From NCBI RefSeq assembly GCF_001485215.1, contig NZ_BBWW01000001.1:5332001-5396000 (forward strand): DNA of 64,000 nt, in the 5' to 3' direction. The translations under genes were made by a program, and so were the position numbers. Source of the stretch: Leptolyngbya sp. NIES-2104 (GTDB taxonomy: Bacteria; Cyanobacteriota; Cyanobacteriia; Leptolyngbyales; Leptolyngbyaceae). Below the pieces are notes generated by a model, which did not search any database, was not told the origin of the DNA, and worked only from the letters and a program-made list of their open reading frames with translations. Below, in pieces: positions 1-64,000 of this stretch (position 1 is its first letter; each line of letters opens with the position of its first letter).

Positions 1-2068
1 GTCTGATGTGTCCTTCAAATTCCCGCAGGAGGTCTTCAAATCTGTCGAGGTCGTTTCGATGTTGCTGGAGGCAGCCGTCAATCTTCTCAAAATTTTGGCT
101 AAGGTCTTCGCTACATCGCTCGATCGCTCGTCTTGCGATAGTTTCTGCAATTCCTTGAGCAGTTCGCTCAACGTCGATTCCTGCAAATCGAGTCGCTTCG
201 ATAGGGAATCGACCTTCTGATTGACTGGCTGCAAAGCTTTCTGCAATGCGCTCTCCAATAGCTGTCCCAATTCGTTCTCCAACACTTTGCTCAACGCATT
301 CTTCAGTGTGGCTTCGTCGAGTTGCACGATCACTTGCGGCGGTTCGAGGATATCTTTCAACGGCGGTCGCTTTTTCCCAAGTTTGGTTGCGGGCATAAGT
401 GTTGTCTTGTAGGTGAGTGAGGGTGATGACAGGTGTTGGGTGCTGATCTGGCGTAAATTGCTTGCCAGTTCTTAGATTCGTTGTAGTGATTCCAAAAGCA
501 GGAAGGGTCTGGAATAGATTGCCTTGCGGCTCTCTTTCGTCTCCGATGAATAGCACCCTAGCTTGCGAAACTTCAGCGCTCTGCATAAGACGATAAAAAT
601 TGTGCGCCGTCAACGATTCCGCTTCCCTAATGAGCCAAATTTCGTTTGATCGTTCTTCGGTCTGATTGAAATCTGATCGAGGGCTAAATTCCTGCACGGT
701 GTAACCTTGACTTTCGGCAATTTGTCGATACAGGGTCAGTGCATAAGTTGGCTCATCTTTTTCCACTCCCTGCCACGCAATAAATTGGTCAGTTGATGTG
801 GCTGCCATTCCTAATCCCTGTCGGCGTTCTTGCGTGAGAAATTCTGTGTCCAGTTCTGCCACGTTTTCCGAGGACGCGATCGCATTCCCAGATCCCTGTC
901 CTTGCTGCACCGTTTGAAGAATCTCCCGCTTGCGTTTGACTGCGGTTTCGGTGGTGTAAAGATTGAGCGACAGATTGATGGCGACGAGTCGATTCATTTC
1001 ATCGATCGCGTTTTGCAGTTGCTCCCAGGATTGCTGTCCGACAGAATCTTCCAGTGCAGGCTGCTCAATCGCTTCTCGGCAAAACTCAAATTCCTGATGT
1101 TCAGCAATCTCAAGCCCCACAACAGCAGCGGTAGCTGCCTTTTCTCTTCCAATTTCCGATACACTTTGGGCTTGATCAGATTCAGGAGTCGGGGGCAATT
1201 CCAATTTTTGTTCAGCGATCGCCCGTTCCCATCCCTCGATCAGCGCATCTAAAGGAATTTCTCTTTTATGCTGACGAGTGTGGAGCGTGGCTTGCTCGTA
1301 CAGTTTGGCATCCTTTGACCGCTCAGATTGTTCTGCGTAACTCTCAATTTGCTGGCGACGAGAGCTGAAGAGATCACAAAGAGGTTTGCTATATCCCCTC
1401 AACTCAAACTGCCCATTCTTCCTCGGCTCGATTTCGTAGCCCATTTGTCGAAGTTCGTAAGCAATCTGATTCTGGTAAATTTGCCCCACAAATTTCTTAT
1501 ATGTGGTCATCTCCTCATTACTCAACGCCCGCCAGCTTCCGTCTTCGAGTTGTGTGGTGTTCAGGACGAATGCGTGGGTGTGGAGCTGCGGATCGCAGTT
1601 CCGACTCGTTGAATGGGGAAACAAAGCAGCCGTAATATTTCTAGTGAGAATTCGTTCTTGGCGTTGCTGTTGTCGATTCCAGACTCTAGCTTGGGGATAG
1701 CGATCTTCCATCGCAGTAAGTGCCACCGTAACCGCATGGTTGTGAGCTGAGATAACTCTTCTATCTTGTTGCAGGAGTGCCGCGATCGAGACGCTTTTGG
1801 GAGCCGAGAAACAGAAGTCTGTTCCCGCCCGATGCTTTTCTAAATTAATCGGTTTCGCGTGCAGCGAGTTCCCTGCCAAATCTACGCCAAGCACCAACTG
1901 ATTGAACACTTCAGGCACAACCTCTCCTTTCAAATTCAGTGTTGCTGCACCTTTGCCGAACCAGCAGGATTGCAATTCAGAGGGATCGTTGCTGTTGAAT
2001 CTACGATCGTCGTCTTTGCCGTGGTAGCCTGCTGCTTCTGTAGCACTCAAATTTTTAGAAGAAAGCAT
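1..2068 (-). CDS. MobF (TrwC/TraI-family) conjugative relaxase, 3' end outside the window
   Basis: The frame is open from ATG 2068 to the window edge (689 codons), so the C-terminus is missing. MobF relaxases nick oriT through an N-terminal tyrosine and usually unwind DNA with a C-terminal helicase. A tyrosine lies at residue 14 (GYHGKDD). The family signature HRAGTDFCFSAPKSVSI lies near residue 80, and the HUH metal-binding histidines are in DPQLHTHAFVLN near residue 160. The helicase part is degenerate: where a Walker A GKT is expected (about residue 425) it reads WQGVEKDEPTYAL, and the Walker B region reads IWLIREAE instead of a DE pair. The visible C-terminal part is helical and charged. 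The adjacent divergent gene at 2497 may be its accessory factor. The relaxase call is firm; loss of helicase activity is inferred. Confidence 0.88.
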   Translation of the reverse strand, partial: MLSSKNLSATEAAGYHGKDDDRRFNSNDPSELQSCWFGKGAATLNLKGEVVPEVFNQLVLGVDLAGNSLHAKPINLEKHRAGTDFCFSAPKSVSIAALLQQDRRVISAHNHAVTVALTAMEDRYPQARVWNRQQQRQERILTRNITAALFPHSTSRNCDPQLHTHAFVLNTTQLEDGSWRALSNEEMTTYKKFVGQIYQNQIAYELRQMGYEIEPRKNGQFELRGYSKPLCDLFSSRRQQIESYAEQSERSKDAKLYEQATLHTRQHKREIPLDALIEGWERAIAEQKLELPPTPESDQAQSVSEIGREKAATAAVVGLEIAEHQEFEFCREAIEQPALEDSVGQQSWEQLQNAIDEMNRLVAINLSLNLYTTETAVKRKREILQTVQQGQGSGNAIASSENVAELDTEFLTQERRQGLGMAATSTDQFIAWQGVEKDEPTYALTLYRQIAESQGYTVQEFSPRSDFNQTEERSNEIWLIREAESLTAHNFYRLMQSAEVSQARVLFIGDEREPQGNLFQTLPAFGITTTNLRTGKQFTPDQHPTPVITLTHLQDNTYARNQTWEKATAVERYPRTAASDRATRRSHTEECVEQSVGERIGTAIGERIAESFAASQSEGRFPIEATRFAGIDVERTAQGIAETIARRAIERCSEDLSQNFEKIDGCLQQHRNDLDRFEDLLREFEGHIR

Positions 2069-2496
2069 GAGTCACTATCCGTTCTGACTTTCTGAACCAT
2101 AAGCTTTGCGGAACAAGGATCTGAGCGATTCTGAGCGGATTTCGTAGCGTCATGTGTGGGGAGTGGCAGAAAGGACGAATTCAGGAATACAGCCCAAGGA
2201 GCAATACGCAGTAAAAGTATGAAATCGAACACAAGCATTGAGAAGATAAAATGGGTCTTCAGTGAGAAAAGTGAAGCGAGATCTTCTGCGTGTATGGTTC
2301 TATTTAACCTAACAAATAAAGCTGATTTTGAGAGAAACTATCCTATAAATTCTAAAGTTATAAACTACGTTCTTACATCCTTATACCCTTACACTCTTAT
2401 AGGTTTATACGTAAATTAAATATTAAAAATATCTGAATAGTATGCGCGATTTGGTTCTTTTAATTAGCATGAATACAAGTATTCAATGGTGAGAAA
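2069..2496. promoter_or_regulatory. Divergent intergenic region, candidate oriT and promoters
   Basis: This 428-bp gap separates the relaxase from a divergent small gene. It has a tandem 10-bp direct repeat (CTGAGCGATT 2121-2130, CTGAGCGGAT 2131-2140), a very AT-rich tract at 2290-2470, and a perfect dyad GAATAC-AA-GTATTC at 2471-2484, just upstream of the gene at 2497. MobF oriT sites normally lie beside the relaxase gene, so this is the natural place for one, but I cannot identify a nic sequence. A short ORF inside has no codon pattern that convinces me. Confidence 0.4.
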
Positions 2497-3057
2497 ATGG
2501 CACGCAAGAAATCAAAAGAAGAGCAAGAACAACCAGACTGGCAGGGAGCTAGAGCAGAATTGGCATTCTGGGCGGAAACCCCAAAAGAAACGCCATTAGA
2601 GAAGTTTGTTCGAGAAGAGTTCAAAATGTTTCAAATGGCTTTAAGTCAGGGTTACACTTTCGCAGATATTGCTAGCTGGTTGAAAGAGAAGAAAGTGCCT
2701 GGAGCTTATTCAAAAAGTGTAGCTGCGGCGATCAAAAAAGTAGAAGCAAAAAGCGAAATCACTCAACTTCCAGCGCAGCTATTTACCGAAATTTCGAGTA
2801 GCTTTTTGCTAGGCGAACCGCAAGCGACGGAAATCAATTCACAGAAGCCTTATCTATTAAAAGGAAAGGAAGCTTGCAAGATTGTGATTGGATTAGAGAC
2901 GCAGCCTGAAGGCAAGATTCAGTTTCGGATTCTTGGAGATGAAGATGAGAAAAATCACGCCATAAAAACAGAAAACATGGTGAAGAATTTGCGCGGACCG
3001 ATCGAGGAAAAAGACTTGAATGCGATCGCAGCAAAGTTGGCAAAAATTGCAGATTGA
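2497..3057 (+). CDS. Hypothetical protein, possible relaxosome accessory factor
   Basis: This is a 186-residue soluble, highly charged protein beginning MARKKSKEEQEQ. Residues about 48-85 (YTFADIASWLKEKKVPGAYS and the following helix) look like a helix-turn-helix that would read DNA. The C-terminal half is a small alpha/beta region ending in a lysine-rich helix. The ATG has a short GGTGAG immediately upstream and follows a 14-bp dyad at 2471-2484 that could be its operator. It is transcribed divergently from the MobF relaxase, the usual place for nickase accessory DNA-binding proteins. That role is inferred from position only; I do not recognise the family. Confidence 0.6.
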   Translation: MARKKSKEEQEQPDWQGARAELAFWAETPKETPLEKFVREEFKMFQMALSQGYTFADIASWLKEKKVPGAYSKSVAAAIKKVEAKSEITQLPAQLFTEISSSFLLGEPQATEINSQKPYLLKGKEACKIVIGLETQPEGKIQFRILGDEDEKNHAIKTENMVKNLRGPIEEKDLNAIAAKLAKIAD

Positions 3058-3154
3058 TTGTGTGTCATTTGTAACGCGATCGCGCATAATGAAACGGCAT
3101 CACTGGGAAAATCGTGATGTCGTTTCTGTAATCATTCAAGGCTTGAGGGCGGGT

Positions 3155-4831
3155 ATGCGAAACCAGAAGGAAACCATTCGCAAGATGGTCACTTATCTGA
3201 ATAACGAGGAAAAAGATGGGGGCTTCTGGTTGCCCAACATTCAGCGTCCCTTCGTGTGGAGTGAGGATCAGATTGAACGGTTGTTCGATTCCATCATGCG
3301 CGAGTATCCAATCAGCACACTGCTGATCTGGCGCACTAAGTCTCCAGTTCGGCGACGGAAATTCATTGACAATTACAAATACTCGCTGAAACTGACTGAT
3401 TTTCATGTGCCAGAGGACAGCAAGGTAAAACTTCTGGTGCTGGACGGTCAGCAACGGTTGCAAAGCCTATTTATCGGACTGAAGGGGAGCTATGAGAAAA
3501 AGGAACTGTTCTTTGACATTCTGAGCGGTGATTTGGTTGCGCCTGAAGACATTCGTTACCGCTTTCGCTTTTTCGATCCTAATACAGCAAAATTTCCGTG
3601 GGTAAAATTCAAAGCCGTTGTTTTCAGCAATGAGCTATTTGGTCGGCTTGCAAGGTCGATCGCGAATGGTGCTGAAGAACCACTCAGCGATGGTCAGCAC
3701 GATCGTATCGAGGATAATGTTGCACGAATCGTCAAGCAGTTTTGCACCGATGAGATCATTGTCTATCAAGAACTCGACGGTGTGGATAATCCCAAGACGT
3801 ATCGGGAAGACGACGTGGTTGAGATTTTCATCCGAGCCAATGCTGGCGGCACGAAACTTGGAAAATCGGATCTACTGTTTTCGCTGCTGACTGCAAGCTG
3901 GGAAGATGCCGACGAAAACTTAGAGGGATTACTGGAAGAATTGAATCGGACGGGTTACGACTTTACTCGCGATTTTATTTTGAAATCTTGCTTGAGTGTT
4001 CTCGATCGCGGTGCGCGGTACGAAGTCTCGAAGTTTCGGGATGGTGTAACGCGGGAAGAAATCGTGGAGAAATGGAACGCGATCGCGGATGCCATCAAAG
4101 CGGTGAAAGATTTCGTGTATGGCAAAACGTTTCTCCGCAGCGATCAGGCGTTGCCGTCCTATCTGTCGCTAATACCCTTGATTTATTTTCGCTATCACTT
4201 CCCCCAGCAGTGGAAAGACGCGCAGGATTTAGACACGTATCTACTCCGCAGCTTAATCACTGGAGCGTTTAGCGGAACGCCAGACAACTTGATCGATAAA
4301 TGTACGCGCCACATCACGGAGATTGGCGATTTTGAGGTGCGCCAAATATTCGACCTCATTCGGGCGGATGGCAGAAACCTTGATATCACCGCAGACACAA
4401 TTTTGAGCCAGCACTATGGCTCGAAAAACATTCATCTGATCTTCAATCTCTGGTACAAAGACTTCAACTATCAGCCAGCTTATGAGGGCAGCCTGCCGCA
4501 GGTGGATCACATTTTTCCACAGTCGCTACTGCGATCGGTGAAAGTTGCGAATCCAGAAACGGGGAGACATAACATCTTGCGCTACAAATGGCAGGAGCGC
4601 GATCGTATTGCGAACTGTATGCTGCTGACGGCTGAAGAGAATGGGGCAGGCGGAAAACGTGATATTCCACCGGAAATCTGGTTCAAAGATAAACCAGATA
4701 GTTATTTGAAGATGCACCTGATTCCTAAAAATCCTGAACTGTGGAAGCTCGAAAATTTTGAAGCATTCATCAAAGCGAGAGAAACGCTAATCATCGAGAA
4801 GTTTCAGCACATGATTCAAGCTACAGAGTAA
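3155..4831 (+). CDS. DUF262/DUF1524 (GmrSD-like) HNH nuclease
   Basis: GmrSD-family enzymes are type IV restriction nucleases: an N-terminal ParB-like NTPase domain (DUF262) and a C-terminal HNH nuclease domain (DUF1524) that attack modified phage DNA. The N-terminus has FWLPNIQRPFVWSEDQIERL and the DUF262 signature LVLDGQQRLQSLFIGLKG. Residues near 465-530 give QVDHIFPQSLL, then IANCMLLTAEENGAGGKRD, a recognisable HNH arrangement. The open frame begins at 3020, but I prefer ATG 3155: this puts the conserved LPNIQRPF about 26 residues in, as usual for the family, and removes an overlap with the upstream gene. An ATG at 3089 is the alternative. The gene is a single-protein fusion of about 558 residues. 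Confidence 0.82.
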   Translation: MRNQKETIRKMVTYLNNEEKDGGFWLPNIQRPFVWSEDQIERLFDSIMREYPISTLLIWRTKSPVRRRKFIDNYKYSLKLTDFHVPEDSKVKLLVLDGQQRLQSLFIGLKGSYEKKELFFDILSGDLVAPEDIRYRFRFFDPNTAKFPWVKFKAVVFSNELFGRLARSIANGAEEPLSDGQHDRIEDNVARIVKQFCTDEIIVYQELDGVDNPKTYREDDVVEIFIRANAGGTKLGKSDLLFSLLTASWEDADENLEGLLEELNRTGYDFTRDFILKSCLSVLDRGARYEVSKFRDGVTREEIVEKWNAIADAIKAVKDFVYGKTFLRSDQALPSYLSLIPLIYFRYHFPQQWKDAQDLDTYLLRSLITGAFSGTPDNLIDKCTRHITEIGDFEVRQIFDLIRADGRNLDITADTILSQHYGSKNIHLIFNLWYKDFNYQPAYEGSLPQVDHIFPQSLLRSVKVANPETGRHNILRYKWQERDRIANCMLLTAEENGAGGKRDIPPEIWFKDKPDSYLKMHLIPKNPELWKLENFEAFIKARETLIIEKFQHMIQATE

Positions 4832-4868
4832 GTTTGTCTTTTCAACTGGCTCTACCTCACCTCGAATT

Positions 4869-6881
4869 TTAAGCCCTCAAATTGGCAAAGTAATCGAGCA
4901 ACTCTCGGTGGAGGAAGCGGTAACGACCGCCGTTGCGTTGTAGGATGCGGCGATCAGTGCAGTAGTTGAGGAATTGCGCCATGTTCCAGGGGGCAATGTT
5001 ATTTTGCCAAAGGACGAAGCGGAGACAAACGTGCTGAATGCAAGCAATTCCACCGCCAAAGTTTATGCCAATCAAAAGCGCCATCAGTAACCCAGGCAGT
5101 AAGAAGTCAGGAAAGTTTGCGATCGCAGCATCTAGAAGACGATCCCACGCTTGTTCGGTGCTTGCCCAACTGATAAGAGGCGAAGACATCGCGAGAATTA
5201 CCCCTGCTGGGTAGCTCAAAGCGCTTGTCCACAGCATACTTTGTAGGGAATTTTGGATACCTTGATTGGGGCGCGATCGTATTTTCAAATTCTGCTTTAG
5301 CCCGCCAATTAGCTCAACAATCAGCCCAACAATCAGCCCAAAAATTAGTCCATCAATCAGCCTACTCAGCCCAAAGATTATCCCATCCCGACCAGAAGAC
5401 AGCCCACCAATCAGCCCAAGCAGTCCAAGAATCAGCCCATAAGTCAGTCCAGCAATTAACCCATTCTTTAACTCGCGTAACGTTTCTCGTCGCACATCCT
5501 GCGACATCGAAACTCTAAAGGATTCGACAGGATCAATATTACTCAGTCTAAAAATCAGCCCAACAATCAATCCATTCAGCCCAACCATCCCAAAAACCAG
5601 CCCAACAATCAGCCCATTCCTTAACTTGCGTGACGTTTCTCGCCGCGCATCCTGCGACATCGAAACTCTGAAGAATTCGGCAGGATCAATATTACTTAGT
5701 CTAAAAATCAGCCCAGCAAACAGCCCAGCAAACAGCGCATTAATCAGCACATCCTGACCAAGAATTAGAATATCAATCAGCCCAACAATCAGCCTAACAA
5801 TCAGCCGATTTCGACGAAGTAACCGGGGTGCTTCAATCCAGTCAGGTTGTATATACTCAATCAGAATCTCTATCTGATTTCTCTGCTGCAACTGCCTCGC
5901 CAACCAACTCAAATATCGTTCTGTTTCTGTACAGTTTGGCTCCTGCTCTACTGTTCTGTAAGCCCAAATTTTCTTTTTTAAGTCCTCCCGCCGATCGCTC
6001 TCCCGCACTTCTTTCGATAACCGTCGATCGACATATCGCCCTAACAGTTCCGCCTCACTCGCAAACGGCGATCGCGGATCATAAACCTGAGCCGCCAGCG
6101 AAAGAAACAACGGAATCCGCAACAATCCCGGATCGCCCTCCTCGGTCGGCTGCATGAATTTTTGCATCGCTGGAACCGTTTGAATTGCGTTCCACAAATC
6201 AGAACCAACGTGCCGTAAATACTCCTGAATTTGTGAGTCGCTCAAGGGCTGAAGACAAACCGCACCATTCAAATTTCCTAACTTCATCCCCACTGTTTCA
6301 AATTCTTTGCTTCGACAGCACACAACCAATTGAGGATAATGCCGCGCAAATTCATTGATCTTTTGCGTACATTTCTGCTGTCGCTCTAGTCCAAGCTCAT
6401 CCAACCCATCTAATAGCGGCAACAGCACCTGTCGATCAACCCATTGCTCATATAATTTCGCTTTCCGATTGCCCCCGTGCAACTCATACAACTGCTCAGT
6501 CAGCCATTGCTCGATCGATTGACTATCCTCGCGCCAAGTAGACAACTCAAACAACACCGGGATCACAGTTTTCGGTTGCGCCAGCGCTCCCATTACTAAT
6601 TGCTCCGCCAATCCTAACAGCGCCGTGGTCTTCCCCGCTCCCGGCGCACCTAAAATTAGCAGTTTTCCCGTCACATCATCGCGCCCAAATGTTTGAATCA
6701 ACAATTGATTCTCGATCGTGCCTCGATCTTCTCCGTGAATCTGTAACCGCCGCTCTGCTTCTAAAGGCGATCGATTCACAGGCGCGAACTGCTCCTCGAT
6801 CGACACCTCCATCAGCGTTCGATTCTGCAACAGCACATCACTCAGCCGCTTGCGAATTTCCGGCAACTGCTTTTTCACCAA
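4869..6881 (-). CDS. NACHT-family NTPase with a hydrophobic GLI-repeat membrane domain
   Basis: The protein has 670 residues. A NACHT STAND ATPase occupies about 60-300: Walker A GAPGAGKTTALLGLAEQL, Walker B LLPLLDGLDELGL and the sensor-like VVCCRSKEFE. Residues about 360-560 form an unusual hydrophobic region rich in GLIxGL units, predicted to cross the membrane many times, and contain two near-identical copies of a block with IFRLSNIDP and FRVSMSQD. The end has YRFLHRELLDYFANLRA, a C-terminal motif common in bacterial NACHT proteins. STAND ATPases of this type often act as oligomerising immune sensors. It is last in a tight operon after two small proteins (12-bp and 7-bp gaps), so the three probably work together. 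A membrane-damaging defence role is inferred. Confidence 0.82.
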   Translation of the reverse strand: MVKKQLPEIRKRLSDVLLQNRTLMEVSIEEQFAPVNRSPLEAERRLQIHGEDRGTIENQLLIQTFGRDDVTGKLLILGAPGAGKTTALLGLAEQLVMGALAQPKTVIPVLFELSTWREDSQSIEQWLTEQLYELHGGNRKAKLYEQWVDRQVLLPLLDGLDELGLERQQKCTQKINEFARHYPQLVVCCRSKEFETVGMKLGNLNGAVCLQPLSDSQIQEYLRHVGSDLWNAIQTVPAMQKFMQPTEEGDPGLLRIPLFLSLAAQVYDPRSPFASEAELLGRYVDRRLSKEVRESDRREDLKKKIWAYRTVEQEPNCTETERYLSWLARQLQQRNQIEILIEYIQPDWIEAPRLLRRNRLIVRLIVGLIDILILGQDVLINALFAGLFAGLIFRLSNIDPAEFFRVSMSQDARRETSRKLRNGLIVGLVFGMVGLNGLIVGLIFRLSNIDPVESFRVSMSQDVRRETLRELKNGLIAGLTYGLILGLLGLIGGLSSGRDGIIFGLSRLIDGLIFGLIVGLIVELIGGLKQNLKIRSRPNQGIQNSLQSMLWTSALSYPAGVILAMSSPLISWASTEQAWDRLLDAAIANFPDFLLPGLLMALLIGINFGGGIACIQHVCLRFVLWQNNIAPWNMAQFLNYCTDRRILQRNGGRYRFLHRELLDYFANLRA

Positions 6882-6893
6882 CAGATTATGTGC

Positions 6894-7085
6894 CTAATCC
6901 CAATCGACCCCAGACGGATTAGCTTGACCAAACAACTGCACGATCGCTCGATTAATCGTGACTTGATTTTCATGGCTATTCTGAAACCCGATCGCAGTCT
7001 GCCCGCCTTGGACAAGTTGAACATCACTGTCTTGAATCGAACCTTCGCCAATCTGTTGATTTTGAGAGTGATCTTGAGAAGCCAT
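6894..7085 (-). CDS. Small Gln/Gly/Ser-rich protein of the NACHT operon
   Basis: The 63-residue product has a regular polar pattern (QQIGEGSIQDSDVQLVQGGQ, then QNSHENQVTINRAIVQLFGQ) with recurring V/I and N/Q/G. Such patterns suggest a short beta-solenoid or an adaptor that assembles. It lies between the upstream protein gene (7-bp gap) and the NACHT gene (12-bp gap), in the same direction. Small proteins with this pattern accompany STAND NTPases in cyanobacteria, but I cannot assign a named family. Function unknown. Confidence 0.6.
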   Translation of the reverse strand: MASQDHSQNQQIGEGSIQDSDVQLVQGGQTAIGFQNSHENQVTINRAIVQLFGQANPSGVDWD

Positions 7086-7092
7086 CGTCGTT

Positions 7093-7527
7093 CTACAGTC
7101 CGAAAAAGTGAGCTGCTACACCAAGCCACGGCGCGATCGCTTTAAAGACCCCTGCTCCCGTCTGCCACAAACTCTTCCCGGCTTCCGAAGTTTCGTTCAG
7201 ATTCTTCATTGCCTCGCTCACTCGCTTCAAATTCTCTCCAACTAAGCTTTTATTCGCATTTTCCTTTCCAGCTTCCCGCTTTGCAGGTTTAAGATAATCC
7301 AACACCTCATCCTGCTGCGCTTCATCTAAACCCGATTCCTTGACTGCCTTTTCTAGTTTTTCCAACAGTTGAAGAACTTCAGCCGTCGTGATGCCTTGCG
7401 TCTGATCGTCGGAGTTGCCGCGTTGGGTTGCGGCGAGGTCATTACCCGCTTGCGCCTGCTGAATCTGACTACCTGAAACGTTACCACCGATCGATTGAGA
7501 TTGAGTTGGGGGCTTCTTTCCAAACAT
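7093..7527 (-). CDS. Small protein with polar repeat head and hydrophobic tail, first gene of the NACHT operon
   Basis: The product has about 144 residues in three parts. The N-terminus (SIGGNVSGSQIQQAQAGNDL) resembles the polar repeat of the next gene. The middle is a charged helical segment (EVLQLLEKLEKAVKESGLD onwards). The C-terminus is amphipathic and then hydrophobic (AGVFKAIAPWLGVAAHFFGL) and could insert in a membrane. I start at ATG 7527; TTG 7533 two codons upstream is the alternative. The shared N-terminal pattern with the gene at 6894 suggests the two co-assemble. The hydrophobic tail would fit an effector unleashed by the NACHT ATPase. That is inference; no family is recognised. 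Confidence 0.62.
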   Translation of the reverse strand: MFGKKPPTQSQSIGGNVSGSQIQQAQAGNDLAATQRGNSDDQTQGITTAEVLQLLEKLEKAVKESGLDEAQQDEVLDYLKPAKREAGKENANKSLVGENLKRVSEAMKNLNETSEAGKSLWQTGAGVFKAIAPWLGVAAHFFGL

Positions 7528-7767
7528 GGACAATTCGTTAAAGTTTTCCTAATTGTAGAAACTATTCACCAGATCCTTGTGGCATTACTGAAACTTTAAA
7601 GGATAAAAATGACCAATCGCACTTCGAGTGGAGCGCTTAGAGCTACTACTGTCAGGCATCTTGTCAAAAGGCGGCGAGCGACTCCAAGAAGTTCATGATC
7701 GACTTCGAGAAATTGAGCGATCGCACGAGTGATTTCACACAATTCCACCAGCAGGGCAATTTACCCG

Positions 7768-7789
7768 AAAAAAGGGGGCGGTAGCCCCC
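7768..7789 (-). terminator. Rho-independent terminator after the gene at 7823
   Basis: On the minus strand a 6-bp GC stem (GGGGGC/GCCCCC, loop TACC) is followed directly by six T. It lies 34 bp beyond the stop of the gene at 7823-8182. Confidence 0.85.
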
Positions 7790-7822
7790 ATAAAAGCAAC
7801 TGCCAGACCAAACCACCTTCCA

Positions 7823-8182
7823 TCAAACGAACGGATTTTTGATCCACTTTTTAAGAAGTCGTTCCCGCTCTGCTGGATTGCCCTGGAATGACTCCAAAGC
7901 GTGACCACCAGTGACATTGCGCGTCGGGTCAAACACCACCAACGCCACTCGATCGAGGGTAGCTGGAACGTAATATTGATAGAAATTGATTGCGATACCC
8001 GAAACTTGGCTCGGAACGAAACACAGCGTCAATGTGAGTCCACTGTTGTTTTGTTCTCGAAAGCGATTCGTTGTGTAACTTTCCCACGCCCAAATGCCAT
8101 CTTCGTCACCGTATTTACCACTAATAAAAACGAGAGAGGGATCGTTCTTGAGTTGATTGTACGCAGCTAGAATTTCTTCCAT
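7823..8182 (-). CDS. Hypothetical protein, 119 residues
   Basis: I do not recognise this protein. It is soluble and mixed alpha/beta, beginning MEEILAAYNQLKNDPSLVF, with no membrane segment or metal motif. The ATG has a good Shine-Dalgarno (AAGGAA, 6 bases upstream) and the gene ends in a clean terminator at 7768-7789, which supports it as a single-gene transcription unit. It sits between the NACHT operon and the ATPase operon, in the same orientation. Confidence 0.65.
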   Translation of the reverse strand: MEEILAAYNQLKNDPSLVFISGKYGDEDGIWAWESYTTNRFREQNNSGLTLTLCFVPSQVSGIAINFYQYYVPATLDRVALVVFDPTRNVTGGHALESFQGNPAERERLLKKWIKNPFV

Positions 8183-8573
8183 TGTTCTTTCCTTGCTAAA
8201 TCAAACTGTTGGGTAGATTTCCAGAAATTGAGAGAGTAGAGTATTCAGTCTTTGGCTAGTTCCGATCGTTTTCTCGTCATTGACTCCTACAGCCGCAGCA
8301 TCCAATTCGGTGACTCAGCAAATGGGTTATCGAATAGATAAACAAAATTTCCTGCAACATGATTTGATGTGATTCTTATGACTGCACTACTGTGAAATTC
8401 TCCACCTTAAAGACTCATTAGAAGATTCAAAATGATTGAAACCTAATCTTCAATCTCTGTAACCGCAATCGTTGTCTAAGCACAAAAGACGTAACTGTAA
8501 CCGCTGTACTGCCTGTAAATGCGTTGGTTACGATGGAGGTTCGCCTTTCTTGACTATTTAGATACGGCTACAT
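8183..8573. other. 391-bp gap with no recognised gene
   Basis: The stretch separates the single gene at 7823 from the ATPase operon to its right. I see no ORF with convincing composition, no strong hairpin with a T-run and no repeats. It should contain the promoter of the gene at 7823. Confidence 0.5.
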
Positions 8574-8864
8574 TCAAGTATCAATTACTCGGTATCCACT
8601 TTCAGTCTCCTGAAGCAAACCTAGTGCGATAGCTTCATCTAAAAAGGGCTGAATTGCTTCATTCGATGTGATCTTGCGATCGCGCTTATTGCCCCATAAA
8701 AGAATGGCATTCCGTCGTGTAATCACTGTTCCAATTTTGGTCTTTAACCATCGAATAAAGTCACCCATTAATGGCAAAGCATCTGTCTCATCAAAATCAC
8801 TTGCAAGATCGTCGTAGAGCGATCGTGGATCTTCAGAGTTAGTGACATCACTTGATTCAAAAAA
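8574..8864 (-). pseudogene. Out-of-frame C-terminal part of the ATPase at 8857, separated by a T-run frameshift
   Basis: Reading minus-strand codons without a stop from the T-run at 8864-8859 to the stop at 8574 gives about 95 residues (FFESSDVTNSEDP ... MGDFIRWLKTKIGTVITRRN ... LLQETESGYRVIDT), ending in what looks like a small winged-helix fold. There is no convincing start: only a TTG at 8777 and an internal ATG. It joins the preceding ATPase exactly if the six-T run is read as five, so it is best seen as the displaced C-terminus of that gene, or as a product of slippage. Confidence 0.6.
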
Positions 8865-10263
8865 GGTATCGCGTTCTGTCAGGCGAACTGGATTCGACCA
8901 ATTCTTCTAATCGTTGACGATCGCTTTTCTGAATCGATTGATGAGAAGAAACCGAAGTAAAATTCGCGGCAACCTTTGTCGAATTCATTAGAGGAAGCCA
9001 ACGACCTGCTACCCCAATTAATCGATCGAGTCCCAATTCTTCACATTCATCCAAAACATCGCGATCGGGCTTTCGCTCCGGAGCCAGCCCATTATTCTTC
9101 GCCGTGAGATATGTTGTTTCGTTCCAGCCAGGAGTTGCAGTCGGCACTTGTGCGACAAAGATAGGATTCATTGCCGTGACATTCGCTTTGGTCAGCCCCA
9201 AATCACCCATCGCTCCGGTCGGTGCGAGTGCCCAAATTACTAAACCGCGTTTACTTCCCATGCTAGAAATATCAGCCAGCTTGCCTTTCACCCCATTGAC
9301 AAACTGAGTCGCGATCGCAGAATCCAAGCGTACTGCCGTTCCCATGATGCTATTGAGTTCATCAATCACGAGGATTTTAGGACGTTCAACGCTCGAAGGC
9401 ATTGTGGTGAATTCTTCAAGCAAATCGTTCCACACGCCATAGGCAAGTCGCTTCTGCGTGTCGGACAACTCAGGGAAATAAAAGCCGGAAACGCGATCGC
9501 ACATTGACCAATAGCGCCCATCTTCTTCAGGAATAAAGCCAGCCGAGATATAAAAAATACTGACATTTTGACCGAACCGTAACCGGACGAAACCAAGAGC
9601 ATCTGAAGCGAGTTGTGATTTTCCCGTACGCGAAGCGCCAATAATAATTCGAGAGATGATAAATTTCCCAGCCGCCATCATCTCGGCAATGTTCATAATT
9701 TTGCGAACATTCTGAGGCGCGACCGGAGGTTGGGCTTGGGTCATATTTTGCTGAGAGAATGCTGCGATTTTGGAGGAATTGACAGTTTCACGAGATTGAA
9801 CTGGATCAGGTGGGTAATGTGCCCAGTTCGAGGTGTCTTCAGCTTGTGGAAGCACAGGCTTATCGTGTTTTAGCTCATACTGTTCTGGGAAATCCCAAGC
9901 TCGATTGCTCAACTCAACCCCTCGTGTATCCGCAAATTTCAGCTCCTGGTAGACAGCATCACGACCTGCTTGCTCGACAAAATCCTGAAAATCATCACCT
10001 TCCAAGAATGGTGCAGCCAGCCCATTCTTGATAATCAGGTCTTTTGCCTTCTGTTTTTGAGTTTCTTTGTCGAAGATGCGTTTGACCATCAAAAGTCCGA
10101 TCGCAATCCCTGCAATCGGAGAGGCAAAGCTGGCAACTCCCAAACCCGCAAACAGGGCAACCGCAGTATCCAGCATATAGCTGTCTTGATCGAGAGTCTC
10201 AAACGCACGTTCGCGCCACTCGATCGGTTCGCGATGATTCGATTTCGCAACAAAGCTAGACAT
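8857..10263 (-). CDS. Membrane-anchored P-loop ATPase of the element, FtsK/HerA- or coupling-protein-like
   Basis: The product has 468 residues from ATG 10263, which has GGGGAT upstream; the upstream in-frame codons look non-coding. A hydrophobic pair of segments at about 35-65 (AVALFAGLGVASFASPIAGI and on) anchors the protein. Walker A is IIIGASRTGKSQLASDAL at about 220, and Walker B is KILVIDELNSIMG at about 300. The arrangement (N-terminal membrane hairpin plus cytosolic RecA-like ATPase) matches DNA-pumping or coupling ATPases of mobile elements; a coupling-protein role is inferred from the relaxase nearby. It is the last gene of a leftward operon starting at the partition genes. A run of six T at the end causes a stop, and the frame continues in +1 to 8574; the full protein would be about 562 residues. 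Confidence 0.7.
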   Translation of the reverse strand: MSSFVAKSNHREPIEWRERAFETLDQDSYMLDTAVALFAGLGVASFASPIAGIAIGLLMVKRIFDKETQKQKAKDLIIKNGLAAPFLEGDDFQDFVEQAGRDAVYQELKFADTRGVELSNRAWDFPEQYELKHDKPVLPQAEDTSNWAHYPPDPVQSRETVNSSKIAAFSQQNMTQAQPPVAPQNVRKIMNIAEMMAAGKFIISRIIIGASRTGKSQLASDALGFVRLRFGQNVSIFYISAGFIPEEDGRYWSMCDRVSGFYFPELSDTQKRLAYGVWNDLLEEFTTMPSSVERPKILVIDELNSIMGTAVRLDSAIATQFVNGVKGKLADISSMGSKRGLVIWALAPTGAMGDLGLTKANVTAMNPIFVAQVPTATPGWNETTYLTAKNNGLAPERKPDRDVLDECEELGLDRLIGVAGRWLPLMNSTKVAANFTSVSSHQSIQKSDRQRLEELVESSSPDRTRYLF

Positions 10264-10319
10264 AATGAATATCCCCAAACGTGAATACCAGGACGAGCGC
10301 ACCCGTCCTGGACAGTCAG

Positions 10320-10748
10320 TTAAGCTCGCGATTTCCGGTAGAAGTAAATCAATGCGCCAATGCCAAGCAAAACTCGCAAAATCACTTCAATCGCAAACAT
10401 TGTGCAGAGCGTCAGCGTGATATTCATCCAATTCAGGCGCTGAAACGCTCCGGTGCTGAGATAAAGCACAAACTTGAGGAAGCCACCCTCACACGGCGGA
10501 TACACGATCGAGCAAATCACAAAATCTAAAATGTATGCCGCGATGCGAATCTTGCCCAAGTTCCGCAGAATCCCCAATGGCAGTTTGTTATACGCCGACT
10601 TCATGCCGACAGCAACCGGATCATCTTTATCGGTGATCGGGACGCGATGGGTACGATCGTGTTCGTCCAACATCACCCGCAGCAAGGCTTTGTCGCGAAA
10701 TAGTACGATCGGAGCGCATTGAGCAAATTGAATAAAGCCCCACAACAC
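10320..10748 (-). CDS. Hypothetical membrane protein
   Basis: The 142-residue protein has three or four hydrophobic segments, including IAAYILDFVICSIVYP and the C-terminal EVILRVLLGIGALIYFYRKS. The start is GTG 10748 or TTG 10745; the stop of the preceding gene lies about 25 bp upstream, so translation may be coupled. It lies between other small membrane proteins and the membrane-anchored ATPase, which suggests an envelope complex. I do not recognise the family. Confidence 0.65.
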   Translation of the reverse strand: MLWGFIQFAQCAPIVLFRDKALLRVMLDEHDRTHRVPITDKDDPVAVGMKSAYNKLPLGILRNLGKIRIAAYILDFVICSIVYPPCEGGFLKFVLYLSTGAFQRLNWMNITLTLCTMFAIEVILRVLLGIGALIYFYRKSRA

Positions 10749-10772
10749 AATGCCAAAAATCCATTGGGAACT

Positions 10773-11060
10773 TCATCCCAATGCCCGCGCTACGCCGCCG
10801 ATCAGGGGAATCTTGCCGATAAAGCGACCAAAGCCAGTGACATCAGTTTGACCGAGCAGTTTTCCGACGACCGCCACGTAGGGATTGATGTTGAGGTAGG
10901 CAAAGTACAGTGCTGCAAGGCATCCCAGAACGTATAGGATCTTGAGAAATGTGCGGATGAACGCCTTGCCACTGCTGTCGTCGTAGTATTGGGTGGCGCG
11001 ACTCGTTGTTTGCGAAGTGTTTTGATAAGTTGATTGACTTTTTGGATTCATAGCATTCAC
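10773..11060 (-). CDS. Small single-pass membrane protein
   Basis: The 95-residue protein has a polar Ser/Thr/Gln-rich N-terminus (about 30 residues), a transmembrane helix (FLKILYVLGCLAALYFAYL) and a Gly-rich tail (GRFIGKIPLIGGVARALG). It overlaps the upstream gene by 4 bp and is followed closely by another membrane protein gene, so all are one transcript. Family unknown; a structural role in the element's transfer apparatus is only a guess from context. Confidence 0.65.
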   Translation of the reverse strand: MNAMNPKSQSTYQNTSQTTSRATQYYDDSSGKAFIRTFLKILYVLGCLAALYFAYLNINPYVAVVGKLLGQTDVTGFGRFIGKIPLIGGVARALG

Positions 11061-11563
11061 CGTTGATTAGGTTTCGTTCGTTTGACCTGACTGGCTCCTG
11101 CACGTTTGATCGCAGCTTCGACTACTTCCCTGTTTCCGGTAAAGGCAAGATGCTTGACCACAGGCGTTCTGGTCGTTGCGTCTCGGACAATTTCTCCGGT
11201 ATTTCCACCTTCATCGCAGACGGTTGTACCCGCAGGTAGCGGAAAGCCAGTAGTGCGATCGCGGACAGGTTGATCTTCCTGGAGTGCTGCAAACTTGGAC
11301 GGATCTTTGACCGCGACGACAAAGAGACAGCCGCGCTGATAGCGAGCGATCGCAATCTTCTCTTTCTCAGCTTTGTCGTCTTCGGATGCGAGCAGATCCA
11401 TTTGCTGTGCTGTATTCGACTGCATCTGATTGCGGAGTTGCCCCATTTGCTGAACGTTTGTCGCAATGTTGTCCTTCGAGGCAATTGTTGCGATCGCAGC
11501 AACCACCAACAATCCGATGTTGAATTTATTGCGTTGCAATTGGCGTTTAAGTCGAGGGTTCAA
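11057..11563 (-). CDS. Hypothetical protein with N-terminal membrane anchor
   Basis: The start is TTG 11563, supported by GGAGG eight bases upstream. An N-terminal hydrophobic segment (FNIGLLVVAAIATIAS) is followed by a Gln/Asn-rich helix (NVQQMGQLRNQMQSN) and an alpha/beta domain with two cysteines (RGCLFVV and TTVCDEGGN) that could form a disulphide outside the cytoplasm. It overlaps its neighbours at both ends, which places it in the same operon. I do not recognise the family. Confidence 0.65.
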   Translation of the reverse strand: MNPRLKRQLQRNKFNIGLLVVAAIATIASKDNIATNVQQMGQLRNQMQSNTAQQMDLLASEDDKAEKEKIAIARYQRGCLFVVAVKDPSKFAALQEDQPVRDRTTGFPLPAGTTVCDEGGNTGEIVRDATTRTPVVKHLAFTGNREVVEAAIKRAGASQVKRTKPNQR

Positions 11564-11861
11564 GATACTGCCTCCAATCTTTAGTAATGAGTGAGCGATG
11601 GCGTTTGAAGCGTTTTAATCGTTGCTCTAATGCCCGTGCCTGTGACTCGGATTCACAGATTAGAAATTTGTGAACAGAATAGGCAATTCCCCGCTCATTT
11701 GCAGCTTTCAGCATTCGGCTTCCGGTGCCGTTGCGATGTTGCTTCATGCGCTGATTCAGGTTCTTACAACTGCCCAGGTAAAATCGTGCGCGATGCTTTG
11801 GTGATCCGAGTGGATAGACCAGGGCGATCAGGTAAACGAACCCAATGCCCTGCTGGTTCAT
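11547..11861 (-). CDS. GIY-YIG domain protein
   Basis: GIY-YIG domains are small nucleases that cut DNA using a tyrosine, an arginine and a glutamate. Here the two tyrosine strands read FVYLIAL and RFYLGSC, followed by NLNQRMKQHRNGTGSRML (arginine helix) and a C-terminal ARALEQRLKRF with the expected glutamate. The domain fills the 104-residue protein, so it is a stand-alone module. The start overlaps the stop of the preceding gene (ATGA at 11858-11861). Its role in the operon is unknown; DNA processing during transfer or recombination is plausible. Confidence 0.75.
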   Translation of the reverse strand: MNQQGIGFVYLIALVYPLGSPKHRARFYLGSCKNLNQRMKQHRNGTGSRMLKAANERGIAYSVHKFLICESESQARALEQRLKRFKRHRSLITKDWRQYLEPST

Positions 11862-12214
11862 GACTGATAAACACCCTCGCTAATCTGATTGATCAAAGCA
11901 GACATGAGCGGCATTGCGTCACAGTCGTCTGCGTTGTAGCGAATGAGAAAGTTGAGAAATTCGCAAACATTGGGTGTGGCTTCGCCGTGAAAAATCTCGA
12001 TCGCGGTATCTTTCAAAGCCTGGGGTAATGTCATTCCGCCCTTGTTTGATAAATGAGATTCGGTATCGAAGCCTTGCCACAGCGAGAGAATCCCGATTAG
12101 CGTAAATTTTTCTACAGCAGTCAGAGCTTCAAAGTGATTGCCGAATTGATCCATCAGTTCAGCGATCGCGGGAGTTTCGTGATAGTAGGTTGCAAGCGAG
12201 TGTTTGGTTGGCAT
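11858..12214 (-). CDS. Hypothetical protein, related to the gene at 44327
   Basis: The 118-residue helical soluble protein starts at ATG 12214 with AGGAG upstream. The segment FGNHFEALTAVEKFTLIGIL matches FGDHFEKLTIIQKREALAVM in the small protein encoded at 44327 in element B, so both elements carry a member of one family. It sits between the partition genes and the GIY-YIG gene in the leftward operon. Function unknown. Confidence 0.65.
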   Translation of the reverse strand: MPTKHSLATYYHETPAIAELMDQFGNHFEALTAVEKFTLIGILSLWQGFDTESHLSNKGGMTLPQALKDTAIEIFHGEATPNVCEFLNFLIRYNADDCDAMPLMSALINQISEGVYQS

Positions 12215-12252
12215 AATTCAAAAAGCTCCTAGATTGTTCAATTTGTGGAGTC

Positions 12253-12288
12253 ATAGCCGTCCGATGGTTGGTCGCCGGGGACGGCTAT
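12253..12288. terminator. Hairpin between the partition pair and the rest of the operon
   Basis: A perfect 10-bp inverted repeat (ATAGCCGTCC at 12253, GGACGGCTAT at 12279) lies just after the ParR-like gene. On the minus strand there is no T-run after it, so it may only attenuate transcription or stabilise the partition mRNA 3' end. On the plus strand it is followed by TTTGTTT. Confidence 0.5.
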
Positions 12289-12317
12289 TTGTTTATTGAG
12301 CAGTGCGAGATTGGCAC

Positions 12318-12524
12318 TTAGCTATCCAGCAAGGCAAGCAATTCTTCATCTGCGGTTTCAGTTGATTGAGACGAGAGATTAGTTTGCACAGTCCGTTGTT
12401 TGAGTTGTCGCTTGTAATCGTTCAAAACGAAAGTAATGATCTCGGTAGGATCGTCTGTCCCCAGTTGTGTACCGATTTCGTTAACAAAGGGCTGGAGATA
12501 TTCCCGAATGCTGCAACGCACCAT
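12318..12524 (-). CDS. Small protein following ParM, possible ParR-type adaptor
   Basis: The 68-residue protein starts at the codon overlapping the ParM-like stop, a layout typical of parMR operons. The helical core (SIREYLQPFVNEIGTQLGTD, then EIITFVLNDYKRQLKQ) would fit a ribbon-helix-helix or helical DNA-binding adaptor, and the polar tail could contact the filament. It is shorter than classical ParR proteins (about 115 residues), so the assignment rests on position and is tentative. Confidence 0.6.
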   Translation of the reverse strand: MVRCSIREYLQPFVNEIGTQLGTDDPTEIITFVLNDYKRQLKQRTVQTNLSSQSTETADEELLALLDS

Positions 12525-13558
12525 CAGCTACCTCTTCGTTGCTTTAGTTGGGCAAGTTTTGCAAGACCACGAGCGTTTGCCCAATGCCCTTGAGTAATCG
12601 GCGTAATTCCCTTTGCAGTCAGTAGTTGCGTGATTTGAGGAAGTTCAGAACCTCCACCTACTGCCAGAACTGCGCTGCTGGTAGCTCTCCAAGGTTCGCC
12701 TGCCTTTAACGCCGTAGCGAGGGTAGATTGCACCCACGGTTTCAGTTCGACTTGATAGATGTGGCGGAAATTCCAGCCAGTCGTACCATACTCAAAGGTT
12801 TTTGCCTCGATCCCGGCTCTAATGATCTGACGATCGCCTTCACCATTTAATTGTTTGCGGGTTTCTAGATTTCGAGCGATCGCATCAATTAAATTCTCGA
12901 CTCCACCTGGCGTAACTTTGCGAATGAGAAGTTTTCCTTTCGCACCAAAAACGCTGATGATGCAAGTTCCGTTGCCGAAGTCATAGAGAAGGGACTGTCC
13001 TTCTGACTCAATTTCGGATCTGGCAGTCACGATCGCGCCCACACCTTCTTCAACAACTGCGACGACTTTGACCCCGATCGTTGACACTTCTTTTCCATTG
13101 AAGCGAACAGTATGATTGCCATTGAGCAAGCTAGAAAGCTCATGACCAAAAGCTTGGGCATCTTGAATGCTGGCTACGAGCGTGAATGCCCAGTGAGACT
13201 GATGCGGCAGAGTTGCGATCGTGCCCAACAAAAGTTGTAAACCGTAATTCAATTTGCCTCGCCGATCATCCACAACGCGATAGTAACCCATAGGATTTTG
13301 CTGGTAGGCACTAATGCCTGATAGCCATCGATGGCTAATTAGCTCAGAGCGATCGCCACTAACGTATTCAACTAAACCAGTCAAAGGATCATAAATTTCG
13401 CTGTAAATTGGTAAAACATAAGACGGAATTAGGATTTCAGTCTCCTCAAAGATTAGATTTGTAGAGCCATTGCCGCAATCAAAACCTGCTGAAAGATTAA
13501 TGAGCGGTGACCGCCTGTAAGTGGTTGTAGCTGTCAGTGCTGAAGTGTTGGGTGTCAT
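12524..13558 (-). CDS. parM: ParM/StbA-like actin-family plasmid segregation protein
   Basis: ParM proteins are bacterial actins that form filaments to push plasmid copies apart. The phosphate-1 motif FDCGNGSTNLIFEE lies near residue 25, the phosphate-2 region reads SLLYDFGNGTCIISVF near 190, and the adenosine region AVLAVGGGSELPQITQLL lies near 310. I start at ATG 13558, with AGGG upstream; the open frame extends to a TTG at 13636 across a promoter-like TATATA. It is followed with a one-base overlap by the small gene at 12318 and preceded by a repeat-rich region at 13677-13762 that may be the centromere. It heads the leftward operon of the element, consistent with an autonomously maintained form. 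Confidence 0.8.
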   Translation of the reverse strand: MTPNTSALTATTTYRRSPLINLSAGFDCGNGSTNLIFEETEILIPSYVLPIYSEIYDPLTGLVEYVSGDRSELISHRWLSGISAYQQNPMGYYRVVDDRRGKLNYGLQLLLGTIATLPHQSHWAFTLVASIQDAQAFGHELSSLLNGNHTVRFNGKEVSTIGVKVVAVVEEGVGAIVTARSEIESEGQSLLYDFGNGTCIISVFGAKGKLLIRKVTPGGVENLIDAIARNLETRKQLNGEGDRQIIRAGIEAKTFEYGTTGWNFRHIYQVELKPWVQSTLATALKAGEPWRATSSAVLAVGGGSELPQITQLLTAKGITPITQGHWANARGLAKLAQLKQRRGS

Positions 13559-13676
13559 GCTATTGACCCTATATAAGTAATTCAAAGCCTTGTAGCGTGA
13601 GGCATTAGCTGAAGATTTCCGTCTTGATTGGTTCACTGGCAGCGATTCCCAACCAGAGTTTAGAATTGGCTACCTC

Positions 13677-13762
13677 TGTCGCTAAACGTATGTTAGCATA
13701 GAATTACCATAGAATTAGATGCTGATAACATCTTTCGTTATGGCATTGCATCATTAGCGACA
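13677..13762. promoter_or_regulatory. Repeat-rich divergent region, candidate centromere/operator
   Basis: Between the ParM-like gene and the divergent ribbon-helix-helix gene lie a perfect 9-bp inverted repeat (TGTCGCTAA 13677-13685, TTAGCGACA 13754-13762), two direct copies of CATAGAATTA 11 bp apart (13697, 13708) and a small dyad at 13718-13732. Repeats phased at about 11 bp upstream of parM are the form of known parC sites. Confidence 0.5.
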
Positions 13763-13781
13763 CAAGGGAGGCTAAAATTCC

Positions 13782-13979
13782 ATGGCACTAACGACTTCAA
13801 CCGAAATGAGTAAGCGAACAACGATCGTCTTGCCCGACAAAATTTTTGCAGATCTCGAAAAATGGGCAGATGAAGAAGGCAGACCAACCGCGAATCTTGC
13901 AGCTTTTTTAGTAGAACAAGCTGTAAGAGCCAAATACTCTTCTGAATATCCAAAGCCAGAAAGTCGGACAAAAGACTAG
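13782..13979 (+). CDS. Ribbon-helix-helix (CopG-like) DNA-binding protein
   Basis: The 65-residue protein has a beta-strand (KRTTIVLPDKIF) followed by two helices (FADLEKWADEEGRPTANLAAFLVEQAVRAKY), the full ribbon-helix-helix pattern. The ATG at 13782 has GGGAGG upstream; an ATG eight codons later is possible. It is divergent from the ParM-like gene and borders the repeats at 13677-13762, so it may repress this region or bind the centromere. Confidence 0.75.
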   Translation: MALTTSTEMSKRTTIVLPDKIFADLEKWADEEGRPTANLAAFLVEQAVRAKYSSEYPKPESRTKD

Positions 13980-14022
13980 CGCCGAAGAAACTTTATTTTT
14001 CAGAACTGAGGTGATAGCCAAG

Positions 14023-14892
14023 ATGACAAAACAACTTTGGGAAAAGACAGTTGTTGGTAAACCATCTGCCCTATTTTGTCCAAGCAACGATGAGGAAATG
14101 TGTCTGTATTTACAACAGTTCTGTTTTCAAATAGAACTACCTCATGACCTCGGTAGAGGTCATCAAACTGTAGTGGAGTATGAGATTCTCCACCTTCAAA
14201 TGATGGGTTACTGGTATGCCTATCACTACTTAGGAGAACGTAAAGCTGAACTTTTGCGAGAACTAGAATCAGAGCGCGGAGCCGGGTTTGAGCCAATGGC
14301 TCATGCTGCCTTTGCCCTACTAGAACTGTGTAAATGCTGTGTCCAAAGTGGGTATTTCCATCATTCATCTCAACTCATTTCAGTCTCTTACCAAAACTTT
14401 TATCAGGTTTGGATCTGCTTGCTGGTTGATGATATTCAAAGTGAATTGAAGCGAGGATTTCGCAAAAAAGAAGAAATTACTTCGATTAGAAGGGAAATTG
14501 ACCAGGGGCGAGATTTGATCAAAAAACTTGAAAACATCCAAGTAGGAAAGGAAAAGGCAATAGACCTCTCAGGCAACGAGGAATTGGGATTGGTAGAAAA
14601 CTCCGCTCTTGGAGCGTTGATCACAAGCATTGCTGCTTTTAGAACTGAGCCTGTTCCGAATAAAATCTGGAGGGCTTGGAATTATTACTTATCAAGGTTG
14701 AAGAAAGTAGCTACGAAGCAAAGCGAACCGGACAACGGACCCATGTTTTACATCGATGAACAGGGGCAACTCTGGCTTAAAGGCAAGGGTAATCAATCGC
14801 ATTTATACCCTGAAGAAGACGCGCAGAAGATTTCAGCAATGGTTGCAGCACAGACTAACTTCTGGAAACGACATCCTGTCAGAATTCGCTAG
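14023..14892 (+). CDS. Hypothetical protein, 289 residues
   Basis: I do not recognise this protein. It starts at ATG 14023 (GAGGTGA nine bases upstream; a GTG four codons earlier is less likely). It is soluble, with Cys-rich helices (FALLELCKCCVQSG) and a lysine/glutamate-rich helix in the middle. The C-terminal part ends with a compact Gly-rich segment (MFYIDEQGQLWLKGKGN). It follows the ribbon-helix-helix gene by 43 bp and precedes the replication region. Confidence 0.6.
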   Translation: MTKQLWEKTVVGKPSALFCPSNDEEMCLYLQQFCFQIELPHDLGRGHQTVVEYEILHLQMMGYWYAYHYLGERKAELLRELESERGAGFEPMAHAAFALLELCKCCVQSGYFHHSSQLISVSYQNFYQVWICLLVDDIQSELKRGFRKKEEITSIRREIDQGRDLIKKLENIQVGKEKAIDLSGNEELGLVENSALGALITSIAAFRTEPVPNKIWRAWNYYLSRLKKVATKQSEPDNGPMFYIDEQGQLWLKGKGNQSHLYPEEDAQKISAMVAAQTNFWKRHPVRIR

Positions 14893-14925
14893 CGTTGGAT
14901 TGGGTTCGTAGAAAACTATGCAGAG

Positions 14926-15132
14926 GTGAATCGTTCAGGATACATACTTACCATGTCTTTATTTCAAGTGCTAAGTCTAACTGGTAATCGAGACCGCAGT
15001 GCAAACTTGCATCGCAACCTCAGCGGGTTTCGGACTTCTTTCCAGAAAAAGCTACGAGGAGAGCAGTGTGTAAAACAAAGAACTAGGTATTCATTGTTCT
15101 GTGTGCAAGAGTTAAAAGAGGCTAAGAGTTAA
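14926..15132 (+). CDS. Doubtful short ORF
   Basis: A GTG-initiated frame of 68 codons ends in a lysine/glutamate-rich helix. It has AGAGG directly before the GTG, but the composition is unremarkable and I recognise no fold. It could be a real small gene or chance. It fills the gap between the gene at 14023 and the small gene at 15155. Confidence 0.25.
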   Translation: MNRSGYILTMSLFQVLSLTGNRDRSANLHRNLSGFRTSFQKKLRGEQCVKQRTRYSLFCVQELKEAKS

Positions 15133-15154
15133 CCAAACGAAAGGGAGAATTGAA

Positions 15155-15319
15155 GTGCCCCATCCCCGTTTAGAACAGTATCCACTTGATCACTTGGTAG
15201 CTACTAAGCTAAATGATCGAGATTATCAAAGTCTGCAAAAAAGAGTGAAGGAAGAAAGCTCTAGCCAAGCTTCTTTGGTTCGTCTTGCAATTCGCAACTA
15301 TCTTCGATCGTCTTTTTAG
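15155..15319 (+). CDS. Small ribbon-helix-helix-like protein, 54 residues
   Basis: The GTG at 15155 has GGGAG seven bases upstream. The product (MPHPRLEQYPLDHLVATKLN, then DRDYQSLQKRVKEESSSQAS and LVRLAIRNYLRSSF) has the strand plus two-helix pattern of CopG/Arc repressors, with the typical SLVRLAIRNYL second helix. It lies just upstream of the replication leader, where CopG-type proteins of plasmids repress rep transcription. That role is inferred. Confidence 0.7.
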   Translation: MPHPRLEQYPLDHLVATKLNDRDYQSLQKRVKEESSSQASLVRLAIRNYLRSSF

Positions 15320-15447
15320 GGCAGTCAAGTTTGCGAAAACAGCATTTACTTCTGGAGGTAATTACTACTCAAGAAAGTTGGATTCGCAAAGGGTTGACGT
15401 GAAGCCGTCAAACTCCGCAACCAGTGATAACTACAGTGCGAATGGGC

Positions 15448-15505
15448 GGGGAGACTAACTGAAAGCTTTGGCGAGCGCAGAAGTTAGTATCCCCTTGATT
15501 CACTA
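15448..15505 (-). ncRNA. Predicted antisense RNA against the rep leader hairpin
   Basis: On the minus strand a TAGAAT box (15517-15512) lies 18 bp after TTGCGT, a weak but usable sigma-70-type promoter. A transcript from about 15505 would cover the leader hairpin and expose the complementary loop. No clear terminator is seen, so the 3' end is unknown. Predicted only from the parallel with IncI/IncFII antisense RNAs. Confidence 0.35.
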
Positions 15506-15532
15506 TTTCTAATTCTAGGGGAACTTCACTCT

Positions 15533-15610
15533 ATGACGCAAGAGTGTCATTGGATAAATTACCCTAGCCGCTGCATGGTCAACATCTCTAGCGCTCGCCT
15601 TTTGAACTAA
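15533..15610 (+). CDS. Leader peptide of the replication gene (RepY-like), 25 residues
   Basis: ATG 15533 follows AGGGGA by 10 bases and reads MTQECHWINYPSRCMVNISS plus five residues to TAA at 15608. The last codons run through the pseudoknot partner at 15591-15599, and the stop falls inside the loop of the hairpin that sits beside the rep ribosome binding site. A ribosome finishing here would open that hairpin, exactly what RepY translation does upstream of repZ. The sequence itself is not conserved with known leader peptides as far as I can tell; position is the argument. Confidence 0.6.
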   Translation: MTQECHWINYPSRCMVNISSARLLN

Positions 15611-15645
15611 TCGAAAAACTAAGAACGAGCGTAAGGTTTTGCCCA

Positions 15646-18318
15646 ATGTCAGCAAAGACTCAATTCATTGATCGCAATGTAGTGATTGCATTCCTCTCAT
15701 TGCTCGGATATCAGGACAACGACGAAGTTTTCCTTCGGTTTTTCTACCCTAGCGGTGACCCTCGCAAAAAATCGGATAAAGGCAGGAAGTTGAACGCCAA
15801 GTTTCCTAACTTACCTTGGGAACAGATGGAGCAATTGCAATCGGCAGGTTATGGGTGCTATGTAGTTGTAAATGGGGGCGGACATAGGGACTCAGAGGTA
15901 ATTTTGGGTCGTGCGATTTTTTATGAACACGACAACCTGGATAAAGTGGTTTCTCGTGATCTTTGGAAAACACTGAATCTGCCTGAGCCGACTTGCCAAG
16001 GAGATACGGGCGGAAAAAGTATCCACACTTATCTACGCTTGTCGAATTGCACTATTGATCAATGGACGAATCTACAGCTTGATTTGCTGGAATTTGCAGA
16101 TGCCGATCGCAGTAACAAAAACCCCAGTCGTGTGATGCGCCTTATTGGTGCTACCTATCTTGCACCTGGACGGGAGCCAGTTCAGTCCGAGCTTATCAGT
16201 TGTTCTAACAAAGTCTACACTTACGAAGAATTGCGAGCGGCTATTCCTAGACGAAATGAGTTAGCGATCAAGCGGCAGTGGAGTGAATTTGATCGACAAT
16301 TCAAATTGCCCACGACTAAGCGAGTACCTTTAATCGAGTGTCTCAGCAGAGCTAATCGTGTACTAATTGAGCAGGGCACTGGAGAAGGGCAACGCAACGA
16401 TCGAGGATATGCTCTTGCTTGCGATTTGATTGGTGTTTCCAATTACCTGTCCAAAATTGCTCAACCTTACGAGGGTGAACCAAAGTTGTTATTTGAGCAG
16501 TACTGTAGCCTCTGCTCACCACCTTTAGAAGTTGCCGAAGCTGAATCAATCTGGCGAAGCGCAGAAGTGAGATCAACAGGCAGCAGTTTGTCTGAAAGTC
16601 AAATCGAAAATTGCATCAAAGGCTGGGAATGGCGGCAGAGATCGCAAGAGACTCCTTCAGAAATTTACAAGAGCCATTCAGAGGTGAATTACAAAGTTCC
16701 TGAGCAGACTAAAGCTGAACCCACTGAAGACCTCCCAAACTTTGAAGACACTATGCAACAGTTAGATTTGATCTTTGAGGTCTTTGGAGTCGGAACAGCC
16801 CGCTGGAAATGGGAAATTGGAGTTTTAGCTAAAGCGGTTAAACGAAGTCGATCAGAACTCCTCGAAATTTACCAAGACAAACAGAGCGAGACTGAACCGT
16901 TCGCCCCGGTTGATGTCACGGACTTTCTCAGTTCAGACCAACCGGAGCGCGAATGGTTGATTGCTGGGCACGTTAGCCTTGCTAGCACGATCGGTCTCAT
17001 TGCTGATGGCGGCGTTGGTAAAACCTTGTTGGTGTATGACTTGTGCAAGGCGATCGCGACGGGCAACTCCTGGAACGGATTCAGATCGAAGCGATCAAAG
17101 GTGCTAATAATCCAGACTGACGAACCAGAAGTCGATACTAGGGAACGCTTAAATATTGCTGGTTTTCAAGCTTTAGAAGCTGGCTGGATCTTTATTGAAA
17201 CGAATTGGCAATTCTGCAAAATAAGACAGTTAGAAGACTGGATCGAACAGCATTTTGCGAGTGAAAGTGGGTTTGTGGTAATTGACTCAATGTCCTCGGC
17301 AAACCGCTCCACACAAGCCGAAGAAAAGGATTCGTCTTACGCGGCTCCACTCTACAGCTTAAGAGACATTGCAAATCGAAGAAACGTCACATTCGTCATA
17401 CTTCACCACACCAATAAAATGGGCGGTGCACGAGGAACGACGGCTTTTCGGAACAACTTGTCTGAAGTCTGGGTGTTGCGAAAAGGAGACCCCAAAGACA
17501 ATTTAAAGCCAACACAGCGAATTTTAGAGATCGAGAAGTCGAGGTCAGGCTGTAACGGAATTTTCCAGATTGAGCTTAACGTTGATGATTACTCTTGGGA
17601 CTATCAGGGTGATTTTGGGCTGGACGAAAACACACCTGTTCCATTGAAAGCGAGAATTCTCAGTTGGTTAGAGCAAAACCGTGGAACGAAATACGAAGCT
17701 GAAGAGTTACTAGAAGTTTCCACAGTAGGTGCTGGCAGCACAAAAGAAGCCATTCGCAAGCAGTTAGAACGGTTGAAGCGGCAAGGGTTAGTAGACTGTG
17801 AGGACCGCACTCGCCAATCTCAGGCTGGTACCCGTCGTTACAAAGTTTATTTCCTACCTGCTGCTCCAGTAGCTTCTGGACAAAGCCCTGACTCGCCTAC
17901 CCTAGAAGCTTGTCCAGAAGCTAGTGCGAATCACTCATATCCAGATGCAGCAAGCCTTAGACCTTCTGGACAAGCTTCTGGACAATTAGCTTCTGGACAG
18001 CTTCAATGCGAACTTACAGAACTCACCTTGCCATTTGCCTCTGGTGAATACGCCGAAGACGATTGGACGGAGATTGAGAACGCTGCTGCTCCCAATCCTG
18101 AAGAAAATGGCAGGGATTTAGCGATCGGGGACAAAGTTCTTGCATACCACTCAGAACATTGGGAAGAGGCAGTCGTACTTAAGATTCCAATCAATGCTTC
18201 AAACGGCAAGAGTATTCGTTGCTGGAAGGTTCGTTTAGCAAACGGAAATGAAGTTCATATTTGGGAGCGCAGAAATTTAGCACCGCCTCACCATATACCT
18301 GACCAGTCCGAACTGTGA
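15646..18318 (+). CDS. Plasmid-type primase-helicase replication protein
   Basis: The product has 890 residues. The N-terminal 330 residues resemble replication primases of the RepB/AEP type (VVVNGGGHRDSEVILGRAIF and FYEHDN, then STHTYL-like KSIHTYLRLSNC and the helical SRVMRLIGATY). A RecA-like helicase follows at about 425-660: Walker A LIADGGVGKTLLVYDLCKAI, Walker B FVVIDSMSS, and FVILHHTNKMGGARGT. A winged-helix segment lies near 680-735. A repeat-rich Pro/Ser/Gly linker encoded at 17870-18000 follows, then a small SH3/KOW-like end (IGDKVLAYHSEHWEEAVVLK). AAGG nine bases upstream of ATG serves as ribosome binding site and is controlled by the structured leader. The primase label for the N-terminus is moderate; the helicase is clear. 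Confidence 0.78.
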   Translation: MSAKTQFIDRNVVIAFLSLLGYQDNDEVFLRFFYPSGDPRKKSDKGRKLNAKFPNLPWEQMEQLQSAGYGCYVVVNGGGHRDSEVILGRAIFYEHDNLDKVVSRDLWKTLNLPEPTCQGDTGGKSIHTYLRLSNCTIDQWTNLQLDLLEFADADRSNKNPSRVMRLIGATYLAPGREPVQSELISCSNKVYTYEELRAAIPRRNELAIKRQWSEFDRQFKLPTTKRVPLIECLSRANRVLIEQGTGEGQRNDRGYALACDLIGVSNYLSKIAQPYEGEPKLLFEQYCSLCSPPLEVAEAESIWRSAEVRSTGSSLSESQIENCIKGWEWRQRSQETPSEIYKSHSEVNYKVPEQTKAEPTEDLPNFEDTMQQLDLIFEVFGVGTARWKWEIGVLAKAVKRSRSELLEIYQDKQSETEPFAPVDVTDFLSSDQPEREWLIAGHVSLASTIGLIADGGVGKTLLVYDLCKAIATGNSWNGFRSKRSKVLIIQTDEPEVDTRERLNIAGFQALEAGWIFIETNWQFCKIRQLEDWIEQHFASESGFVVIDSMSSANRSTQAEEKDSSYAAPLYSLRDIANRRNVTFVILHHTNKMGGARGTTAFRNNLSEVWVLRKGDPKDNLKPTQRILEIEKSRSGCNGIFQIELNVDDYSWDYQGDFGLDENTPVPLKARILSWLEQNRGTKYEAEELLEVSTVGAGSTKEAIRKQLERLKRQGLVDCEDRTRQSQAGTRRYKVYFLPAAPVASGQSPDSPTLEACPEASANHSYPDAASLRPSGQASGQLASGQLQCELTELTLPFASGEYAEDDWTEIENAAAPNPEENGRDLAIGDKVLAYHSEHWEEAVVLKIPINASNGKSIRCWKVRLANGNEVHIWERRNLAPPHHIPDQSEL
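17872..17999. repeat. Direct and inverted GCTTCTGGACA repeats inside the rep gene
   Basis: Direct copies of GCTTCTGGACA or one-mismatch variants are at 17872-17882, 17962-17972, 17974-17984 and 17989-17999, and an inverted copy (TGTCCAGAAGC) is at 17911-17921. They encode repeated ASGQ-type residues in a linker. As a cluster of Rep-sized sites inside the rep gene they are candidate iterons of an origin. Confidence 0.6.
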
Positions 18319-18479
18319 AAGAACAAGTCAACCACAAGGACGCGAATAAAGATGCTAATTCCCAAGAGTTCCTTAATCAAAGCTTGCCACATTCTTCAAC
18401 CAACTTAAACTTCACAAATAACGATCGTGACCACCGAAAACTCAACCGAAATTCTCATACGCGCGATCGCGATCCTTGA
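18315..18479 (+). CDS. Doubtful small ORF translationally coupled to rep
   Basis: A GTG overlapping the rep stop (GTGA at 18315-18318) opens 54 codons rich in Asn, Asp, His and Arg. It overlaps the Xis-like gene in another frame. The overlap suggests coupling, but the composition is poor in hydrophobics and could be chance. Confidence 0.2.
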   Translation: MKEQVNHKDANKDANSQEFLNQSLPHSSTNLNFTNNDRDHRKLNRNSHTRDRDP

Positions 18480-18780
18480 ACGCGCTGAAGCAATTCTCAA
18501 TCACATTGAAGTCGAATACTTTTCACCTCAAAGTGAATGGGTGGATAAACACGCTGCTTCTAAGATTGTGAACAAACACTGGCAAACGCTGAACGTTTGG
18601 AGACGCGATAAAGCGAAGGGCTTAATCGAAGGGATTCACTGGCAGCACGACGGCGGTGAAGTCGTGTATCACGCTGAGATGCTGAAAGACTGGTATCGTC
18701 ACCGTCGCAATCCTGAAGCTCACTTACGCACCATTGAGCAATCTGCCAAATCTCAGGCAAAGCGGCGCAAACCTGCCTAG
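18427..18780 (+). CDS. Xis-like small DNA-binding protein
   Basis: The 117-residue protein starts at GTG 18427. An N-terminal helix is followed by SEWVDKHAASKIVNKHWQTL and VWRRDKAKGLIEGIHW, the pattern of a winged-helix/excisionase fold in which a helix is followed by a lysine-rich wing, and a basic tail (SAKSQAKRRKPA). It ends four bases inside the convergent integrase gene. Excisionases (recombination directionality factors) commonly sit beside the integrase, which is the main argument for this role. Confidence 0.55.
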   Translation: MTTENSTEILIRAIAILERAEAILNHIEVEYFSPQSEWVDKHAASKIVNKHWQTLNVWRRDKAKGLIEGIHWQHDGGEVVYHAEMLKDWYRHRRNPEAHLRTIEQSAKSQAKRRKPA

Positions 18781-19925
18781 TCCGCCAGAATATCAGGAGT
18801 CGCGATCATGCCCACTGATTCCAAATACGAATCTTTCAGCACTTTGGGATCGTGCCTCGTAATCGTTGCGACCTGCTCGATCGTCATTCCGTGTTCATAA
18901 ATTGCATTACTGACAAAACTTTTTCTCAGCGTGTAAGGTCGCCTGTAGTCGATATTCTGTTTTTTGAGTATTGTTTTCCATGCTCCTTTATAAAACGTCT
19001 TTGCATTCAAATTCCCGCCTTTTTTGCCGGGGAAAACAAGCGCTTCTGGGTCAAAGTCCTCTGGTCTTCTTCGTTTCAGTAGTTCGCTAACTCGCAGTGG
19101 TAGATTGACGATCGCGGCATTGTGCGCCTTGGTTGGTTTGCGCTTATTTTTCGTGGTAATCGATTCGCCAATCCAGACCTCAGTTAGCTCATCATTAAAG
19201 TGCTTCCATTGCAGTGCAAGCGCTTCTCCGGTTCGACATCCCATCGACAAAAAGAATTCAACAAAATCAGCATAGTAACTGTATTGAGGGTCAGTTCGGA
19301 ATGCTTGAACGATCTCTCTTAGCTCAGTTGTGCTAAATGCTTTTTCGCCTTGGGTTGGGGCAACTTTAATCGATTCGTGTACGACCTTCCAAGGATTGCG
19401 ACCCTTGACGTACTCGCGATCGCTTGCCCAGTCCCACAACGCTTTCATCATGCCGATGCGCTCCTTTAGCGTCACGTCGCTGAGTTTCGTTGCTAAGTAA
19501 TCTCGAAATCGAGCAGCACCAGATTCGTCCAGCGTGGAAACGGGATTCTTTTTGAAAAACTCCTTTACCGTGTTAAAAAGTGCCTTGTACTTATCGAGCG
19601 TCGTTTCGTACACTTTCTCAACTTCGATTTTGTACTCTAGCCACCGCTCATATAGTGTTACCACACTCAAAGTCGTAGACTGAAGCTGACGATCGGTATA
19701 TTTATTCAAACTGGGATCAAACTGTCGGGTGTGGAGATCCGATTCAATCTGACGCGCCTTGGCTTCCGCGATGCGACGATTGATTTCAGTGTCGGGTAGC
19801 CCCAATGCCAAGTAGAAACGTTTACCGTTACCACCGAGATCCTTTGTCCATGTCCAACGGAGTTTGAGCCGGTCATCGATCGGCAGAATAGTAACGGTTC
19901 CCGATGTAGATTTTGCTCTAGGCAT
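18777..19925 (-). CDS. Tyrosine recombinase (integrase) of region A
   Basis: The 382-residue integrase has an N-terminal arm-binding domain (KRFYLALGLPDTEINRRIAE, then KARQIESDLHTRQFDPSL), a SAM-like core-binding domain and a catalytic domain. The catalytic residues read GCRTGEALAL (Arg I), the lysine hairpin TTKNKRKPTKAHNA, YTLRKSFVSN (Arg II, with Tyr where His is usual), TRHDPKVLKDSY (His/Trp position and nucleophilic Tyr). The gene points away from the tRNA-Pro, and its start lies 228 bp from the tRNA 3' end. It should integrate the element into the tRNA-Pro 3' end. Its N-terminal domain closely resembles that of the integrase at 30677, and both have ACACCA-type repeats upstream. Confidence 0.88.
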   Translation of the reverse strand: MPRAKSTSGTVTILPIDDRLKLRWTWTKDLGGNGKRFYLALGLPDTEINRRIAEAKARQIESDLHTRQFDPSLNKYTDRQLQSTTLSVVTLYERWLEYKIEVEKVYETTLDKYKALFNTVKEFFKKNPVSTLDESGAARFRDYLATKLSDVTLKERIGMMKALWDWASDREYVKGRNPWKVVHESIKVAPTQGEKAFSTTELREIVQAFRTDPQYSYYADFVEFFLSMGCRTGEALALQWKHFNDELTEVWIGESITTKNKRKPTKAHNAAIVNLPLRVSELLKRRRPEDFDPEALVFPGKKGGNLNAKTFYKGAWKTILKKQNIDYRRPYTLRKSFVSNAIYEHGMTIEQVATITRHDPKVLKDSYLESVGMIATPDILAD

Positions 19926-19950
19926 AAGGGAAAAGTGGGGCTAGCTTTTA

Positions 19951-20034
19951 TTGGTGCGAAACTGGTACGACGGATTGGTGCGGTGTTCTTCTGGGGGTAA
20001 TGGGGTTGGTGCAGCACACCAATTTCACACCAAT
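19951..20034. repeat. Candidate integrase arm-type sites between integrase A and tRNA-Pro
   Basis: Copies of TTGGTG lie at 19951, 19975 and 20006, with a CTGGTA variant at 19962. Two inverted ACACCAAT copies at 20016-20023 and 20027-20034 are spaced 11 bp. Repeated short sites between an integrase gene and its target tRNA are typical arm sites. Confidence 0.5.
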
Positions 20035-20152
20035 AAACACTCTAGAACCCAACAAAATCGCTCCAGATTCATCAGCTAGTCTACACCAAGCGCAAAGGCG
20101 CACCAAAAGCGAAGGAGGCTCAAAACCCTTCAGTTTCAAGCCTCCCAGCTAA

Positions 20153-20226
20153 TCGGAGCGGCGGGATTTGAACCCACGACCCCTACTACCCCAAAGTAGT
20201 GCGCTACCAAGCTGCGCTACGCCCCG
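20153..20226 (-). tRNA. tRNA-Pro (anticodon GGG)
   Basis: The 74-nt cloverleaf is complete: acceptor CGGGGCG/CGCTCCG with one G-U pair, D-arm, an anticodon stem CTACT/AGTAG closing the loop TTGGGGT (anticodon GGG), and a T-arm with GGTTCAAAT. The CCA is not encoded. Region A abuts its 3' end (left side), so this is the probable attachment target of the integrase at 18777. Confidence 0.93.
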
Positions 20227-20374
20227 ATGCGCTTTCTGCCTATGCCCCGTAGAGCCTTCAGATTCAGAATACCACTTTTTGAAGGTTGAAAATTGGTAAA
20301 TACATTTCTGAACACCAATTCCGCCCCTCAATTGGCGGCATGACAAATTATAACACGGTTTGGGTGAGAAGACA

Positions 20375-20665
20375 TCAAGGCTTTACAACCGACTGAAAAC
20401 GGCTGATGGCATTCAAATAAATAGAGACATCGTTTTGACTTTTGGCGACCTGCCACAGTGTCAGAATGCAACGGTCATACGTCATTGCCCCGTAATTTGA
20501 AAGCTGGAAATAACAAATGCCTTTGACCCATTGCCATTCGGGGGGTTCTTGGTGCTGTTTTAATACGAAGTTCTGGAGAGTCCTGACTTTCCACCCAAAC
20601 ATTTTTGCCGCATTGTCTTGGCTGATCTGCTGGCAAACCTCATCTAACATTAGAGTGTTCTTCAT
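20375..20665 (-). CDS. Hypothetical protein with a helix-turn-helix-like N-terminus
   Basis: The 96-residue protein has an N-terminal segment AAKMFGWKVRTLQNFVLKQH resembling a DNA-binding helix-turn-helix, then WQWVKGICYFQLSNYGAMTYDRC. Small cyanobacterial proteins of this appearance exist, but I cannot name the family. It lies alone between the tRNA-Pro and a dndD fragment. Confidence 0.5.
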   Translation of the reverse strand: MKNTLMLDEVCQQISQDNAAKMFGWKVRTLQNFVLKQHQEPPEWQWVKGICYFQLSNYGAMTYDRCILTLWQVAKSQNDVSIYLNAISRFQSVVKP

Positions 20666-20759
20666 AGCGTCTCGACATCACAGAACTTCATTCGGTGTCT
20701 TGTTTGTTTCAGCTTTAGTTGCTGAATTAAGCTGAGTAGGCGTTGATCGTGGTCTGCAA

Positions 20760-21240
20760 TCAGATCTGGGCAGCTTGCGCTTGTTGTCGGTGCAGTTCAA
20801 TTTGTCCTTGTTGGTGAGCAGCTTTTAACAGGGGTTGGATGAGAGCCAGAGGCAGAAGATCAGATGCGAGATGGCGTAGATTCTGGCGATGGTGTTCAGA
20901 TTCGCTCCGAAGCTGTTGAAGCTGCTGGTTCAGTTGGGGAGCGGCTTCGGCAAGGTTTCCGCCTTCGGCATCGAATTTGGCTTGCGCCGATCGTAGATTG
21001 TCTTCTGCGGTTTCGAGGGTTTCGATCAGGGTGTCTAGGCGGTTTTGTTCGGTTTGTAAATCGATTCGCTGCTGGTTGAGCCGTTGCTCGATCGCGTCTA
21101 GCGCTTGTCGATCGCGCTTTTCTGCCATGTCTCGACGTTTGCGGCTGACGAGAATTTCGAGGTCGGTGACGAGTCGATCGCTGAGTTCGAGTCCGAGGAC
21201 GGCGCGAATGGCTTCGACGACGCTGGCAGGGGGGACAGAC
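20760..21240 (-). pseudogene. dndD: Internal fragment of dndD (DNA phosphorothioation ATPase)
   Basis: The translated part ASVVEAIRAVLGLELSDRLV, TDLEILVSRKRRDMA, then a coiled coil with GGNLAEAAPQLNQQLQQL and DLLPLALIQPLLKAAHQQGQ matches the region after the FDGE motif in DndD, where the coiled coil begins. DndD is an SMC-like ATPase that nicks DNA for phosphorothioate insertion. The Walker A N-terminus and the Walker B C-terminus are absent, and homology starts abruptly near 21240, after an unrelated first 20 residues. It is a remnant of about 160 residues, showing that a dnd modification locus once lay here. Confidence 0.7.
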
Positions 21241-21282
21241 CCTTTAAACTGGCTGCCCCTTCTTCTGTCAACAGTGCAGCTT

Positions 21283-21528
21283 TCAATCAATCTGAATCAT
21301 TCTGCTTGCAACGCTGATGAATTCTGGTGAGTGCTTGATCGGAATGGGTCGGCTCCATTCGCTGCCAGAAATGATGTTCTGCCTATGTAGCAAACCAATC
21401 ATACGCTCAATGGCTCTACGAGACCCGATTAAAGTCATTTTCACAGGGTTATCGTCTAAGGAAGACTGTACGAAGTTCTCTTCTGGTCGTTGACCCAAAT
21501 CGTCTGAGGCTTCTCTGTCAATGAACAT
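21283..21528 (-). CDS. Hypothetical protein, 81 residues
   Basis: The start is ATG 21528, with GGAG eight bases upstream; the longer frame to 21651 crosses the operator palindromes and is unlikely. The product is soluble, with VKMTLIGSRRAIERMIGLLH as its central helix-strand. It is divergent from the XRE regulator at 21681 and shares a dyad-rich promoter region with it, so that regulator probably controls it. Function unknown. Confidence 0.55.
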   Translation of the reverse strand: MFIDREASDDLGQRPEENFVQSSLDDNPVKMTLIGSRRAIERMIGLLHRQNIISGSEWSRPIPIKHSPEFISVASRMIQID

Positions 21529-21570
21529 CTTAAATACTCCATGTTTGAAATGACTGTCACACGAAATCGT

Positions 21571-21615
21571 CACAGTCCAATTAGTATTTAATACTAGCAC
21601 AGTCCAATTGGACTG
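21571..21615. promoter_or_regulatory. Operator cluster for the divergent XRE regulator
   Basis: Two direct copies of CACAGTCCAATT (21571, 21598) lie 27 bp apart. The second forms part of the perfect 16-bp palindrome CAGTCCAATTGGACTG (21600-21615), and between them is the palindrome AGTATTTAATACT (21583-21595). The site lies between divergent genes, one of them a helix-turn-helix regulator. Confidence 0.65.
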
Positions 21616-21680
21616 TATACGAGGATGCAAAGCTCTGACACGATTAATCATGCTTAGAGCAATTCTTCGTGTTAGGGCGT

Positions 21681-21920
21681 ATGGGAAAAGCGGGTAAGGT
21701 TCTAAAAACAGTGATGCAGAATTACGGCATCAGTCAAGGGAAGTTAGCAGCAGCAATGGGAATTGGTGCATCCAATGTCTACCGTTGGGCGAACGAAATC
21801 CGCGATCCAGGTTCAGAAACCGTGATGAAAATTTTGGAAGCATTGGAAAAGTTGAACTCTGATGCGGCTACAGAATTTAGAAGGCTATATATGAGCAATG
21901 AGCTAGAGGAAGATGACTAA
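21681..21920 (+). CDS. XRE-family helix-turn-helix regulator
   Basis: The 79-residue protein starts at ATG 21681 (an in-frame start four codons upstream is possible). It has a full five-helix XRE fold: VLKTVMQNYGISQGKLAAAM, GIGASNVYRWANEIRDPGSE and VMKILEALEKLN. It is likely a repressor of its own divergent promoter through the palindromes at 21571-21615. Its stop overlaps the end of the convergent HNH fragment. Single-domain XRE regulators often accompany restriction or modification genes, which fits the neighbourhood. Confidence 0.8.
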   Translation: MGKAGKVLKTVMQNYGISQGKLAAAMGIGASNVYRWANEIRDPGSETVMKILEALEKLNSDAATEFRRLYMSNELEEDD

Positions 21921-22696
21921 GCAATCTTCCAGAATTTTCGATGCCATTGCAGAGAGTCGATTCTGGGATTGTAGATTTCATTGTTAGGTAGAAGAATAGC
22001 TTCTCCGTCAAAATCTCGCATCGATCGCAAACCGTTCGGTGTTTCTTCGTGAAAGCGATCGCGAGGTATAACAATCCGATAATTCTCATCAATGCTAAAC
22101 CAACCTCGATCGAACGCCCAATGATGATTCTTACAAAGTGCTAACCCATTATCGAAGTGATCATCTCGGAACTCAGAAAACGGCTTGATATGCGCTCCAT
22201 CTACGATATCTTGGCTATTTTGACTCACGACTTTCAATCTGCAAAAGGCGCAACGCTGTTCATAGAGCGAAACTACAATTCGTCGAAAAGCCGCATTTCT
22301 GACGAAGGCTTTATCCTGATCCTTCAAATCACCGATCGTGTAGGTTGCTCCACCTTTCTCAAACAATCGAAGCTGAACGTTCTGAAGCTCATCAACTTGA
22401 TACAACTCATTAAACTTTTGAGATTTAGCTGGAAACCATTTTTGAATTAAAGCTTCGGCTAATTGAACTCTTCTAGCGGCATCTTGTAGATACTCGAATA
22501 GCTCATCGTCTACATAAGCGTACTTCACAGCATTTCTTAGAGCAGACAAGCCCTTGATTTTGGTTTTCGTAGCGATCGTTGCCTCAAATCCAGGATTCGG
22601 CATGAGATACCAGAACTTATCGCCAGTGAGATGATAAAAGGGCAAAGCAATATCTGATCGATGCTCAGTAGTAACTAAGTGAGATGGACCCGTAGG
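21917..22696 (-). pseudogene. C-terminal fragment of a sulfur-binding-domain HNH endonuclease, cut by an IS
   Basis: Enzymes of the ScoMcrA type bind phosphorothioated DNA with a sulfur-binding domain and cut it with an HNH nuclease. The fragment holds the second half of the binding domain (LPFYHLTGDKFWYLMPNPGF, then YAYVDDELFEYLQDAARRVQ) and a complete HNH domain: CAFCRLKVV, VDGAHIKPFSEFRDDHFDNG and LALCKNHHWAFDRG. Its N-terminus lies at 23983-24191, on the other side of the IS. Removing the IS and one copy of the 3-bp target duplication joins the two in frame (EVEQKN then PTGPSH). Otherwise the gene seems undamaged, so the insertion may be recent. Confidence 0.85.
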
Positions 22697-22773
22697 GTTG
22701 GACAAGAAATAGATAGTGAATAAGCTACAGTTCTAGATCTCAATTCTACTAACTTTACTGATCTAGATTCAAT

Positions 22774-23616
22774 TCACGCTTTTGCTTCTTTCATGTTCAC
22801 ATTCTTTAGACTACTACAATACACTTGATTCGGTGTCTTGTATTCTAATCCTTGATGTGGTCTGACTTGATTGTACCATTGAAACCAGTGTTTCACTTCT
22901 TGATTCAAATGCTGTCCATTCTCGAATGACTTGAGATAAATCAACTCATACTTCAAACTCCGCCATAATCGCTCAATGAAAATGTTGTCATGACATCTGC
23001 CTCGCCCATCCATGCTGATGTTGATTTGAGCTGCTTGGAGACAATCGATGAACGCTGTCGCCGTGAACTGTGCGCCTTGATCACTGTTAAAGATCTCTGG
23101 CTTGGGATAACCCGCTAATGCTTCATCCAATGCCTCCACACAAAACGCCACTTCTAACGTGTTTGAGATGCGCCATGACAAGACTTTGCGGCTGTACCAG
23201 TCCATCACTGCTACCAGGTAAAAGTGTCCCTTCGCGCCTGGAAGATAGGTAATGTCGGTACACCAGACCTGATTCGCATTCGTAATGGCTAATCCTCGCA
23301 GCAGATAGGGATAAATCCGATGCTCTGGATCGGCTTTGCTGGTATTGGGTTTCGGATAGATCGCATACAACCCCATCTCCCGCATCAACCGTTGCACCCG
23401 TTTTCGATTCACGTTGTACCCTCGCGATTGCAGAAACACCGTCATTTTCCGACTGCCGTAAAACGGCGTTTCCAAGTATTGTTCGTCGAGCAACCGCATG
23501 ATTGCCAGTTCTTCTTCCGACGGCGGCAAAGCTTGGTAGTAGAAACTCGATCGCGCAATGCCCAACAATTCACACTGACGCACAATGCTCAACTCTGGAT
23601 GCTCTGAATCTACCAA
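22774..23616 (-). CDS. IS3-family transposase OrfB (DDE integrase domain)
   Basis: The 280-residue catalytic subunit carries the IS3 DDE triad: WCTDITYLPGAKGHFYL (first Asp), IFNSDQGAQFTATAF (second Asp) and DNIFIERLWRSLKYELIYL (Glu), with the HTH-like QCELLGIARSSFYYQALPP at its N-terminus. It overlaps OrfA by a few bases. The full transposase is made by -1 slippage from OrfA at TTTTTTA (23664-23658), after which the reading continues SQQVGTIGLADRKAL into this frame. Confidence 0.9.
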   Translation of the reverse strand: MVDSEHPELSIVRQCELLGIARSSFYYQALPPSEEELAIMRLLDEQYLETPFYGSRKMTVFLQSRGYNVNRKRVQRLMREMGLYAIYPKPNTSKADPEHRIYPYLLRGLAITNANQVWCTDITYLPGAKGHFYLVAVMDWYSRKVLSWRISNTLEVAFCVEALDEALAGYPKPEIFNSDQGAQFTATAFIDCLQAAQINISMDGRGRCHDNIFIERLWRSLKYELIYLKSFENGQHLNQEVKHWFQWYNQVRPHQGLEYKTPNQVYCSSLKNVNMKEAKA

Positions 23617-23930
23617 GGCTTTTCGGTCGGCAAGCCCAATCGTGCCGACCTGTTGGCTAAAAAATCTCGCTCCACTTGCAACTTGCCAATTTGTCGATAT
23701 AACTCGTCAACTTGGGCGCTCGTTTCTGGCTCCACTGCACTCGATTTCGCACCGCGTTCAAACAACTCACTCGCACCGTCCAAAAGCTGCCGTTTCCAGT
23801 TGTGGATCATCGTGGGGTGAACGCTGTAATGACTCGCGATTTCCGCGATTGTCTTTTCTCCTTTAATCGCTTCGAGGGCGACTTTGGCTTTAAACTGGGC
23901 GCTGTGTTGTTTACGTTTGTTTTGGCTCAT
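23610..23930 (-). CDS. IS3-family transposase OrfA (helix-turn-helix subunit)
   Basis: From ATG 23930 the product is 106 residues: a helix-turn-helix (AQFKAKVALEAIKGEKTIAE, IASHYSVHPTMIHNWKRQLL) followed by a leucine-zipper-like helix (AQVDELYRQIGKLQVERDFL). It contains a U-UUU-UUA slippery heptamer at its end (23664-23658), the usual -1 frameshift signal of IS3 elements. Confidence 0.88.
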   Translation of the reverse strand: MSQNKRKQHSAQFKAKVALEAIKGEKTIAEIASHYSVHPTMIHNWKRQLLDGASELFERGAKSSAVEPETSAQVDELYRQIGKLQVERDFLANRSARLGLPTEKPW

Positions 23931-23982
23931 ATCTACTCCTACCATGAGGTTGAGGGGTGTAGCTTATTCACCTGTCCAGTTT

Positions 23983-24191
23983 TTTTGTTCCACTTCAAAG
24001 TTCGACCAGTATTTGAGAAAAGTTGCAATGAGTTCCGGAGATAGATAAATCTGATTACGCTCAATTTTATTTTGTTCAAATAGTTCAATCACAGAAAGTA
24101 ACAAACATGGCTTATGAGGAGCAACACCATGAGCATTATCAACCCTGAGTTTCGTGAACTTGTAGGTGTAAAAGTTTAGATCTTTGTTCAT
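23983..24191 (-). pseudogene. N-terminal fragment of the IS-interrupted sulfur-binding-domain HNH endonuclease
   Basis: ATG 24191 has GAGAGGAG upstream and reads MNKDLNFYTYKFTKLRVDNA, HGVAPHKPCLLLSVIELFEQ, NKIERNQIYLSPELIATFLKYW and on, the start of the sulfur-binding domain. The frame runs into the IS and stops at 23964. It matches the start of the paralogue at 24223 along its length. Confidence 0.82.
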
Positions 24192-24222
24192 ATACACTGC
24201 TCCTCTCAAGATAAATCTATGT

Positions 24223-24729
24223 TTAGTGATGCCCTAGAACTTGTATTAGCTGCTCAACTTGGTCAAGTTTGTTATAGAACCATCTGTGAATGAGGATAGT
24301 AGTTAAGCTAACTCTTGAAGCTGGCTCTTGTAGTAATTCAAATAGTGCATCATCGATCTGAGCGTATTTAACCGCCTGCTTCACTTCCTGAAAGGTCTTA
24401 AGCTTTATCTTAGATGTGATAATCTTTCTAATTCCTGGGTTTGGTGTTAGATGCCAGAATTTGTCGCCTTGCAAATGAAAGTAAGGTCTAGATATGTCTG
24501 GATTATGACGTTCTGAACCTAAATAGCTCCAAACCTGTAAGAAAGTTTCAATCAAGTTAGAAGACAGAAAGATTTGATTTCGTTTGATTGTGCCTGTTCT
24601 GATTAGTTCAATGACAGTCAGAACTAAGATGGGCTTGTGAGGCGCGATACCATGAGCGCGATCGACTCGTAACCGTGAGAATCGAATCGAGTAATATTGC
24701 AACTGATCTAAGTGATCAAAAGTAGCCAT
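24223..24729 (-). CDS. Stand-alone sulfur-binding-domain protein, paralogue without the HNH domain
   Basis: The 168-residue product covers the complete sulfur-binding domain (RFSRLRVDRAHGIAPHKPIL, NQIFLSSNLIETFLQVWSYL, RPYFHLQGDKFWHLTPNPGI, YAQIDDALFELLQEPASRVS) and then stops after IHRWFYNKLDQVEQLIQVLG, with no nuclease. It lies 32 bp upstream of the start of the interrupted paralogue. It may be a tandem duplicate that lost its HNH half, or a reader of phosphorothioated DNA acting with a separate nuclease. Sequence identity to the neighbour indicates duplication; the functional reading is inference. Confidence 0.7.
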   Translation of the reverse strand: MATFDHLDQLQYYSIRFSRLRVDRAHGIAPHKPILVLTVIELIRTGTIKRNQIFLSSNLIETFLQVWSYLGSERHNPDISRPYFHLQGDKFWHLTPNPGIRKIITSKIKLKTFQEVKQAVKYAQIDDALFELLQEPASRVSLTTILIHRWFYNKLDQVEQLIQVLGHH

Positions 24730-24732
24730 ACA

Positions 24733-25191
24733 TCACTCAAAAAACATATTGAAATTGATGTCCTCGTTGTCCTGTTCAAGTTTAGTTTTACTTAGAATCA
24801 ATAGAATTTGCTTTGTGTAATTTTCAGCCCCAAACAATTCATTTTTTAGAATTCTAAAGCCTGCATTTGCATATTCTTCAAACACTCTAAGCCGCAGATC
24901 CTCATATTCTTCAGTTGAAGCAAGAGTCTTTGGATCTGCTGTTGCTGTAATTGCGAGTAAGTTGATTACAGACTCGTAGCCTCTTGTAAAGAACTGCTCT
25001 TGTGGAATTGGATCAGGCTCTTTTAAGGAAATTTTCTCTAGAGGTTCACGTTTCTTACGCTTCGCACCCAATACAGCCGCAAAAGTCACAATATCAGCAT
25101 AAGTTTGAAAAGGCGAATTAGGCGTTACAGAGTTCTTTAGAGATCGAACAAACTCCGCTTTATCTTTTGCAACTCTAACTCTACCTTTCAT
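24733..25191 (-). CDS. Dnd system-associated protein 4
   Basis: The 152-residue protein has the conserved pattern of the phosphorothioation-associated family 4: RVAKDKAEFVRSLKNS, FQTYADIVTFAAVLGAKRKK, DPIPQEQFFTRGYESVINLL and EEYEDLRLRVFEEYANAGFR. Its biochemical role is not known to me; genes of the family cluster with dnd modification and restriction genes. The stop lies 3 bp from the start of the sulfur-binding paralogue, so they form one transcript. With the restriction genes to its right it marks the island as phosphorothioation-linked. Confidence 0.75.
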   Translation of the reverse strand: MKGRVRVAKDKAEFVRSLKNSVTPNSPFQTYADIVTFAAVLGAKRKKREPLEKISLKEPDPIPQEQFFTRGYESVINLLAITATADPKTLASTEEYEDLRLRVFEEYANAGFRILKNELFGAENYTKQILLILSKTKLEQDNEDINFNMFFE

Positions 25192-25294
25192 GAATTAACG
25201 ATCGCACAATAGCGTTTATTTTAAATCCCTCTGGAAATTCTGAACATTCTTTATCAGATGAACAATCGCACAAACTCCCTCAAGTTCGATCGCA

Positions 25295-26164
25295 CTATCC
25301 CTTCCGCCCAAATCGATCGACTAACTCCTCCCGCGACAACCGAATCAATAAAGGCATCGCCTCAGTCACCGGAACCTCTAGCAACGCCTCAACCACGATC
25401 GACAACTCCTCATCCAAATCGCCAAACCGAGTTTCGAGCAAACTCTCGATCGCCCCGCGCCGCTCTTCCTGCCGCCCTTCCTGCCGCCCTTCTTGTCGCC
25501 CTTCTTGTCGCCCTTCTTGCAGAGCTTCCTGATACACTCGACTTCGCTTCAGATCATCTAATCCCAACATAGATTGAATTTCCTCCCGGCTTAACGATGC
25601 GAATTTGTAAACAACGATCGTTTCAACTAAATCAATTATCGCTTGGCTTGAAGCTTCGTCGATCGATTCTTCCTGCGTTCGTTCAATTAATTGCCTCGCC
25701 TGCGTAACAGCCGTTTCTTCTGGCTCAACCACCAGCTTGACAACCCCAACGCTCAAGGGCAACTCTGCCACTGACCCCAATTCATCCAAATAAATCCGTC
25801 TCACTTTTGGGCTATCCACTAGAACCTGATATAGCCTCGATTGATCCGGTTCTGTACTCCGCGTAGGATAAATCAAAACTCCCTGCCAATCGTAAGTATC
25901 TGGATTCTGATCCAAATAGAGAAAAAGTTCAGCAAAAAATCGATGGTGCAGCCGCTGATCTCTCTGCATCTGAATTTCACAAAAATAAGCTGGACGATCG
26001 CACTTGGTCGGCAACAAAACGCCATCGATCCGAAACGCAGTTTGCTTAATTTCAACAGAACGAAACGTATACTCTCTGGCGGTGTCTCCAGATTCTCCAA
26101 TCAGTTCAAAGAAAATGCTGGGCGCAAGTTGGAAGATCCGATAAAACAGGCTATCCGTCTTCAT
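25295..26164 (-). CDS. Rpn/DUF2887-family PD-(D/E)XK nuclease-like protein
   Basis: The first 110 residues (MKTDSLFYRIFQLAPSIFFE, then FRIDGVLLPT, PAYFCEIQMQ with the E-x-Q of a PD-(D/E)XK nuclease) match the DUF2887 group of Rpn-like recombination-promoting nucleases common in cyanobacteria. The C-terminus contains four or five tandem GRQE units, encoded by a short repeat at 25460-25520, which probably varies in number. The start overlaps the end of the SMC-like gene (ATGA). These proteins are widely scattered, so membership in the defence island may be incidental. Confidence 0.75.
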   Translation of the reverse strand: MKTDSLFYRIFQLAPSIFFELIGESGDTAREYTFRSVEIKQTAFRIDGVLLPTKCDRPAYFCEIQMQRDQRLHHRFFAELFLYLDQNPDTYDWQGVLIYPTRSTEPDQSRLYQVLVDSPKVRRIYLDELGSVAELPLSVGVVKLVVEPEETAVTQARQLIERTQEESIDEASSQAIIDLVETIVVYKFASLSREEIQSMLGLDDLKRSRVYQEALQEGRQEGRQEGRQEGRQEERRGAIESLLETRFGDLDEELSIVVEALLEVPVTEAMPLLIRLSREELVDRFGRKG

Positions 26165-28227
26165 CCATCAGCCTCTCGATCGACTTCCAACACCTCCGTA
26201 TACTCAAACTCATTTGGACTCTGCCGCACCAGTGGAAACGTTCTGCCATTTAGCTCGATCAATTCCGATTGACTTTCTGGTTTCGCAGAATTAAACACCA
26301 AAACATATTCCTTGCCAATGTAAGGAGCCATTTCCGTTTCGACCTCACCGCGCCATTGCGTCTTCGTTGCTAACACCACTAACTGATCTGCCAGAGTCGG
26401 AATCAGCCTCGCAATCTGACGACGATAGTTCTCATCCAACGTGCCAAACGGAGAATCCATCACGATCGGGAAACTACTATCTGCCAACCCAAGCAGAGAA
26501 TATTTCTTGCTCCAATAGCGGACGCGATCGATCACACTGCCAATAAAAGAAAGGCTCAAAATTTGGTTCTCCCCAGTCGAGGGAGCGACGACACTCTCGC
26601 CATCCATCAGCGTTTCGATTAGAACCAATTCATAATTTTCGGTGAGTTTTGGCACTTGAGTCTTAAACGAAACCTGTCGAAAAATCTTCCTTACCTTCTC
26701 TTCCAGCTTCTCCCGAAACTTTTGATCCACTCGTCGCCGCACTTCTTCAATTCTGACGATCGCATCTTCAGCCGCCGTAATTTGCCGCTTGATCTGCGCC
26801 TGCTGTTTACTCTTCGCCTTGAGATCTTTGATTTGCTTATTCAGGTTCGCGACTTCTGCATCAATTTCGTTAATATCCCGCGCCGCATTCTCATCTTCTC
26901 GATGCAGTTCAATAATCTTATTTTCAATCTGCTCCAATCGCTGCTCCATACCCTGCACATTCACGTCTTCGCTACCTTTCAACTGTTCTCGAATGTCGTC
27001 AAGCTGCGTTTCTAAAGTCGAGAGATGACGGCGCAAATTCTCAATGCTGGCTTGCTCTTGCTCCACCTCTGCCCAAAACTCAGGAATTTGCCGTTCGATG
27101 CTGCTCACTTCGCCACCCATGCGAATCACCGCCTCTTCGACATCCTGAATCCCAGAGCGATCGAGCCACGATTCCACTTGCTTTCTCGGTTTTGTCCCAG
27201 CTTTCAACGGAGTGCCACAGATACACGATTCCTCTTCGAGCAAATCTTCCACAAACTGCTGCTTGATTCCGGCTGGAAGCTCTCCTCGTTGTCGTAATTC
27301 GTCTGAGAGCGTGCGAAATTGAGCGATCGCATCCGTCAAAAACACGGCGTAGCCTCGCGCTGAAATGGTGCGTCGGAGCTTATCTTCACTCCGGTCTAAC
27401 TGTGCCTGAATCTCCTCAACCTGCTGCTTGAGATCGTCTCGTCGTGCCTGAATCTGTCCAATCTGATCGGAAGCTCGTAATGCTGCACTGGTCTGAGTTT
27501 GCAAATATTTCTGATCTTCCATCTCGATGACAAGCGCCTCTCGCTTGATTTCGAGTTCTGTCCTCTCAGCAAGGAGATCATTTTTAGCTTGAACCAAGCG
27601 TTTTGTCTCAGGATCACCAATTTCTGCGAGTTCTTTATCTAGCGATCGACGCGCCTCTTTCAAATGATGAATCGCACGATCCAAAACTTCCACACTCAGA
27701 AGCGTTTTGATCGCTTTGGCGATTTCTGATTTGTTTTCAGACTTTGCCATTCGATCGATGCGTTCCCCATCAAAGAAGAAGTAACGATGCAGGCTATCTG
27801 GCAAAACCTGTCCAATTTTATCTTCTGGTAGTTCGGGCGGTTTGACCAACTTGTTATTAATTTGCAGCGCCAGTTCGCCCCCTTGTTCTTGCAGATCGGT
27901 TGAATTTGTTTTTTCGACGTAACACGATCGACGAGCACGATAGCGATTGTTGTTATGTTCAAACACCACTTCAACCCAACAATCGACCCGACTGTTTAAT
28001 GCAGTTTCTGCGATCGCTCGTTTGTTAATATGCTGCTCTGGCGATGCAAATGCTCCCGTGTGCTGTCCATACAACACCCAGGTAAACGCATTCAGCAAAG
28101 TCGTTTTCCCTGCACCATTGTTGCCATGAACAACGGTGATACTTCGCCCTAAGAAGTTTGCGAATTCGATTTCGACTTCACCCCAAAACTGGCGGAAATT
28201 GAACAACTTAATCGAGAGTAGCTTCAT
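26161..28227 (-). CDS. SMC/Rad50-like AAA ATPase of the restriction module
   Basis: The 688-residue protein has an N-terminal Walker A (VVHGNNGAGKTTLLNAFTWV), YFFFDGERIDRM (the FDGE motif shared with DndD), two coiled-coil arms around a short CICGTPL turn at about 345 (half a zinc hook), and a C-terminal signature and Walker B region (PSTGENQILSLSFI, FPIVMDSPFGTLDENYRRQI). This is an SMC-like clamp ATPase related to DndD, but it differs from the true dndD fragment at 20760. It is coupled to the 54-residue ORF upstream (ATGA overlap) and to the nuclease-helicase gene, so it probably forms a restriction complex with them. Confidence 0.8.
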   Translation of the reverse strand: MKLLSIKLFNFRQFWGEVEIEFANFLGRSITVVHGNNGAGKTTLLNAFTWVLYGQHTGAFASPEQHINKRAIAETALNSRVDCWVEVVFEHNNNRYRARRSCYVEKTNSTDLQEQGGELALQINNKLVKPPELPEDKIGQVLPDSLHRYFFFDGERIDRMAKSENKSEIAKAIKTLLSVEVLDRAIHHLKEARRSLDKELAEIGDPETKRLVQAKNDLLAERTELEIKREALVIEMEDQKYLQTQTSAALRASDQIGQIQARRDDLKQQVEEIQAQLDRSEDKLRRTISARGYAVFLTDAIAQFRTLSDELRQRGELPAGIKQQFVEDLLEEESCICGTPLKAGTKPRKQVESWLDRSGIQDVEEAVIRMGGEVSSIERQIPEFWAEVEQEQASIENLRRHLSTLETQLDDIREQLKGSEDVNVQGMEQRLEQIENKIIELHREDENAARDINEIDAEVANLNKQIKDLKAKSKQQAQIKRQITAAEDAIVRIEEVRRRVDQKFREKLEEKVRKIFRQVSFKTQVPKLTENYELVLIETLMDGESVVAPSTGENQILSLSFIGSVIDRVRYWSKKYSLLGLADSSFPIVMDSPFGTLDENYRRQIARLIPTLADQLVVLATKTQWRGEVETEMAPYIGKEYVLVFNSAKPESQSELIELNGRTFPLVRQSPNEFEYTEVLEVDREADG

Positions 28228-28388
28228 TCAACCGCGTCCTTAATGATTTTGAGAATGTCTGCTTTAATCCTGGGTCGATCTGAGTGTATGTTCTCTTTCT
28301 CTAGAAGAATCACATCTCGAATAATCTTTTCAACCTCGGCAGGTGCGGTTGTAATCGGCTCTTCAATGTCATTTGTTTCTGCATTCAT
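28224..28388 (-). CDS. Small linker ORF between restriction genes, 54 residues
   Basis: ATG 28388 lies 2 bp after the stop of the helicase gene, and the stop overlaps the ATG of the SMC gene (28224-28227). The product (MNAETNDIEEPITTAPAEVE, KIIRDVILLEKENIHSDRPR, IKADILKIIKDAVE) is acidic and helical, with no known domain. The tight spacing on both sides and the clean coding pattern support it as a real gene, probably a small subunit of the restriction complex. Confidence 0.65.
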   Translation of the reverse strand: MNAETNDIEEPITTAPAEVEKIIRDVILLEKENIHSDRPRIKADILKIIKDAVE

Positions 28389-28390
28389 GA

Positions 28391-30484
28391 TCAAAGCTCT
28401 AACAATTGATACTTTTCTTGCAAAGGTAGCAGTATTTTTCTGGCTTGTCCGCTATTGATGGCTAAATCCGCGAATTCAATAAACCGCCGTAACTCTTTTC
28501 GGAGCAGCGATCGCTCTGTGCTCCAAGATTCCCGACCCAAATCAGGCGGAATCACAATCATGTCAAACAGTTCTGCTCTTTCCTTGCCTGGACTCGGACG
28601 CAGAATCCGCCCTCGACGCTGAATGAATTGTCGAGGATTGCTACTGCTTGCCAAAATCACTGCCGACCGAATCGCCGGAATATCGACCCCTTCATCCAAA
28701 CAACGAATCGCAACCAACCCTTGCAAGCTCCCCTGAGCGAATTGTTGTCGAAGCTCCTCCCGCTCAACCAATGTTGTTTCTGCCGTGTAAGGTTTCACAC
28801 GATACCCCAATTCATCTAGTAAAGCTGTCACAGCTTCAAGGTGACGAGTACTTTCTTGTGTCACCTCATCTTCCACCGAACCATCTCCACAGTAAAACAG
28901 AGTATGTCGCGTCTGAAGACGATTCATCATCAGCGATCGTAAAGCCTCTAACTTATTCGCTGCTCCTCCCACGAGTCGAGCGCGTTGCATCAGTAAAGCC
29001 GTCAATGCCTCGTTTTCGTTGATGTCACCTCCCATTGCGATCGCTCGACCAATTTTACTGCTGAGTTCGGCATACTGATCGATCTCCGATCCCGTCAACT
29101 CCACCAAAATTGGATAGTAAACATAGGGAACTAATGCCTTAGCTGCGATCGCATCTTTGAGCGTAAACTCCGGCTCCAATACAGAACCAAAATAATCAAA
29201 TAGCCGTTCACTCCCTTGTTCATCAAAATATCGTTCTGGCGTTGCAGAAAGTGCTAACCGTAAAGGAATTGCTTGAGGCAAGCTCGCCTCCAAACGAGTT
29301 GCTCCTAGATTATGCGCCTCATCACCGATAATCAGCGATCGCTTGGGGAAGAACTGAAGCTGAGACTGAAAACTCTCTCGAATCAAGGTTGCATTCGTGG
29401 TGATCACACTCATAAACGGTCGGTTGCCAGAATGCACAGCGAGTAACTGAGATTGCAATTCTCCTTGCCAATTTTGCGCTGTCTCAAACGCCAAAATTGG
29501 CTCCAACCCGAATTTTCTCGCCTCTTGTGCCCATTGAGTGACCAGATGACGGTAAGGACAGACGATCAACAATCCTTGAAGGGGCTTATTTTGTTGAAAA
29601 CTCTTGCGGTAAAGTTCAGCCGCGATCGCGAGTGCAGTAATCGTCTTGCCACTCCCAGTCGCCATCTTCAAAGTGCCACATCCTTGATTCGCAAACCAAT
29701 TGTCGATCGCTTGTCGTTGATAAGAACGAAGCGTTAACCCACTTGGAAGCAAAGGATATAAAGACGGAGTAACAGAATACTTAGCGCTTGGCTCTCGTAC
29801 TCCCGTCGGCATTCGTTCAGAACAAAGCTTGAGTAGTGATCGCTTTGCCGCCTCTGGAAACTCCAACACTTCGAGATTGAGCGTTTTGTTGTCCCAAAGT
29901 CGCTGGAAATCGTCAATTTTCTCAGCAATCCGCTCATCGTCGCCAACTCGCCACGAGCGAAACACATCAATACATTCAAAGTTATTCCTCAATGCACTCA
30001 CGCTCTCATTCGCAGAACCTGAAAACACAACGGTATTTCCCGCTCGATCGACAAATACGCCCAACTTCTCGTGATAAATTCCTTGCTCAAGGTTTCGATG
30101 AACTGCAAGCTTGATTTCTAGCAAGCCATGTCTCAATAACCAAGCAAGACAAGCAAGGCGATCCAAAATCACCTGCTCAAAATCTTGCTCCAACTCTCGT
30201 GATAACGCCTCTGCGATCACTTGCTCCCGCTGCTTCAACCCTTGCTGAATCGCATCAATATCTTCAGCTGAGAGATGGGGTGAAGCCACGAGTCGCATTC
30301 GCCCTTGAGACTGAATAAACGCTTGGAGTCCTTGTGCCGCAGCCGTCAACGCACTACTGGAAAAGAACCCTACAGCCCGACTATAAGTGACGGACTGCTG
30401 AAAGCAAGGAATGTAGAAATCCTGAACGAGATCTGCGCGATCGGTGCGATATTGATTCCGAAGCTTCAGTTCCTTTAAGCTCAC
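28391..30484 (-). CDS. Phosphorothioation-linked restriction protein: PLD nuclease plus DEAD/DEAH helicase
   Basis: The 697-residue protein starts with a phospholipase-D-type nuclease half: RAVGFFSSSALTAAAQGLQA, RMRLVASPHLS, and IYHEKLGVFVDRAGNTVVFSGSANES (H-x-K ... N, one HKD). Then a superfamily 2 helicase: TLKMATGSGKTITALAIA (Walker A), LIIGDEAHNLGA (DEAH box), LRLALSATPERYFD, and RQFIQRRGRILRPSPGKERA (motif VI). This architecture and its N-terminus match the family annotated as DNA phosphorothioation system restriction enzyme. It is the first gene of the leftward operon followed by the 54-residue ORF and the SMC ATPase. By itself it would attack unmodified DNA, so it needs either host modification elsewhere or loss of activity. 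Confidence 0.78.
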   Translation of the reverse strand: MSLKELKLRNQYRTDRADLVQDFYIPCFQQSVTYSRAVGFFSSSALTAAAQGLQAFIQSQGRMRLVASPHLSAEDIDAIQQGLKQREQVIAEALSRELEQDFEQVILDRLACLAWLLRHGLLEIKLAVHRNLEQGIYHEKLGVFVDRAGNTVVFSGSANESVSALRNNFECIDVFRSWRVGDDERIAEKIDDFQRLWDNKTLNLEVLEFPEAAKRSLLKLCSERMPTGVREPSAKYSVTPSLYPLLPSGLTLRSYQRQAIDNWFANQGCGTLKMATGSGKTITALAIAAELYRKSFQQNKPLQGLLIVCPYRHLVTQWAQEARKFGLEPILAFETAQNWQGELQSQLLAVHSGNRPFMSVITTNATLIRESFQSQLQFFPKRSLIIGDEAHNLGATRLEASLPQAIPLRLALSATPERYFDEQGSERLFDYFGSVLEPEFTLKDAIAAKALVPYVYYPILVELTGSEIDQYAELSSKIGRAIAMGGDINENEALTALLMQRARLVGGAANKLEALRSLMMNRLQTRHTLFYCGDGSVEDEVTQESTRHLEAVTALLDELGYRVKPYTAETTLVEREELRQQFAQGSLQGLVAIRCLDEGVDIPAIRSAVILASSSNPRQFIQRRGRILRPSPGKERAELFDMIVIPPDLGRESWSTERSLLRKELRRFIEFADLAINSGQARKILLPLQEKYQLLEL

Positions 30485-30676
30485 AACTTCGCCCAGCTAT
30501 CACCGATCTGAGTTTAGCCTCTCCTACAAGAATCACGCTTGCTAATTCAACTGATTAATCAAATCTGCTGCGATTTTAGACGTGTGATTCAGAATCCGAC
30601 GACTCCGTTTTAATCGCAACGAAGTCGCCGTTACTACTTTTACTGCTCAGTCTCAGTTGATTGGGCACTTCCTAAT

Positions 30677-31924
30677 TCAAATGATGGCACTTGGATGTGA
30701 GCGTTGCCTTTGGCTCACGCGAAGCGTGTCCGAACCAGCATAATGCTCCTCAATCACCGCCACCGAAGTTCCACACCAATCCGCAACGCGACGCGAGGGC
30801 ACACCACTTTCCAGACAGAGCGTGATGAACGTGTGCCGACAGTTGTATTGGGGCAAATACTGCCGCACCTTCCCTTCTGCAACCAAGCGCTCAAGGATCG
30901 GCTTCCAAACCCGATTTAAGAAGTTATGCGTGTGCAACTCTTTGCCATTCTTAGCTGGAAAGACCAACATTTCTGGATGACAGTCTTCGGGTCGAATCGC
31001 CTTGAATAGCGTCCTCAACTCTTCGTTAATCGGGAAGTAACGAGGTGCATGGGTTTTGGTATCCTTCCGAATGCGAACATCGGTCGGCATGGCATCACAG
31101 ATGTAGATGCGATTTTTTTCGACGTGCTTCCATTTGAGTGCGATCGCTTCTTCCGGTCGGCAGCCTGTGTGAAGCAGAAACTTCACGTAGGGAGCATAAA
31201 AGGAATGACGCACAGGAGTGAATTTCGGGCAATAGGTGTCGTTGTCAAAGGCGGCAATGATCGCTGCGACGCATTCTTTGGAAAACGGCTTCCGCGACAC
31301 TCGACTCGCTTTGCGGCTCTTCGTCTTGATTTCAGCAACCAACTCTTTGAACGGGTTCTCGCTCACCAACTTCTTCCGAATGCCCCAATCACAGCAGGCG
31401 CTTAGTTGCTTGAGAGTCCGTTTTGCCATCTCCGCAGCATACTTACTAAGCAAGTGGGATTGAACTGCGGTAGCTTCGCTCCACGTAGTGCCCGCATCTT
31501 CTAAAAACGGCTTCGGGAATTTCTGAATCCGCTTCTCAATTTTGCCGTAATCTCGAACAATCGTGCTTTTCTCCAAATGCTCTCGCTGAAACTCGGTGTA
31601 CTTGTCCCACAACTCAGCAAGGCAGGTCTTGGGTGGTGTTGGAATTGGTGTACAAATTGGTGTACTGGCAGTTGCCACGCTGAGCGCAGTTTGCGGCTTA
31701 TACCGCTCTAGCGTCGGATCAAAGCGCTCGTAGATGATGTCCGATTCAATCTGCTTTGCCTTTGCCTCAGCAATCCGTCGATTCGCGATCGTGTCGGTCA
31801 GTCCTAGCGAGATGTAATGCCGTTTGCCTGCGTAGCTAAAACGAAGCTGTAACCAATCTTTGGAAACGATAATGGCCACAGATCCTTTGCGATTGCGATC
31901 TTTCGGCTGTTTTCTGGCTTGCAT
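30677..31924 (-). CDS. Tyrosine recombinase beside the tRNA-Met fragment
   Basis: The 415-residue integrase has an N-terminal arm-binding domain (KRHYISLGLTDTIANRRIAE, KAKQIESDIIYERFDPTLER) nearly the same as in the integrase at 18777, then a core-binding domain (YTEFQREHLEKSTIVRDYGK) and a catalytic domain: HTGCRPEEAIALKWKHV (Arg I), DTKTHAPRYF (Lys), YNCRHTFITL (Arg II) and SVAVIEEHYAG (Tyr). Its start lies 187 bp from the 44-bp tRNA-Met 3' fragment at 32111. The core and catalytic domains also resemble the integrase at 47422, which serves the same tRNA. It probably inserted the defence island (region C). Confidence 0.87.
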   Translation of the reverse strand: MQARKQPKDRNRKGSVAIIVSKDWLQLRFSYAGKRHYISLGLTDTIANRRIAEAKAKQIESDIIYERFDPTLERYKPQTALSVATASTPICTPIPTPPKTCLAELWDKYTEFQREHLEKSTIVRDYGKIEKRIQKFPKPFLEDAGTTWSEATAVQSHLLSKYAAEMAKRTLKQLSACCDWGIRKKLVSENPFKELVAEIKTKSRKASRVSRKPFSKECVAAIIAAFDNDTYCPKFTPVRHSFYAPYVKFLLHTGCRPEEAIALKWKHVEKNRIYICDAMPTDVRIRKDTKTHAPRYFPINEELRTLFKAIRPEDCHPEMLVFPAKNGKELHTHNFLNRVWKPILERLVAEGKVRQYLPQYNCRHTFITLCLESGVPSRRVADWCGTSVAVIEEHYAGSDTLRVSQRQRSHPSAII

Positions 31925-32023
31925 GGTGGTTTCTCCTAAATAACAGAGTTAACACCCCTTACAGTCCAAGGTAAAGCTGAAGTCTTGGGAACGGCTGAAA
32001 ATCCGTACACCATTTGTACACCA
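31646..32023. repeat. Paired GTACACCA sites in and upstream of the integrase gene
   Basis: GTACACCA occurs at 32005-32012 and 32016-32023 (11 bp apart) upstream of the integrase at 30677. A pair in the opposite written sense (TGGTGTAC) occurs at 31646-31653 and 31658-31665 inside its first codons. The unit resembles the ACACCAAT pair next to the related integrase A. Candidate arm-binding sites. Confidence 0.5.
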
Positions 32024-32110
32024 GTTTTCGCTCCAAAAACGTCCAACGTGAAATTGGAGAAATCCTCGAAAGAACCTCTCCAATCCCTTTCTAGAGCTTG
32101 ATTTCTCCTA

Positions 32111-32154
32111 TGGCTCAGGCGAGATTTGAACTTGCGACCTTGGGCTTATGAGTT
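32111..32154. repeat. Left 44-bp attachment core (tRNA-Met 3' half)
   Basis: Bases 32111-32154 are identical to 48387-48430 and correspond to the 3' half of tRNA-Met from the anticodon loop to the discriminator. The 5' half of the tRNA is missing here, so this is a recombination core and not a gene. It marks the boundary between regions C and B. Confidence 0.9.
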
Positions 32155-32179
32155 CTTATACCAAGTCCGCACGTAGAAG

Positions 32180-32290
32180 TTACAAAAATAGCGGTGCTAA
32201 CGCCAAAATGATCAGCACAAACACTGCTATTAACGAAAGTGCGATCGCACATCCAACCACAACTAAAAAATCTCTTTGAGCGTTATTCAT
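32180..32290 (-). CDS. 36-residue single-helix membrane peptide
   Basis: ATG 32290 overlaps the stop of the preceding gene (ATGA). The product is one transmembrane helix after a short polar head: MNNAQRDFLVVVGCAIALSL followed by IAVFVLIILALAPLFL. It is the last gene of the leftward block, next to the attachment site. Size and position would fit a holin-like or minor virion membrane peptide; this is speculative. Confidence 0.6.
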   Translation of the reverse strand: MNNAQRDFLVVVGCAIALSLIAVFVLIILALAPLFL

Positions 32291-32472
32291 GCCGCTACCT
32301 TCCCGCCGGCGTGGATCACCCTCAATTCCTGTGAGAGCTGCTCTAATGCGATCGCTTGTTCTAACAGCGTGATTCGGTCATACTCTGGCAGATCGCTTAA
32401 TCCCTGAAGCAAACAGCGAACAAAACTCTCAATCTTACGGACGTGCTCAGGATCGAGGTGTGTGCTTTCCAT
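32287..32472 (-). CDS. Hypothetical small helical protein
   Basis: The 61-residue soluble helical product (VRKIESFVRCLLQGLSDLPE, ITLLEQAIALEQLSQELRVI) overlaps both neighbours: the upstream gene by 26 bp and the membrane peptide by 4 bp. The overlaps indicate translational coupling at the end of the late operon. No family recognised. Confidence 0.55.
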   Translation of the reverse strand: MESTHLDPEHVRKIESFVRCLLQGLSDLPEYDRITLLEQAIALEQLSQELRVIHAGGKVAA

Positions 32473-32896
32473 TGGTCATCATGCCGGGTGTGAGTCGGTC
32501 GATTTTTTCATTAATCAAGATTAAAGCCTGATGATTTTGTCTGAGCGCGTGAAAAATCTCTGTCTCGTTGCGCTTGCTGATTTGCAGTGCCGTATTGATA
32601 TCGGCAGTCGTTGCACTCATGCGCTCGATCGCGATCGCAATCTTGTCATGACTCTGTTTGAGCTGCCGTAACACTTCACTTTGTTGTTTGAGTTCATTCG
32701 CACGATCGGCGCGTAAGTCCTCGATCAACGTCCGTGTCAGTTTGTCATCACTCGCTTCTTTCGTCTTAAAGAAGCTGACCGCCTCTTTCACGACATAGAC
32801 CGCGATCGCGGCAATGATCCCGCCCTCAATCAGTGGAGGAGCTGGAGGAAGCGTGATTGGTTGGGGTTGAGTTTGAGCAATCAGAAATTCATTCAT
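32447..32896 (-). CDS. Membrane-anchored coiled-coil protein
   Basis: The 149-residue product has a Pro-rich N-terminus (QPQPITLPPAPPLIEGG), a transmembrane helix (IIAAIAVYVVKEAVSFF) and a long coiled coil (LIEDLRADRANELKQQSEVL and on). The form resembles phage holin or spanin-type proteins, and it lies between tail-spike genes and small membrane peptides, the usual place of lysis genes. That function is inferred. Confidence 0.55.
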   Translation of the reverse strand: MNEFLIAQTQPQPITLPPAPPLIEGGIIAAIAVYVVKEAVSFFKTKEASDDKLTRTLIEDLRADRANELKQQSEVLRQLKQSHDKIAIAIERMSATTADINTALQISKRNETEIFHALRQNHQALILINEKIDRLTPGMMTNGKHTPRS

Positions 32897-32898
32897 AA

Positions 32899-34002
32899 CT
32901 AATTGAAAAACCTTAGCTCAGTAGTAGACAGAAACCCAGATGAGAGAATTCGCCAAAATCGCGCTGTAATCGGTTGCCCTAGCGCAAACAGTCGGAACTG
33001 ATTCGGTCCGGAATCGAGTACATCTGCGACGGTGAGTGCGGTGAGCCAGTTCACATCGTCGGTAGAGTACTGCAACACTTTTCCGTTCAAGTAAGCTGAA
33101 ACGCCGCCCCATCCCGGAATATTTCCGCCACCTAGCCGCACTGCCCGAACCGTGACCGCACTCGGAAAGGTTGCCTTAATCCATTCGACAGTGCTGCTAT
33201 TTGTTCCAGCTCCCGTTGTCCCGTTGTTGTCAGAAAGATTGGCAAACGTGCCGATTAAGCCGCTAAAAACAGACGATTGGGAAGCAGTGTAAGCGGTGGT
33301 GATCACGTTGTATGCGAGCGGAGTAGGAGCGGCGATCGCCTGCAAAATCTGACTCTGACTCGCTTGGATCTGCTGCAAGGTTGCAGAATGATCGCTCTGC
33401 TTTGTCTGAATCTGCCCTAACGTAACGGTCTGGCTGGATTGCCCATTGAGCAACGTGGTAAGCGCGGTCAAGATTGCAGGATCGATCGCTACAGGTTGAT
33501 CCAATCGCTGCAAAATCTGATTCTGACCTGTTTGCAGCGTATTGAGTTTGAGGACGTGCGCGATCTGATTTTCGAGAATGGCTGTGATGTTTGCAGACAT
33601 CCCAGGATCGAGATCAAGCGCATCGATCGCTTGCAAAATCTGAGTCTGACCAATTAACACGGGCTGAAAATCAATCTCCCCGTTACCATCTCCCTCAGAC
33701 AGAAAGACAGAGGATAGTTCAACCTGCACATCAAACGAGGTGGCGGGAATGGGCAATCGAAGCGCGATCGCACGATTGATAAACACGGCGGGATTCTCAA
33801 ACTCGAAAATCTGAGCGTAAGCAGTCGCAACAATTTCGCGCTGATCAAACAAATCACCATTGTCTAGATTGACTTGAGCCACTGATACCGGAATGCCAGC
33901 AGTCCCAAAGGTCAAGCGGATATATCCAAGACCAGGCGCGATCGCGGGTGTGAATTGCCAGTCTTGCCCGATTCGGATTCGTGCGATCGTGCTCCAACTC
34001 AT
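32899..34002 (-). CDS. Tail-spike-like protein with C-terminal discoidin-type domain
   Basis: The 367-residue protein has three parts: an N-terminal beta domain (about 1-130), a central helical region with repeated QTQILQAI/QNQILQRL/QSQILQAI heptad units (about 115-220, likely trimeric coiled coil), and a C-terminal beta-sandwich (about 230-367; NVITTAYTASQSSVFSGLIG, EWIKATFPSAVTVRAVRLGG, TARFWRILSSGF) like galactose-binding or F5/8 type C domains. This is how receptor-binding spikes of phages are built. The start overlaps the previous gene by 4 bp (ATGA). Host-surface binding is the likely role. Confidence 0.68.
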   Translation of the reverse strand: MSWSTIARIRIGQDWQFTPAIAPGLGYIRLTFGTAGIPVSVAQVNLDNGDLFDQREIVATAYAQIFEFENPAVFINRAIALRLPIPATSFDVQVELSSVFLSEGDGNGEIDFQPVLIGQTQILQAIDALDLDPGMSANITAILENQIAHVLKLNTLQTGQNQILQRLDQPVAIDPAILTALTTLLNGQSSQTVTLGQIQTKQSDHSATLQQIQASQSQILQAIAAPTPLAYNVITTAYTASQSSVFSGLIGTFANLSDNNGTTGAGTNSSTVEWIKATFPSAVTVRAVRLGGGNIPGWGGVSAYLNGKVLQYSTDDVNWLTALTVADVLDSGPNQFRLFALGQPITARFWRILSSGFLSTTELRFFN

Positions 34003-34793
34003 AGCGACTGTCTCACTCCCCCGCCTAAATGGTCTAGAGAAATCGAGTTATTGGTAGTGCCCAACGTTTTGATAATGGTTGCCCCGAAGAACATCCCCTG
34101 TGCAGGCACTCCCCCAACTCCCTCTAGAGCGAAATTGTCTAAATAGAAGCTCATTTTGGAATCTGCGATCGCAATTCTCAGATCGCGATTATCTGAGCTA
34201 ACAGAGTTGATCGAAATGCCCGTATCGAGGGTCTGAGGGCTAGACCCCCCAACGGTGATGATTCTCCAGTTTGGGGAGCTGGCTAGATTTGCCTCTAACA
34301 AAACGCCGGCTGTCGGTGTGCCTGATTCGTTGTTGAAAAATCCGAGTCTGATAATCGAGTAGTCAGAGGCGGTTTGATTACTGACGTAAAAACGGCTTCT
34401 GAACAAGTCAGCTTTGCCCGCTTCTCGATCGAGTCGAATCGCATCTAACGCAGTTCTGATCGTCCGTCTTGCTCCTACGGCGGTTCCACTATTGAGCCTG
34501 TAATAGCCGGTAGAGGTGCCCGTGAGGAAGCTTGCACTCTGTCCAGTGCCCGATCCACCTTCAATGAAAGGCGCGATCGAGCCGCTGTAGAAATCGTTGA
34601 ATAGATAGTCTGAGGGATTGAAGAATTTGTGCAGAGAGTTAAAGTCTTTCCCCACACAAACGATCGCATTATCTGAACGTTTCAGGTAAAGCTTTCCATC
34701 TGCAACATTGATCGCTAATTCTCCTAAAACTAGCTGACTAGCAGTAGGGATTCTATTAGCAACATCGGAGTTTTTCAGCTTTACCTGAGTCAT
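33999..34793 (-). CDS. Tail-fibre-like protein with phage GELAIN module
   Basis: The 264-residue product begins MTQVKLKNSDVANRIPTASQ, LVLGELAINVADGKLYLKRS, the short module found at the start of many phage tail fibres and spikes. The rest is beta-rich (SIDHLGG-type ends, RTIRTALDAIRLDREAGKAD, FYVSNQTASDYSIIRLGFFN) and resembles a lectin-like or concanavalin-type sandwich. It overlaps both neighbours by a few bases, so three spike-type genes are translated together. Confidence 0.7.
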   Translation of the reverse strand: MTQVKLKNSDVANRIPTASQLVLGELAINVADGKLYLKRSDNAIVCVGKDFNSLHKFFNPSDYLFNDFYSGSIAPFIEGGSGTGQSASFLTGTSTGYYRLNSGTAVGARRTIRTALDAIRLDREAGKADLFRSRFYVSNQTASDYSIIRLGFFNNESGTPTAGVLLEANLASSPNWRIITVGGSSPQTLDTGISINSVSSDNRDLRIAIADSKMSFYLDNFALEGVGGVPAQGMFFGATIIKTLGTTNNSISLDHLGGGVRQSL

Positions 34794-35023
34794 TAGTAAG
34801 TGCCCCCATCAATCACTAAATCAGCGATTGCTTCATCGATCGCGTTTCCTAAATCTTGATGAGTCACAAAAGCACCCGATCCGCCGATTGTTTCAGGTGT
34901 GCCATCGTCTTCACCAATAAACAGCTTCTTAGAAACTGCTGAATAAGCCATCTCACCAGGCGCTAGATTTGTGGGTGCTCCGGTCTGTTGAACTGAACGT
35001 TTGATCTGAATTTTCTGAGACAT
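34793..35023 (-). CDS. Small tail-fibre module protein
   Basis: From ATG 35023 the product is 76 residues: MSQKIQIKRSVQQTGAPTNL, APGEMAYSAVSKKLFIGEDD, GTPETIGGSGAFVTHQDL. This is the same GE(M/L)AY/IN spike module as at the start of the next gene, here alone. It may form the base that connects the fibre to the particle, or be a duplicate. A longer frame to 35080 overlaps the upstream gene and is less likely. Confidence 0.68.
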   Translation of the reverse strand: MSQKIQIKRSVQQTGAPTNLAPGEMAYSAVSKKLFIGEDDGTPETIGGSGAFVTHQDLGNAIDEAIADLVIDGGTY

Positions 35024-35025
35024 TG

Positions 35026-35448
35026 CTAGTATTCTCCACCGTCTAAATCTTCGCCGTTTGTCAGAAGTCCTTCGATCCATCCATCACCGTCAAAGTCGGT
35101 GTTTTGCTCATTCTCATCACCAGGTTGAACCGGAAAACTTGAAAGAGCGCGATCGAGAATGACCTGAGCGTTGTAAATCCAATTGAGCGGAACAAATTCA
35201 ACCCTAAATAGCGGTAGCCATTCAGGAATCGGAATGATTTCAGAGTCTTGCACTACGAGCTTTGAGAGGGCTAAATCTCCCTCTAGAGTCAAGATTCGTA
35301 AATAGCCTATTCTTCGGTATCGAATCTGATCGGACGCGAGAATTAGCCCTCTCACTCGTAGGAAGCGAGCTGCAATCAACAATGGATAGCGCTGAGTCTC
35401 TTCATTCCGCTGAGAGACTCGTAAAACTGCTATCCGCTCCCAATCCAT
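35026..35448 (-). CDS. Hypothetical beta-rich protein of the spike operon
   Basis: The 140-residue product starts MDWERIAVLRVSQRNEETQR and has alternating hydrophobic strands (FLRVRGLILASDQIRYRRIG, LRILTLEGDLALSKLVVQDS). An Asp/Glu/Gly-rich tail (TDFDGDGWIEGLLTNGEDLD) could bind calcium. Its start shares one base with the previous stop and its stop is 3 bp before the next start. Probably a virion component; no family recognised. Confidence 0.6.
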   Translation of the reverse strand: MDWERIAVLRVSQRNEETQRYPLLIAARFLRVRGLILASDQIRYRRIGYLRILTLEGDLALSKLVVQDSEIIPIPEWLPLFRVEFVPLNWIYNAQVILDRALSSFPVQPGDENEQNTDFDGDGWIEGLLTNGEDLDGGEY

Positions 35449-35696
35449 TAGACTAGCGACACGTCGATCGCTACTCGCTTCAGTTGCAGATACTTATCTG
35501 GATGTGCAACCTGAATGTTTCCGAACTGAGTCATCAATTCAACTTCTGGTAGTTCGCCATCAGTAAAGGTTTCAGCAGCGTCTAGATCGACTTGCGTTGC
35601 TGTTGCAGTGAGCGATCGACCGTTCCAGTAACCAACGAGAACGTTCGCGCTTGCTGCGTCTTCAGAAGCAGCGATCACATATCCTAATGCAGCCAT
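35448..35696 (-). CDS. Small beta-rich protein, possible structural subunit
   Basis: The 82-residue product has GGAGATTCTC before its ATG and is Ala/Val/Thr-rich (MAALGYVIAASEDAASANVL, VGYWNGRSLTATATQVDLDA, LQLKRVAIDVSLV), without a membrane segment. Its size and position ahead of the spike genes would suit a repeating structural subunit. No family recognised. Confidence 0.6.
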   Translation of the reverse strand: MAALGYVIAASEDAASANVLVGYWNGRSLTATATQVDLDAAETFTDGELPEVELMTQFGNIQVAHPDKYLQLKRVAIDVSLV

Positions 35697-35774
35697 GAGA
35701 ATCTCCTAAAAGATTGAGAAGTAAAGTGTGCGAGGATTTCCCTTGGCAAGGAGCTAAGGGAGAAGTCAGTCAAA

Positions 35775-36140
35775 TTATGAGTAAGTCCGCTTGCGAACGC
35801 TGCGAATCTTTCTAACTTTGAAAGCTCCGATCGTTTTGTCCTTCCCTTGCTTAAAGGTTTCCTCAATTTTGGGAGTCGGAACATAGATCGTACGAGAAGC
35901 CGACCGGGTGCCAATTCTGCCAGCAGCAGTAAGCTTCACAAGTAAGCCATTTTGAAGCGCATCAGACAAAGAGACATCCTGCGCGTTTTCATCAGGCGTA
36001 TTGCCTTTGTCGGTAAATCCCATCGTCGCAAACAGCGATCCTTGAGTGCGGGAATTCGCCATTTGAATCTGATACGTGTCATCACCAATTTTGAATGTCA
36101 CGTAAGAGCGTTTACGTGATGGGTTTGCTGGAGTTGCCAT
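35775..36140 (-). CDS. Hypothetical basic protein, possible structural subunit
   Basis: The 121-residue basic protein (MATPANPSRKRSYVTFKIGD, DTYQIQMANSRTQGSLFATM, KIEETFKQGKDKTIGAFKVR, KIRSVRKRTYS) has charged ends and a beta-rich middle. It follows a hairpin leader (CGTCTTTAGAAGACG, about 36146-36160) that may influence its expression. It is separated from its neighbours by small gaps, so it may have its own expression level. A nucleic-acid-binding or coat role is speculation. Confidence 0.55.
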   Translation of the reverse strand: MATPANPSRKRSYVTFKIGDDTYQIQMANSRTQGSLFATMGFTDKGNTPDENAQDVSLSDALQNGLLVKLTAAGRIGTRSASRTIYVPTPKIEETFKQGKDKTIGAFKVRKIRSVRKRTYS

Positions 36141-36307
36141 ATGATTAACGTCTTCTAAAGACGGAACAAGGTTATCTAAACCCGTTATATGGCTGGGATT
36201 TGCGCTTAGAAAATGTCTAAAAGCTTAAGCTTTCGGATTCAGTAGCGTGTTCGTAAACCCTTGCTGCATCAGCCTCACAGCGATTTGATTGCGGGCTAAA
36301 AATCAAA

Positions 36308-36380
36308 ATAGCGAAATCTACGCATACAGCAACGACCAGTGATGGATCATTAGGCTACTAACTTCCGTGGATTTCGCTAT
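36308..36380. terminator. Long-stem terminator between the late gene groups
   Basis: Arms ATAGCGAAATCTACG (36308-36322) and CGTGGATTTCGCTAT (36366-36380) form 14 pairs plus one G-U. On the minus strand the stem is followed by TTTTGATTTTT, on the plus strand by CAATTTTTTA. It lies just after the stop of the gene at 36388. The rest of the 247-bp gap has no gene. Confidence 0.7.
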
Positions 36381-36387
36381 CAATTTT

Positions 36388-37167
36388 TTATCGAGGTTGT
36401 CTAAGCAACAAAGTTCTAGAACCATAGCCCGCGATGAATAAATCCGCTTGCTGCAAGGTCATAATCGCGGTGGGTCGTCTGTCTCCAAGCCGTTTAGTCT
36501 CTCCTAAAATTCGCTTTGTAGGAGGCGTTGAACGTCGTTTCGTGGATGCCCTAGAAAACTTTGATTCATCAAAGCTAATGGATTGATCAAGCGAACAATC
36601 GAGCAGCTTTCTAACTAAATCTCGTGCGTCGTTTTCTTGAAAGGCTGCAATCCGCAACTGATAGCCATTTGCTTTATCTACATAGGCGTAAGTGGTTTGT
36701 GCAACTTGGTGCTTAAAGGTTTGTGGAAAATTCCGCTTGATGCTCATAGCTAATCGATCGATTTTTGCTTCATCTGCGCTAGTTGCAAAATCCTCTTTGA
36801 GCAGTCGGAATGAACATCGCATCGTGTGGCGTTTTTTCGCCTTTCGAGCTTTCATACTCTGTTTCGTTTCTGCAAACAATAAAATCACCTGCGGGTTGCC
36901 TTCCATCGTGATAATTTCGCGCTCTGGGGCTAACCATCCACGCGGCTCATCCATCGCGCCGCACACCATGTAGAAAAGCAGCATTCGCAGCATGGTCATA
37001 TCGTTATTGTCATTTTCAACATGAGTACAAGCGCGTTTTAGTGCCCCACGAGGCGTGCTAATGTCATCATCGTCCGTGACATCTTTGAACCATTCCATCA
37101 CCTCTTTGTTGATCGTTTTGCGAATGGTGTCTTGAATGAACTCAGGCGGGCTGAATTTATTGTTCAT
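36388..37167 (-). CDS. Hypothetical protein of the element B late block
   Basis: ATG 37167 has the strong site GGGAGGT 7 bases upstream and overlaps the end of the 831-residue gene by 11 bp. The 259-residue soluble product (MNNKFSPPEFIQDTIRKTIN, DISTPRGALKRACTHVENDN, MLRMLLFYMVCGAMDEPRGW) is helical at first, then alpha/beta, with a basic C-terminus. I recognise no domain. The coupling with the large gene suggests the two products act together. Confidence 0.6.
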   Translation of the reverse strand: MNNKFSPPEFIQDTIRKTINKEVMEWFKDVTDDDDISTPRGALKRACTHVENDNNDMTMLRMLLFYMVCGAMDEPRGWLAPEREIITMEGNPQVILLFAETKQSMKARKAKKRHTMRCSFRLLKEDFATSADEAKIDRLAMSIKRNFPQTFKHQVAQTTYAYVDKANGYQLRIAAFQENDARDLVRKLLDCSLDQSISFDESKFSRASTKRRSTPPTKRILGETKRLGDRRPTAIMTLQQADLFIAGYGSRTLLLRQPR

Positions 37168-39652
37168 CGCTGTTACCTCCCTCAACACGATCGTCTTTCT
37201 GAATGTCTGGAGCTACACTTCCCGCTTTGCGCTCAGTCTCTTCAGTTTTCACAGGTTTATTGTCAGGACGTGATTTTGGTGTGAGTTCCTCGATCGCTTT
37301 CTTGAATTCAGCTTTCTGTTCTTTCAGTTCCTTGACTTCATCGCTGATCGAGCGAACATCACTTACCACGCTACTAATCGAGGATGCCGCATCATCAATG
37401 TTAGATAGTCCTTCGGTCATGCGCTCTAATTTACGCTGTGTTGCAGTCTGAGCGGTGACTTGTTCAGGCATCCAGCTGTAGGCGTTTTCTCCCACTACTC
37501 GGAAGCGTTTTAGAGCATTACCAATCTTTCCGGTATTTTCTGCGGTGAACTCAGCGATATTTCGCGCTGAATCTGCGATCGATTGCACTGTCCAAACAAC
37601 GTTTGACGCAGTGGTGACGATGCGATTGAGCTTAGTAAATGTTGCTTTAGTTCCGTTCCAAACATCTTTACCTAGCGCGTTTTCCATTGTTTCGTTTACT
37701 GCTTTACCTAGCACTTCATTAAAGTCAAAGGCTTCTGTCACTTCTTTATCGAGTCCGAACATTGGTCCGAATGTTTGCACTGATTCTGTAACAACACTGC
37801 CTAATGTCTGTCCGAGATTTGCAGATAGCATTGCAGCATTGTGCAACGTTGCAGCGGTGCTTAAAACGTTCATTACTTGAGTTAAACGCGCTCGTAGTTC
37901 AGCTAGACCAAAGCGCGATCGAATATCGGCAGTACGATCGCCCATCATCTGAACAAACGGAGCCATGTTTGCGGGCACCTGTATGACCTCCTGAGCATAG
38001 ACCGGGCGACCTAACAAACGATTCCAGCTTACGAACCGCTTAACTGTGACTGGCACCATTTCATTGTTAGTTCGTTGATTAAGCTGTAAATCAGCAATAC
38101 AGGAATTTTGGCAAAGTTCAGGGGGTGATCTGTCTGGCTCTACTTCTCTACGTTGCCGCTGCTCAATCTCTCGAATCTTTTCATCGGGTACCCGTCCCTC
38201 TTTACCGCCAACGTTCGTCGTAACGCGCTCTTGAATGATTCTTTCTGTCGCAGATCCCGTTCGAGTGTTTGTAGACGTTTGTGTTTCTGACTGACCGACT
38301 CTGATTTCGTTTCGTCGAAACTGTTGCTGTTGTTGCTCAGTGACTTCTCTAAATCGTTGCTGTTGATACTCAAACCCAGGACGCGATCCTCCCCGAACGT
38401 CAACTAGACCAGGCGGCGGGACAGGAAGCGGGGGAGGAATTGGAATCGGTTGCGGGGTCGGTTGCGGTGCGGGTTGCGTCCCTGTTCCCGTTCCCGTCCC
38501 TGTTCCCGTCCCCGTTCCTGTTCCTGTGCCCGTTCCTGTAGCATCTCCAACGCGAGTCGCTCCATTCGGTGCTGGAGAAACGACGGGTGCGGGGGGCGGA
38601 AAACTGCCGATTAAGCCGATCGGCACTTCGGGCGGCTCATAACTGTCATATGTTCCTCGTCCCTTTAGCTCTGGCGGGGTGGCGGTTCCCGGTACGGGTC
38701 TAATGGTTAAAGTTGAAATATCAAGCTGTGGTCCGTTGTCGTTTTCATACGTTGATGTACCGTTTGGTTGAGTGAACTGGACAGAATAGCGCCAGTTTGG
38801 GGGGTAGATTCGTGCAAGCGGTTCGGGAGTTGAACGAATTTCAAAATCAAGCACGTCGTATTCACGGTAGTCACTAACAGCGGGTGCCCAGAATCGCAGG
38901 CGAACGGCACCGCTAAACGAAAATCTAGGTCCTGGTGTTGGCTCAAATCCTTCACGTCGCTCTACTCCCGATCCTGGCTGTAATCCGGGCGGGATGTTGC
39001 TGTTAGGCGCAGCATTCCCGCTAGTTCGTCTCCAGATTTCGTCGCGCTGTTGTTCTGTTAGTGGCGGTTTCCCAAGTAATCGCCGTATTTGATCCGCAGC
39101 ACCATTCACGGCAGTTCTCAAACCACTCTGAACCGGTCCGCTATTAAGTGCCGCACTAAGTAGGGCACCAGCAGCGGCGGAAACCCCAACGCCAGCGGGT
39201 GTGCCTCCGAATCCACCACCAGCGCTCACACTTCCCCCACGTCCGCTCAATCCACTGCCTAAGCCACTTCCGACGTTTGGAGTACCACCGGGCGATGGGG
39301 TTGAAGGTGGAAGTCTTCGCGGCATGGTTAGCCCGTTGGAGGTTCTTCCACGCGGGCTGTTTAGCTGCCATTCTTGAATCGTGCCTGTCCCCCCTCCCGG
39401 CTGCATGGCACGATTGACAACCGTTGGACGGGTTGAATTATAGGTTTGAGTGTTGCTCTGGTAAGGATAGGGACTACTCGATCGCGGCGTTGGTCCGCGA
39501 TTCGTCGTTACAGTGGGAGACGGATCAAGGGTTGTGTCATAGAGTCGCGATCGCAGATAAGGATCGCTCGGAGCTGGCGAGTATTTGTCATACCATTGAG
39601 CGGTAGAAAAGCTGTTTGGTACAGTCGGATTAGCTCTTGTTTGTGTGGACAT
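37157..39652 (-). CDS. Large Pro/Gly-rich protein with coiled-coil C-terminus
   Basis: The 831-residue product is built in blocks: a disordered Pro/Ser/Gly/Thr-rich N-terminus (about 1-140), a Gly-rich hydrophobic patch (VGVSAAAGALLSAALN), a beta-rich domain (about 230-330), a run of nine or so GT dipeptides followed by a PxP tract (about 370-415), a Gln/Arg-rich helix (YQQQRFREVTEQQQQQFR), a Cys pair (PPELCQNSCIADLQ), a helical domain, and a coiled coil (about 775-800). It starts at ATG 39652 right after a terminator hairpin, without a Shine-Dalgarno. It is the largest gene of the late block and could be a tape-measure-like, adsorption or scaffold protein; this is not established. Confidence 0.65.
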   Translation of the reverse strand: MSTQTRANPTVPNSFSTAQWYDKYSPAPSDPYLRSRLYDTTLDPSPTVTTNRGPTPRSSSPYPYQSNTQTYNSTRPTVVNRAMQPGGGTGTIQEWQLNSPRGRTSNGLTMPRRLPPSTPSPGGTPNVGSGLGSGLSGRGGSVSAGGGFGGTPAGVGVSAAAGALLSAALNSGPVQSGLRTAVNGAADQIRRLLGKPPLTEQQRDEIWRRTSGNAAPNSNIPPGLQPGSGVERREGFEPTPGPRFSFSGAVRLRFWAPAVSDYREYDVLDFEIRSTPEPLARIYPPNWRYSVQFTQPNGTSTYENDNGPQLDISTLTIRPVPGTATPPELKGRGTYDSYEPPEVPIGLIGSFPPPAPVVSPAPNGATRVGDATGTGTGTGTGTGTGTGTGTGTQPAPQPTPQPIPIPPPLPVPPPGLVDVRGGSRPGFEYQQQRFREVTEQQQQQFRRNEIRVGQSETQTSTNTRTGSATERIIQERVTTNVGGKEGRVPDEKIREIEQRQRREVEPDRSPPELCQNSCIADLQLNQRTNNEMVPVTVKRFVSWNRLLGRPVYAQEVIQVPANMAPFVQMMGDRTADIRSRFGLAELRARLTQVMNVLSTAATLHNAAMLSANLGQTLGSVVTESVQTFGPMFGLDKEVTEAFDFNEVLGKAVNETMENALGKDVWNGTKATFTKLNRIVTTASNVVWTVQSIADSARNIAEFTAENTGKIGNALKRFRVVGENAYSWMPEQVTAQTATQRKLERMTEGLSNIDDAASSISSVVSDVRSISDEVKELKEQKAEFKKAIEELTPKSRPDNKPVKTEETERKAGSVAPDIQKDDRVEGGNSDEQ

Positions 39653-39659
39653 AGCAATA

Positions 39660-39683
39660 AAAAAGAACGTCGATCGACGTTCT
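39660..39683 (-). terminator. Palindromic terminator before the 831-residue gene
   Basis: The perfect 20-bp palindrome AGAACGTCGATCGACGTTCT (39664-39683) is followed on the minus strand by TTTTTATT. It ends the gene at 39707 and lies 12 bp before the ATG of the next gene. Confidence 0.75.
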
Positions 39684-39706
39684 GAGTAGGAGGAGTATCG
39701 ATCGAC

Positions 39707-40009
39707 TTAGTTCGTGGTGTATGCAACGGGAATCTGCGCCTGAGAGATTTCTTTCACGCTCATCCACAACTTGCGCGAATCGGTTTTAAACTCTGGATCT
39801 AACTCCAATGAGAGGCGCAGAAACAATCGATCCGTTCCATCAGCGGCGCGAAAAATGCCGTTTTGAGCAATCAGCTCACGAATCGTATCGCTTTCTAAAA
39901 CGGAATCGGTCGGATTGACTCGACAGAGGCACAGAACCACCCAGGCGGCTAATTGTTCAAGCGTGGTGATCGAGTTCGGGATCTGAGTCTGAATATTGAC
40001 TGCGCTCAT
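39707..40009 (-). CDS. Hypothetical soluble protein of element B
   Basis: ATG 40009 has GAGAGAAA upstream; the product has 100 residues (MSAVNIQTQIPNSITTLEQL, AAWVVLCLCRVNPTDSVLES, FLRLSLELDPEFKTDSRKLW). It is helical with a Cys-x-Cys in the first helix. It has terminators on both sides, so it may be a separately controlled unit. No family recognised. Confidence 0.58.
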   Translation of the reverse strand: MSAVNIQTQIPNSITTLEQLAAWVVLCLCRVNPTDSVLESDTIRELIAQNGIFRAADGTDRLFLRLSLELDPEFKTDSRKLWMSVKEISQAQIPVAYTTN

Positions 40010-40067
40010 GAAATTTTCTCTCACGATTTACACGCTAGTAATTCCCACGAATGACCGAAATCACAGC

Positions 40068-40098
40068 AAAAAAGCCCTTTCTAGAGTCAGAAAAGGGC
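40068..40098 (-). terminator. Terminator upstream of the gene at 39707
   Basis: On the minus strand GCCCTTTT ... AAAGGGC is followed by six T (40073-40068). It blocks leftward transcripts coming from the right before they enter the 39707 unit. Confidence 0.8.
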
Positions 40099-40121
40099 AT
40101 GACGCTATTTGATTCTTCCCG

Positions 40122-40718
40122 ATGCTTTCAACCCTACTCGCGTGTTTTTTGCTCTGGGTGCTTTACCTTTGGTTCGATCGACAGAGGTTGATTCGCTTTA
40201 CACACAAACCAGCACCGACTTATCAGACTCATCGCAGCTCCACACCGAAACCTACAAAACAAAAGCGGAATCCTCGATATCAACGATTTTTCGATGCGGT
40301 CACTGGACAGACTCGACCCCAACCGACGAAACCAAAATTTATCAATTCAGCGCCAAACTCAAGCCACACCTCACAGACTTCATACCCTCAGTCAACACCG
40401 AAACCACCAAAAGAAGCGACTCCCTCACCCCAACCGTTACAGCGATCGCAACCTCCCACAATCTCTAGACCTCCTTCATCTCAGCATCAATCAGAAATTA
40501 ACTTTGATGCTATCGGGCGGGAAGCGGCAAGAAGACGGCAAGATTTTGCCAAGGTGTCATCTAAAACGCAATACGAGCTTTACCGGCTGGCTCATGGTGA
40601 TGTGAAAATGATCGATCGATTGCTCATCCATACGCGCTCGCGCAATCCCGATCGACCTGAGCAGTGGATCTGGGAGAAAGTCATCTGTGATTTAGAGCGC
40701 GATCGCGGTTATCGATAA
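40122..40718 (+). CDS. Membrane-anchored Pro-rich protein with a small C-terminal domain
   Basis: The 198-residue product has an N-terminal signal anchor (MLSTLLACFLLWVLYLWF), a long Pro/Ser/Thr/Gln-rich linker (about 25-125) and a compact helical domain (EINFDAIGREAARRRQDFAK, YELYRLAHGDVKMIDRLLIH and on). It is the only rightward gene inside the leftward late block and is closed by a strong bidirectional terminator. That isolation suggests a cargo ('moron') gene expressed in the integrated state. Function unknown. Confidence 0.6.
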   Translation: MLSTLLACFLLWVLYLWFDRQRLIRFTHKPAPTYQTHRSSTPKPTKQKRNPRYQRFFDAVTGQTRPQPTKPKFINSAPNSSHTSQTSYPQSTPKPPKEATPSPQPLQRSQPPTISRPPSSQHQSEINFDAIGREAARRRQDFAKVSSKTQYELYRLAHGDVKMIDRLLIHTRSRNPDRPEQWIWEKVICDLERDRGYR

Positions 40719-40783
40719 TCTCAACTTGAGACGAAACCCGCGGGACTAAAACCGGACTAAATCACCGTTTAGTGATGATTGAG

Positions 40784-40838
40784 AAAGCCCATTTTCTCGT
40801 GAGTCCCAATGAGACGATCGAACGAGAAAATGGGCTTT
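40784..40838. terminator. Bidirectional terminator between convergent genes
   Basis: A perfect 17-bp inverted repeat (AAAGCCCATTTTCTCGT at 40784, ACGAGAAAATGGGCTTT at 40822) with a 21-nt loop lies between convergent genes ending at 40718 and 40876. Confidence 0.75.
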
Positions 40839-40875
40839 GATGAGTGAGGTTCTGCGGATCGACGCAGTACTTCAA

Positions 40876-41070
40876 TTACTCAAACGGAATATCTTCACAG
40901 GATCGCTTTTCTATTTCAGCCTCAATTTCAGCGATACATTTTTGCCCGTATTCATGCCACGGTCGCCAACCAGATTGATTCACAATAAATTGCCACCCTT
41001 TTACGATCGAGGCTAGTTGCTCATAGCTGTAATTCTCCCAAGGCTCGAAGGTTGGATAAACATTAATCAT
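40876..41070 (-). CDS. Small hypothetical protein
   Basis: ATG 41070 has GGAG seven bases upstream. The 64-residue aromatic-rich product (MINVYPTFEPWENYSYEQLA, WQFIVNQSGWRPWHEYGQKC) ends in an acidic helix. It follows the gene at 41115 by 44 bp on the same strand. No family recognised. Confidence 0.58.
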   Translation of the reverse strand: MINVYPTFEPWENYSYEQLASIVKGWQFIVNQSGWRPWHEYGQKCIAEIEAEIEKRSCEDIPFE

Positions 41071-41114
41071 TCTTTTCTCCAAAAAAGTGTAGTCTTGCGG
41101 TGTGATGCAGTACT

Positions 41115-41447
41115 TCAAGGATCGGTTTCTTCGGGTGGCTCACGTCGATCGATGAATTCTTCAATCATGCGGCGATTCTCGGTTTGCAGTCCGCGAATCT
41201 CAGATTGCATTTCGTCAATTCGCATAATCGTTGTATCGATTCGCGTGACTACGTCGCGCTGAAGAGCGATCAAGTCCTGCATGTTTTGAGTCAGAGTGCG
41301 CTGCCCTTCGAAGAGTGAGTTGATTTGTTCTTGCTGCGATCGCATCTGGACATCATGAGCGCGTAAAGTTTGTCCTGTGTAGTCGATAAATTGAGTCAGT
41401 GCAGCGGACAAGGTAGAAATAGTTTCCGGTTCATTTTGTTCTGACAT
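41115..41447 (-). CDS. Coiled-coil protein
   Basis: From ATG 41447 the 110-residue product is nearly all helix with heptads (LTQFIDYTGQTLRAHDVQMR, LIALQRDVVTRIDTTIMRID, MQSEIRGLQTENRRMIEEFI). Coiled-coil proteins of this size in small elements are often scaffold or fibre-like. A TATAAT box (41483-41478, minus) lies about 30 bp upstream and would drive it, right beside the CGGTGT array. Confidence 0.58.
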   Translation of the reverse strand: MSEQNEPETISTLSAALTQFIDYTGQTLRAHDVQMRSQQEQINSLFEGQRTLTQNMQDLIALQRDVVTRIDTTIMRIDEMQSEIRGLQTENRRMIEEFIDRREPPEETDP

Positions 41448-41481
41448 AATTAGAGTGATTTTCATTGTTTCAAAAATTATA

Positions 41482-41511
41482 AACCCCGGCAGTTTGTGTG
41501 CGGGGTTTTTT
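41482..41511 (+). terminator. Hairpin with T-run next to the CGGTGT array
   Basis: AACCCCG (41482-41488) pairs with CGGGGTT (41501-41507), followed by TTTT on the plus strand. On the minus strand it would form at the 5' end of the mRNA for the gene at 41115. Confidence 0.6.
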
Positions 41512-41514
41512 CAT

Positions 41515-41626
41515 CGGTGTAAAATCGGTGTCGTTCCGGTGTTGGATCGGTGTAAGTTCCGGTGTAGCCATCGGTGTGTTACACCGCTAAGGACACCGAA
41601 CACCGCACCGATTCACCGATTTACCG
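41515..41626. repeat. Helically phased CGGTGT repeat array
   Basis: CGGTGT occurs six times in one direction at 41515, 41526, 41537, 41548, 41560 and 41572 (steps 11, 11, 11, 12, 12), then as ACACCG at 41581, 41593 and 41600, with shorter CACCG/ACCG copies at 41606, 41614 and 41623. It fills the gap between two genes of the late block. One-turn spacing means a protein would bind along one face of the helix. Confidence 0.8.
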
Positions 41627-41637
41627 ATCCGCGTGAT

Positions 41638-42303
41638 TCAAAGTGTTAGGAGAAGTCGCCATTCGCGCATAGAAGAATCGCGCCATTCTCCGAGTTGAAT
41701 CCCGGTTAATGCTACTAACAATTCACGCAAATTGTCGGTGTTTAAGCCGTAGTTTCTCCCCCAGTTTGAGCGGATTTTCTCGATACTAATCCATCCGTCT
41801 TTATCGGCTTGCTGTGTGCCTTTCGCGCTGAGATATTCGAGGCATAGCCAGCCAATATCGCCGCAAGCTTGCATGACATCCTGTTTCACTTTTAAGAGAT
41901 AGGTTGCTTGCTCTGGCGGTGCCAGCTCAGCATGAGGGGTAGTGCCCCATTCTTCGGTTTGTTCGGGATAGAGGTTTCCGAGTTCCTGCATTTGCTGATT
42001 GTGGTCTAAGTCCATCACTGCGATGTTGCGGTGATGCTGATTCATCATGCTGTGTGAGAGTTCTCGCTCAATCAGGGATTCTGTGAGGTCTTTTCGCCGT
42101 CCTTCTTTCTGCCACTTGGGGAGAATGTGAAGCGCGTGAATGAAGCAGAGAATCGGCACTAGAAAGGTGAGGAATTGCACTGCGGGCGGAAGGAGTCGCG
42201 CAAAGCAGACTAGACAAAACCAGGTGAGGCAACCCGCGCCAAAGGTGAGCGCCCATTGTTGCCCGTAGTGGGATTGTGGCATCCATTTCAGGTAGTGAGC
42301 CAT
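41638..42303 (-). CDS. Membrane protein with C-terminal winged-helix-like domain
   Basis: The 221-residue product has two transmembrane helices (WALTFGAGCLTWFCLVCFAR, FLTFLVPILCFIHALHILP), a charged middle with His-rich HSMMNQHHRNIAVMDLDHNQ, and a C-terminal part (DGWISIEKIRSNWGRNYGLN, LRELLVALTGIQLGEWRDSS) resembling a winged helix. Such a layout would tether DNA to the membrane. It overlaps the upstream small membrane protein gene by 16 bp. It has no ATPase motif. Family unknown. Confidence 0.6.
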   Translation of the reverse strand: MAHYLKWMPQSHYGQQWALTFGAGCLTWFCLVCFARLLPPAVQFLTFLVPILCFIHALHILPKWQKEGRRKDLTESLIERELSHSMMNQHHRNIAVMDLDHNQQMQELGNLYPEQTEEWGTTPHAELAPPEQATYLLKVKQDVMQACGDIGWLCLEYLSAKGTQQADKDGWISIEKIRSNWGRNYGLNTDNLRELLVALTGIQLGEWRDSSMREWRLLLTL

Positions 42304-42557
42304 CCGATTAACCCTCCAATCATCAGAGTGAGAAATAGCGCGATCGACATTCCAAGCGTGGTGTCTTCAGTCCAGCCAAAATGCTGATCGAGGAGTGGAC
42401 CGGCAAAGTACGCCATCAAAGTCAGAACGAATACGAGGAGCAGCAGTACCCATAAGCCGATCGTGAGTGGGGGAAGGTGACGCGCCATTAGTCCGATAAA
42501 AGAACTAATGGCTAGACCTAACCCGATGAGAGTCGCCAGTCTAGCCAGTTTGAACAT
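42288..42557 (-). CDS. Small three-helix membrane protein
   Basis: The 89-residue product is almost entirely hydrophobic, with three segments (LATLIGLGLAISSFIGLMA, TIGLWVLLLLVFVLTLMAYF, LGMSIALFLTLMIGGLIGWL). GGAGGTAACTGAAT precedes its ATG, a strong ribosome binding site. It is coupled to the gene at 41638 by overlap. No family recognised. Confidence 0.62.
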   Translation of the reverse strand: MFKLARLATLIGLGLAISSFIGLMARHLPPLTIGLWVLLLLVFVLTLMAYFAGPLLDQHFGWTEDTTLGMSIALFLTLMIGGLIGWLTT

Positions 42558-42678
42558 ATTCAGTTACCTCCAGTGGGTTTACCAGTTTGAGGGGTGAGCG
42601 ATTTCTTCTACTAGCCAAGGATTTACCCACATGGGGCAGTGATTAACGCTCCTTACCGCTGTGTTGACCCCGACGAAA

Positions 42679-43161
42679 TTACCAGCGCTTGCTAACTTCG
42701 GAATAGAGCGCTTGATATTCGCTCACTCTCACCTCTGCTTCATGATGTGCCGCACTCAGCGAGTAGCCCATCTTGGCGTATTGCGGGGTGAGGTTGTAGA
42801 GCGTGTTGGCTTTGTTGACATCCACTTTCTTTTTGGTGGCAGTCGTGCGGGCAACGGTGGTCTGATAACCACGGAATGATGCTTGGTCGGATGCGTCCGA
42901 TTGCTCGATCGACCGTAGCGATTTGTATGCCTGACGGTTGACTTTCGCCTGTCGCTGACGAGTCGCTGCACTGACCCGCAATTTATCCGCTTCTTCTTGG
43001 GTAAAGTTTTTGTGATTGGTGACAACTTTCTCGGTGCGGATTTCGGAAGCGTCGCCGGGGTTCCAGGGAGTGGGTGCGCCACTGGCGACGTTCATCACGT
43101 CGTTCTTGGTCATGATGCGGTTGATTTTGGCAGAGTTGCCGCTGGATGTTCCAAGTCTCAT
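42679..43161 (-). CDS. Hypothetical soluble protein of element B
   Basis: ATG 43161 has AGGAG ten bases upstream. The 160-residue polar product (MRLGTSSGNSAKINRIMTKN, NFTQEEADKLRVSAATRQRQ, YSLSAAHHEAEVRVSEYQAL) is basic and helical. It lies between single-pass membrane protein genes. No family recognised. The 121-bp gap to the next gene (42558-42678) has no clear gene. Confidence 0.58.
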   Translation of the reverse strand: MRLGTSSGNSAKINRIMTKNDVMNVASGAPTPWNPGDASEIRTEKVVTNHKNFTQEEADKLRVSAATRQRQAKVNRQAYKSLRSIEQSDASDQASFRGYQTTVARTTATKKKVDVNKANTLYNLTPQYAKMGYSLSAAHHEAEVRVSEYQALYSEVSKRW

Positions 43162-43218
43162 TTTGAATTTCTCCTAATGTCTGTAAGTTGAAATCCCCTG
43201 CTTTGAGGGATTTAGAGG

Positions 43219-43539
43219 TTAGCGATTGCAGAATGCAAAGCAGTTCGTCGGAACCACTTTTTCTTGGGTGACGATGACGGGCTTTTCGATGATTACGGGC
43301 TGGTTAGCGGTGGCAGCTGGTGGTGACATCGATGTGACCACAACTTGGGTCACGGCGGCGATCGCGGTCATCGTCGCGCCCATGAGTAGCCAGAATAAGC
43401 CGTCTTTTTGGCTCATCAATTTGGCGATCGCACTTTCGGGCACGATTCGATAGTCGATGCCGTTGTGACGATGGACCGGGAAGTCTTCAACGTTGGGACT
43501 TTGCCAGGGGATCGGTTTGTGTTTGGTCAGATTTGCCAT
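43219..43539 (-). CDS. Single-pass membrane protein
   Basis: From ATG 43539 the 106-residue product has a polar N-terminus (MANLTKHKPIPWQSPNVEDF), one transmembrane helix (GLFWLLMGATMTAIAAVTQV) and an outside tail with two Cys (VPTNCFAFCNR). It is the first gene of the leftward block after the repressor, so it would be expressed first. The ribosome binding site is weak; an upstream TTG is an alternative. Family unknown. Confidence 0.57.
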   Translation of the reverse strand: MANLTKHKPIPWQSPNVEDFPVHRHNGIDYRIVPESAIAKLMSQKDGLFWLLMGATMTAIAAVTQVVVTSMSPPAATANQPVIIEKPVIVTQEKVVPTNCFAFCNR

Positions 43540-43798
43540 GATGGTAGGTAGAAAAAACAACAAGGGCGATCGCGCTTCCCGATGGAGAAAGCACGATCGC
43601 CCGTTTCATCAATCAATTTTCGAGATTACGTACATAATTGGATTGCTCCGTGTTACTTGCAAGGTGGACGGAGTGCAAGGGGAGCGCGTCTCCCCTGCAA
43701 CTAAGGCTTAATTGGTACTTGTTCTCCTCCTAAAAACGAACGGTTCTTACTGTGACGCTGATGTGTAGTTGCTGGCTACGCCTCAGCGTTTTTGTTTG

Positions 43799-44053
43799 TT
43801 AGGTTTCGTGTGCGCTTGCTCGGTCTAGAAAATCCGCGATATCCCAATCAACACTCTGCAACTCTCGAACAAGAGAACGCATTTGCGGAACTGTCAGAGA
43901 CATAGGTTTGGCTCCGCGCTCCCATCTACTGATTGAAACGACGGAAGCGCCTAAACGCCTAGCAAGTTCTTCCTGGGAGATATTCCCAAGCCTTTCACGT
44001 AGTGCTTTCAAGGGTGATCCGCCTTCCTCGGATTGCAAGTTTGCTTCTATCAT
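43799..44053 (-). CDS. XRE-family repressor of element B
   Basis: The helix-turn-helix is complete: LKALRERLGNISQEELARRL, GASVVSISRWERGAKPMSLT, with a helical C-terminus. I choose ATG 44053 (84 residues), because the longer frame to 44158 would run through two operator-like palindromes at 44070-44093. The gene separates the rightward replication-integration genes from the leftward block, the position of a phage immunity repressor, and probably autoregulates. Confidence 0.75.
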   Translation of the reverse strand: MIEANLQSEEGGSPLKALRERLGNISQEELARRLGASVVSISRWERGAKPMSLTVPQMRSLVRELQSVDWDIADFLDRASAHET

Positions 44054-44069
44054 CTTATCATCAGGACTA

Positions 44070-44093
44070 GTCCCAAAGACAAGTCTTAAAGAC
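44070..44093. promoter_or_regulatory. Twin operator boxes of the element B repressor
   Basis: Two 11-bp dyads, GTCCCAAAGAC (44070-44080) and the near-palindrome GTCTTAAAGAC (44083-44093), lie side by side 17 bp upstream of the repressor ATG and face the rightward operon. The arms GTC...GAC are shared. Confidence 0.6.
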
Positions 44094-44326
44094 AGGTTTT
44101 TGGGTGTACGATGCGGCGCGGGGTGAGATTTGCCGTCCTTCCCCGTGTCGCTACCCAATAATCCAACAAATCAGGTGATTTACCCGATTACCTCTACTGC
44201 CGTTGCTCATGCGAACGGCAAAAAGTCCAAAAGAAAGCGCGATCGCCCCCTCACCAGGAACGCGATCGCGCTTATCAATCAACTGTTTCTTATCAATTCA
44301 TCATCTATCTACACAGAGGATACACG

Positions 44327-44638
44327 ATGTCAAGCCATACGTTAAAACCGCTTTGCTACTATCAATCCGACCGTAGAGACGAAATCCTGAGTACGATCGC
44401 GCTTGAATTTGGCGATCACTTCGAGAAACTCACGATCATTCAGAAACGAGAAGCCCTTGCCGTAATGGGTCTTACTACTTTTGCGGAATCGCTCAGTGAA
44501 GCGCAGGTGATGTTTCACTGCTCAGTCATGTTTTCATGCGTTCCCCGAAACTTCTATCTCTTGGCAGAGCAGCTCACTCCAGATGGACGGCTGGCACTGT
44601 CGATCGCCCTGGCTCAATCCCTCCGGACTTACTCATGA
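44327..44638 (+). CDS. Hypothetical protein, related to the gene at 11858
   Basis: ATG 44327 has GAGG seven bases upstream. The 103-residue product contains FGDHFEKLTIIQKREALAVM, which matches FGNHFEALTAVEKFTLIGIL in the region A protein. It opens the rightward (early) operon of element B under the control of the twin operators. Function unknown; presence in both elements suggests a role in maintenance or regulation. Confidence 0.62.
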   Translation: MSSHTLKPLCYYQSDRRDEILSTIALEFGDHFEKLTIIQKREALAVMGLTTFAESLSEAQVMFHCSVMFSCVPRNFYLLAEQLTPDGRLALSIALAQSLRTYS

Positions 44639-44859
44639 ACGATTTAGATAAGAATCACATCAGACGGCTTGAAAACCAAATCAGCGTTCTAACTCAGCAA
44701 CTCATTCAAGCCAATCACGATATTGCCCGATTGCATATCCATCTCGGAAATGCGATCGCAGAATCCGACTCGATCGACTGGCAACGAACCGGAACCAAGA
44801 TCGAAGGCAGAATTGCCGCACTTGAATCGCTTAAATTCAAACAGTCGCACACCTGGTAA
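44635..44859 (+). CDS. Small coiled-coil protein
   Basis: The ATG overlaps the previous stop (ATGA at 44635-44638). The 74-residue helical product (LDKNHIRRLENQISVLTQQL, IQANHDIARLHIHLGNAIAE) is followed by a strong hairpin at 44862. No family recognised. Confidence 0.58.
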   Translation: MNDLDKNHIRRLENQISVLTQQLIQANHDIARLHIHLGNAIAESDSIDWQRTGTKIEGRIAALESLKFKQSHTW

Positions 44860-44861
44860 GA

Positions 44862-44906
44862 CAAAAGCCTGACGGCGAGATTGACCCCTACACCGTCAGG
44901 CTTTTG
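44862..44906 (+). terminator. Strong hairpin ahead of the replication gene
   Basis: CAAAAGCCTGACGG (44862-44875) and CCGTCAGGCTTTTG (44893-44906) form a perfect 14-bp stem with a 17-nt loop and a short T-run in the 3' arm. A second hairpin (CCTAGCAAA/TTTGCTAGG, 44927-44950) follows before the rep start. They may attenuate readthrough into the replication gene. Confidence 0.65.
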
Positions 44907-44994
44907 CTTGATATTGATCCCACGCGCCTAGCAAACACCATTTTGCTAGGACTTTTCACGCGAAAAATTACGTAACTTGTTGGAGACACTTCAA

Positions 44995-47415
44995 ATGGTA
45001 GCAAGCCATAACACCCCCGTCCAATTCGACATTCGCAATTTTATCGAATTCGACTCTCAGAATCGCGCCATCTGCCCCGCTTGCCAATCTGCCAAAGGTG
45101 AGAGCTACACCAAGCGCAATCTATCCGTTGCACCGAATGGCGCTTACAAATGTCATCGCGGTTGCACCTCTGGAGAAATCAGATCGGCATTAGGAGCGGA
45201 AAAACCGCGTCAAGTGCCAACCGCGATCGCAAAACCCGCCACAAACATCACTCTGCCACCGCACCGCATCAAAGAAGCGCACGATCGACTGATGGCATCT
45301 GACGGACCCGCGAAACAGTGGCTACACGATCGAGGCATCACCGACGGACTGATCCAGCGTCATCAGATCGGCATCACCCGCGCCAAAGTCAACAATCAAC
45401 AGCACTTGCCCGCAATCACGATTCCGATTCCCGCGAATGCTGACGGCACCCAGTTCTACCAGAAGAAACGAGTCGCGCCCTGGATCGACGAATCGAATCA
45501 ACCGGAAAACTATAAGCCGTGGTCACAGTACGGCATTCCTAACAGCGTTTATTTCACCTGGCTACCCGCGAATGCGACTCAAACGTATCTCTGTGAGGGG
45601 GAATGGGATGCGATTCGACTCGGTGATCTGTTGAGAAATGCAGACTTAGAAATTGCCTGCGCCACATTCACCAGCGGGGCGGGAAATGTGCCCGGTCAAG
45701 ATCAACTCGACCTACTGCCGGGTGAGGTGATCATCTTTTACGATCGCAATGACGCGCCACTGAAGAACGGCGATCGCCCCGGTGAAATTGGGGCAAGAAA
45801 AATCGCTAAAGCACTCGGAACCCGCGCCAAAATCGCATCTGTCCCCATGCTCGACGATTGCAGCGTCAAAGGTTGGGATGTCTCGAACGCGATCGAGGCG
45901 GGCTACTCGCTAGATGACTTCAAACAAGCGGCTGCCGAATCACTCGCGCTACAACCCGATGAACCGAAGAAGCGAGAAAACCCGCTACGAGCGCGGATGA
46001 TCAAAAATATCGATCTGATTGCGCGGGCGGCAGATTATATCGACTGGCTTGTTCCAGACCTGCTCACCCCAAACGAACTCTTCATTCTCGGAACTCCCCC
46101 ACGAACCGGAAAATCATTGTTTTGTCTGACGCTGGCAAAAGCGATCGCTACGGGTGGAACCTTTCTCGATCGTCCCGTTACTCAAGGGTCAGTGATTTAT
46201 GTGAACTGCGAGGACGGTGAAACGAAAGTGAAATACCGTCAAACGGCTCAAGGTTGGGAGCAGTGGGGCTATGACCTGCCCGTCTACTGGTTCAACGAAT
46301 TCAAACTCTCAGAGTTGAGTGACTTACGAGAGTTGATCGAAGAAATCGGAGATGTCCGCCTGCTTGTACTCGACACCTTAAGCCGGGTGAGAAACGACAA
46401 CGCGAAAGAAAGCAGTTCTGAGATGGGACGGATTTTAGAACCGCTCCAGCAGCTCGCACGCGATACCGGCACCTGCGTTCTACTCACTCACCATCTCTCT
46501 GAGGCGACGCTCGAAAAAGATGATGACCCCTTTAAGCTACTGCGCGGTAATTCATCAATTCGATCGACTTGCCGGGGGGCAATGGTGATGTTGCCGGGTG
46601 AGAACTGCTATCGGCTCATCAGCGAAAACGGTTGGTGCGATCTCATGGATCTAAACGTTCGCATTCAACCTGACACGCTCGAATGGAAATTATTGGGCAA
46701 TTGGAACCCGCGAGTCGATGGAGATATGAAGCAGCAAATTCTAGATCATTTGAACTTAGTAGGAATTGCAACGATTCAAGAAATCGCCACTGAACTTAAC
46801 TTTAACGCGGGGTCTGTTTGTACTATTTTGCACCGTCTCCAACGCGAAGATATGGTCGAAAAAATCGGCGGGAAGGGTCGTCAACTGGCACACTACCAGC
46901 GTAGCGCCACTTTGTCCCAACAACTCAATATGCTGTTAGGACACCAGAACCCAGATGACACAAGCGATACAGCTTGTCCTAACAAAAAAATATTAGAGAA
47001 TGATCTGCCTTTAAAAGTGATCAATTCCCCCAAAAGTGATCAATCAGAGACGCAAGAGAATTTTCCTCATGAGAGAAAGGTGATCACTTTTTCCCAAAAT
47101 GATCACTTTTTTTCTAATACTCCCCCTCTGTTAGGACAAAGCTGTAAGCCAGATCCCGTAAGCGATGTATGTCCTAACAGCCCAGATCGCCTGTTAGGAC
47201 AAGGTGATCAACTGTCACACAGGTTAGACCCTGTATTGACACCCCTAAAAGTGGGTGATCGAGCGGTCTATATCGGTCCGGATAAACCGATGAGTATGCT
47301 TTGTGGCAACCGTCATTTAGAAATCTTAGAAATGCAGAATGACCGGGCGATCGTCAAAAACAAAAAATGGGTGGTGAGCCAAACTGTCCCGCTGGCAGAT
47401 CTGCGACGGGTATAG
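44995..47415 (+). CDS. TOPRIM primase-helicase replication protein of element B
   Basis: ATG 44995 has GGAG ten bases upstream (the TTGs before it lack a site). The 806-residue protein begins with a zinc-finger primase part (ICPACQSAKGESY, YKCHRGCTSGEI), then a TOPRIM fold (TYLCEGEWDAIRLGDLL, EVIIFYDRNDA). A RecA-like helicase follows: Walker A FILGTPPRTGKSLFCLTLAK, Walker B VRLLVLDTLSRVR, CVLLTHHLSEA. Next come a winged helix (MKQQILDHLNLVGIATIQEI and on), a repeat-coded linker (46930-47212) and a KOW-like end (VGDRAVYIGPDKPMSMLCGN). The helicase and tail arrangement parallels the region A protein, but the primase half differs. It would prime and unwind element DNA. Confidence 0.85.
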   Translation: MVASHNTPVQFDIRNFIEFDSQNRAICPACQSAKGESYTKRNLSVAPNGAYKCHRGCTSGEIRSALGAEKPRQVPTAIAKPATNITLPPHRIKEAHDRLMASDGPAKQWLHDRGITDGLIQRHQIGITRAKVNNQQHLPAITIPIPANADGTQFYQKKRVAPWIDESNQPENYKPWSQYGIPNSVYFTWLPANATQTYLCEGEWDAIRLGDLLRNADLEIACATFTSGAGNVPGQDQLDLLPGEVIIFYDRNDAPLKNGDRPGEIGARKIAKALGTRAKIASVPMLDDCSVKGWDVSNAIEAGYSLDDFKQAAAESLALQPDEPKKRENPLRARMIKNIDLIARAADYIDWLVPDLLTPNELFILGTPPRTGKSLFCLTLAKAIATGGTFLDRPVTQGSVIYVNCEDGETKVKYRQTAQGWEQWGYDLPVYWFNEFKLSELSDLRELIEEIGDVRLLVLDTLSRVRNDNAKESSSEMGRILEPLQQLARDTGTCVLLTHHLSEATLEKDDDPFKLLRGNSSIRSTCRGAMVMLPGENCYRLISENGWCDLMDLNVRIQPDTLEWKLLGNWNPRVDGDMKQQILDHLNLVGIATIQEIATELNFNAGSVCTILHRLQREDMVEKIGGKGRQLAHYQRSATLSQQLNMLLGHQNPDDTSDTACPNKKILENDLPLKVINSPKSDQSETQENFPHERKVITFSQNDHFFSNTPPLLGQSCKPDPVSDVCPNSPDRLLGQGDQLSHRLDPVLTPLKVGDRAVYIGPDKPMSMLCGNRHLEILEMQNDRAIVKNKKWVVSQTVPLADLRRV
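46933..47212. repeat. Two interleaved repeat families inside the element B rep gene
   Basis: CTGTTAGGACA lies at 46933, 47128 and 47191, with inverted copies at 46975 (TGTCCTAACA) and 47170 (TGTCCTAACAG). AAAAGTGATCA lies at 47013 and 47032, with inverted TGATCACTTTT at 47081 and 47100, plus a shorter GGTGATCA near 47203. They fall in the linker between winged helix and C-terminal domain, as in the region A gene. Confidence 0.65.
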
Positions 47416-47421
47416 GGGGCT

Positions 47422-48330
47422 ATGCGACGGCATAGCATCGACTCCTACGAACTGCTTCAGATTTGGCTTGCATACACCGAGTTTCAGTCTCACCAGCTTG
47501 AACCGTCCACCCTAAAGCGCGACTACGGCAAAATTTCCAAACGAGTCGCGCTCATGCCGCCATTGAGCGATGAAATCGCGGTGCGCGATTGGCTTATGCG
47601 ACGGTATTCGACTGAAACCGTAAGGAGAATGCTGCAAAAATTTTCCGCTTGCTGTGGTTGGGCAGTACGATCGCGCTACTTGAAGGTGAATCCCTATGAC
47701 GGTCTAGATAAAGACTTTCGCAAGAAAGCGAACAATCACGATCGACGGGCATTCACCGCCATAGAACGCGATCGCATTCTTACAGCAGTTGAGGAAAATC
47801 GCTTTGCCAGTCGTTACGGCAAATGGAAGCACTCGTTCTATTTGCCGTACTTTCAATTTCTGTTCTGGACCGGCTGCCGATTAGAGGAAGCGAACGCGCT
47901 CCACTGGCGGAATGTGTCTAAGAATTGCGATCGCGTCAAATTCTGCGAAGCACTCCCTGCTGACACTCGCATTCTCGGAAGCATCAAAACTCACAAAATT
48001 AGAGAGTTCAAGTGTAATCGAAGACTAATCCACCTCTTACAGAGACTCGATCGAGTTGATTCATTCGTCTTTCTCTCACCTGGTGGATCAGCGATCGATT
48101 CACACAACGTTTTAAACCGCACTTGGCGACCCGTCCTAGAAGAATTAGTCGATGAATCCGAGATACGCGAATACCTACCGTTGAAACACTGTCGCCATAC
48201 GTTCATTACACTGGCACTTGAAGCGGGAATCGAAGTTAAAGACGTTGCTGCACTTGTTGGTAACTCACCAGACGTGATCTATCGCCACTATGCCGCGAAG
48301 AAACCAGATCTTGATTTACCAGAATTCTGA
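47422..48330 (+). CDS. Tyrosine recombinase of element B, lacking the arm-binding domain
   Basis: The 302-residue protein begins directly with the core-binding domain (LAYTEFQSHQLEPSTLKRDY). The catalytic residues are WTGCRLEEANALHWRNV (Arg I), SIKTHKIREFK (Lys), LKHCRHTFITLALEAGI (Arg II) and SPDVIYRHYAA (Tyr). It aligns with the integrase at 30677 over its full length but lacks that protein's first 110 or so residues. It starts 6 bp after the rep stop, so replication and integration genes are one operon, and it ends 56 bp from the attachment core. It probably recombines the 44-bp tRNA-Met cores. Confidence 0.85.
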   Translation: MRRHSIDSYELLQIWLAYTEFQSHQLEPSTLKRDYGKISKRVALMPPLSDEIAVRDWLMRRYSTETVRRMLQKFSACCGWAVRSRYLKVNPYDGLDKDFRKKANNHDRRAFTAIERDRILTAVEENRFASRYGKWKHSFYLPYFQFLFWTGCRLEEANALHWRNVSKNCDRVKFCEALPADTRILGSIKTHKIREFKCNRRLIHLLQRLDRVDSFVFLSPGGSAIDSHNVLNRTWRPVLEELVDESEIREYLPLKHCRHTFITLALEAGIEVKDVAALVGNSPDVIYRHYAAKKPDLDLPEF

Positions 48331-48337
48331 TCAAAAT

Positions 48338-48369
48338 AAGGGGTAAATTCTCGATAGAATTTACCCCTT
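48338..48369. terminator. Hairpin between the integrase and the attachment core
   Basis: AAGGGGTAAATTC (48338-48350) and GAATTTACCCCTT (48357-48369) form a perfect 13-bp stem with a 6-nt loop, 8 bp after the integrase stop. It probably ends the operon; it could also be a recombination accessory site because it is 17 bp from the core. Confidence 0.65.
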
Positions 48370-48386
48370 ACAAATCGCTAAAACCG

Positions 48387-48430
48387 ATGGCTCAGGCGAG
48401 ATTTGAACTTGCGACCTTGGGCTTATGAGT
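48387..48430. repeat. Right 44-bp attachment core
   Basis: The sequence is identical to 32111-32154 and covers the 3' half of the tRNA-Met gene, here joined to the 5' half. It marks the right end of element B. Confidence 0.9.
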
Positions 48431-48460
48431 CCCCTGCTCTAACCACTGAGCTACTGAGCC
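48388..48460 (-). tRNA. tRNA-Met (anticodon CAT, elongator type), possibly chimeric
   Basis: The acceptor stem GGCTCAG/CTGAGCC and the D-arm are perfect, and the anticodon loop is CTCATAA. The 3' half, which comes from the attachment core, fits poorly: the anticodon stem GGGGA/GCCCA has two mismatches (27-43 and 31-39) and the T-stem GCAAG/CTCGC has an A-C pair. The 73-nt gene has no encoded CCA. It may still work, or element-derived sequence may have damaged it. Confidence 0.8.
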
Positions 48461-48517
48461 GTACGCATTTGATGATACCACAATCAAATGCACGAATAAA
48501 GCGATCGCATAAAAAAG

Positions 48518-48543
48518 AATGGAGAAGATAAATTACCTTCTCC
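48518..48543 (-). terminator. Terminator of the M23 peptidase gene
   Basis: GGAGAAG/CTTCTCC (48521-48543) forms a 7-bp stem, followed on the minus strand by ATTCTTTTTTA. It lies 19 bp after the stop at 48562. Confidence 0.8.
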
Positions 48544-48561
48544 ATGTCAAATCTCAGAACA

Positions 48562-50379
48562 CTAGCTGCGAGACTGAGGCAACATTGCCATCGGATTCAC
48601 AGCACCGCGACCCGGTAAATGCACCTCGAAGTGAGAGTGCGGTCCAGTACTAAATCCAGTGCTACCCATCTCCGCAATTTGCTGACCTTGGCGAACCTGC
48701 TGACCGACTCGAACCAAGACGCGGTTGTTGTGAGCATAGAGCGTCACACTTCCGTCCGCATGTTCAACTTCGACGAGGTTACCGTAACCGCCATCGTTCC
48801 AGCCTGCGGTGACCACTTTACCCGGAGCCGCAGCAACGATCGGAGTTCCGACTGGAGCCGCAATGTCGATACCTTTGTGCATCCGTCCCCAGCGCCAGCC
48901 ATAGGGGGAAGTCAGAACACCCTTCGCGGGCCAGACGTAGCCGTTGAAGCGCCGGTTTGGCATGTAAGAGTCAGGACGACCCAGTGAGGGCAGATTCGGT
49001 GAGACGGTTTTGCCGACTGGAGAACGTAGAATCGGTGCATACGATTCAGAACCCGCTGGAGCCGCTGCAACAACTTGAGTTTTTGGCTTCGGTGCATCTG
49101 CCAGCATCCGCTCTAGTCGAGTTTGACCCGCAGCAGTGGGTACAGTTCGGCTCTCAGTCCGCAATGTCGCAGCGGGAGTACTCGGTCTAAACTGCGGATT
49201 GACGCGACGCGAAGGAGTTTCAGCAGCCGAAACTTTCGGAGCCTCACGCAAGGTCGATCGAGAAGACTGATACCGTTCCCGCAGGCGCGATATTTCCGAT
49301 AACAGGGTGTTTACGTACTGATCATCGCTGCGACGAACCTCGACAGGTTGCGGTGCAGCAGAGCGGTTCCGAGATGGACTGAAAGCAAACTGACGGGCAT
49401 CGCCACCTACTGCTAGGGGAACATTCGGAGTGACTGGATTTTGAGTCGAAGCAAGGCTTGGAACCGTTGGCACTTGAATATCAGCCGCGACTGGGGCTTG
49501 AGATTCAGAAGGGGGCGCAGGTTGAGGAAGCGCTTGAGCGATTTTTTGTGGCACCTTGATGAACTGGTTCGCTTGCACCAAGTTCGGGTTACTCAACTGG
49601 TTCAGTTGAGCGAGTTGGCGTGCTGAAATGCCGTGTGCTTGAGCGATCGAGGAAAGGGTTTCACCCGGATTCACGCGATACGTCATCAGGTTTGACGCAT
49701 TCGACTGCGGCAGGGTTGCGACCTGCATGGGGGTCGATTGGGATTTTGCAGACTCCTCAGACTTCAACTCCGCCAAGCTTTGCTTCAATCGATCGCGATT
49801 CTGTCTCAATCCTTCGATCGCGGATTGTTTCCGCTTAACGGCCACCGAAGGAGCACTCTCTGCCTTGCTGACTTGCGGCGGAATCACGGGAACCGCTTTG
49901 AGATCAGGCAGGGATTGAATCGTCGTTCCAGCGATTTTGGCTTGATTGGTCGCGGGCACTTGCAGGACTTGTCCAACCGAGAGAACGGCAGTGGTCTGCA
50001 AGCTGTTCAAATTCGCCAACTTTGCGGCATCGATGCCGTAAAGCTCTGCGATTTTCCAAAGGGTTTGACCTTCTTGCACCGTATGGCTGACGGTTGGGAC
50101 GGTTGCAGTAGGTTCGGAAACCTTGAGCGCATCTGCTGGAGTAGCCGTGTTCGGTGTCAGGTCGGATGTCGCGGGTTCAGCGGGGGTGGCGGCTTCCGCT
50201 TGCTGAGGAGCGGCTAAACCATAGGCACCGACTGAAAATGCGAGTCCAAGCATGGCAGCAGAGGTGCGAACGGTTCGGTTTGCCTCTGGAGTAAACTGCC
50301 GGGGGTGCTCCTCCGCACTCTCGGATTCGAGTACGCTATAAGGAACAGAATTTGGGTCTTGCGGAACTGCTCGTTTCAA
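48562..50379 (-). CDS. LysM-M23 peptidoglycan endopeptidase (NlpD/EnvC-like)
   Basis: The 605-residue protein starts at TTG 50379, supported by AGGAGG seven bases upstream. A hydrophobic segment near residue 45 (AAMLGLAFSVGAYGLAAPQ, ending AEA) acts as signal or anchor. Two LysM domains bind peptidoglycan (HTVQEGQTLWKIAELYGIDA near 100 and YRVNPGETLSSIAQAHGISA near 233). After a Pro/Ala-rich linker comes an M23 domain: HKGIDIAAPVGTPIVAAAPG and GPHSHFEVH give the zinc-binding H-x3-D and H-x-H. M23 enzymes cut or activate cutting of cross-bridges at division. It is the first chromosomal gene right of the tRNA-Met. Confidence 0.9.
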   Translation of the reverse strand: MKRAVPQDPNSVPYSVLESESAEEHPRQFTPEANRTVRTSAAMLGLAFSVGAYGLAAPQQAEAATPAEPATSDLTPNTATPADALKVSEPTATVPTVSHTVQEGQTLWKIAELYGIDAAKLANLNSLQTTAVLSVGQVLQVPATNQAKIAGTTIQSLPDLKAVPVIPPQVSKAESAPSVAVKRKQSAIEGLRQNRDRLKQSLAELKSEESAKSQSTPMQVATLPQSNASNLMTYRVNPGETLSSIAQAHGISARQLAQLNQLSNPNLVQANQFIKVPQKIAQALPQPAPPSESQAPVAADIQVPTVPSLASTQNPVTPNVPLAVGGDARQFAFSPSRNRSAAPQPVEVRRSDDQYVNTLLSEISRLRERYQSSRSTLREAPKVSAAETPSRRVNPQFRPSTPAATLRTESRTVPTAAGQTRLERMLADAPKPKTQVVAAAPAGSESYAPILRSPVGKTVSPNLPSLGRPDSYMPNRRFNGYVWPAKGVLTSPYGWRWGRMHKGIDIAAPVGTPIVAAAPGKVVTAGWNDGGYGNLVEVEHADGSVTLYAHNNRVLVRVGQQVRQGQQIAEMGSTGFSTGPHSHFEVHLPGRGAVNPMAMLPQSRS

Positions 50380-51166
50380 AAAAACGACCTCCTAAAGTGT
50401 GCAGCATTTAACTGTCATCGAGTCCGAAACTTGGTGCCAGTCACTCGATTAAGTTTTTATCAGACAATCTAACTAGAGTCAGCGGTGATCCCCAAGCAAG
50501 ACTACCCTACTTTCCGGTTTTTGGGAAATTTTGCTCAGTGGCTCTACTCGAAAGAATCGATAGCAGATTGTCTGAGCGACTGTCAACTCGTGAAGATGGC
50601 TTTGAGTGGCTGAATGGCAATCGTCACAAGGGCGAACAGAGTTTTGAAAATTCTGAACGATCGAGGGACTTAGAAAGCGATTCGGTGTGCTCATGTGCGA
50701 CTCAACGAGTGGGACTGGGTAATCCTTTGTGAATTGATCCGACTGAAATCTTTTAGAACAAATTCGAGATTTTAGTCAAGTCGTTTCTTGTCCGTATTTG
50801 ATGACAAGAAGTTAATGTAAACCATATCATCGCTCAACCGTAATTTCATGCAGGCGAATTTGATTTATTTTTCTTAGCGCTTTTATAGGGATTGCTGAGA
50901 GTCCTGACTAGCAAAGAGTTGAACCCCTGAATAAAGGGTCGATCGATTAAATTGAATTGATAGAAAAACCGCAGAATTACGGGCGCGAAGGATGAAATTT
51001 TCGATATGGATTTCTTATCTAAAAATCGCGATTTCGTGTTCCAAATCACTAATTTTTCAGGATGGATTTGCATTTTCTTGCTCAATCGAAAAGTGCGATC
51101 GCGCGTTGAATGGCGGAATTTTGCAGTCGATCGCGCGTTGATTTTCACGTATCTATATATAGATAT
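50380..51166. promoter_or_regulatory. 787-bp gap: long leader of the M23 gene and structured DNA
   Basis: The part next to the M23 gene can form a hairpin on the minus strand (ATCGAGT/ACTCGAT, about 50430-50455) and contains the AGGAGG site. I looked for the c-di-AMP (ydaO) riboswitch, known upstream of such peptidases, and did not find its conserved core. Farther right are two copies of GATCGCGCGTTGA (about 51098 and 51130) and an AT-rich 16-bp palindrome TATCTATATATAGATA near 51150. A 100-codon frame at 50846-51148 does not look coding. Confidence 0.4.
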
Positions 51167-51628
51167 CTAGCTGAGATATCCGAGTTGGCGACGGGCTTCA
51201 AATAGTCCAAGTGCGGCACTGACGGAAAGGTTGTAGCCTCGCACTTTGGGCTGATGGATAGGAATGTACGCAAGGACGGGGCAGATTTGCATCACGTCTT
51301 CTGGGAGTCCGTTGGTTTCGCTGCCGAATAAGAGCCAGTCGGAGTCTTGATATTCGATCTGGGTGAAATTTTGTGTGGCTTTGGCGCTGAAGCCGATCCA
51401 GCGCCCGCCTTGGGATTCGGAGTAGGTGCGAAAATCGTCGATCGAGTCGTGGATTTTGAGCGGGACGAATTCCCAGTAGTCGAGACCTGCACGTTTGAGG
51501 TAGCGATCGCTGATTTCAAAGCCGAGGGGTGCGACCAGATGGAGTTCGGTCTGAGTCGCGGCGCAAGTCCGGGCGATATTTCCGGTATTGGGAGGAATTT
51601 GAGGATGAACAAGAACGACTTTAGGCAT
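51167..51628 (-). CDS. trmL: tRNA (cytidine/uridine-34-2'-O)-methyltransferase TrmL
   Basis: TrmL is a SPOUT (knotted) methyltransferase that adds a 2'-O-methyl group to the wobble base of tRNA-Leu using S-adenosylmethionine. The protein begins MPKVVLVHPQIPPNTGNIAR, the standard family start, so ATG 51628 is preferred over an upstream start at 51664. Residues WLLFGSETNGLP and PKVRGYNLSVSAALGLFEAR form the knot that binds the cofactor. At 153 residues it has the usual length. It stands alone on the minus strand. Confidence 0.9.
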   Translation of the reverse strand: MPKVVLVHPQIPPNTGNIARTCAATQTELHLVAPLGFEISDRYLKRAGLDYWEFVPLKIHDSIDDFRTYSESQGGRWIGFSAKATQNFTQIEYQDSDWLLFGSETNGLPEDVMQICPVLAYIPIHQPKVRGYNLSVSAALGLFEARRQLGYLS

Positions 51629-52075
51629 GAAGTAAATCGGAGAGTGAGGAAGGCGGAACATCACTTTAGGGGAAAATTTGCGTATTGCTGCTTATATACA
51701 ATTTCTTAATGATCAAAAGGGCAAGATGAAGCATTAGATATTCTAATTACATCCGAACATCTATCGAAAGGTGGGTGAAAACTTATGTTTTGTCATCGGT
51801 TCTTTATTTTTCTGGGGTTTAATCTGTCTGAGGTCGCAAGTTAGGTCAGACAAATGACGGAAAAAGTCTAGACAAATTGCGGAGTGAAGAAGTTTGATGA
51901 ATTTTGTCGTGAATTAAATTGGGGAGGAGGCGCGATCGATCGTGTTTTGTGATAGGAAATACCATTTGGTGCCGTCCATTTTCGCGATGGGAAGACGGCG
52001 ATTCCTGTTGAATTCATGTGTGATGTAGGTGTGATCGCGTTTATCGGTCAGATGAAGCGGTGTAAATCGGACACG
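51629..52075. other. 447-bp gap with no recognised gene
   Basis: The stretch lies between divergent-side regions of trmL and the TPR gene. It is AT-rich near 51680-51760. A short direct repeat GTCAGACAAAT/GTCTAGACAAAT-like pair lies near 51850-51875. No gene, tRNA or strong terminator is seen; it should contain the trmL promoter. Confidence 0.5.
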
Positions 52076-52117
52076 AAAAAACCAGGAACACAGAATTTAT
52101 TCTGCTGATTCCTGGTT
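52076..52117 (-). terminator. Terminator of the TPR gene
   Basis: AACCAGGAA (52080-52088) and TTCCTGGTT (52109-52117) pair, with a further inner stem CAGAAT/ATTCTG, and the minus strand continues with TTTTTT-type T-run at 52080-52076. It lies 23 bp after the stop at 52140. Confidence 0.85.
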
Positions 52118-52139
52118 GTCTGAATATCAATTGGAAAAA

Positions 52140-53051
52140 TTAATTTTTTTGAACAGGTGCGGGAGATGCCTGTGAACTTGGAGCAGGACTCGTGGGAGTC
52201 ACTCCAGCGGGCGGAGTTGTGGGGCTAGTCGTTCCACCTTGTGCCGCAGGTTGATCAGTGCTTAAGCGAGTAATTTGATCCTTAAATTGAGCGGGAGCCA
52301 GAGAAATCGCCTTATCAAAGAGCGGTTTCGCTTCATCTTTCTTGCCTTGCTCTTTAAGAACCAGCGCTTTGTAAAGAACGGGCTGGAAGTCATTCGCATT
52401 CGAGTTCGCGGCATCATCGAACGCGACTAATGCGTCGTCGTATCGTTTCTGAGACGCGAAGACTTTACCTAATAGAACTTGTACAGCGGTGACATCGACG
52501 CTATTCGGTTGCGATTTGTTCGCGGTTGGGGCTTGCTTAATCGTGTCTTGTAGAAGTCCGATCGCGGCTTCCGGTCGCTGCTGTTTGATTAATAAGTCAG
52601 ATAATCCAGCCAATGCACTCACATCACCCGGCTTGGATTGAAGAATCGATCGATAAGCCTGTGCTGCTCCTTCGGGATCGTTCAACTGCTGTTTTGCTTG
52701 CGCGAGTAGAACGCCGTATTCGGTCTGATTTGGGTTCAGTTTGGCTAATTTCTCTAGCGGGTCGATCACTCCTTTTACATCACCAAGCTGTAATCTTGCT
52801 TCGAGCAGTCCCCGAAGTGCGGTAGGGTTTTCGGGTTCGCGTTTGAGGACTTCTTCGTACCCTCTAGCGCGGGCTTCAACATCTGCCTTCTGAGGAGTCG
52901 CAGCTTCAGAGGGACTCGGACTCGGTTTGTTCGCTTGGGGATTGGTGAAGGCTGAGGTAATCAGTGGAAGCATCGTGACACCGAGTAAGCCGACAGTTGC
53001 CACGATCAGGACAATATTTAGCAGCCAACGATTCTTCCGGATGTCGCTCAC
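52140..53051 (-). CDS. Membrane-anchored tetratricopeptide repeat protein
   Basis: The 303-residue protein has an N-terminal transmembrane helix (WLLNIVLIVATVGLLGVTML), then about five TPR units between residues 55 and 250 (ARGYEEVLKREPENPTALRG, AAQAYRSILQSKPGDVSALA, YDDALVAFDDAANSNANDFQ), and a disordered Pro/Ser/Thr/Gln-rich tail. TPR arrays hold protein complexes together. Proteins of this layout are common in cyanobacteria, with no agreed function. The gene has its own terminator. Confidence 0.8.
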   Translation of the reverse strand: MSDIRKNRWLLNIVLIVATVGLLGVTMLPLITSAFTNPQANKPSPSPSEAATPQKADVEARARGYEEVLKREPENPTALRGLLEARLQLGDVKGVIDPLEKLAKLNPNQTEYGVLLAQAKQQLNDPEGAAQAYRSILQSKPGDVSALAGLSDLLIKQQRPEAAIGLLQDTIKQAPTANKSQPNSVDVTAVQVLLGKVFASQKRYDDALVAFDDAANSNANDFQPVLYKALVLKEQGKKDEAKPLFDKAISLAPAQFKDQITRLSTDQPAAQGGTTSPTTPPAGVTPTSPAPSSQASPAPVQKN

Positions 53052-53210
53052 AGGATTACCTCACAAGTTTTCGCAGAGTGGATTAGCTAAGACGGAGTTA
53101 GCAGATTCAACGATAGCGCAAAGTTGTGAAAAAGGAGCAGGGAAAAGAGGGTGGGGAGTGGGGCTTTACTTGACTCCCTACCCCTTACTCCCCACTCTTG
53201 ATTTTTCTGA

Positions 53211-53516
53211 TTAGGCTTGAGCAGTTTGACGCGGAACTGCTGGGCTGGGCATCGATCGAGATTCTTTGGCTGAATCGACTTCGGTGATTTCGATGTGATT
53301 TAACAGCGTGGTGACGAAGGCGAAGAGCAGGAAAGGAAGCGATAAGACCAGGATCAATCCAACTGTTGCGAGTGCGTAGACGGGACGACTTGCACCCATC
53401 ATTGCCATTGCAGCGGCAAGCGAGATAAAAATCACGATGAGCCAGACGATGATCTGACCATAAATATCGCCGAATGAAAGCGTACAAGTTAAGCGATACC
53501 GTTGCATATTATTCAT
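53211..53516 (-). CDS. Conserved two-helix membrane protein
   Basis: The 101-residue product has two transmembrane helices (GQIIVWLIVIFISLAAAMAM and YALATVGLILVLSLPFLLFA) with a soluble C-terminal tail (HIEITEVDSAKESRSMPSPA). I recognise the pattern as a small cyanobacterial membrane protein without a known role. It is divergent from pyrR with about 230 bp between starts. Confidence 0.65.
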   Translation of the reverse strand: MNNMQRYRLTCTLSFGDIYGQIIVWLIVIFISLAAAMAMMGASRPVYALATVGLILVLSLPFLLFAFVTTLLNHIEITEVDSAKESRSMPSPAVPRQTAQA

Positions 53517-53749
53517 GGTTTCTCAACGTAAAACGATTTAAGCAGTTCTCTAAACCTAGCGTTAACTTTTGGTGCAAGTTGATTTCTTCCAATTTTCGCA
53601 ACCTTTTTTAATTTTCTTTTACGGTTAGTAATACCTTGTAGTGAGTGGGGAACGTGATCAACCCGGAGATCTGGATAAATACAAAATTGACGCAGGTGGA
53701 CCAATTTTCCTTGTACGCTACAGGGTGTATCTGTTTGGACGATCGCACG

Positions 53750-54286
53750 ATGCCGCAAGAACGAATTGAGATCTTATCTGCTGAGGAAGTCCGTCGAACG
53801 GTCAATCGACTGGCTTCGCAAATTGTCGAGCGATCGGGAGATTTATCAAAATTAGTTTTGCTCGGAATCTACACGAGAGGCGTTCCATTGGCGAAGACGA
53901 TTTGCGATCAGATTCAGGTTTTGGAAAATGTTGTGATTCCGTTGGGTGCGATCGACATTACGTTTTACCGCGACGATTTAGATACGATCGGGGTTCGAAC
54001 TCCTGCTAAAACAGAGATCTCATTTGATCTAACTGGAAAAACGGTGGTCTTGATCGATGATGTCATTTATAAAGGGCGAACGATTCGAGCGGCGTTGGAT
54101 GCGGTGAATGATTATGGGCGACCGGAAGTGATTCGATTGGCAGTGTTAATCGATCGAGGACATCGTGAAGTGCCGATTCATCCAGACTATATTGGAAAAC
54201 AGCTTCCGACCGCTAAAGAGGAGATGATCAAGGTGTATCTCCAAGAAACCGACGGGCGGGATGGGGTCGAACTTGTGAAAGGATAG
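53750..54286 (+). CDS. pyrR: Bifunctional pyr operon regulator / uracil phosphoribosyltransferase PyrR
   Basis: PyrR is a phosphoribosyltransferase-fold protein that makes UMP from uracil and PRPP and, in many bacteria, binds pyr mRNA. The start is ATG 53750 ([20 protein letters not shown]); the longer frame from 53645 is non-coding in character. The PRPP loop is [20 protein letters not shown], and [14 protein letters not shown] and LVDRG-like [20 protein letters not shown] complete the family pattern. At 178 residues it has normal length. It lies 24 bp before fni on the same strand, so the two may be cotranscribed. Confidence 0.92.
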
Positions 54287-54310
54287 GAAAACGGGAATCG
54301 AAATACTTTT

Positions 54311-55345
54311 ATGAGTGGAGCAATGGAAACTCAGAATCGTAAAGCCGATCATCTGAGAGTGTGTCTGGAAGACGATGTGCAATGTCGAGAGACGACAACG
54401 GGACTCGAAAATTATTACTTTACGCATTGCTGTTTACCGGAACTCGATCGAGCAGAAATTAACATTCAAACCACTTTTCTGAATAAGCTACTGAGCGCAC
54501 CAATTCTGATTTCTTCGATGACGGGCGGGACAGAGTTAGCGAAAACGATTAACTATCGACTCGCTGCGATCGCACAAGAATATCAGTTAGCGATGGGAGT
54601 CGGCTCGCAGCGAGTCGCGATCGAGAATCCGGAGGTTTCGGATTCATTTCGGTTAAGAGCGATCGCGCCCGATGCTTTATTGTTTGCAAATTTGGGAGCC
54701 GTTCAACTTAATTACACCTACGGAATTGAGCAATGCTTGAAAGCGGTGGATTTGCTCGAAGCGGATGCGTTAATTTTGCATCTTAATCCGTTGCAGGAAG
54801 CCGTACAAACTCGCGGAGATACGGATTTTCGAGGATTGCTCGATAAGATCGCGGTTCTGTGTGACAAGTTGCCTGTTCCGGTGATTGCGAAAGAAGTGGG
54901 AAATGGCATCTCGAAACCGATGGCGGAGAAATTGATTGCGGCGGGGATTAGCGCGATCGATGTGGCGGGCGCGGGCGGCACTTCCTGGGCAAAAGTCGAA
55001 AGTGGTCGCGCTCAAGATCCGAAACAGCGTCGATTAGGTTTGACGTTTGCAGATTGGGGAATTCCGACAGCGGATTGCATTACGCAGATTCGGCATTTGT
55101 CGGCAACGATTCCGCTGATTGCGTCGGGTGGATTGCGAAACGGATTAGATGTCGCGAAAACGATCGCGCTCGGTGCAGATTTAGCAGGGTTGGCGTTGCC
55201 GTTTTTGCAGGCGGCGAACGAATCCGAGGAAGCGCTGCATTTGTTAGTGGATATTTTGAAGGCGGAAATTACAACGGTTTTGTTTTGTACCGGGACAAAG
55301 GATTTAGGGGAATTGCGGCGATCGGGAGTGCTACAACGGCGGTAG
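54311..55345 (+). CDS. fni: Type 2 isopentenyl-diphosphate delta-isomerase
   Basis: This FMN- and NADPH-dependent enzyme interconverts IPP and DMAPP, feeding carotenoid, chlorophyll phytol and hopanoid synthesis. The TIM-barrel motifs are visible: [15 protein letters not shown] at the start, [41 protein letters not shown] and [20 protein letters not shown]. At 344 residues it is full length. ATG 54311 or the ATG four codons later could be the start. The hopanoid genes 2-6 kb downstream use the same precursor. Confidence 0.93.
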
Positions 55346-55346
55346 T

Positions 55347-56540
55347 TCATTGAATGAAAATCGATCGCAAAATCAAAAACACAATTCCGCTGAAAATCGC
55401 CGATATCGGAATCGTCACTAACCACGTCAACACAATTGCTCGAATCGTTTCCATCCGAACCGATTTCAATCCCTGCACCAATCCCACACCAACAACGCCG
55501 CCCACCAGCGCGTGAGAAGTCGAAACAGGCAACCCATATCGAGATGCAATCAAGATCGTCGTAGCAGTTGCCAATTCTGCACACAGTCCGCCGCTGGGTT
55601 GCAATGAGATAATCCCTTCCCCGATCGTAGAAATCACCTTTCCACCCAAAACCGCCAATCCTGCCACAATTCCCGTCCCACCTAAAACCAATATCCAAAT
55701 CGGAATTTCAAAATCTTGAACTGTTCCCGATCGCAAAACAGAGACGATCGCAGCAAATGGAGCGATCGCATTCCCCACATCATTCGAGCCATGAGCAAAC
55801 GCAACAAAACACGCACTCACAACCTGAAATTTAGCGATCGTAGATTCTACCGTTTGTAAATTTTGAAACGCTGAAATCGATAAAGTACTGATTGCAACGA
55901 CACCTAGAATCAGAGAAATATTTTGAATCGATAGATGAATCGCGCTTTGAATTGATTCTGCGATCGTTGGAAAAACAATGACACCAAAGATTCCAATCAG
56001 AACTGCACTAATCCAAGGAATCCATTGCTGTAAACGTGCGATCGCATTCGGTTGATCCAAAATGAAACGCTTAATTGTGCTATAAAACATCGCTGCAATT
56101 AGACCGCTCACGAATGGCGTAACAATCCAAGTGATTGAAATAAGTTCGATCGCATTCCAATTCACCGCATCGAGTCCAAACGCCAGCGAACCCACTCCCG
56201 CGATCGCGCCCACAGTCGCATGAGATGACGAAACCGGAAATCCAAACAAAGTCGCCACATTCAGCCAGATTCCCGCTGCAACGAGCACTGAAATCATGCC
56301 AATAATTAACATCTGCGGCGTGAATTGAGCCGGATCGAGAATCCCTGTAATCAGCGTCTCGGAGACGTTACGACCAAACAAAACGGCTCCAGTAAACTCT
56401 AGAATTCCGGCAATAATTAGGGCTTGTTTTAGCGTGACCGCTTTCGAGCCAACTGAAGTTCCCATCGAATTCGCGACATCATTTGCGCCTAAATTCCAGG
56501 CTAAATAGAACGCTAGTAAGCTCGATAAAATCAGAATCAT
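55347..56540 (-). CDS. PiT-family inorganic phosphate transporter
   Basis: The 397-residue membrane protein has about ten helices in two halves. Each half carries the PiT signature: NLGANDVANSMGTSVGSKAV near residue 17 and AHGSNDVGNAIAPFAAIVSV near 235. PiT carriers import metal-phosphate with protons or sodium at low affinity. The gene overlaps the following nucleosidase-like gene start by 4 bp (that gene lies upstream on the same strand), so the two are cotranscribed. It is convergent with fni, whose stop lies 1 bp away. Confidence 0.9.
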   Translation of the reverse strand: MILILSSLLAFYLAWNLGANDVANSMGTSVGSKAVTLKQALIIAGILEFTGAVLFGRNVSETLITGILDPAQFTPQMLIIGMISVLVAAGIWLNVATLFGFPVSSSHATVGAIAGVGSLAFGLDAVNWNAIELISITWIVTPFVSGLIAAMFYSTIKRFILDQPNAIARLQQWIPWISAVLIGIFGVIVFPTIAESIQSAIHLSIQNISLILGVVAISTLSISAFQNLQTVESTIAKFQVVSACFVAFAHGSNDVGNAIAPFAAIVSVLRSGTVQDFEIPIWILVLGGTGIVAGLAVLGGKVISTIGEGIISLQPSGGLCAELATATTILIASRYGLPVSTSHALVGGVVGVGLVQGLKSVRMETIRAIVLTWLVTIPISAIFSGIVFLILRSIFIQ

Positions 56541-57163
56541 CGTGAAAGCTCCGAAGCCAATTCACGTAATTTTCGTAATCCAGACAGCGATCCTCGAATT
56601 AATCGGCTTGCCGCGATCGGTCTTTTCATCATGGCGATCGCCATCGGAATCGCCTGAATTTTGCCATCTGAATTAATCACGGTGCTGAGATCCGGTAAAT
56701 CGCCGCTCAGATCATCGCTGACGACTCGAAGCATTGCCACCGATCGCTGTTCCAAAATCGCGAATCCCTCCATATCGACCACAGCTGCTTTGTAGAATTC
56801 GCCCAAACTGCGTTTCTCAGTCACCGAACAAATCACGCGATCGCTCATTAATCCCAGCACTGGAGAAACCTGAAACTGATTTTGTAGTCGATTTGTTAAA
56901 GCGCGATCGCATTCCTGCACCTGTCCAGACAAATTGACACAGGCGTGATAAAGCGCGATCGTGCCGATTTCAAACTGAGGCGATAAACTGCCACATAGAC
57001 CCATCACCAAAACATCCGATGCTTCAGAACAGCGATCGAGATCTCTTATAGCGGCTGCCCCTGCTGGAATGGCTATCACTTCTGGTGGATTTTTCTGAGC
57101 GCGAACCCCTTGAGAGACCGCTTGATATTCTGCACCTTGAGGAACGAGAATGACGGAAACCAT
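56537..57163 (-). CDS. Phosphorylase-superfamily nucleosidase, hopanoid HpnG-like
   Basis: The 208-residue protein has the nucleoside phosphorylase fold: LVMGLCGSLSPQFEIGTIAL for the phosphate/ribose region and AAVVDMEGFAILEQ, the conserved MEG site that contacts ribose. HpnG removes adenine from adenosylhopane. The assignment rests on this fold, the short length and the divergent neighbours HpnA and HpnH; an MTA/SAH nucleosidase role cannot be ruled out. The start is ATG 57163. It shares a roughly 100-bp promoter region with the RND gene. Confidence 0.75.
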   Translation of the reverse strand: MVSVILVPQGAEYQAVSQGVRAQKNPPEVIAIPAGAAAIRDLDRCSEASDVLVMGLCGSLSPQFEIGTIALYHACVNLSGQVQECDRALTNRLQNQFQVSPVLGLMSDRVICSVTEKRSLGEFYKAAVVDMEGFAILEQRSVAMLRVVSDDLSGDLPDLSTVINSDGKIQAIPMAIAMMKRPIAASRLIRGSLSGLRKLRELASELSR

Positions 57164-57262
57164 CAAAAAAATAAAGTTTTACAACAAAATCTCGCGGTAA
57201 AACGGAGACACTTTCGATCATCTCAAATTCTTGTCGCTAGTTTACTTTTAGGTTTGATTTCT

Positions 57263-59869
57263 ATGGATTTACCCACTCCACCGACTTCGCGAGAACGCTT
57301 TAATATTTCACGAATTGCGATCGCGAAACCTGCCCTCACCATTTGCATTTGGATTTTTATTACCGTTGCGGGTCTGTTCGCATTCAGTTCTCTAAAATAC
57401 GCGCTGTTTCCTGACATTACGTTTCCGGTTGTCGTGGTGAATGCACAAGCGCCCTTAACGGTGACGACTGAAACAGAAAAACAAGTCACAGCACCGATCG
57501 AGCAAGCTTTGAAATCGATCGAAGGCTTGAATGATCTTCGCTCTTCAACGTTTCCGAATCAAACTGCGGTCAGTCTCTCGTTTGCGGTCGGTACAAGTCT
57601 GGAGGAATCCGGTCAAAGAGTTGAAGCGGCAATGAAATCGGTCACACTGCCGAAAGATTCAAAATACACGGTGACTGCACTGAATTTAAACGAATCCGCA
57701 GCGGTGAGTTATGCGATCGAAAGCACTTCGCGCAATCTCCAAGACTTAGTAAATGTCACTAACAATCAAATCGTTCCACAGTTGACGAAAATTCCGGGTG
57801 TTCTGAAAGTGAACGTGTTGGGAGCGGGTGGAAATGAACAAGGTGCAACACTGACGCGATTTAATGGAAAAGATGCGCTCTCCGTTCAAGTGATCAAGCG
57901 CGGGAATGCGAATACGCTCGAAGTCGTTGATGCGGCTGAGAAAGAAATCGCAACGCTAAGACAGAATCTTTCTAATGTCACGATTACACTTGCAGCAACG
58001 CAAGCGGAATTTATTCGACGGGCAACGCATTCTACGATCGAGGCGTTGATCGAAGCGATCGTGTTATCAATCATTGTGATTTTCCCATTTCTGCGGAGTT
58101 GGAGAGCGACGTTAATTTCTGCCTTAGCAATTCCGATTTCCTTACTTGGAACGTTTATTGTGATGGCGTTCTTCGGATTCAACTTAGAAACAATCACATT
58201 GTTGGCGTTAGCGCTCGTGATTGGCAGCGTCGTGGATGATGCGATCGTGGATGTCGAAAACATTAGCCGACACATCGAAGATGGAGCCACCCCAAGAGAA
58301 GCCGCGCTTCATGCCACGAATGAGATCGGATTAACTGTCACCGCAGCAACGTTTACAGCCGTTGCAGTCTTTTTACCGATCGGCTTAATGGGCGGTGTGA
58401 TCGGTCAATTCTTCAAACCATTTGGAATTACTGTTTCGGCTGCGATGATTATGTCGCTCTTAGTCGCGAGAACATTATCGCCTGTTCTATCAATCTATAT
58501 GTTGCGGAAACGTCCGGGACAAAACCAGAATCATACGAATGGGATTTGGTCACGGTTTAGCGATGTGTATTATCGATTGTTGCGCTGGTCATTGCGGCAT
58601 CGGCTGATTGTTGTGGGAATTGCGATCGCGAGTTTTGCAGCGGGAATTGCAATCATTCCGATGATTCCTCAAGGCTTTATTCCGAAGCTCGATCGAGGTG
58701 AATTTAATGTTCGCTATACGGCTCCCCTGCCACAGATTCCACCCCAAGAAGAAATCGCCCGCATTGTGGCTTCCGGTGGACAAGTTCCGCAGATCAATCC
58801 GCTGCAAGATTCGCTCAATGTCGCGAAACAGCTTGAAGATGCAGTCCGAAAGTCTCCGGATGTCCAAACCATATTTACAACCGTGGGATCGCGTGAAGGA
58901 GAACCGAATAAAGGTTTGCTCTATGTCAGATTAAAAGACGATCGCTCTACTCCGACTGCAACCGTACAGGATCAACTGCGATCGACTTTGCCCCAAATTT
59001 CAGGAGTCTCTACCAGCGTTGAAGATATTCCCTTTGTCGAAGCAGGGAGCCAAAAGCCGCTTCAGGCAGGGATTAAAGGCGATGATTTAACAACGTTAGA
59101 GAAAGCGGGAACTGATTTGAAAAATCGCTTACAAACGATTCCCGGAATTGTAGATGTGACTCTAAGTGGAAGTAGCAATCGCAATGGACTTCAACAAATC
59201 GATCGACGAAACGGGCAGCGAGTCGTTTATGTCAGTGCCAACTTAGGTAAAGACCTTTCTTTAGGCGATGCAACCAATCGATTGGTCGAAGAATCAAAAC
59301 CGATTCTGCCAGTTGGAGTCACACTGAGTTTAGGTGGCGATTCTGCCAGCAGTCAGGAAATCTTTGGGAGCTTTGGTAAAACATTAGGACTATCAGCGCT
59401 CTGTATTGTGATTGTTCTGGTCTGGTTGTTTCGTAGTTTGATTGACCCGATCGTGGTTGCTCTCTCTTTGCCTCTCGCGCTCGTGGGTGCAATGTTGGCG
59501 TTGTTAATTACTCAGAGTGATTTCGGCATGATTTCGCTGATTGGTTTTGTGTTTCTGTTGGGATTGACGAATAAAAACGCGATTTTGATTGTCGATTACA
59601 TCAATCAACTCAGACGCGAAGGCTACGATCGTAATGCAGCCATTCTCCAAGCCGGACCGATTCGGCTCCGACCGATCATGATGACGACTGCTGCAACGAT
59701 TCTGGGAATGGTTCCGATCGCAATTGGTTTAGGAGCCGGATCAGAACTACGATCCCCGATGGCAGTCGCGATCGCAGGTGGATTAATTACCTCAACTTTA
59801 CTCAGCTTATTTGTGGTGCCTGTGGTTTATACATTGCTCGATGATCTGAAGCCTGGAAAGCGTCGTTAG
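57263..59869 (+). CDS. RND-family efflux permease
   Basis: From ATG 57263 the product has 868 residues; the frame upstream to 57110 overlaps the divergent gene and is not coding. N-terminal helix (ALTICIWIFITVAGLFAFSS), periplasmic porter domain, then the helix bundles with ALALVIGSVVDDAIVDVENI (proton-relay Asp pair) and GFVFLLGLTNKNAILIVDYI. Both halves of an RND pump are present, but it is shorter than typical (1000 or more residues), with smaller periplasmic loops. RND permeases expel lipophilic compounds. Its place upstream of hpnA suggests a hopanoid-linked role like HpnN, though the sequence looks more like a general HAE-type pump. Confidence 0.85.
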   Translation: MDLPTPPTSRERFNISRIAIAKPALTICIWIFITVAGLFAFSSLKYALFPDITFPVVVVNAQAPLTVTTETEKQVTAPIEQALKSIEGLNDLRSSTFPNQTAVSLSFAVGTSLEESGQRVEAAMKSVTLPKDSKYTVTALNLNESAAVSYAIESTSRNLQDLVNVTNNQIVPQLTKIPGVLKVNVLGAGGNEQGATLTRFNGKDALSVQVIKRGNANTLEVVDAAEKEIATLRQNLSNVTITLAATQAEFIRRATHSTIEALIEAIVLSIIVIFPFLRSWRATLISALAIPISLLGTFIVMAFFGFNLETITLLALALVIGSVVDDAIVDVENISRHIEDGATPREAALHATNEIGLTVTAATFTAVAVFLPIGLMGGVIGQFFKPFGITVSAAMIMSLLVARTLSPVLSIYMLRKRPGQNQNHTNGIWSRFSDVYYRLLRWSLRHRLIVVGIAIASFAAGIAIIPMIPQGFIPKLDRGEFNVRYTAPLPQIPPQEEIARIVASGGQVPQINPLQDSLNVAKQLEDAVRKSPDVQTIFTTVGSREGEPNKGLLYVRLKDDRSTPTATVQDQLRSTLPQISGVSTSVEDIPFVEAGSQKPLQAGIKGDDLTTLEKAGTDLKNRLQTIPGIVDVTLSGSSNRNGLQQIDRRNGQRVVYVSANLGKDLSLGDATNRLVEESKPILPVGVTLSLGGDSASSQEIFGSFGKTLGLSALCIVIVLVWLFRSLIDPIVVALSLPLALVGAMLALLITQSDFGMISLIGFVFLLGLTNKNAILIVDYINQLRREGYDRNAAILQAGPIRLRPIMMTTAATILGMVPIAIGLGAGSELRSPMAVAIAGGLITSTLLSLFVVPVVYTLLDDLKPGKRR

Positions 59870-59887
59870 TAAGAGTGATTTAACGCG

Positions 59888-60886
59888 ATGAAAGCATTTG
59901 TTACAGGTGGGACAGGTTTCGTAGGAGCAAATCTTGTTCGATCGTTGCTCGAAAAAGGGTTTGAGGTGCGCTGCTTGGTGCGTCCTGACAGTCGATTAGA
60001 AAACTTACAAGGATTGAATGTTGAAATTGTTAGAGGCGATTTGATCGATGAACAATTAGCCCAATCCATGCAAGGATGCCAAGTACTATTCCACGTCGCA
60101 GCACATTACTCTTTGTGGCAGCGCGATCGAGATCTGCTTTACCAAAGCAATGTTCTCGGTACTCGAAATGTGCTCACAGCGGCAAGAAAAGCGGGAATTG
60201 AGCGATCGATTTATACCAGTTCGGTTGCAGCGATCGGCATTGATCCCAGGGGTCAACCGACAACAGAACAGTATCAGTCTCCAGTCGAAAAGCTCATCGG
60301 ACACTATAAAAAATCGAAGTACTGGGCAGAACAAGAAGCCATTGTTGCAGCCCAATTCGGTCAAGATGTGGTGATTGTTAATCCGAGTACACCGATCGGC
60401 GCGTACGACATCAAACCGACACCGACCGGAGATATTGTCCTACGATTTTTGCAGCGTCGAATGCCGTCTTATGTGGAAACGGGTTTGAACTTTGTGCACG
60501 TTCGCGATGTCGCTGCGGGACATTTACTCGCCCTTGAGAAAGGCAAGACCGGAGAACGCTATATTCTCGGCAATGAAAATCTCAGCTTGAAACAACTTTT
60601 AGATGAACTGAGTCAGATCACTGGATTAAGTGCGCCTGCTCGATCGGTTCCTCTGTGGTTGCCGCTGAGTGTGGCATGGATTGACGAAGCGATTCTTACA
60701 AAATTTGGTAAAGCGCCGTCAATCCCAATCGATGGGGTGAGAATGTCAAAACAACCAATGTACTACAATCCGGAGAAAGCGATTCGTGAGTTGGGACTGC
60801 CTCAAACGCCAATTCGCACCGCTTTGGAAGATGCCGTAAACTGGTTTCAAGAAAATTTATCCGTTCAACCGATAGTGAGGAGATAG
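59888..60886 (+). CDS. hpnA: Hopanoid-associated sugar epimerase HpnA
   Basis: The 332-residue short-chain dehydrogenase-like protein has the extended-SDR NAD site [20 protein letters not shown] and the active-site SSVAAIG ... YKKSK (Tyr-x3-Lys). [20 protein letters not shown] and [20 protein letters not shown] are typical of HpnA. It is thought to act on the sugar side chain of hopanoids. It starts 18 bp after the RND gene and ends 2 bp before hpnH, so the three genes form an operon. Confidence 0.88.
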
Positions 60887-60888
60887 GA

Positions 60889-61902
60889 ATGGGTGTTCCC
60901 TTACAGCAAGTGATTGGGATTGGCTCTTATTTAGTCAAACAGCGCCTGATGGGGCGAAAGCGATTTCCTCTGGTCTTGATGCTAGAACCGCTGTTTCGAT
61001 GCAATCTAGCCTGTTCTGGCTGTGGCAAAATTCAGCATCCCGTCGAAGTGCTGAAACAAAATCTCACTCCAGAACAATGTTTTGCAGCGGCTGAAGAGTG
61101 TGGTGCGCCAGTCGTATCGATTCCGGGAGGCGAACCGCTGCTGCATCCACAGATTAGCGAAATTGTTCAGGGATTGATCGATCGTAAAAAATTCATCTAT
61201 CTCTGCACGAACGGATTGCTGCTCGAAAAGAGCCTCGATAAGTTCAAACCCTCGCCCTATTTCACCTTCATGGTGCATTTAGATGGAATGCGCGACTGGC
61301 ATGATCAATGTGTCGATCGTAAAGGCGTGTTCGATACGGCGGTCAAAGCGATCAAAGCCGCAAAAGCCAGAGGTTTCCAGGTCAACACGAACACCACCAT
61401 CTTTGAAGGTGCTAATCCTAAAGAGATGCACGAGTTCTTCGATTTCTTGAACGAACTGGGTGTGGATGGAATGCAAATTTCTCCCGGTTATTCCTATGAT
61501 TGGGCACCGGATCAGGATCATTTTCTCAAGCGCGAACAAACTCACGCCCTGTTCCGCCAAATCCTAGCACCGATGAAGATGGGTAAGAAGTGGAATTTTA
61601 GCCACAATCCGCTGTTTCTCGATTTTCTCATTGGTGAGAAAGACTATGAGTGCACACCTTGGGGCAGTCCAAGCTACAGTGTTCTAGGCTGGCAAAAACC
61701 TTGTTACCTCCTGAACGAAGGACATTACAAGACGTTCCAAGAGCTATTGGATAATACCGATTGGAGTCAGTACGGACGGAAGAGCGGCAATCCAAACTGT
61801 GCAGATTGTATGGTGCATTGTGGCTATGAACCGACAGCCGCGATCGATGCAATGCAACCTCAGAACATCGGTCGGGCGATGACTTCGGTGTTAGGAAAAT
61901 AG
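60889..61902 (+). CDS. hpnH: Hopanoid biosynthesis radical SAM protein HpnH
   Basis: HpnH joins an adenosyl radical to diploptene to give adenosylhopane, the first step of side-chain extension. The cluster motif is [14 protein letters not shown] (C-x3-C-x2-C near residue 40). The family's [20 protein letters not shown] and [20 protein letters not shown] follow. Cys-rich C-terminal positions ([20 protein letters not shown]) are also standard. The ATG has AGGAGATAGGA directly upstream. At 337 residues it is full length and is followed by a terminator at 61914. Confidence 0.93.
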
Positions 61903-61913
61903 CAATCCGGGTA

Positions 61914-61940
61914 GAGGCGATCCGCTGGGTCGTCTCTTTT
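61914..61940 (+). terminator. Terminator of the RND-hpnA-hpnH operon
   Basis: GAGGCGA (61914-61920) pairs with TCGTCTC (61930-61936, one G-U) and is followed by TTTT, 11 bp after the hpnH stop and just before the convergent phosphatase stop. Confidence 0.75.
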
Positions 61941-64000
61941 ACCGGGTTTGTCGATCGAGATCACAATCATAGCGGCTCTGAACAATTTGCAGCGGTTTCC
62001 AGCGCGAAAACCAGTACAAGCTATGAAAAATCCTCAATGAATTTTCTGAAGCTTCAAAGCTTACTAGCGCAATGTTATTCACGCCAATGATCTCCCGCCC
62101 GTCTTGAAACCATTTCCATTTCCAAAACTTCAACCACGATCGGTCTTGCTCAATCACCACCCAAGAGCGATCGAGATTCGGGCTATATCTCCGAACGGCT
62201 CTGCGTCGTAACCATCCTAAAGTGCATTTCCAGTCCGGCGGCTTCACAAATCGATTTTTTGAGGTTTCAATCATTCTAGCGGGACGATTCCAACCGAGCC
62301 AATGACGATCGGGTTCCGGTAGCAACCAATCTTTTAAGCGAGTGTGCAGAATCCGCGTCAGAAGTTCCTCATTTTTGATTGCGCTACAGGTGAGTTGAAC
62401 GAGTGTATCGGGTGGTTCGAGCTGGTCTAGCTTTTGATGAGACAGTCGAATCGTGGAACTGTAGTGAATGTCACCAGAGAGAACTACGATCGCGGAATGC
62501 GCTTCAAACAACATCGTCAACACTGTTGCTAGTGCTGATGTATCAATATTCCAGGCATCACCGACATCCGTTGAGAAAACTTTTTTCTGGCGTAACTGCC
62601 AATGATGAATGCGATCAATGATTTTCAAGCCAAAGAGATTAGTCGGCGTAATCAAAATGGGGAATTGCTCCGGTGTACAAGCTTGGAGCAAAGAGAGCTG
62701 CTGTTTTAATGCACTTGGACAAAGTAACATCGGGGGTGCGACCGCCTTTGAGACTCCATACTGCTCTGCTTGTGTCCCCATCGGATAGCCGCGCCACGTT
62801 CGAGTATCTAACACAGCAATCCGATGACAAGGACTTGGAATACTGTAGTACCAAGTAAGCGTTTCTGAATGTCGATCGAGAATCATTACATCCTCATCGC
62901 GCACCAATTGAGGGAGTCCAGTTTCCGGCTCTTCGGGCGGCATTCCAGTGTAATTCGCGATCGCTTGATAGGCATCCTGATCAGTTCCTTTCGACTGTGA
63001 CCAAGTTTGAGCCGCGTTTAACAATCGTTCTCCAGCTTGTCCCGCTTCAAATTGCTCTGGTGTATTTCCCCAACCTTGGAACATTGCATAAGCGAGCATT
63101 GCATTTTGTACGACTCTGCGCCCCAAGGGTCGCCCATACACTCGGAAACACCAAGCTCGATTTAAGTTCCAATCATCGCTCACCTCATGATCATCAAAAA
63201 TCATATAGGTGGGAATGTTCGCCATCGCTCGTCGAACTTTCCAGAGGGTATGAGCAAATTGATGAATGTTCGGATGGAGTTCAATCTTTAGATTCGATGC
63301 CGCCCAAGCGACCGGAGACCAGACTAAAAGATAGGTCGCATAGTATTCTCCCAAGCTAAAGAGATGGTTCGTGACCTTGGTGCGCTTGTGTCGTAAGCCT
63401 GCGGTGAATCCTGCTTCTTTTGTGGCAACATCCGCTCTTTGTCCCGGTTGAAACTCTGAGGGAACACAGTAATCAATGTTGTCGCGTTGACCGATCGGTA
63501 ATTTTTCCTGCCATCCGAGCAGCGTATCTCCTAGCGAACTTGCCAGCTTGAGAAAGAGATCAGCAACATCATCCCCGTAGATTTGATCACCTGTGAGAAA
63601 CAATTGTTGCGGTCGATCGCGTAATGAAGCGGCTGTCGTTTCTAACAATTGATCCAAAATCGGCAAGGCATCGATTCCATGTCCGTGAGGTTTGCGACAG
63701 GAACCCTGAACGAACTTGAGATCCTCAATGCGATCGGGAGGTAGTACAAAGGTCGGTTTCTGGTGATCAAAATAGCTGAGTCTAATTTCTGGAAAGCGTT
63801 TTGAAGTTAACGCGGCTTCAAATTCGTAAGTTCGTTCAGCCGTCGTGAACTGTAGATCGTAAGCATAGATTTGATCGTTGTCTAAAACGCTCTCAGTTGA
63901 TCGAGCGGTCACTGCAACGACATGAAGAAATTCTCCGATCGCAATTGTCGATCGTGTTCCTTCCATGACAGGGCGATCGATTTGTTCATTTCTGTAGATT
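61939..64000 (-). CDS. PhoD-like metallophosphatase, N-terminus outside the window
   Basis: The frame is open from the stop at 61939 to the right edge; an internal ATG at 63966 is preceded by in-frame coding-like residues (IYRNEQIDRPV), so the true start lies beyond the window. Metal-binding motifs of the PhoD/calcineurin-like fold are visible: LFLTGDQIYGDDVADLF, MIFDDHEVSDDWNLNRAWCF and VVLSGDIHYSSTIRLSH. Such enzymes cut phosphoesters, usually outside the cytoplasm with calcium or iron. No signal peptide can be judged. It is convergent with hpnH. Confidence 0.82.
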   Translation of the reverse strand, partial: IYRNEQIDRPVMEGTRSTIAIGEFLHVVAVTARSTESVLDNDQIYAYDLQFTTAERTYEFEAALTSKRFPEIRLSYFDHQKPTFVLPPDRIEDLKFVQGSCRKPHGHGIDALPILDQLLETTAASLRDRPQQLFLTGDQIYGDDVADLFLKLASSLGDTLLGWQEKLPIGQRDNIDYCVPSEFQPGQRADVATKEAGFTAGLRHKRTKVTNHLFSLGEYYATYLLVWSPVAWAASNLKIELHPNIHQFAHTLWKVRRAMANIPTYMIFDDHEVSDDWNLNRAWCFRVYGRPLGRRVVQNAMLAYAMFQGWGNTPEQFEAGQAGERLLNAAQTWSQSKGTDQDAYQAIANYTGMPPEEPETGLPQLVRDEDVMILDRHSETLTWYYSIPSPCHRIAVLDTRTWRGYPMGTQAEQYGVSKAVAPPMLLCPSALKQQLSLLQACTPEQFPILITPTNLFGLKIIDRIHHWQLRQKKVFSTDVGDAWNIDTSALATVLTMLFEAHSAIVVLSGDIHYSSTIRLSHQKLDQLEPPDTLVQLTCSAIKNEELLTRILHTRLKDWLLPEPDRHWLGWNRPARMIETSKNRFVKPPDWKCTLGWLRRRAVRRYSPNLDRSWVVIEQDRSWLKFWKWKWFQDGREIIGVNNIALVSFEASENSLRIFHSLYWFSRWKPLQIVQSRYDCDLDRQTR

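Follow-up and report, generated by a model that had tools for sequence, protein, structure and literature searches.

The leader of a replication gene in Leptolyngbya sp. NIES-2104 raises the question of how an initiator gene on what appears to be an integrated element could be controlled. The original prediction had answered it with an IncI-type pseudoknot switch. The window (the whole stretch of DNA that was analysed, 64,000 nucleotides) holds the rep gene, an integrase gene and a 50-bp repeat, of which an identical second copy lies 44.4 kb away; the two copies are likely the att sites of the element. The features are given below with strand and evidence.

15444-15450, plus strand: X (GGGCGGG), a flank whose role in the family would be the capture of the T 5' arm (helix test, family covariation)
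15448-15494, plus strand: P1, the target hairpin: constant stem CTAAC/GTTAG, loop with a variable apex (sequence, DNA similarity in relatives, model matches, stem covariation)
15465-15478, plus strand: P1 apex GCTTTGGCGAGCGC, whose 15470-15478 complements 15591-15599 (sequence, fold)
15512-15517, minus strand: predicted antisense promoter -10, TAGAAT, with a predicted start at about 15504 (promoter scoring)
15517-15522, plus strand: AGGGGA, the SD-like site before the short leader ORF (sequence only)
15533-15610, plus strand: leader ORF of 25 codons with its stop in the T loop; relatives rarely have a match
15536-15541, minus strand: predicted antisense promoter -35, TTGCGT, three of six consensus bases, spacer 18 (promoter scoring)
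15591-15600, plus strand: X' site, the T 5' arm, which can pair with the P1 loop (9 Watson-Crick pairs) and with X (7 pairs including G-U)
15592-15631, plus strand: T, the SD-hiding hairpin (sequence, fold)
15633-15636, plus strand: rep SD, AAGG (sequence, fold)
15646-18318, plus strand: rep gene, ATG at 15646, 890 aa, with an N-terminal PrimPol (AEP) domain and an AAA_25 ATPase (domain matches)
18777-19925, minus strand: tyrosine integrase of the element
20151-20200, plus strand: 50-bp repeat in tRNA-Pro, a likely att site; second copy at G000:C1:5307800-5307849

All elements that had been described in the leader were recovered by sequence check. The loop GGCGAGCGC at 15470-15478 has its exact complement GCGCTCGCC at 15591-15599; the competing stem T (CGCTCG at 15592-15597 with CGAGCG at 15626-15631) ends one base before AAGG; the ORF of 25 codons has its AGGGGA and stops within the loop of T; and TCCCCT is present at 15490-15495. 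The hairpin P1 was found where it had been placed, but its arms (GGGGA-G-ACTAACT with AGTTAGT-A-TCCCC) form 12 pairs and one G15453/A15489 mismatch, not 13 pairs. Folding of 15430-15660 gave -70.1 kcal/mol (z -2.71; three of 200 shuffles as stable), with 15465-15468 pairing to 15473-15476 as an inner mini-stem that closes part of the P1 apex. The mean unpaired probability of 15632-15637 was 0.18 with T formed and 0.50-0.54 without it. T is not followed by a U-run in the window, and Rfam, at gathering score, matched only two tRNAs in the window and nothing in eight member or related loci.

Leaders of this kind form the cyanobacterial P1/X/T rep-leader family, which was defined in the present analysis and searched for with two models, R1 and R2; it counts 68 places, spread over 39 of the 388 cyanobacterial genomes searched. 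The window was first linked to it by a 44-bp match with 84% DNA similarity, and its P1 scores 66.6 bits with R1 and E 9.5e-13 with R2, the window being part of both training sets. The best identity of its leader to another leader is 54%, and it sits on a long branch in the tree, from which nine of the 68 places were left out as they had no main gene label. In most members the gene that follows is CyRepA1, which is a known Rep, or belongs to a plasmid gene type without a name. A downstream ORF of at least 120 aa was available at 60 places (the other eight, seven of them cut by a contig end, were left out of the clustering), and 59 of these ORFs fall in Rep or candidate-Rep clusters. The largest gene type, found at 33 of the 60, stays a candidate Rep because it received no name from Pfam, NCBIfam or PDB (one to three members tested); the label 'AEP-like', tried for this commonest gene, was dropped as these databases gave it no support. 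The module precedes genes of unrelated clusters. Among 16 named plasmid loci, two match at E 0.01 or better: Kovacikia pB, which was chosen by its gene and appears to be identical to G012:C3, and Acaryochloris pMB09, found earlier through leader similarity. The closest relative by Rep, L002, was matched by neither model, and relatives of the window Rep gave no R1 or R2 match at E 0.01 or better, some of these loci having little upstream DNA. The 42 genomes of the order held no closer relative of the window Rep than L002, and no relative was found in viral contigs.

In the P1 stem, 95.8% of 450 cells are paired across 42 distinct sequences (0 of 500 shuffles as good), and six of the 11 pairs show changes on both sides. 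The apex differs in all 57 co-resident (within-genome) pairs compared; identical loops at a leader identity of at least 0.8 numbered 0 of 32 versus 4 of 107, a difference that is not significant. On the opposite strand, promoter scoring predicts that an antisense RNA would start at about 15504, practically where the original prediction had expected it (about 15505). The window site, TTGCGT-18-TAGAAT at +65..+70, scores 8.7 against a shuffled mean of 5.9; a generic promoter scan did not report it. The mean score of 41 members is 9.29, compared with 5.68 for shuffles and 6.38 for the plus strand, and the site falls at +59..+72 in 38 of them; 27 later members gave 9.65 versus 5.84 and 6.15, respectively. 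All best sites start with TTG (41/41 and 27/27). By folding with bulges allowed, an antisense terminator was found upstream of P1 in 64 of the 68 members, on the plus strand in 11 of 68 and in 13% of 204 shuffles; a strict scan for perfect stems found minus-strand terminators in 8 of 68, about the shuffled rate of 0.13. Promoter and terminator together suggest an antisense RNA gene on the opposite strand. The window is one of the four members without an antisense terminator within 250 nt by the folding criterion and, because of this, is filed only as a divergent member. Along with the weak -35 and the long branch, the missing terminator could mean that the window module is in decay, a remnant on an integrated element that no longer regulates. 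Such decay seems unlikely to us, however, as P1, T, the promoter spacing and the open 890-aa Rep are all kept and the 50-bp end repeats are identical.

Covariation across the family suggests that the conserved partner of the T 5' arm is the flank X. The X:X' helix of the 41 members amounts to -15.77 kcal/mol, compared with -13.28 kcal/mol after permutation (0 of 5000 permutations as good; likewise 0 of 5000 with 23 non-redundant members). At the strictest redundancy cut that keeps more than one member, four are left and the count is 220 of 5000. The statistic was not the first one used: duplex folding with interior loops over +85..330 had given no signal (mean rank 0.47), after which we changed to contiguous helices within +100..200 and retested on members outside the formation of the idea. 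These 25 later members gave -15.46 versus -12.29 kcal/mol (0/5000); two of the 27 later loci had been dropped from the X, loop and pair comparisons as too short, and R2 had already been built with the hairpin of one later locus, L182, which had come up as a second hit within L111. A control with an upstream segment gave 4876/5000 in the first and 2300/5000 in the later set, and X against +200..300 gave 4378/5000 in the first set, some later loci being too short. As an exact copy of the T 3' arm X was not significant (1170/5000). T overlaps an SD and start codon in 35 of 58 strong-X members versus 14% of 290 random placements, and a U-run follows T in 8 of 41 members. In the window itself X forms seven pairs with 15594-15600, two of them G-U, and 11 of 40 other X are as good; the X:X' state comes to -54.9 versus -70.1 kcal/mol for the fold, the helix being short and costing part of P1. 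By eye, L002 had looked like a clean X:T case (GCAGGA/TCCTGC); under the formal test used for the others its best X helix lies elsewhere and does not stand out, as 11 of 68 other X do equally well, and L002 now counts on neither side.

The same repeats might be read as a DNA site, that is, an origin or a binding site of Rep or integrase, rather than as an RNA switch. Origins commonly carry inverted repeats, and the polarity of P1 (15 G-U versus 11 A-C cells) gives no decision on the strand; yet one and the same module stands before genes of unrelated clusters, X:X' covaries over a long range and promoter and terminator are strand-specific, which makes a DNA site very improbable.

In the IncI-type reading the P1 loop, and not X, would capture the T 5' arm and free the rep SD, helped by the ribosome on the leader ORF. 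Within the window this has its attraction: nine Watson-Crick pairs fall exactly on the T 5' arm, none of 40 other loops is as good against the window downstream region, and the rough energy of the loop state (-53.0 plus about -22.7 kcal/mol of stacking, before unknown penalties) is comparable to that of the T state (-70.1), with X:X' at -54.9. Loops also match downstream in L117 (11 pairs, some G-U) and in its relative L129 (8 pairs), and permutation of the loop against +100..200 gives slightly low counts (507/5000 and 396/5000). As a conserved switch, however, the pseudoknot was not supported. Loop:downstream pairing in the family lies near permutation level (1106/2000, 2791/5000 and 2950/5000; 559/5000 for the 23 non-redundant members), and we rejected it as a family rule for want of signal in the permutation tests. 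L002 keeps a relative of rep without any loop partner (best 5 pairs), just the constellation that the original prediction had named as fatal to it; the leader ORF, too, is absent from L002 and was found at the window's place in three of 68 other sequences examined. When both sequences were shuffled, a nine-nucleotide loop match arose in 65 of 5000 cases, and among 1694 real stretches of 150 nt from the window 12 had one, which makes such a match uncommon but hardly conclusive; the window is alone among 66 members in having at least nine exact pairs, about as expected for 66 at that rate. Its loop complement could be peculiar to this element or due to chance (about 1%), and capture by the loop would require the inner mini-stem of the apex to open. 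We consider loop capture in the window possible, and tentatively so. Of the proposed architecture, the analysis supports the antisense-target hairpin, a capturable stem that hides the SD and the predicted antisense start, and does not support the loop as conserved partner.

We favour the reading, with a probability of roughly 0.7 for the whole, that the stretch serves as leader to a replication-initiator gene, carried by an integrated element approximately 44 kb long, that it is a divergent, outlying member of a widespread cyanobacterial switch family and that the P1/X/T leader is an antisense-RNA switch. P1, X:X', promoter, terminator and the overlap of T come from comparison of sequences; from these we infer that an antisense RNA exists, how it acts and that it controls copy number. 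The rep mRNA leader would fold P1, and the adjoining X would capture X', the 5' arm of T; X:X' would block T, so that translation of Rep, or of a short ORF in the leader to which it is coupled, could go ahead. The antisense RNA would start just downstream of P1, run back through P1 and X and end, in nearly all other members, at the upstream terminator. It would touch the variable apex of P1, zip up and mask X; T would then form, the ribosome site would be hidden or transcription ended, Rep would fall and replication would decrease. More copies would give more antisense RNA, a negative feedback, and replicons with like apices would be incompatible. In the window T would directly hide the rep SD, and X' may be captured by X, the P1 loop or both. 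In this way an antisense RNA at leaders of the P1 family probably determines how many copies cyanobacterial plasmids and integrated elements maintain.

Cyanobacteria often hold several large plasmids together, and a shared cassette with variable apices would predict compatibility groups straight from sequence; it would also supply laboratory cyanobacteria with parts that set copy number. Because the cassette is found ahead of genes that are unrelated to each other, the control of replication would evolve as one module and the replication protein as another. A further view, which we regard as rather unlikely, is that one modular cassette has repeatedly been swapped among replication genes of unrelated kinds, governs the copy number and compatibility of many plasmids and integrated elements in cyanobacteria, and has moved its capture from a pT181-like flank to an IncI-like loop in the window element; if true, this shift within one family would link two textbook architectures by descent. 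Knowledge of cyanobacterial plasmid Rep proteins is limited, according to PMC10899382.

That no such control had been described in a cyanobacterial element, as first stated, is not quite right. In pSYSA of Synechocystis an abundant antisense RNA (asRNA1) covers the ssr7036/CyRepA1 leader (PMC9978351), like the predicted antisense RNA over the rep leaders of the family. In the pSYSA record of a sister strain, inspection by eye and fold places GCTTTGGACGGC at the apex of a hairpin within ssr7036 and an X-like GCAGGGGG at the stop of that gene, with a further hairpin across the annotated CyRepA1 start region. Unlike the family, pSYSA has a 64-aa leader protein, and the model in PMC9978351 is a primer control (ColE1-like), in which overlapping RNAs act on the priming of DNA synthesis and not on Rep synthesis; extra ssr7036 RNA raised the copy number there even with a stop codon. 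For the family, X:X' covariation and the position of T on ribosome sites or U-runs point instead to control of expression, and the effect in trans could equally be explained by titration of the antisense RNA, so that primer control appears quite improbable. For pSYSA, the antisense switch would set a rival that can be tested beside the primer model. The match of pSYSA to the models is weak (R1 E 1.1, R2 E 0.015), and folding by the family criterion found no antisense terminator.

IncFII has CopA/tap/repA, in which a leader ORF stops at the rep start or close to it; a loose criterion, applied without a control, finds the same in 16 of 37 members, and the family differs by its alternative long-range helix X:X'. 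The I-complex (IncI/IncB/IncK) rep leaders have a single target hairpin with a UUGGCG-like loop, an SD-hiding stem and coupled leader ORFs. The family shares the first two and, in part of its members, leader ORFs coupled to rep. RNAI loop results of the I-complex are covered in PMC10724649. Unlike the I-complex, the family has the flank as conserved partner and a predicted antisense gene ending at a separate terminator hairpin, and the initiator appears to differ, the window protein being PrimPol plus AAA_25. In pT181 an antisense RNA blocks a pre-emptor that would break a downstream hairpin. The family stands apart in being cyanobacterial, in its other Rep proteins and in a T that often lies over ribosome sites, with U-runs in only 8 of 41; in its proposed logic, an antisense RNA that would block the pre-emptor of a downstream hairpin, it resembles pT181-type attenuation.

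Comparison of sequences across cyanobacteria points to a widespread family of replication leaders that are apparently controlled by antisense RNA. The member in the window precedes a rep gene, the product of which has an N-terminal PrimPol-type domain (match to PDB 6zp9, E 1.1e-19):
15646-18318, + strand, rep gene, 890 aa, PrimPol-type domain and AAA_25 ATPase
The original prediction placed an IncI-like loop pseudoknot and a leader-peptide switch before this gene. All elements named were found in place, except that the target hairpin P1 (15448-15494) has 12 pairs and one mismatch, not 13 pairs. The leader region folded with a z-score of -2.71 (3 of 200 shuffles folded equally well), and a loop complement of 9 nt turned up 65 times among 5000 shuffled pairs; across the window itself, 12 of 1694 real stretches of 150 nt had one. 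A second hairpin, T (15592-15631), directly masks the rep SD (15633-15636). Its 5' arm, X' (15591-15600), has three possible partners: the 3' arm of T, the flank X just before P1, and the P1 loop. X:X' comprises 7 pairs, two of them G-U, and is weak in the window; loop:X' comprises 9 Watson-Crick pairs, the best among 41 loops, and the window is alone among 66 members in having at least 9 loop pairs. The T state amounted to -70.1 kcal/mol, compared to -54.9 with X:X' forced and -53.0 with the loop and X' kept free for the pseudoknot, the latter not counting stacking (about -22.7) or penalties of unknown size. In these models T prevails by energy if nothing else acts. On average, bases around the rep SD were unpaired with a probability of 0.18 with T and 0.50-0.54 without.

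A DNA search of 42 genomes of the taxonomic family and of plasmids revealed matches to the hairpin (84% over ~44 bp) in two L. boryana plasmid records and in four further genomes, where it precedes different genes, either CyRepA1 on AP018204.1 (NCBIfam NF042913) or an unnamed gene. A covariance model from five sequences including the window (R1) matched 41 places, the window among them, spread over 28 of 388 genomes; a second model built from 43 matches (R2) found 68 places in 39 of these genomes, representing 24 of 160 genera, and 27 of the places were new relative to the first set. No Rfam family matched the leader. The window is a divergent member, with a best leader identity of 54%. The same genome carries a second member (L190, G000:C4:66963-67008) on another contig; its apex differs, and it precedes a gene of the CyRepA1 cluster.

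In 42 distinct P1 sequences 95.8% of the cells were paired and 6 of 11 pairs had changes on both sides, which was equalled by none of 500 shuffles; mean entropy was 0.41 for stem columns and 0.88 for loop columns. Downstream of P1 a minus-strand promoter is predicted, with a mean score in 41 members of 9.29 (shuffles 5.68, plus strand 6.38), and with the -10 within +59..+72 in 38 of them. The 27 later members gave 9.65 vs 5.84 and 6.15, respectively, and 23 start at +57..+68. A minus-strand terminator (hairpin and T-run, 10-110 nt upstream of P1) was found in 64 of 68 members; the plus strand has one in 11 of 68, and shuffles in 13%. In the window the predicted promoter reads TTGCGT-18-TAGAAT and would start transcription near 15504; it was absent from the output of a generic promoter scan. 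The window is one of the four members without a terminator. In L092-L131 the sequence of the terminator hairpin (CCCC..CTG..CAG..GGGG) looks conserved and is preceded by CTAG motifs; the hairpin may have an additional role on the sense strand.

X pairs with a site 100-200 nt downstream. When X was permuted among members the observed mean energy was never reached (0/2000), nor in repeats with 41 members, 23 non-redundant members (0/5000 each) and 25 later-found members (0/5000). Control permutations gave no signal, and neither did an earlier, cruder measure of X:X'.
Examples of X/X' in members of the family
L196: CGGAACAGAGC/GCTCTGTTCCG
L188: ACGGGAGG/CCTCCCGT
L190: ACAGGAGG/TCTCCTGT
L189: CAGATAGGGGG/CTCCCTATCTG
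L122: GAATAGAGCGT/ACGCTCTGTTC
X' falls within the 5' arm of a local hairpin, T: 70% of its bases were paired downstream, vs 49% in random placements (41 members). The 3' arm of T holds an SD and a start codon in 35 of 58 strong-X members, vs 14% when 290 placements were drawn at random, and 8 of 41 members have a U-run after T. By a loose criterion without control, 16 of 37 members have a short ORF whose end falls at or close to the rep start; a few of these look spurious.

The Rep closest to that of the window is encoded at L002 (61% identity over its N-terminal part). The leader there has a CTAAC/GTTAG hairpin, an antisense promoter (TTGCGT-17-TAAAAT) and an antisense terminator; it was matched by neither R1 nor R2, its X helix is unremarkable and its loop has no partner (best 5 pairs). 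The loop switch is therefore physically reasonable in the window but has no support from relatives. The IncI label holds in part, for the logic, and finds no support as a conserved mechanism.

We propose that in the absence of antisense RNA, X (in the window X and/or the loop) would take X', T would stay open and Rep would be made; antisense RNA, predicted to cover P1 and X, would let T close. Co-resident members shared an identical loop in 0 of 57 pairs from 11 genomes, compared to 4 of 107 pairs between genomes at matched leader identity, a difference that is not significant; the distinct loops are in line with a loop-specific incompatibility. On pMB09 of Acaryochloris 'Moss Beach' a gene annotated as FinO-like (L143 3686-4039) overlaps, on the opposite strand, the end of the gene downstream of the leader. 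Since FinO-family proteins aid antisense RNA pairing, it would fit the antisense model.

A downstream ORF of at least 120 aa was present at 60 of 68 places. Clustering by BLAST gave 33 of an unnamed type, 24 of the CyRepA1 cluster, the PrimPol type of the window, one of a short type to which the gene behind the pMB09 leader also belongs, and one at L186 without the look of a Rep. CyRepA1 is reported as a Rep by experiment (PMC9978351). Of 15 cluster members tested, NCBIfam names CyRepA1 above cut-off in 11 and below it in one (L126); L102, L116 and the fragment L096 received no such name. The unnamed type has relatives in 66 plasmid records; among 40 listed, two carry the annotation 'replication-related protein', most of the rest 'hypothetical'. 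Neither the libraries nor the PDB gave a match with a name, so its role as Rep is guessed from where it lies. A quick tree built from 59 leaders requires no fewer than 8 switches between the two main labels (9 when each label is set against all others; shuffled mean ~19). Well-supported branches force 2-3 changes, and long branches leave parts of the tree unsure. The module seems, from this tree, to have been exchanged between gene types.

The rep-bearing element appears, from its ends, to be inserted in a tRNA-Pro gene, adjoined by a tyrosine integrase gene; window 20151-20200 has a perfect 50-bp copy ~44.4 kb apart (G000:C1:5307800-5307849). Defence-like genes are numerous on it:
L154 3149-6747 and 13051-19224, window 3020-6881: Cmr2 and RAMP (type III CRISPR), a DUF499/HEPN_Swt1 and DUF1156 pair, a GmrSD-type restriction protein, a NACHT ATPase
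Two further proteins, one actin-like (ALP_N, window 12524-13636) and one with a sub-threshold AAA_25 match (8857-10302), possibly serve partition and transfer. An IS-type transposase gene (rve domain, 22774-23616) lies just outside the element, beyond the tRNA. In another genome two rep homologues of equal score are ~102 kb apart on one contig (G026:C70:20119-21135 and 122320-123336).

For pSYSA, ssr7036, which lies upstream of CyRepA1, was described as overlapped by an abundant antisense RNA (asRNA1) that starts at the ssr7036 stop; copy number rose with extra ssr7036 RNA, a stop codon notwithstanding, and the authors proposed a ColE1-like primer model (PMC9978351). In the record of a sister strain we found an apex GCTTTGGACGGC of the kind seen in the leader family. 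An X-like GCAGGGGG sits at the stop of ssr7036, and a hairpin spans the start region of CyRepA1; the match to the leader models was weak. As an alternative to the primer model, the ssr7036-CyRepA1 region (L141 1418-1790) can be read, by its sequence, as an X/T switch. For two other cyanobacterial rep genes, RNAs antisense to the gene start are also reported (PMC10899382), and in IncK plasmids compatibility is described as set by a single RNAI base (PMC10724649). The proposed switch resembles the I-complex plasmids in parts, and its pre-emption logic is like that of pT181-type control.
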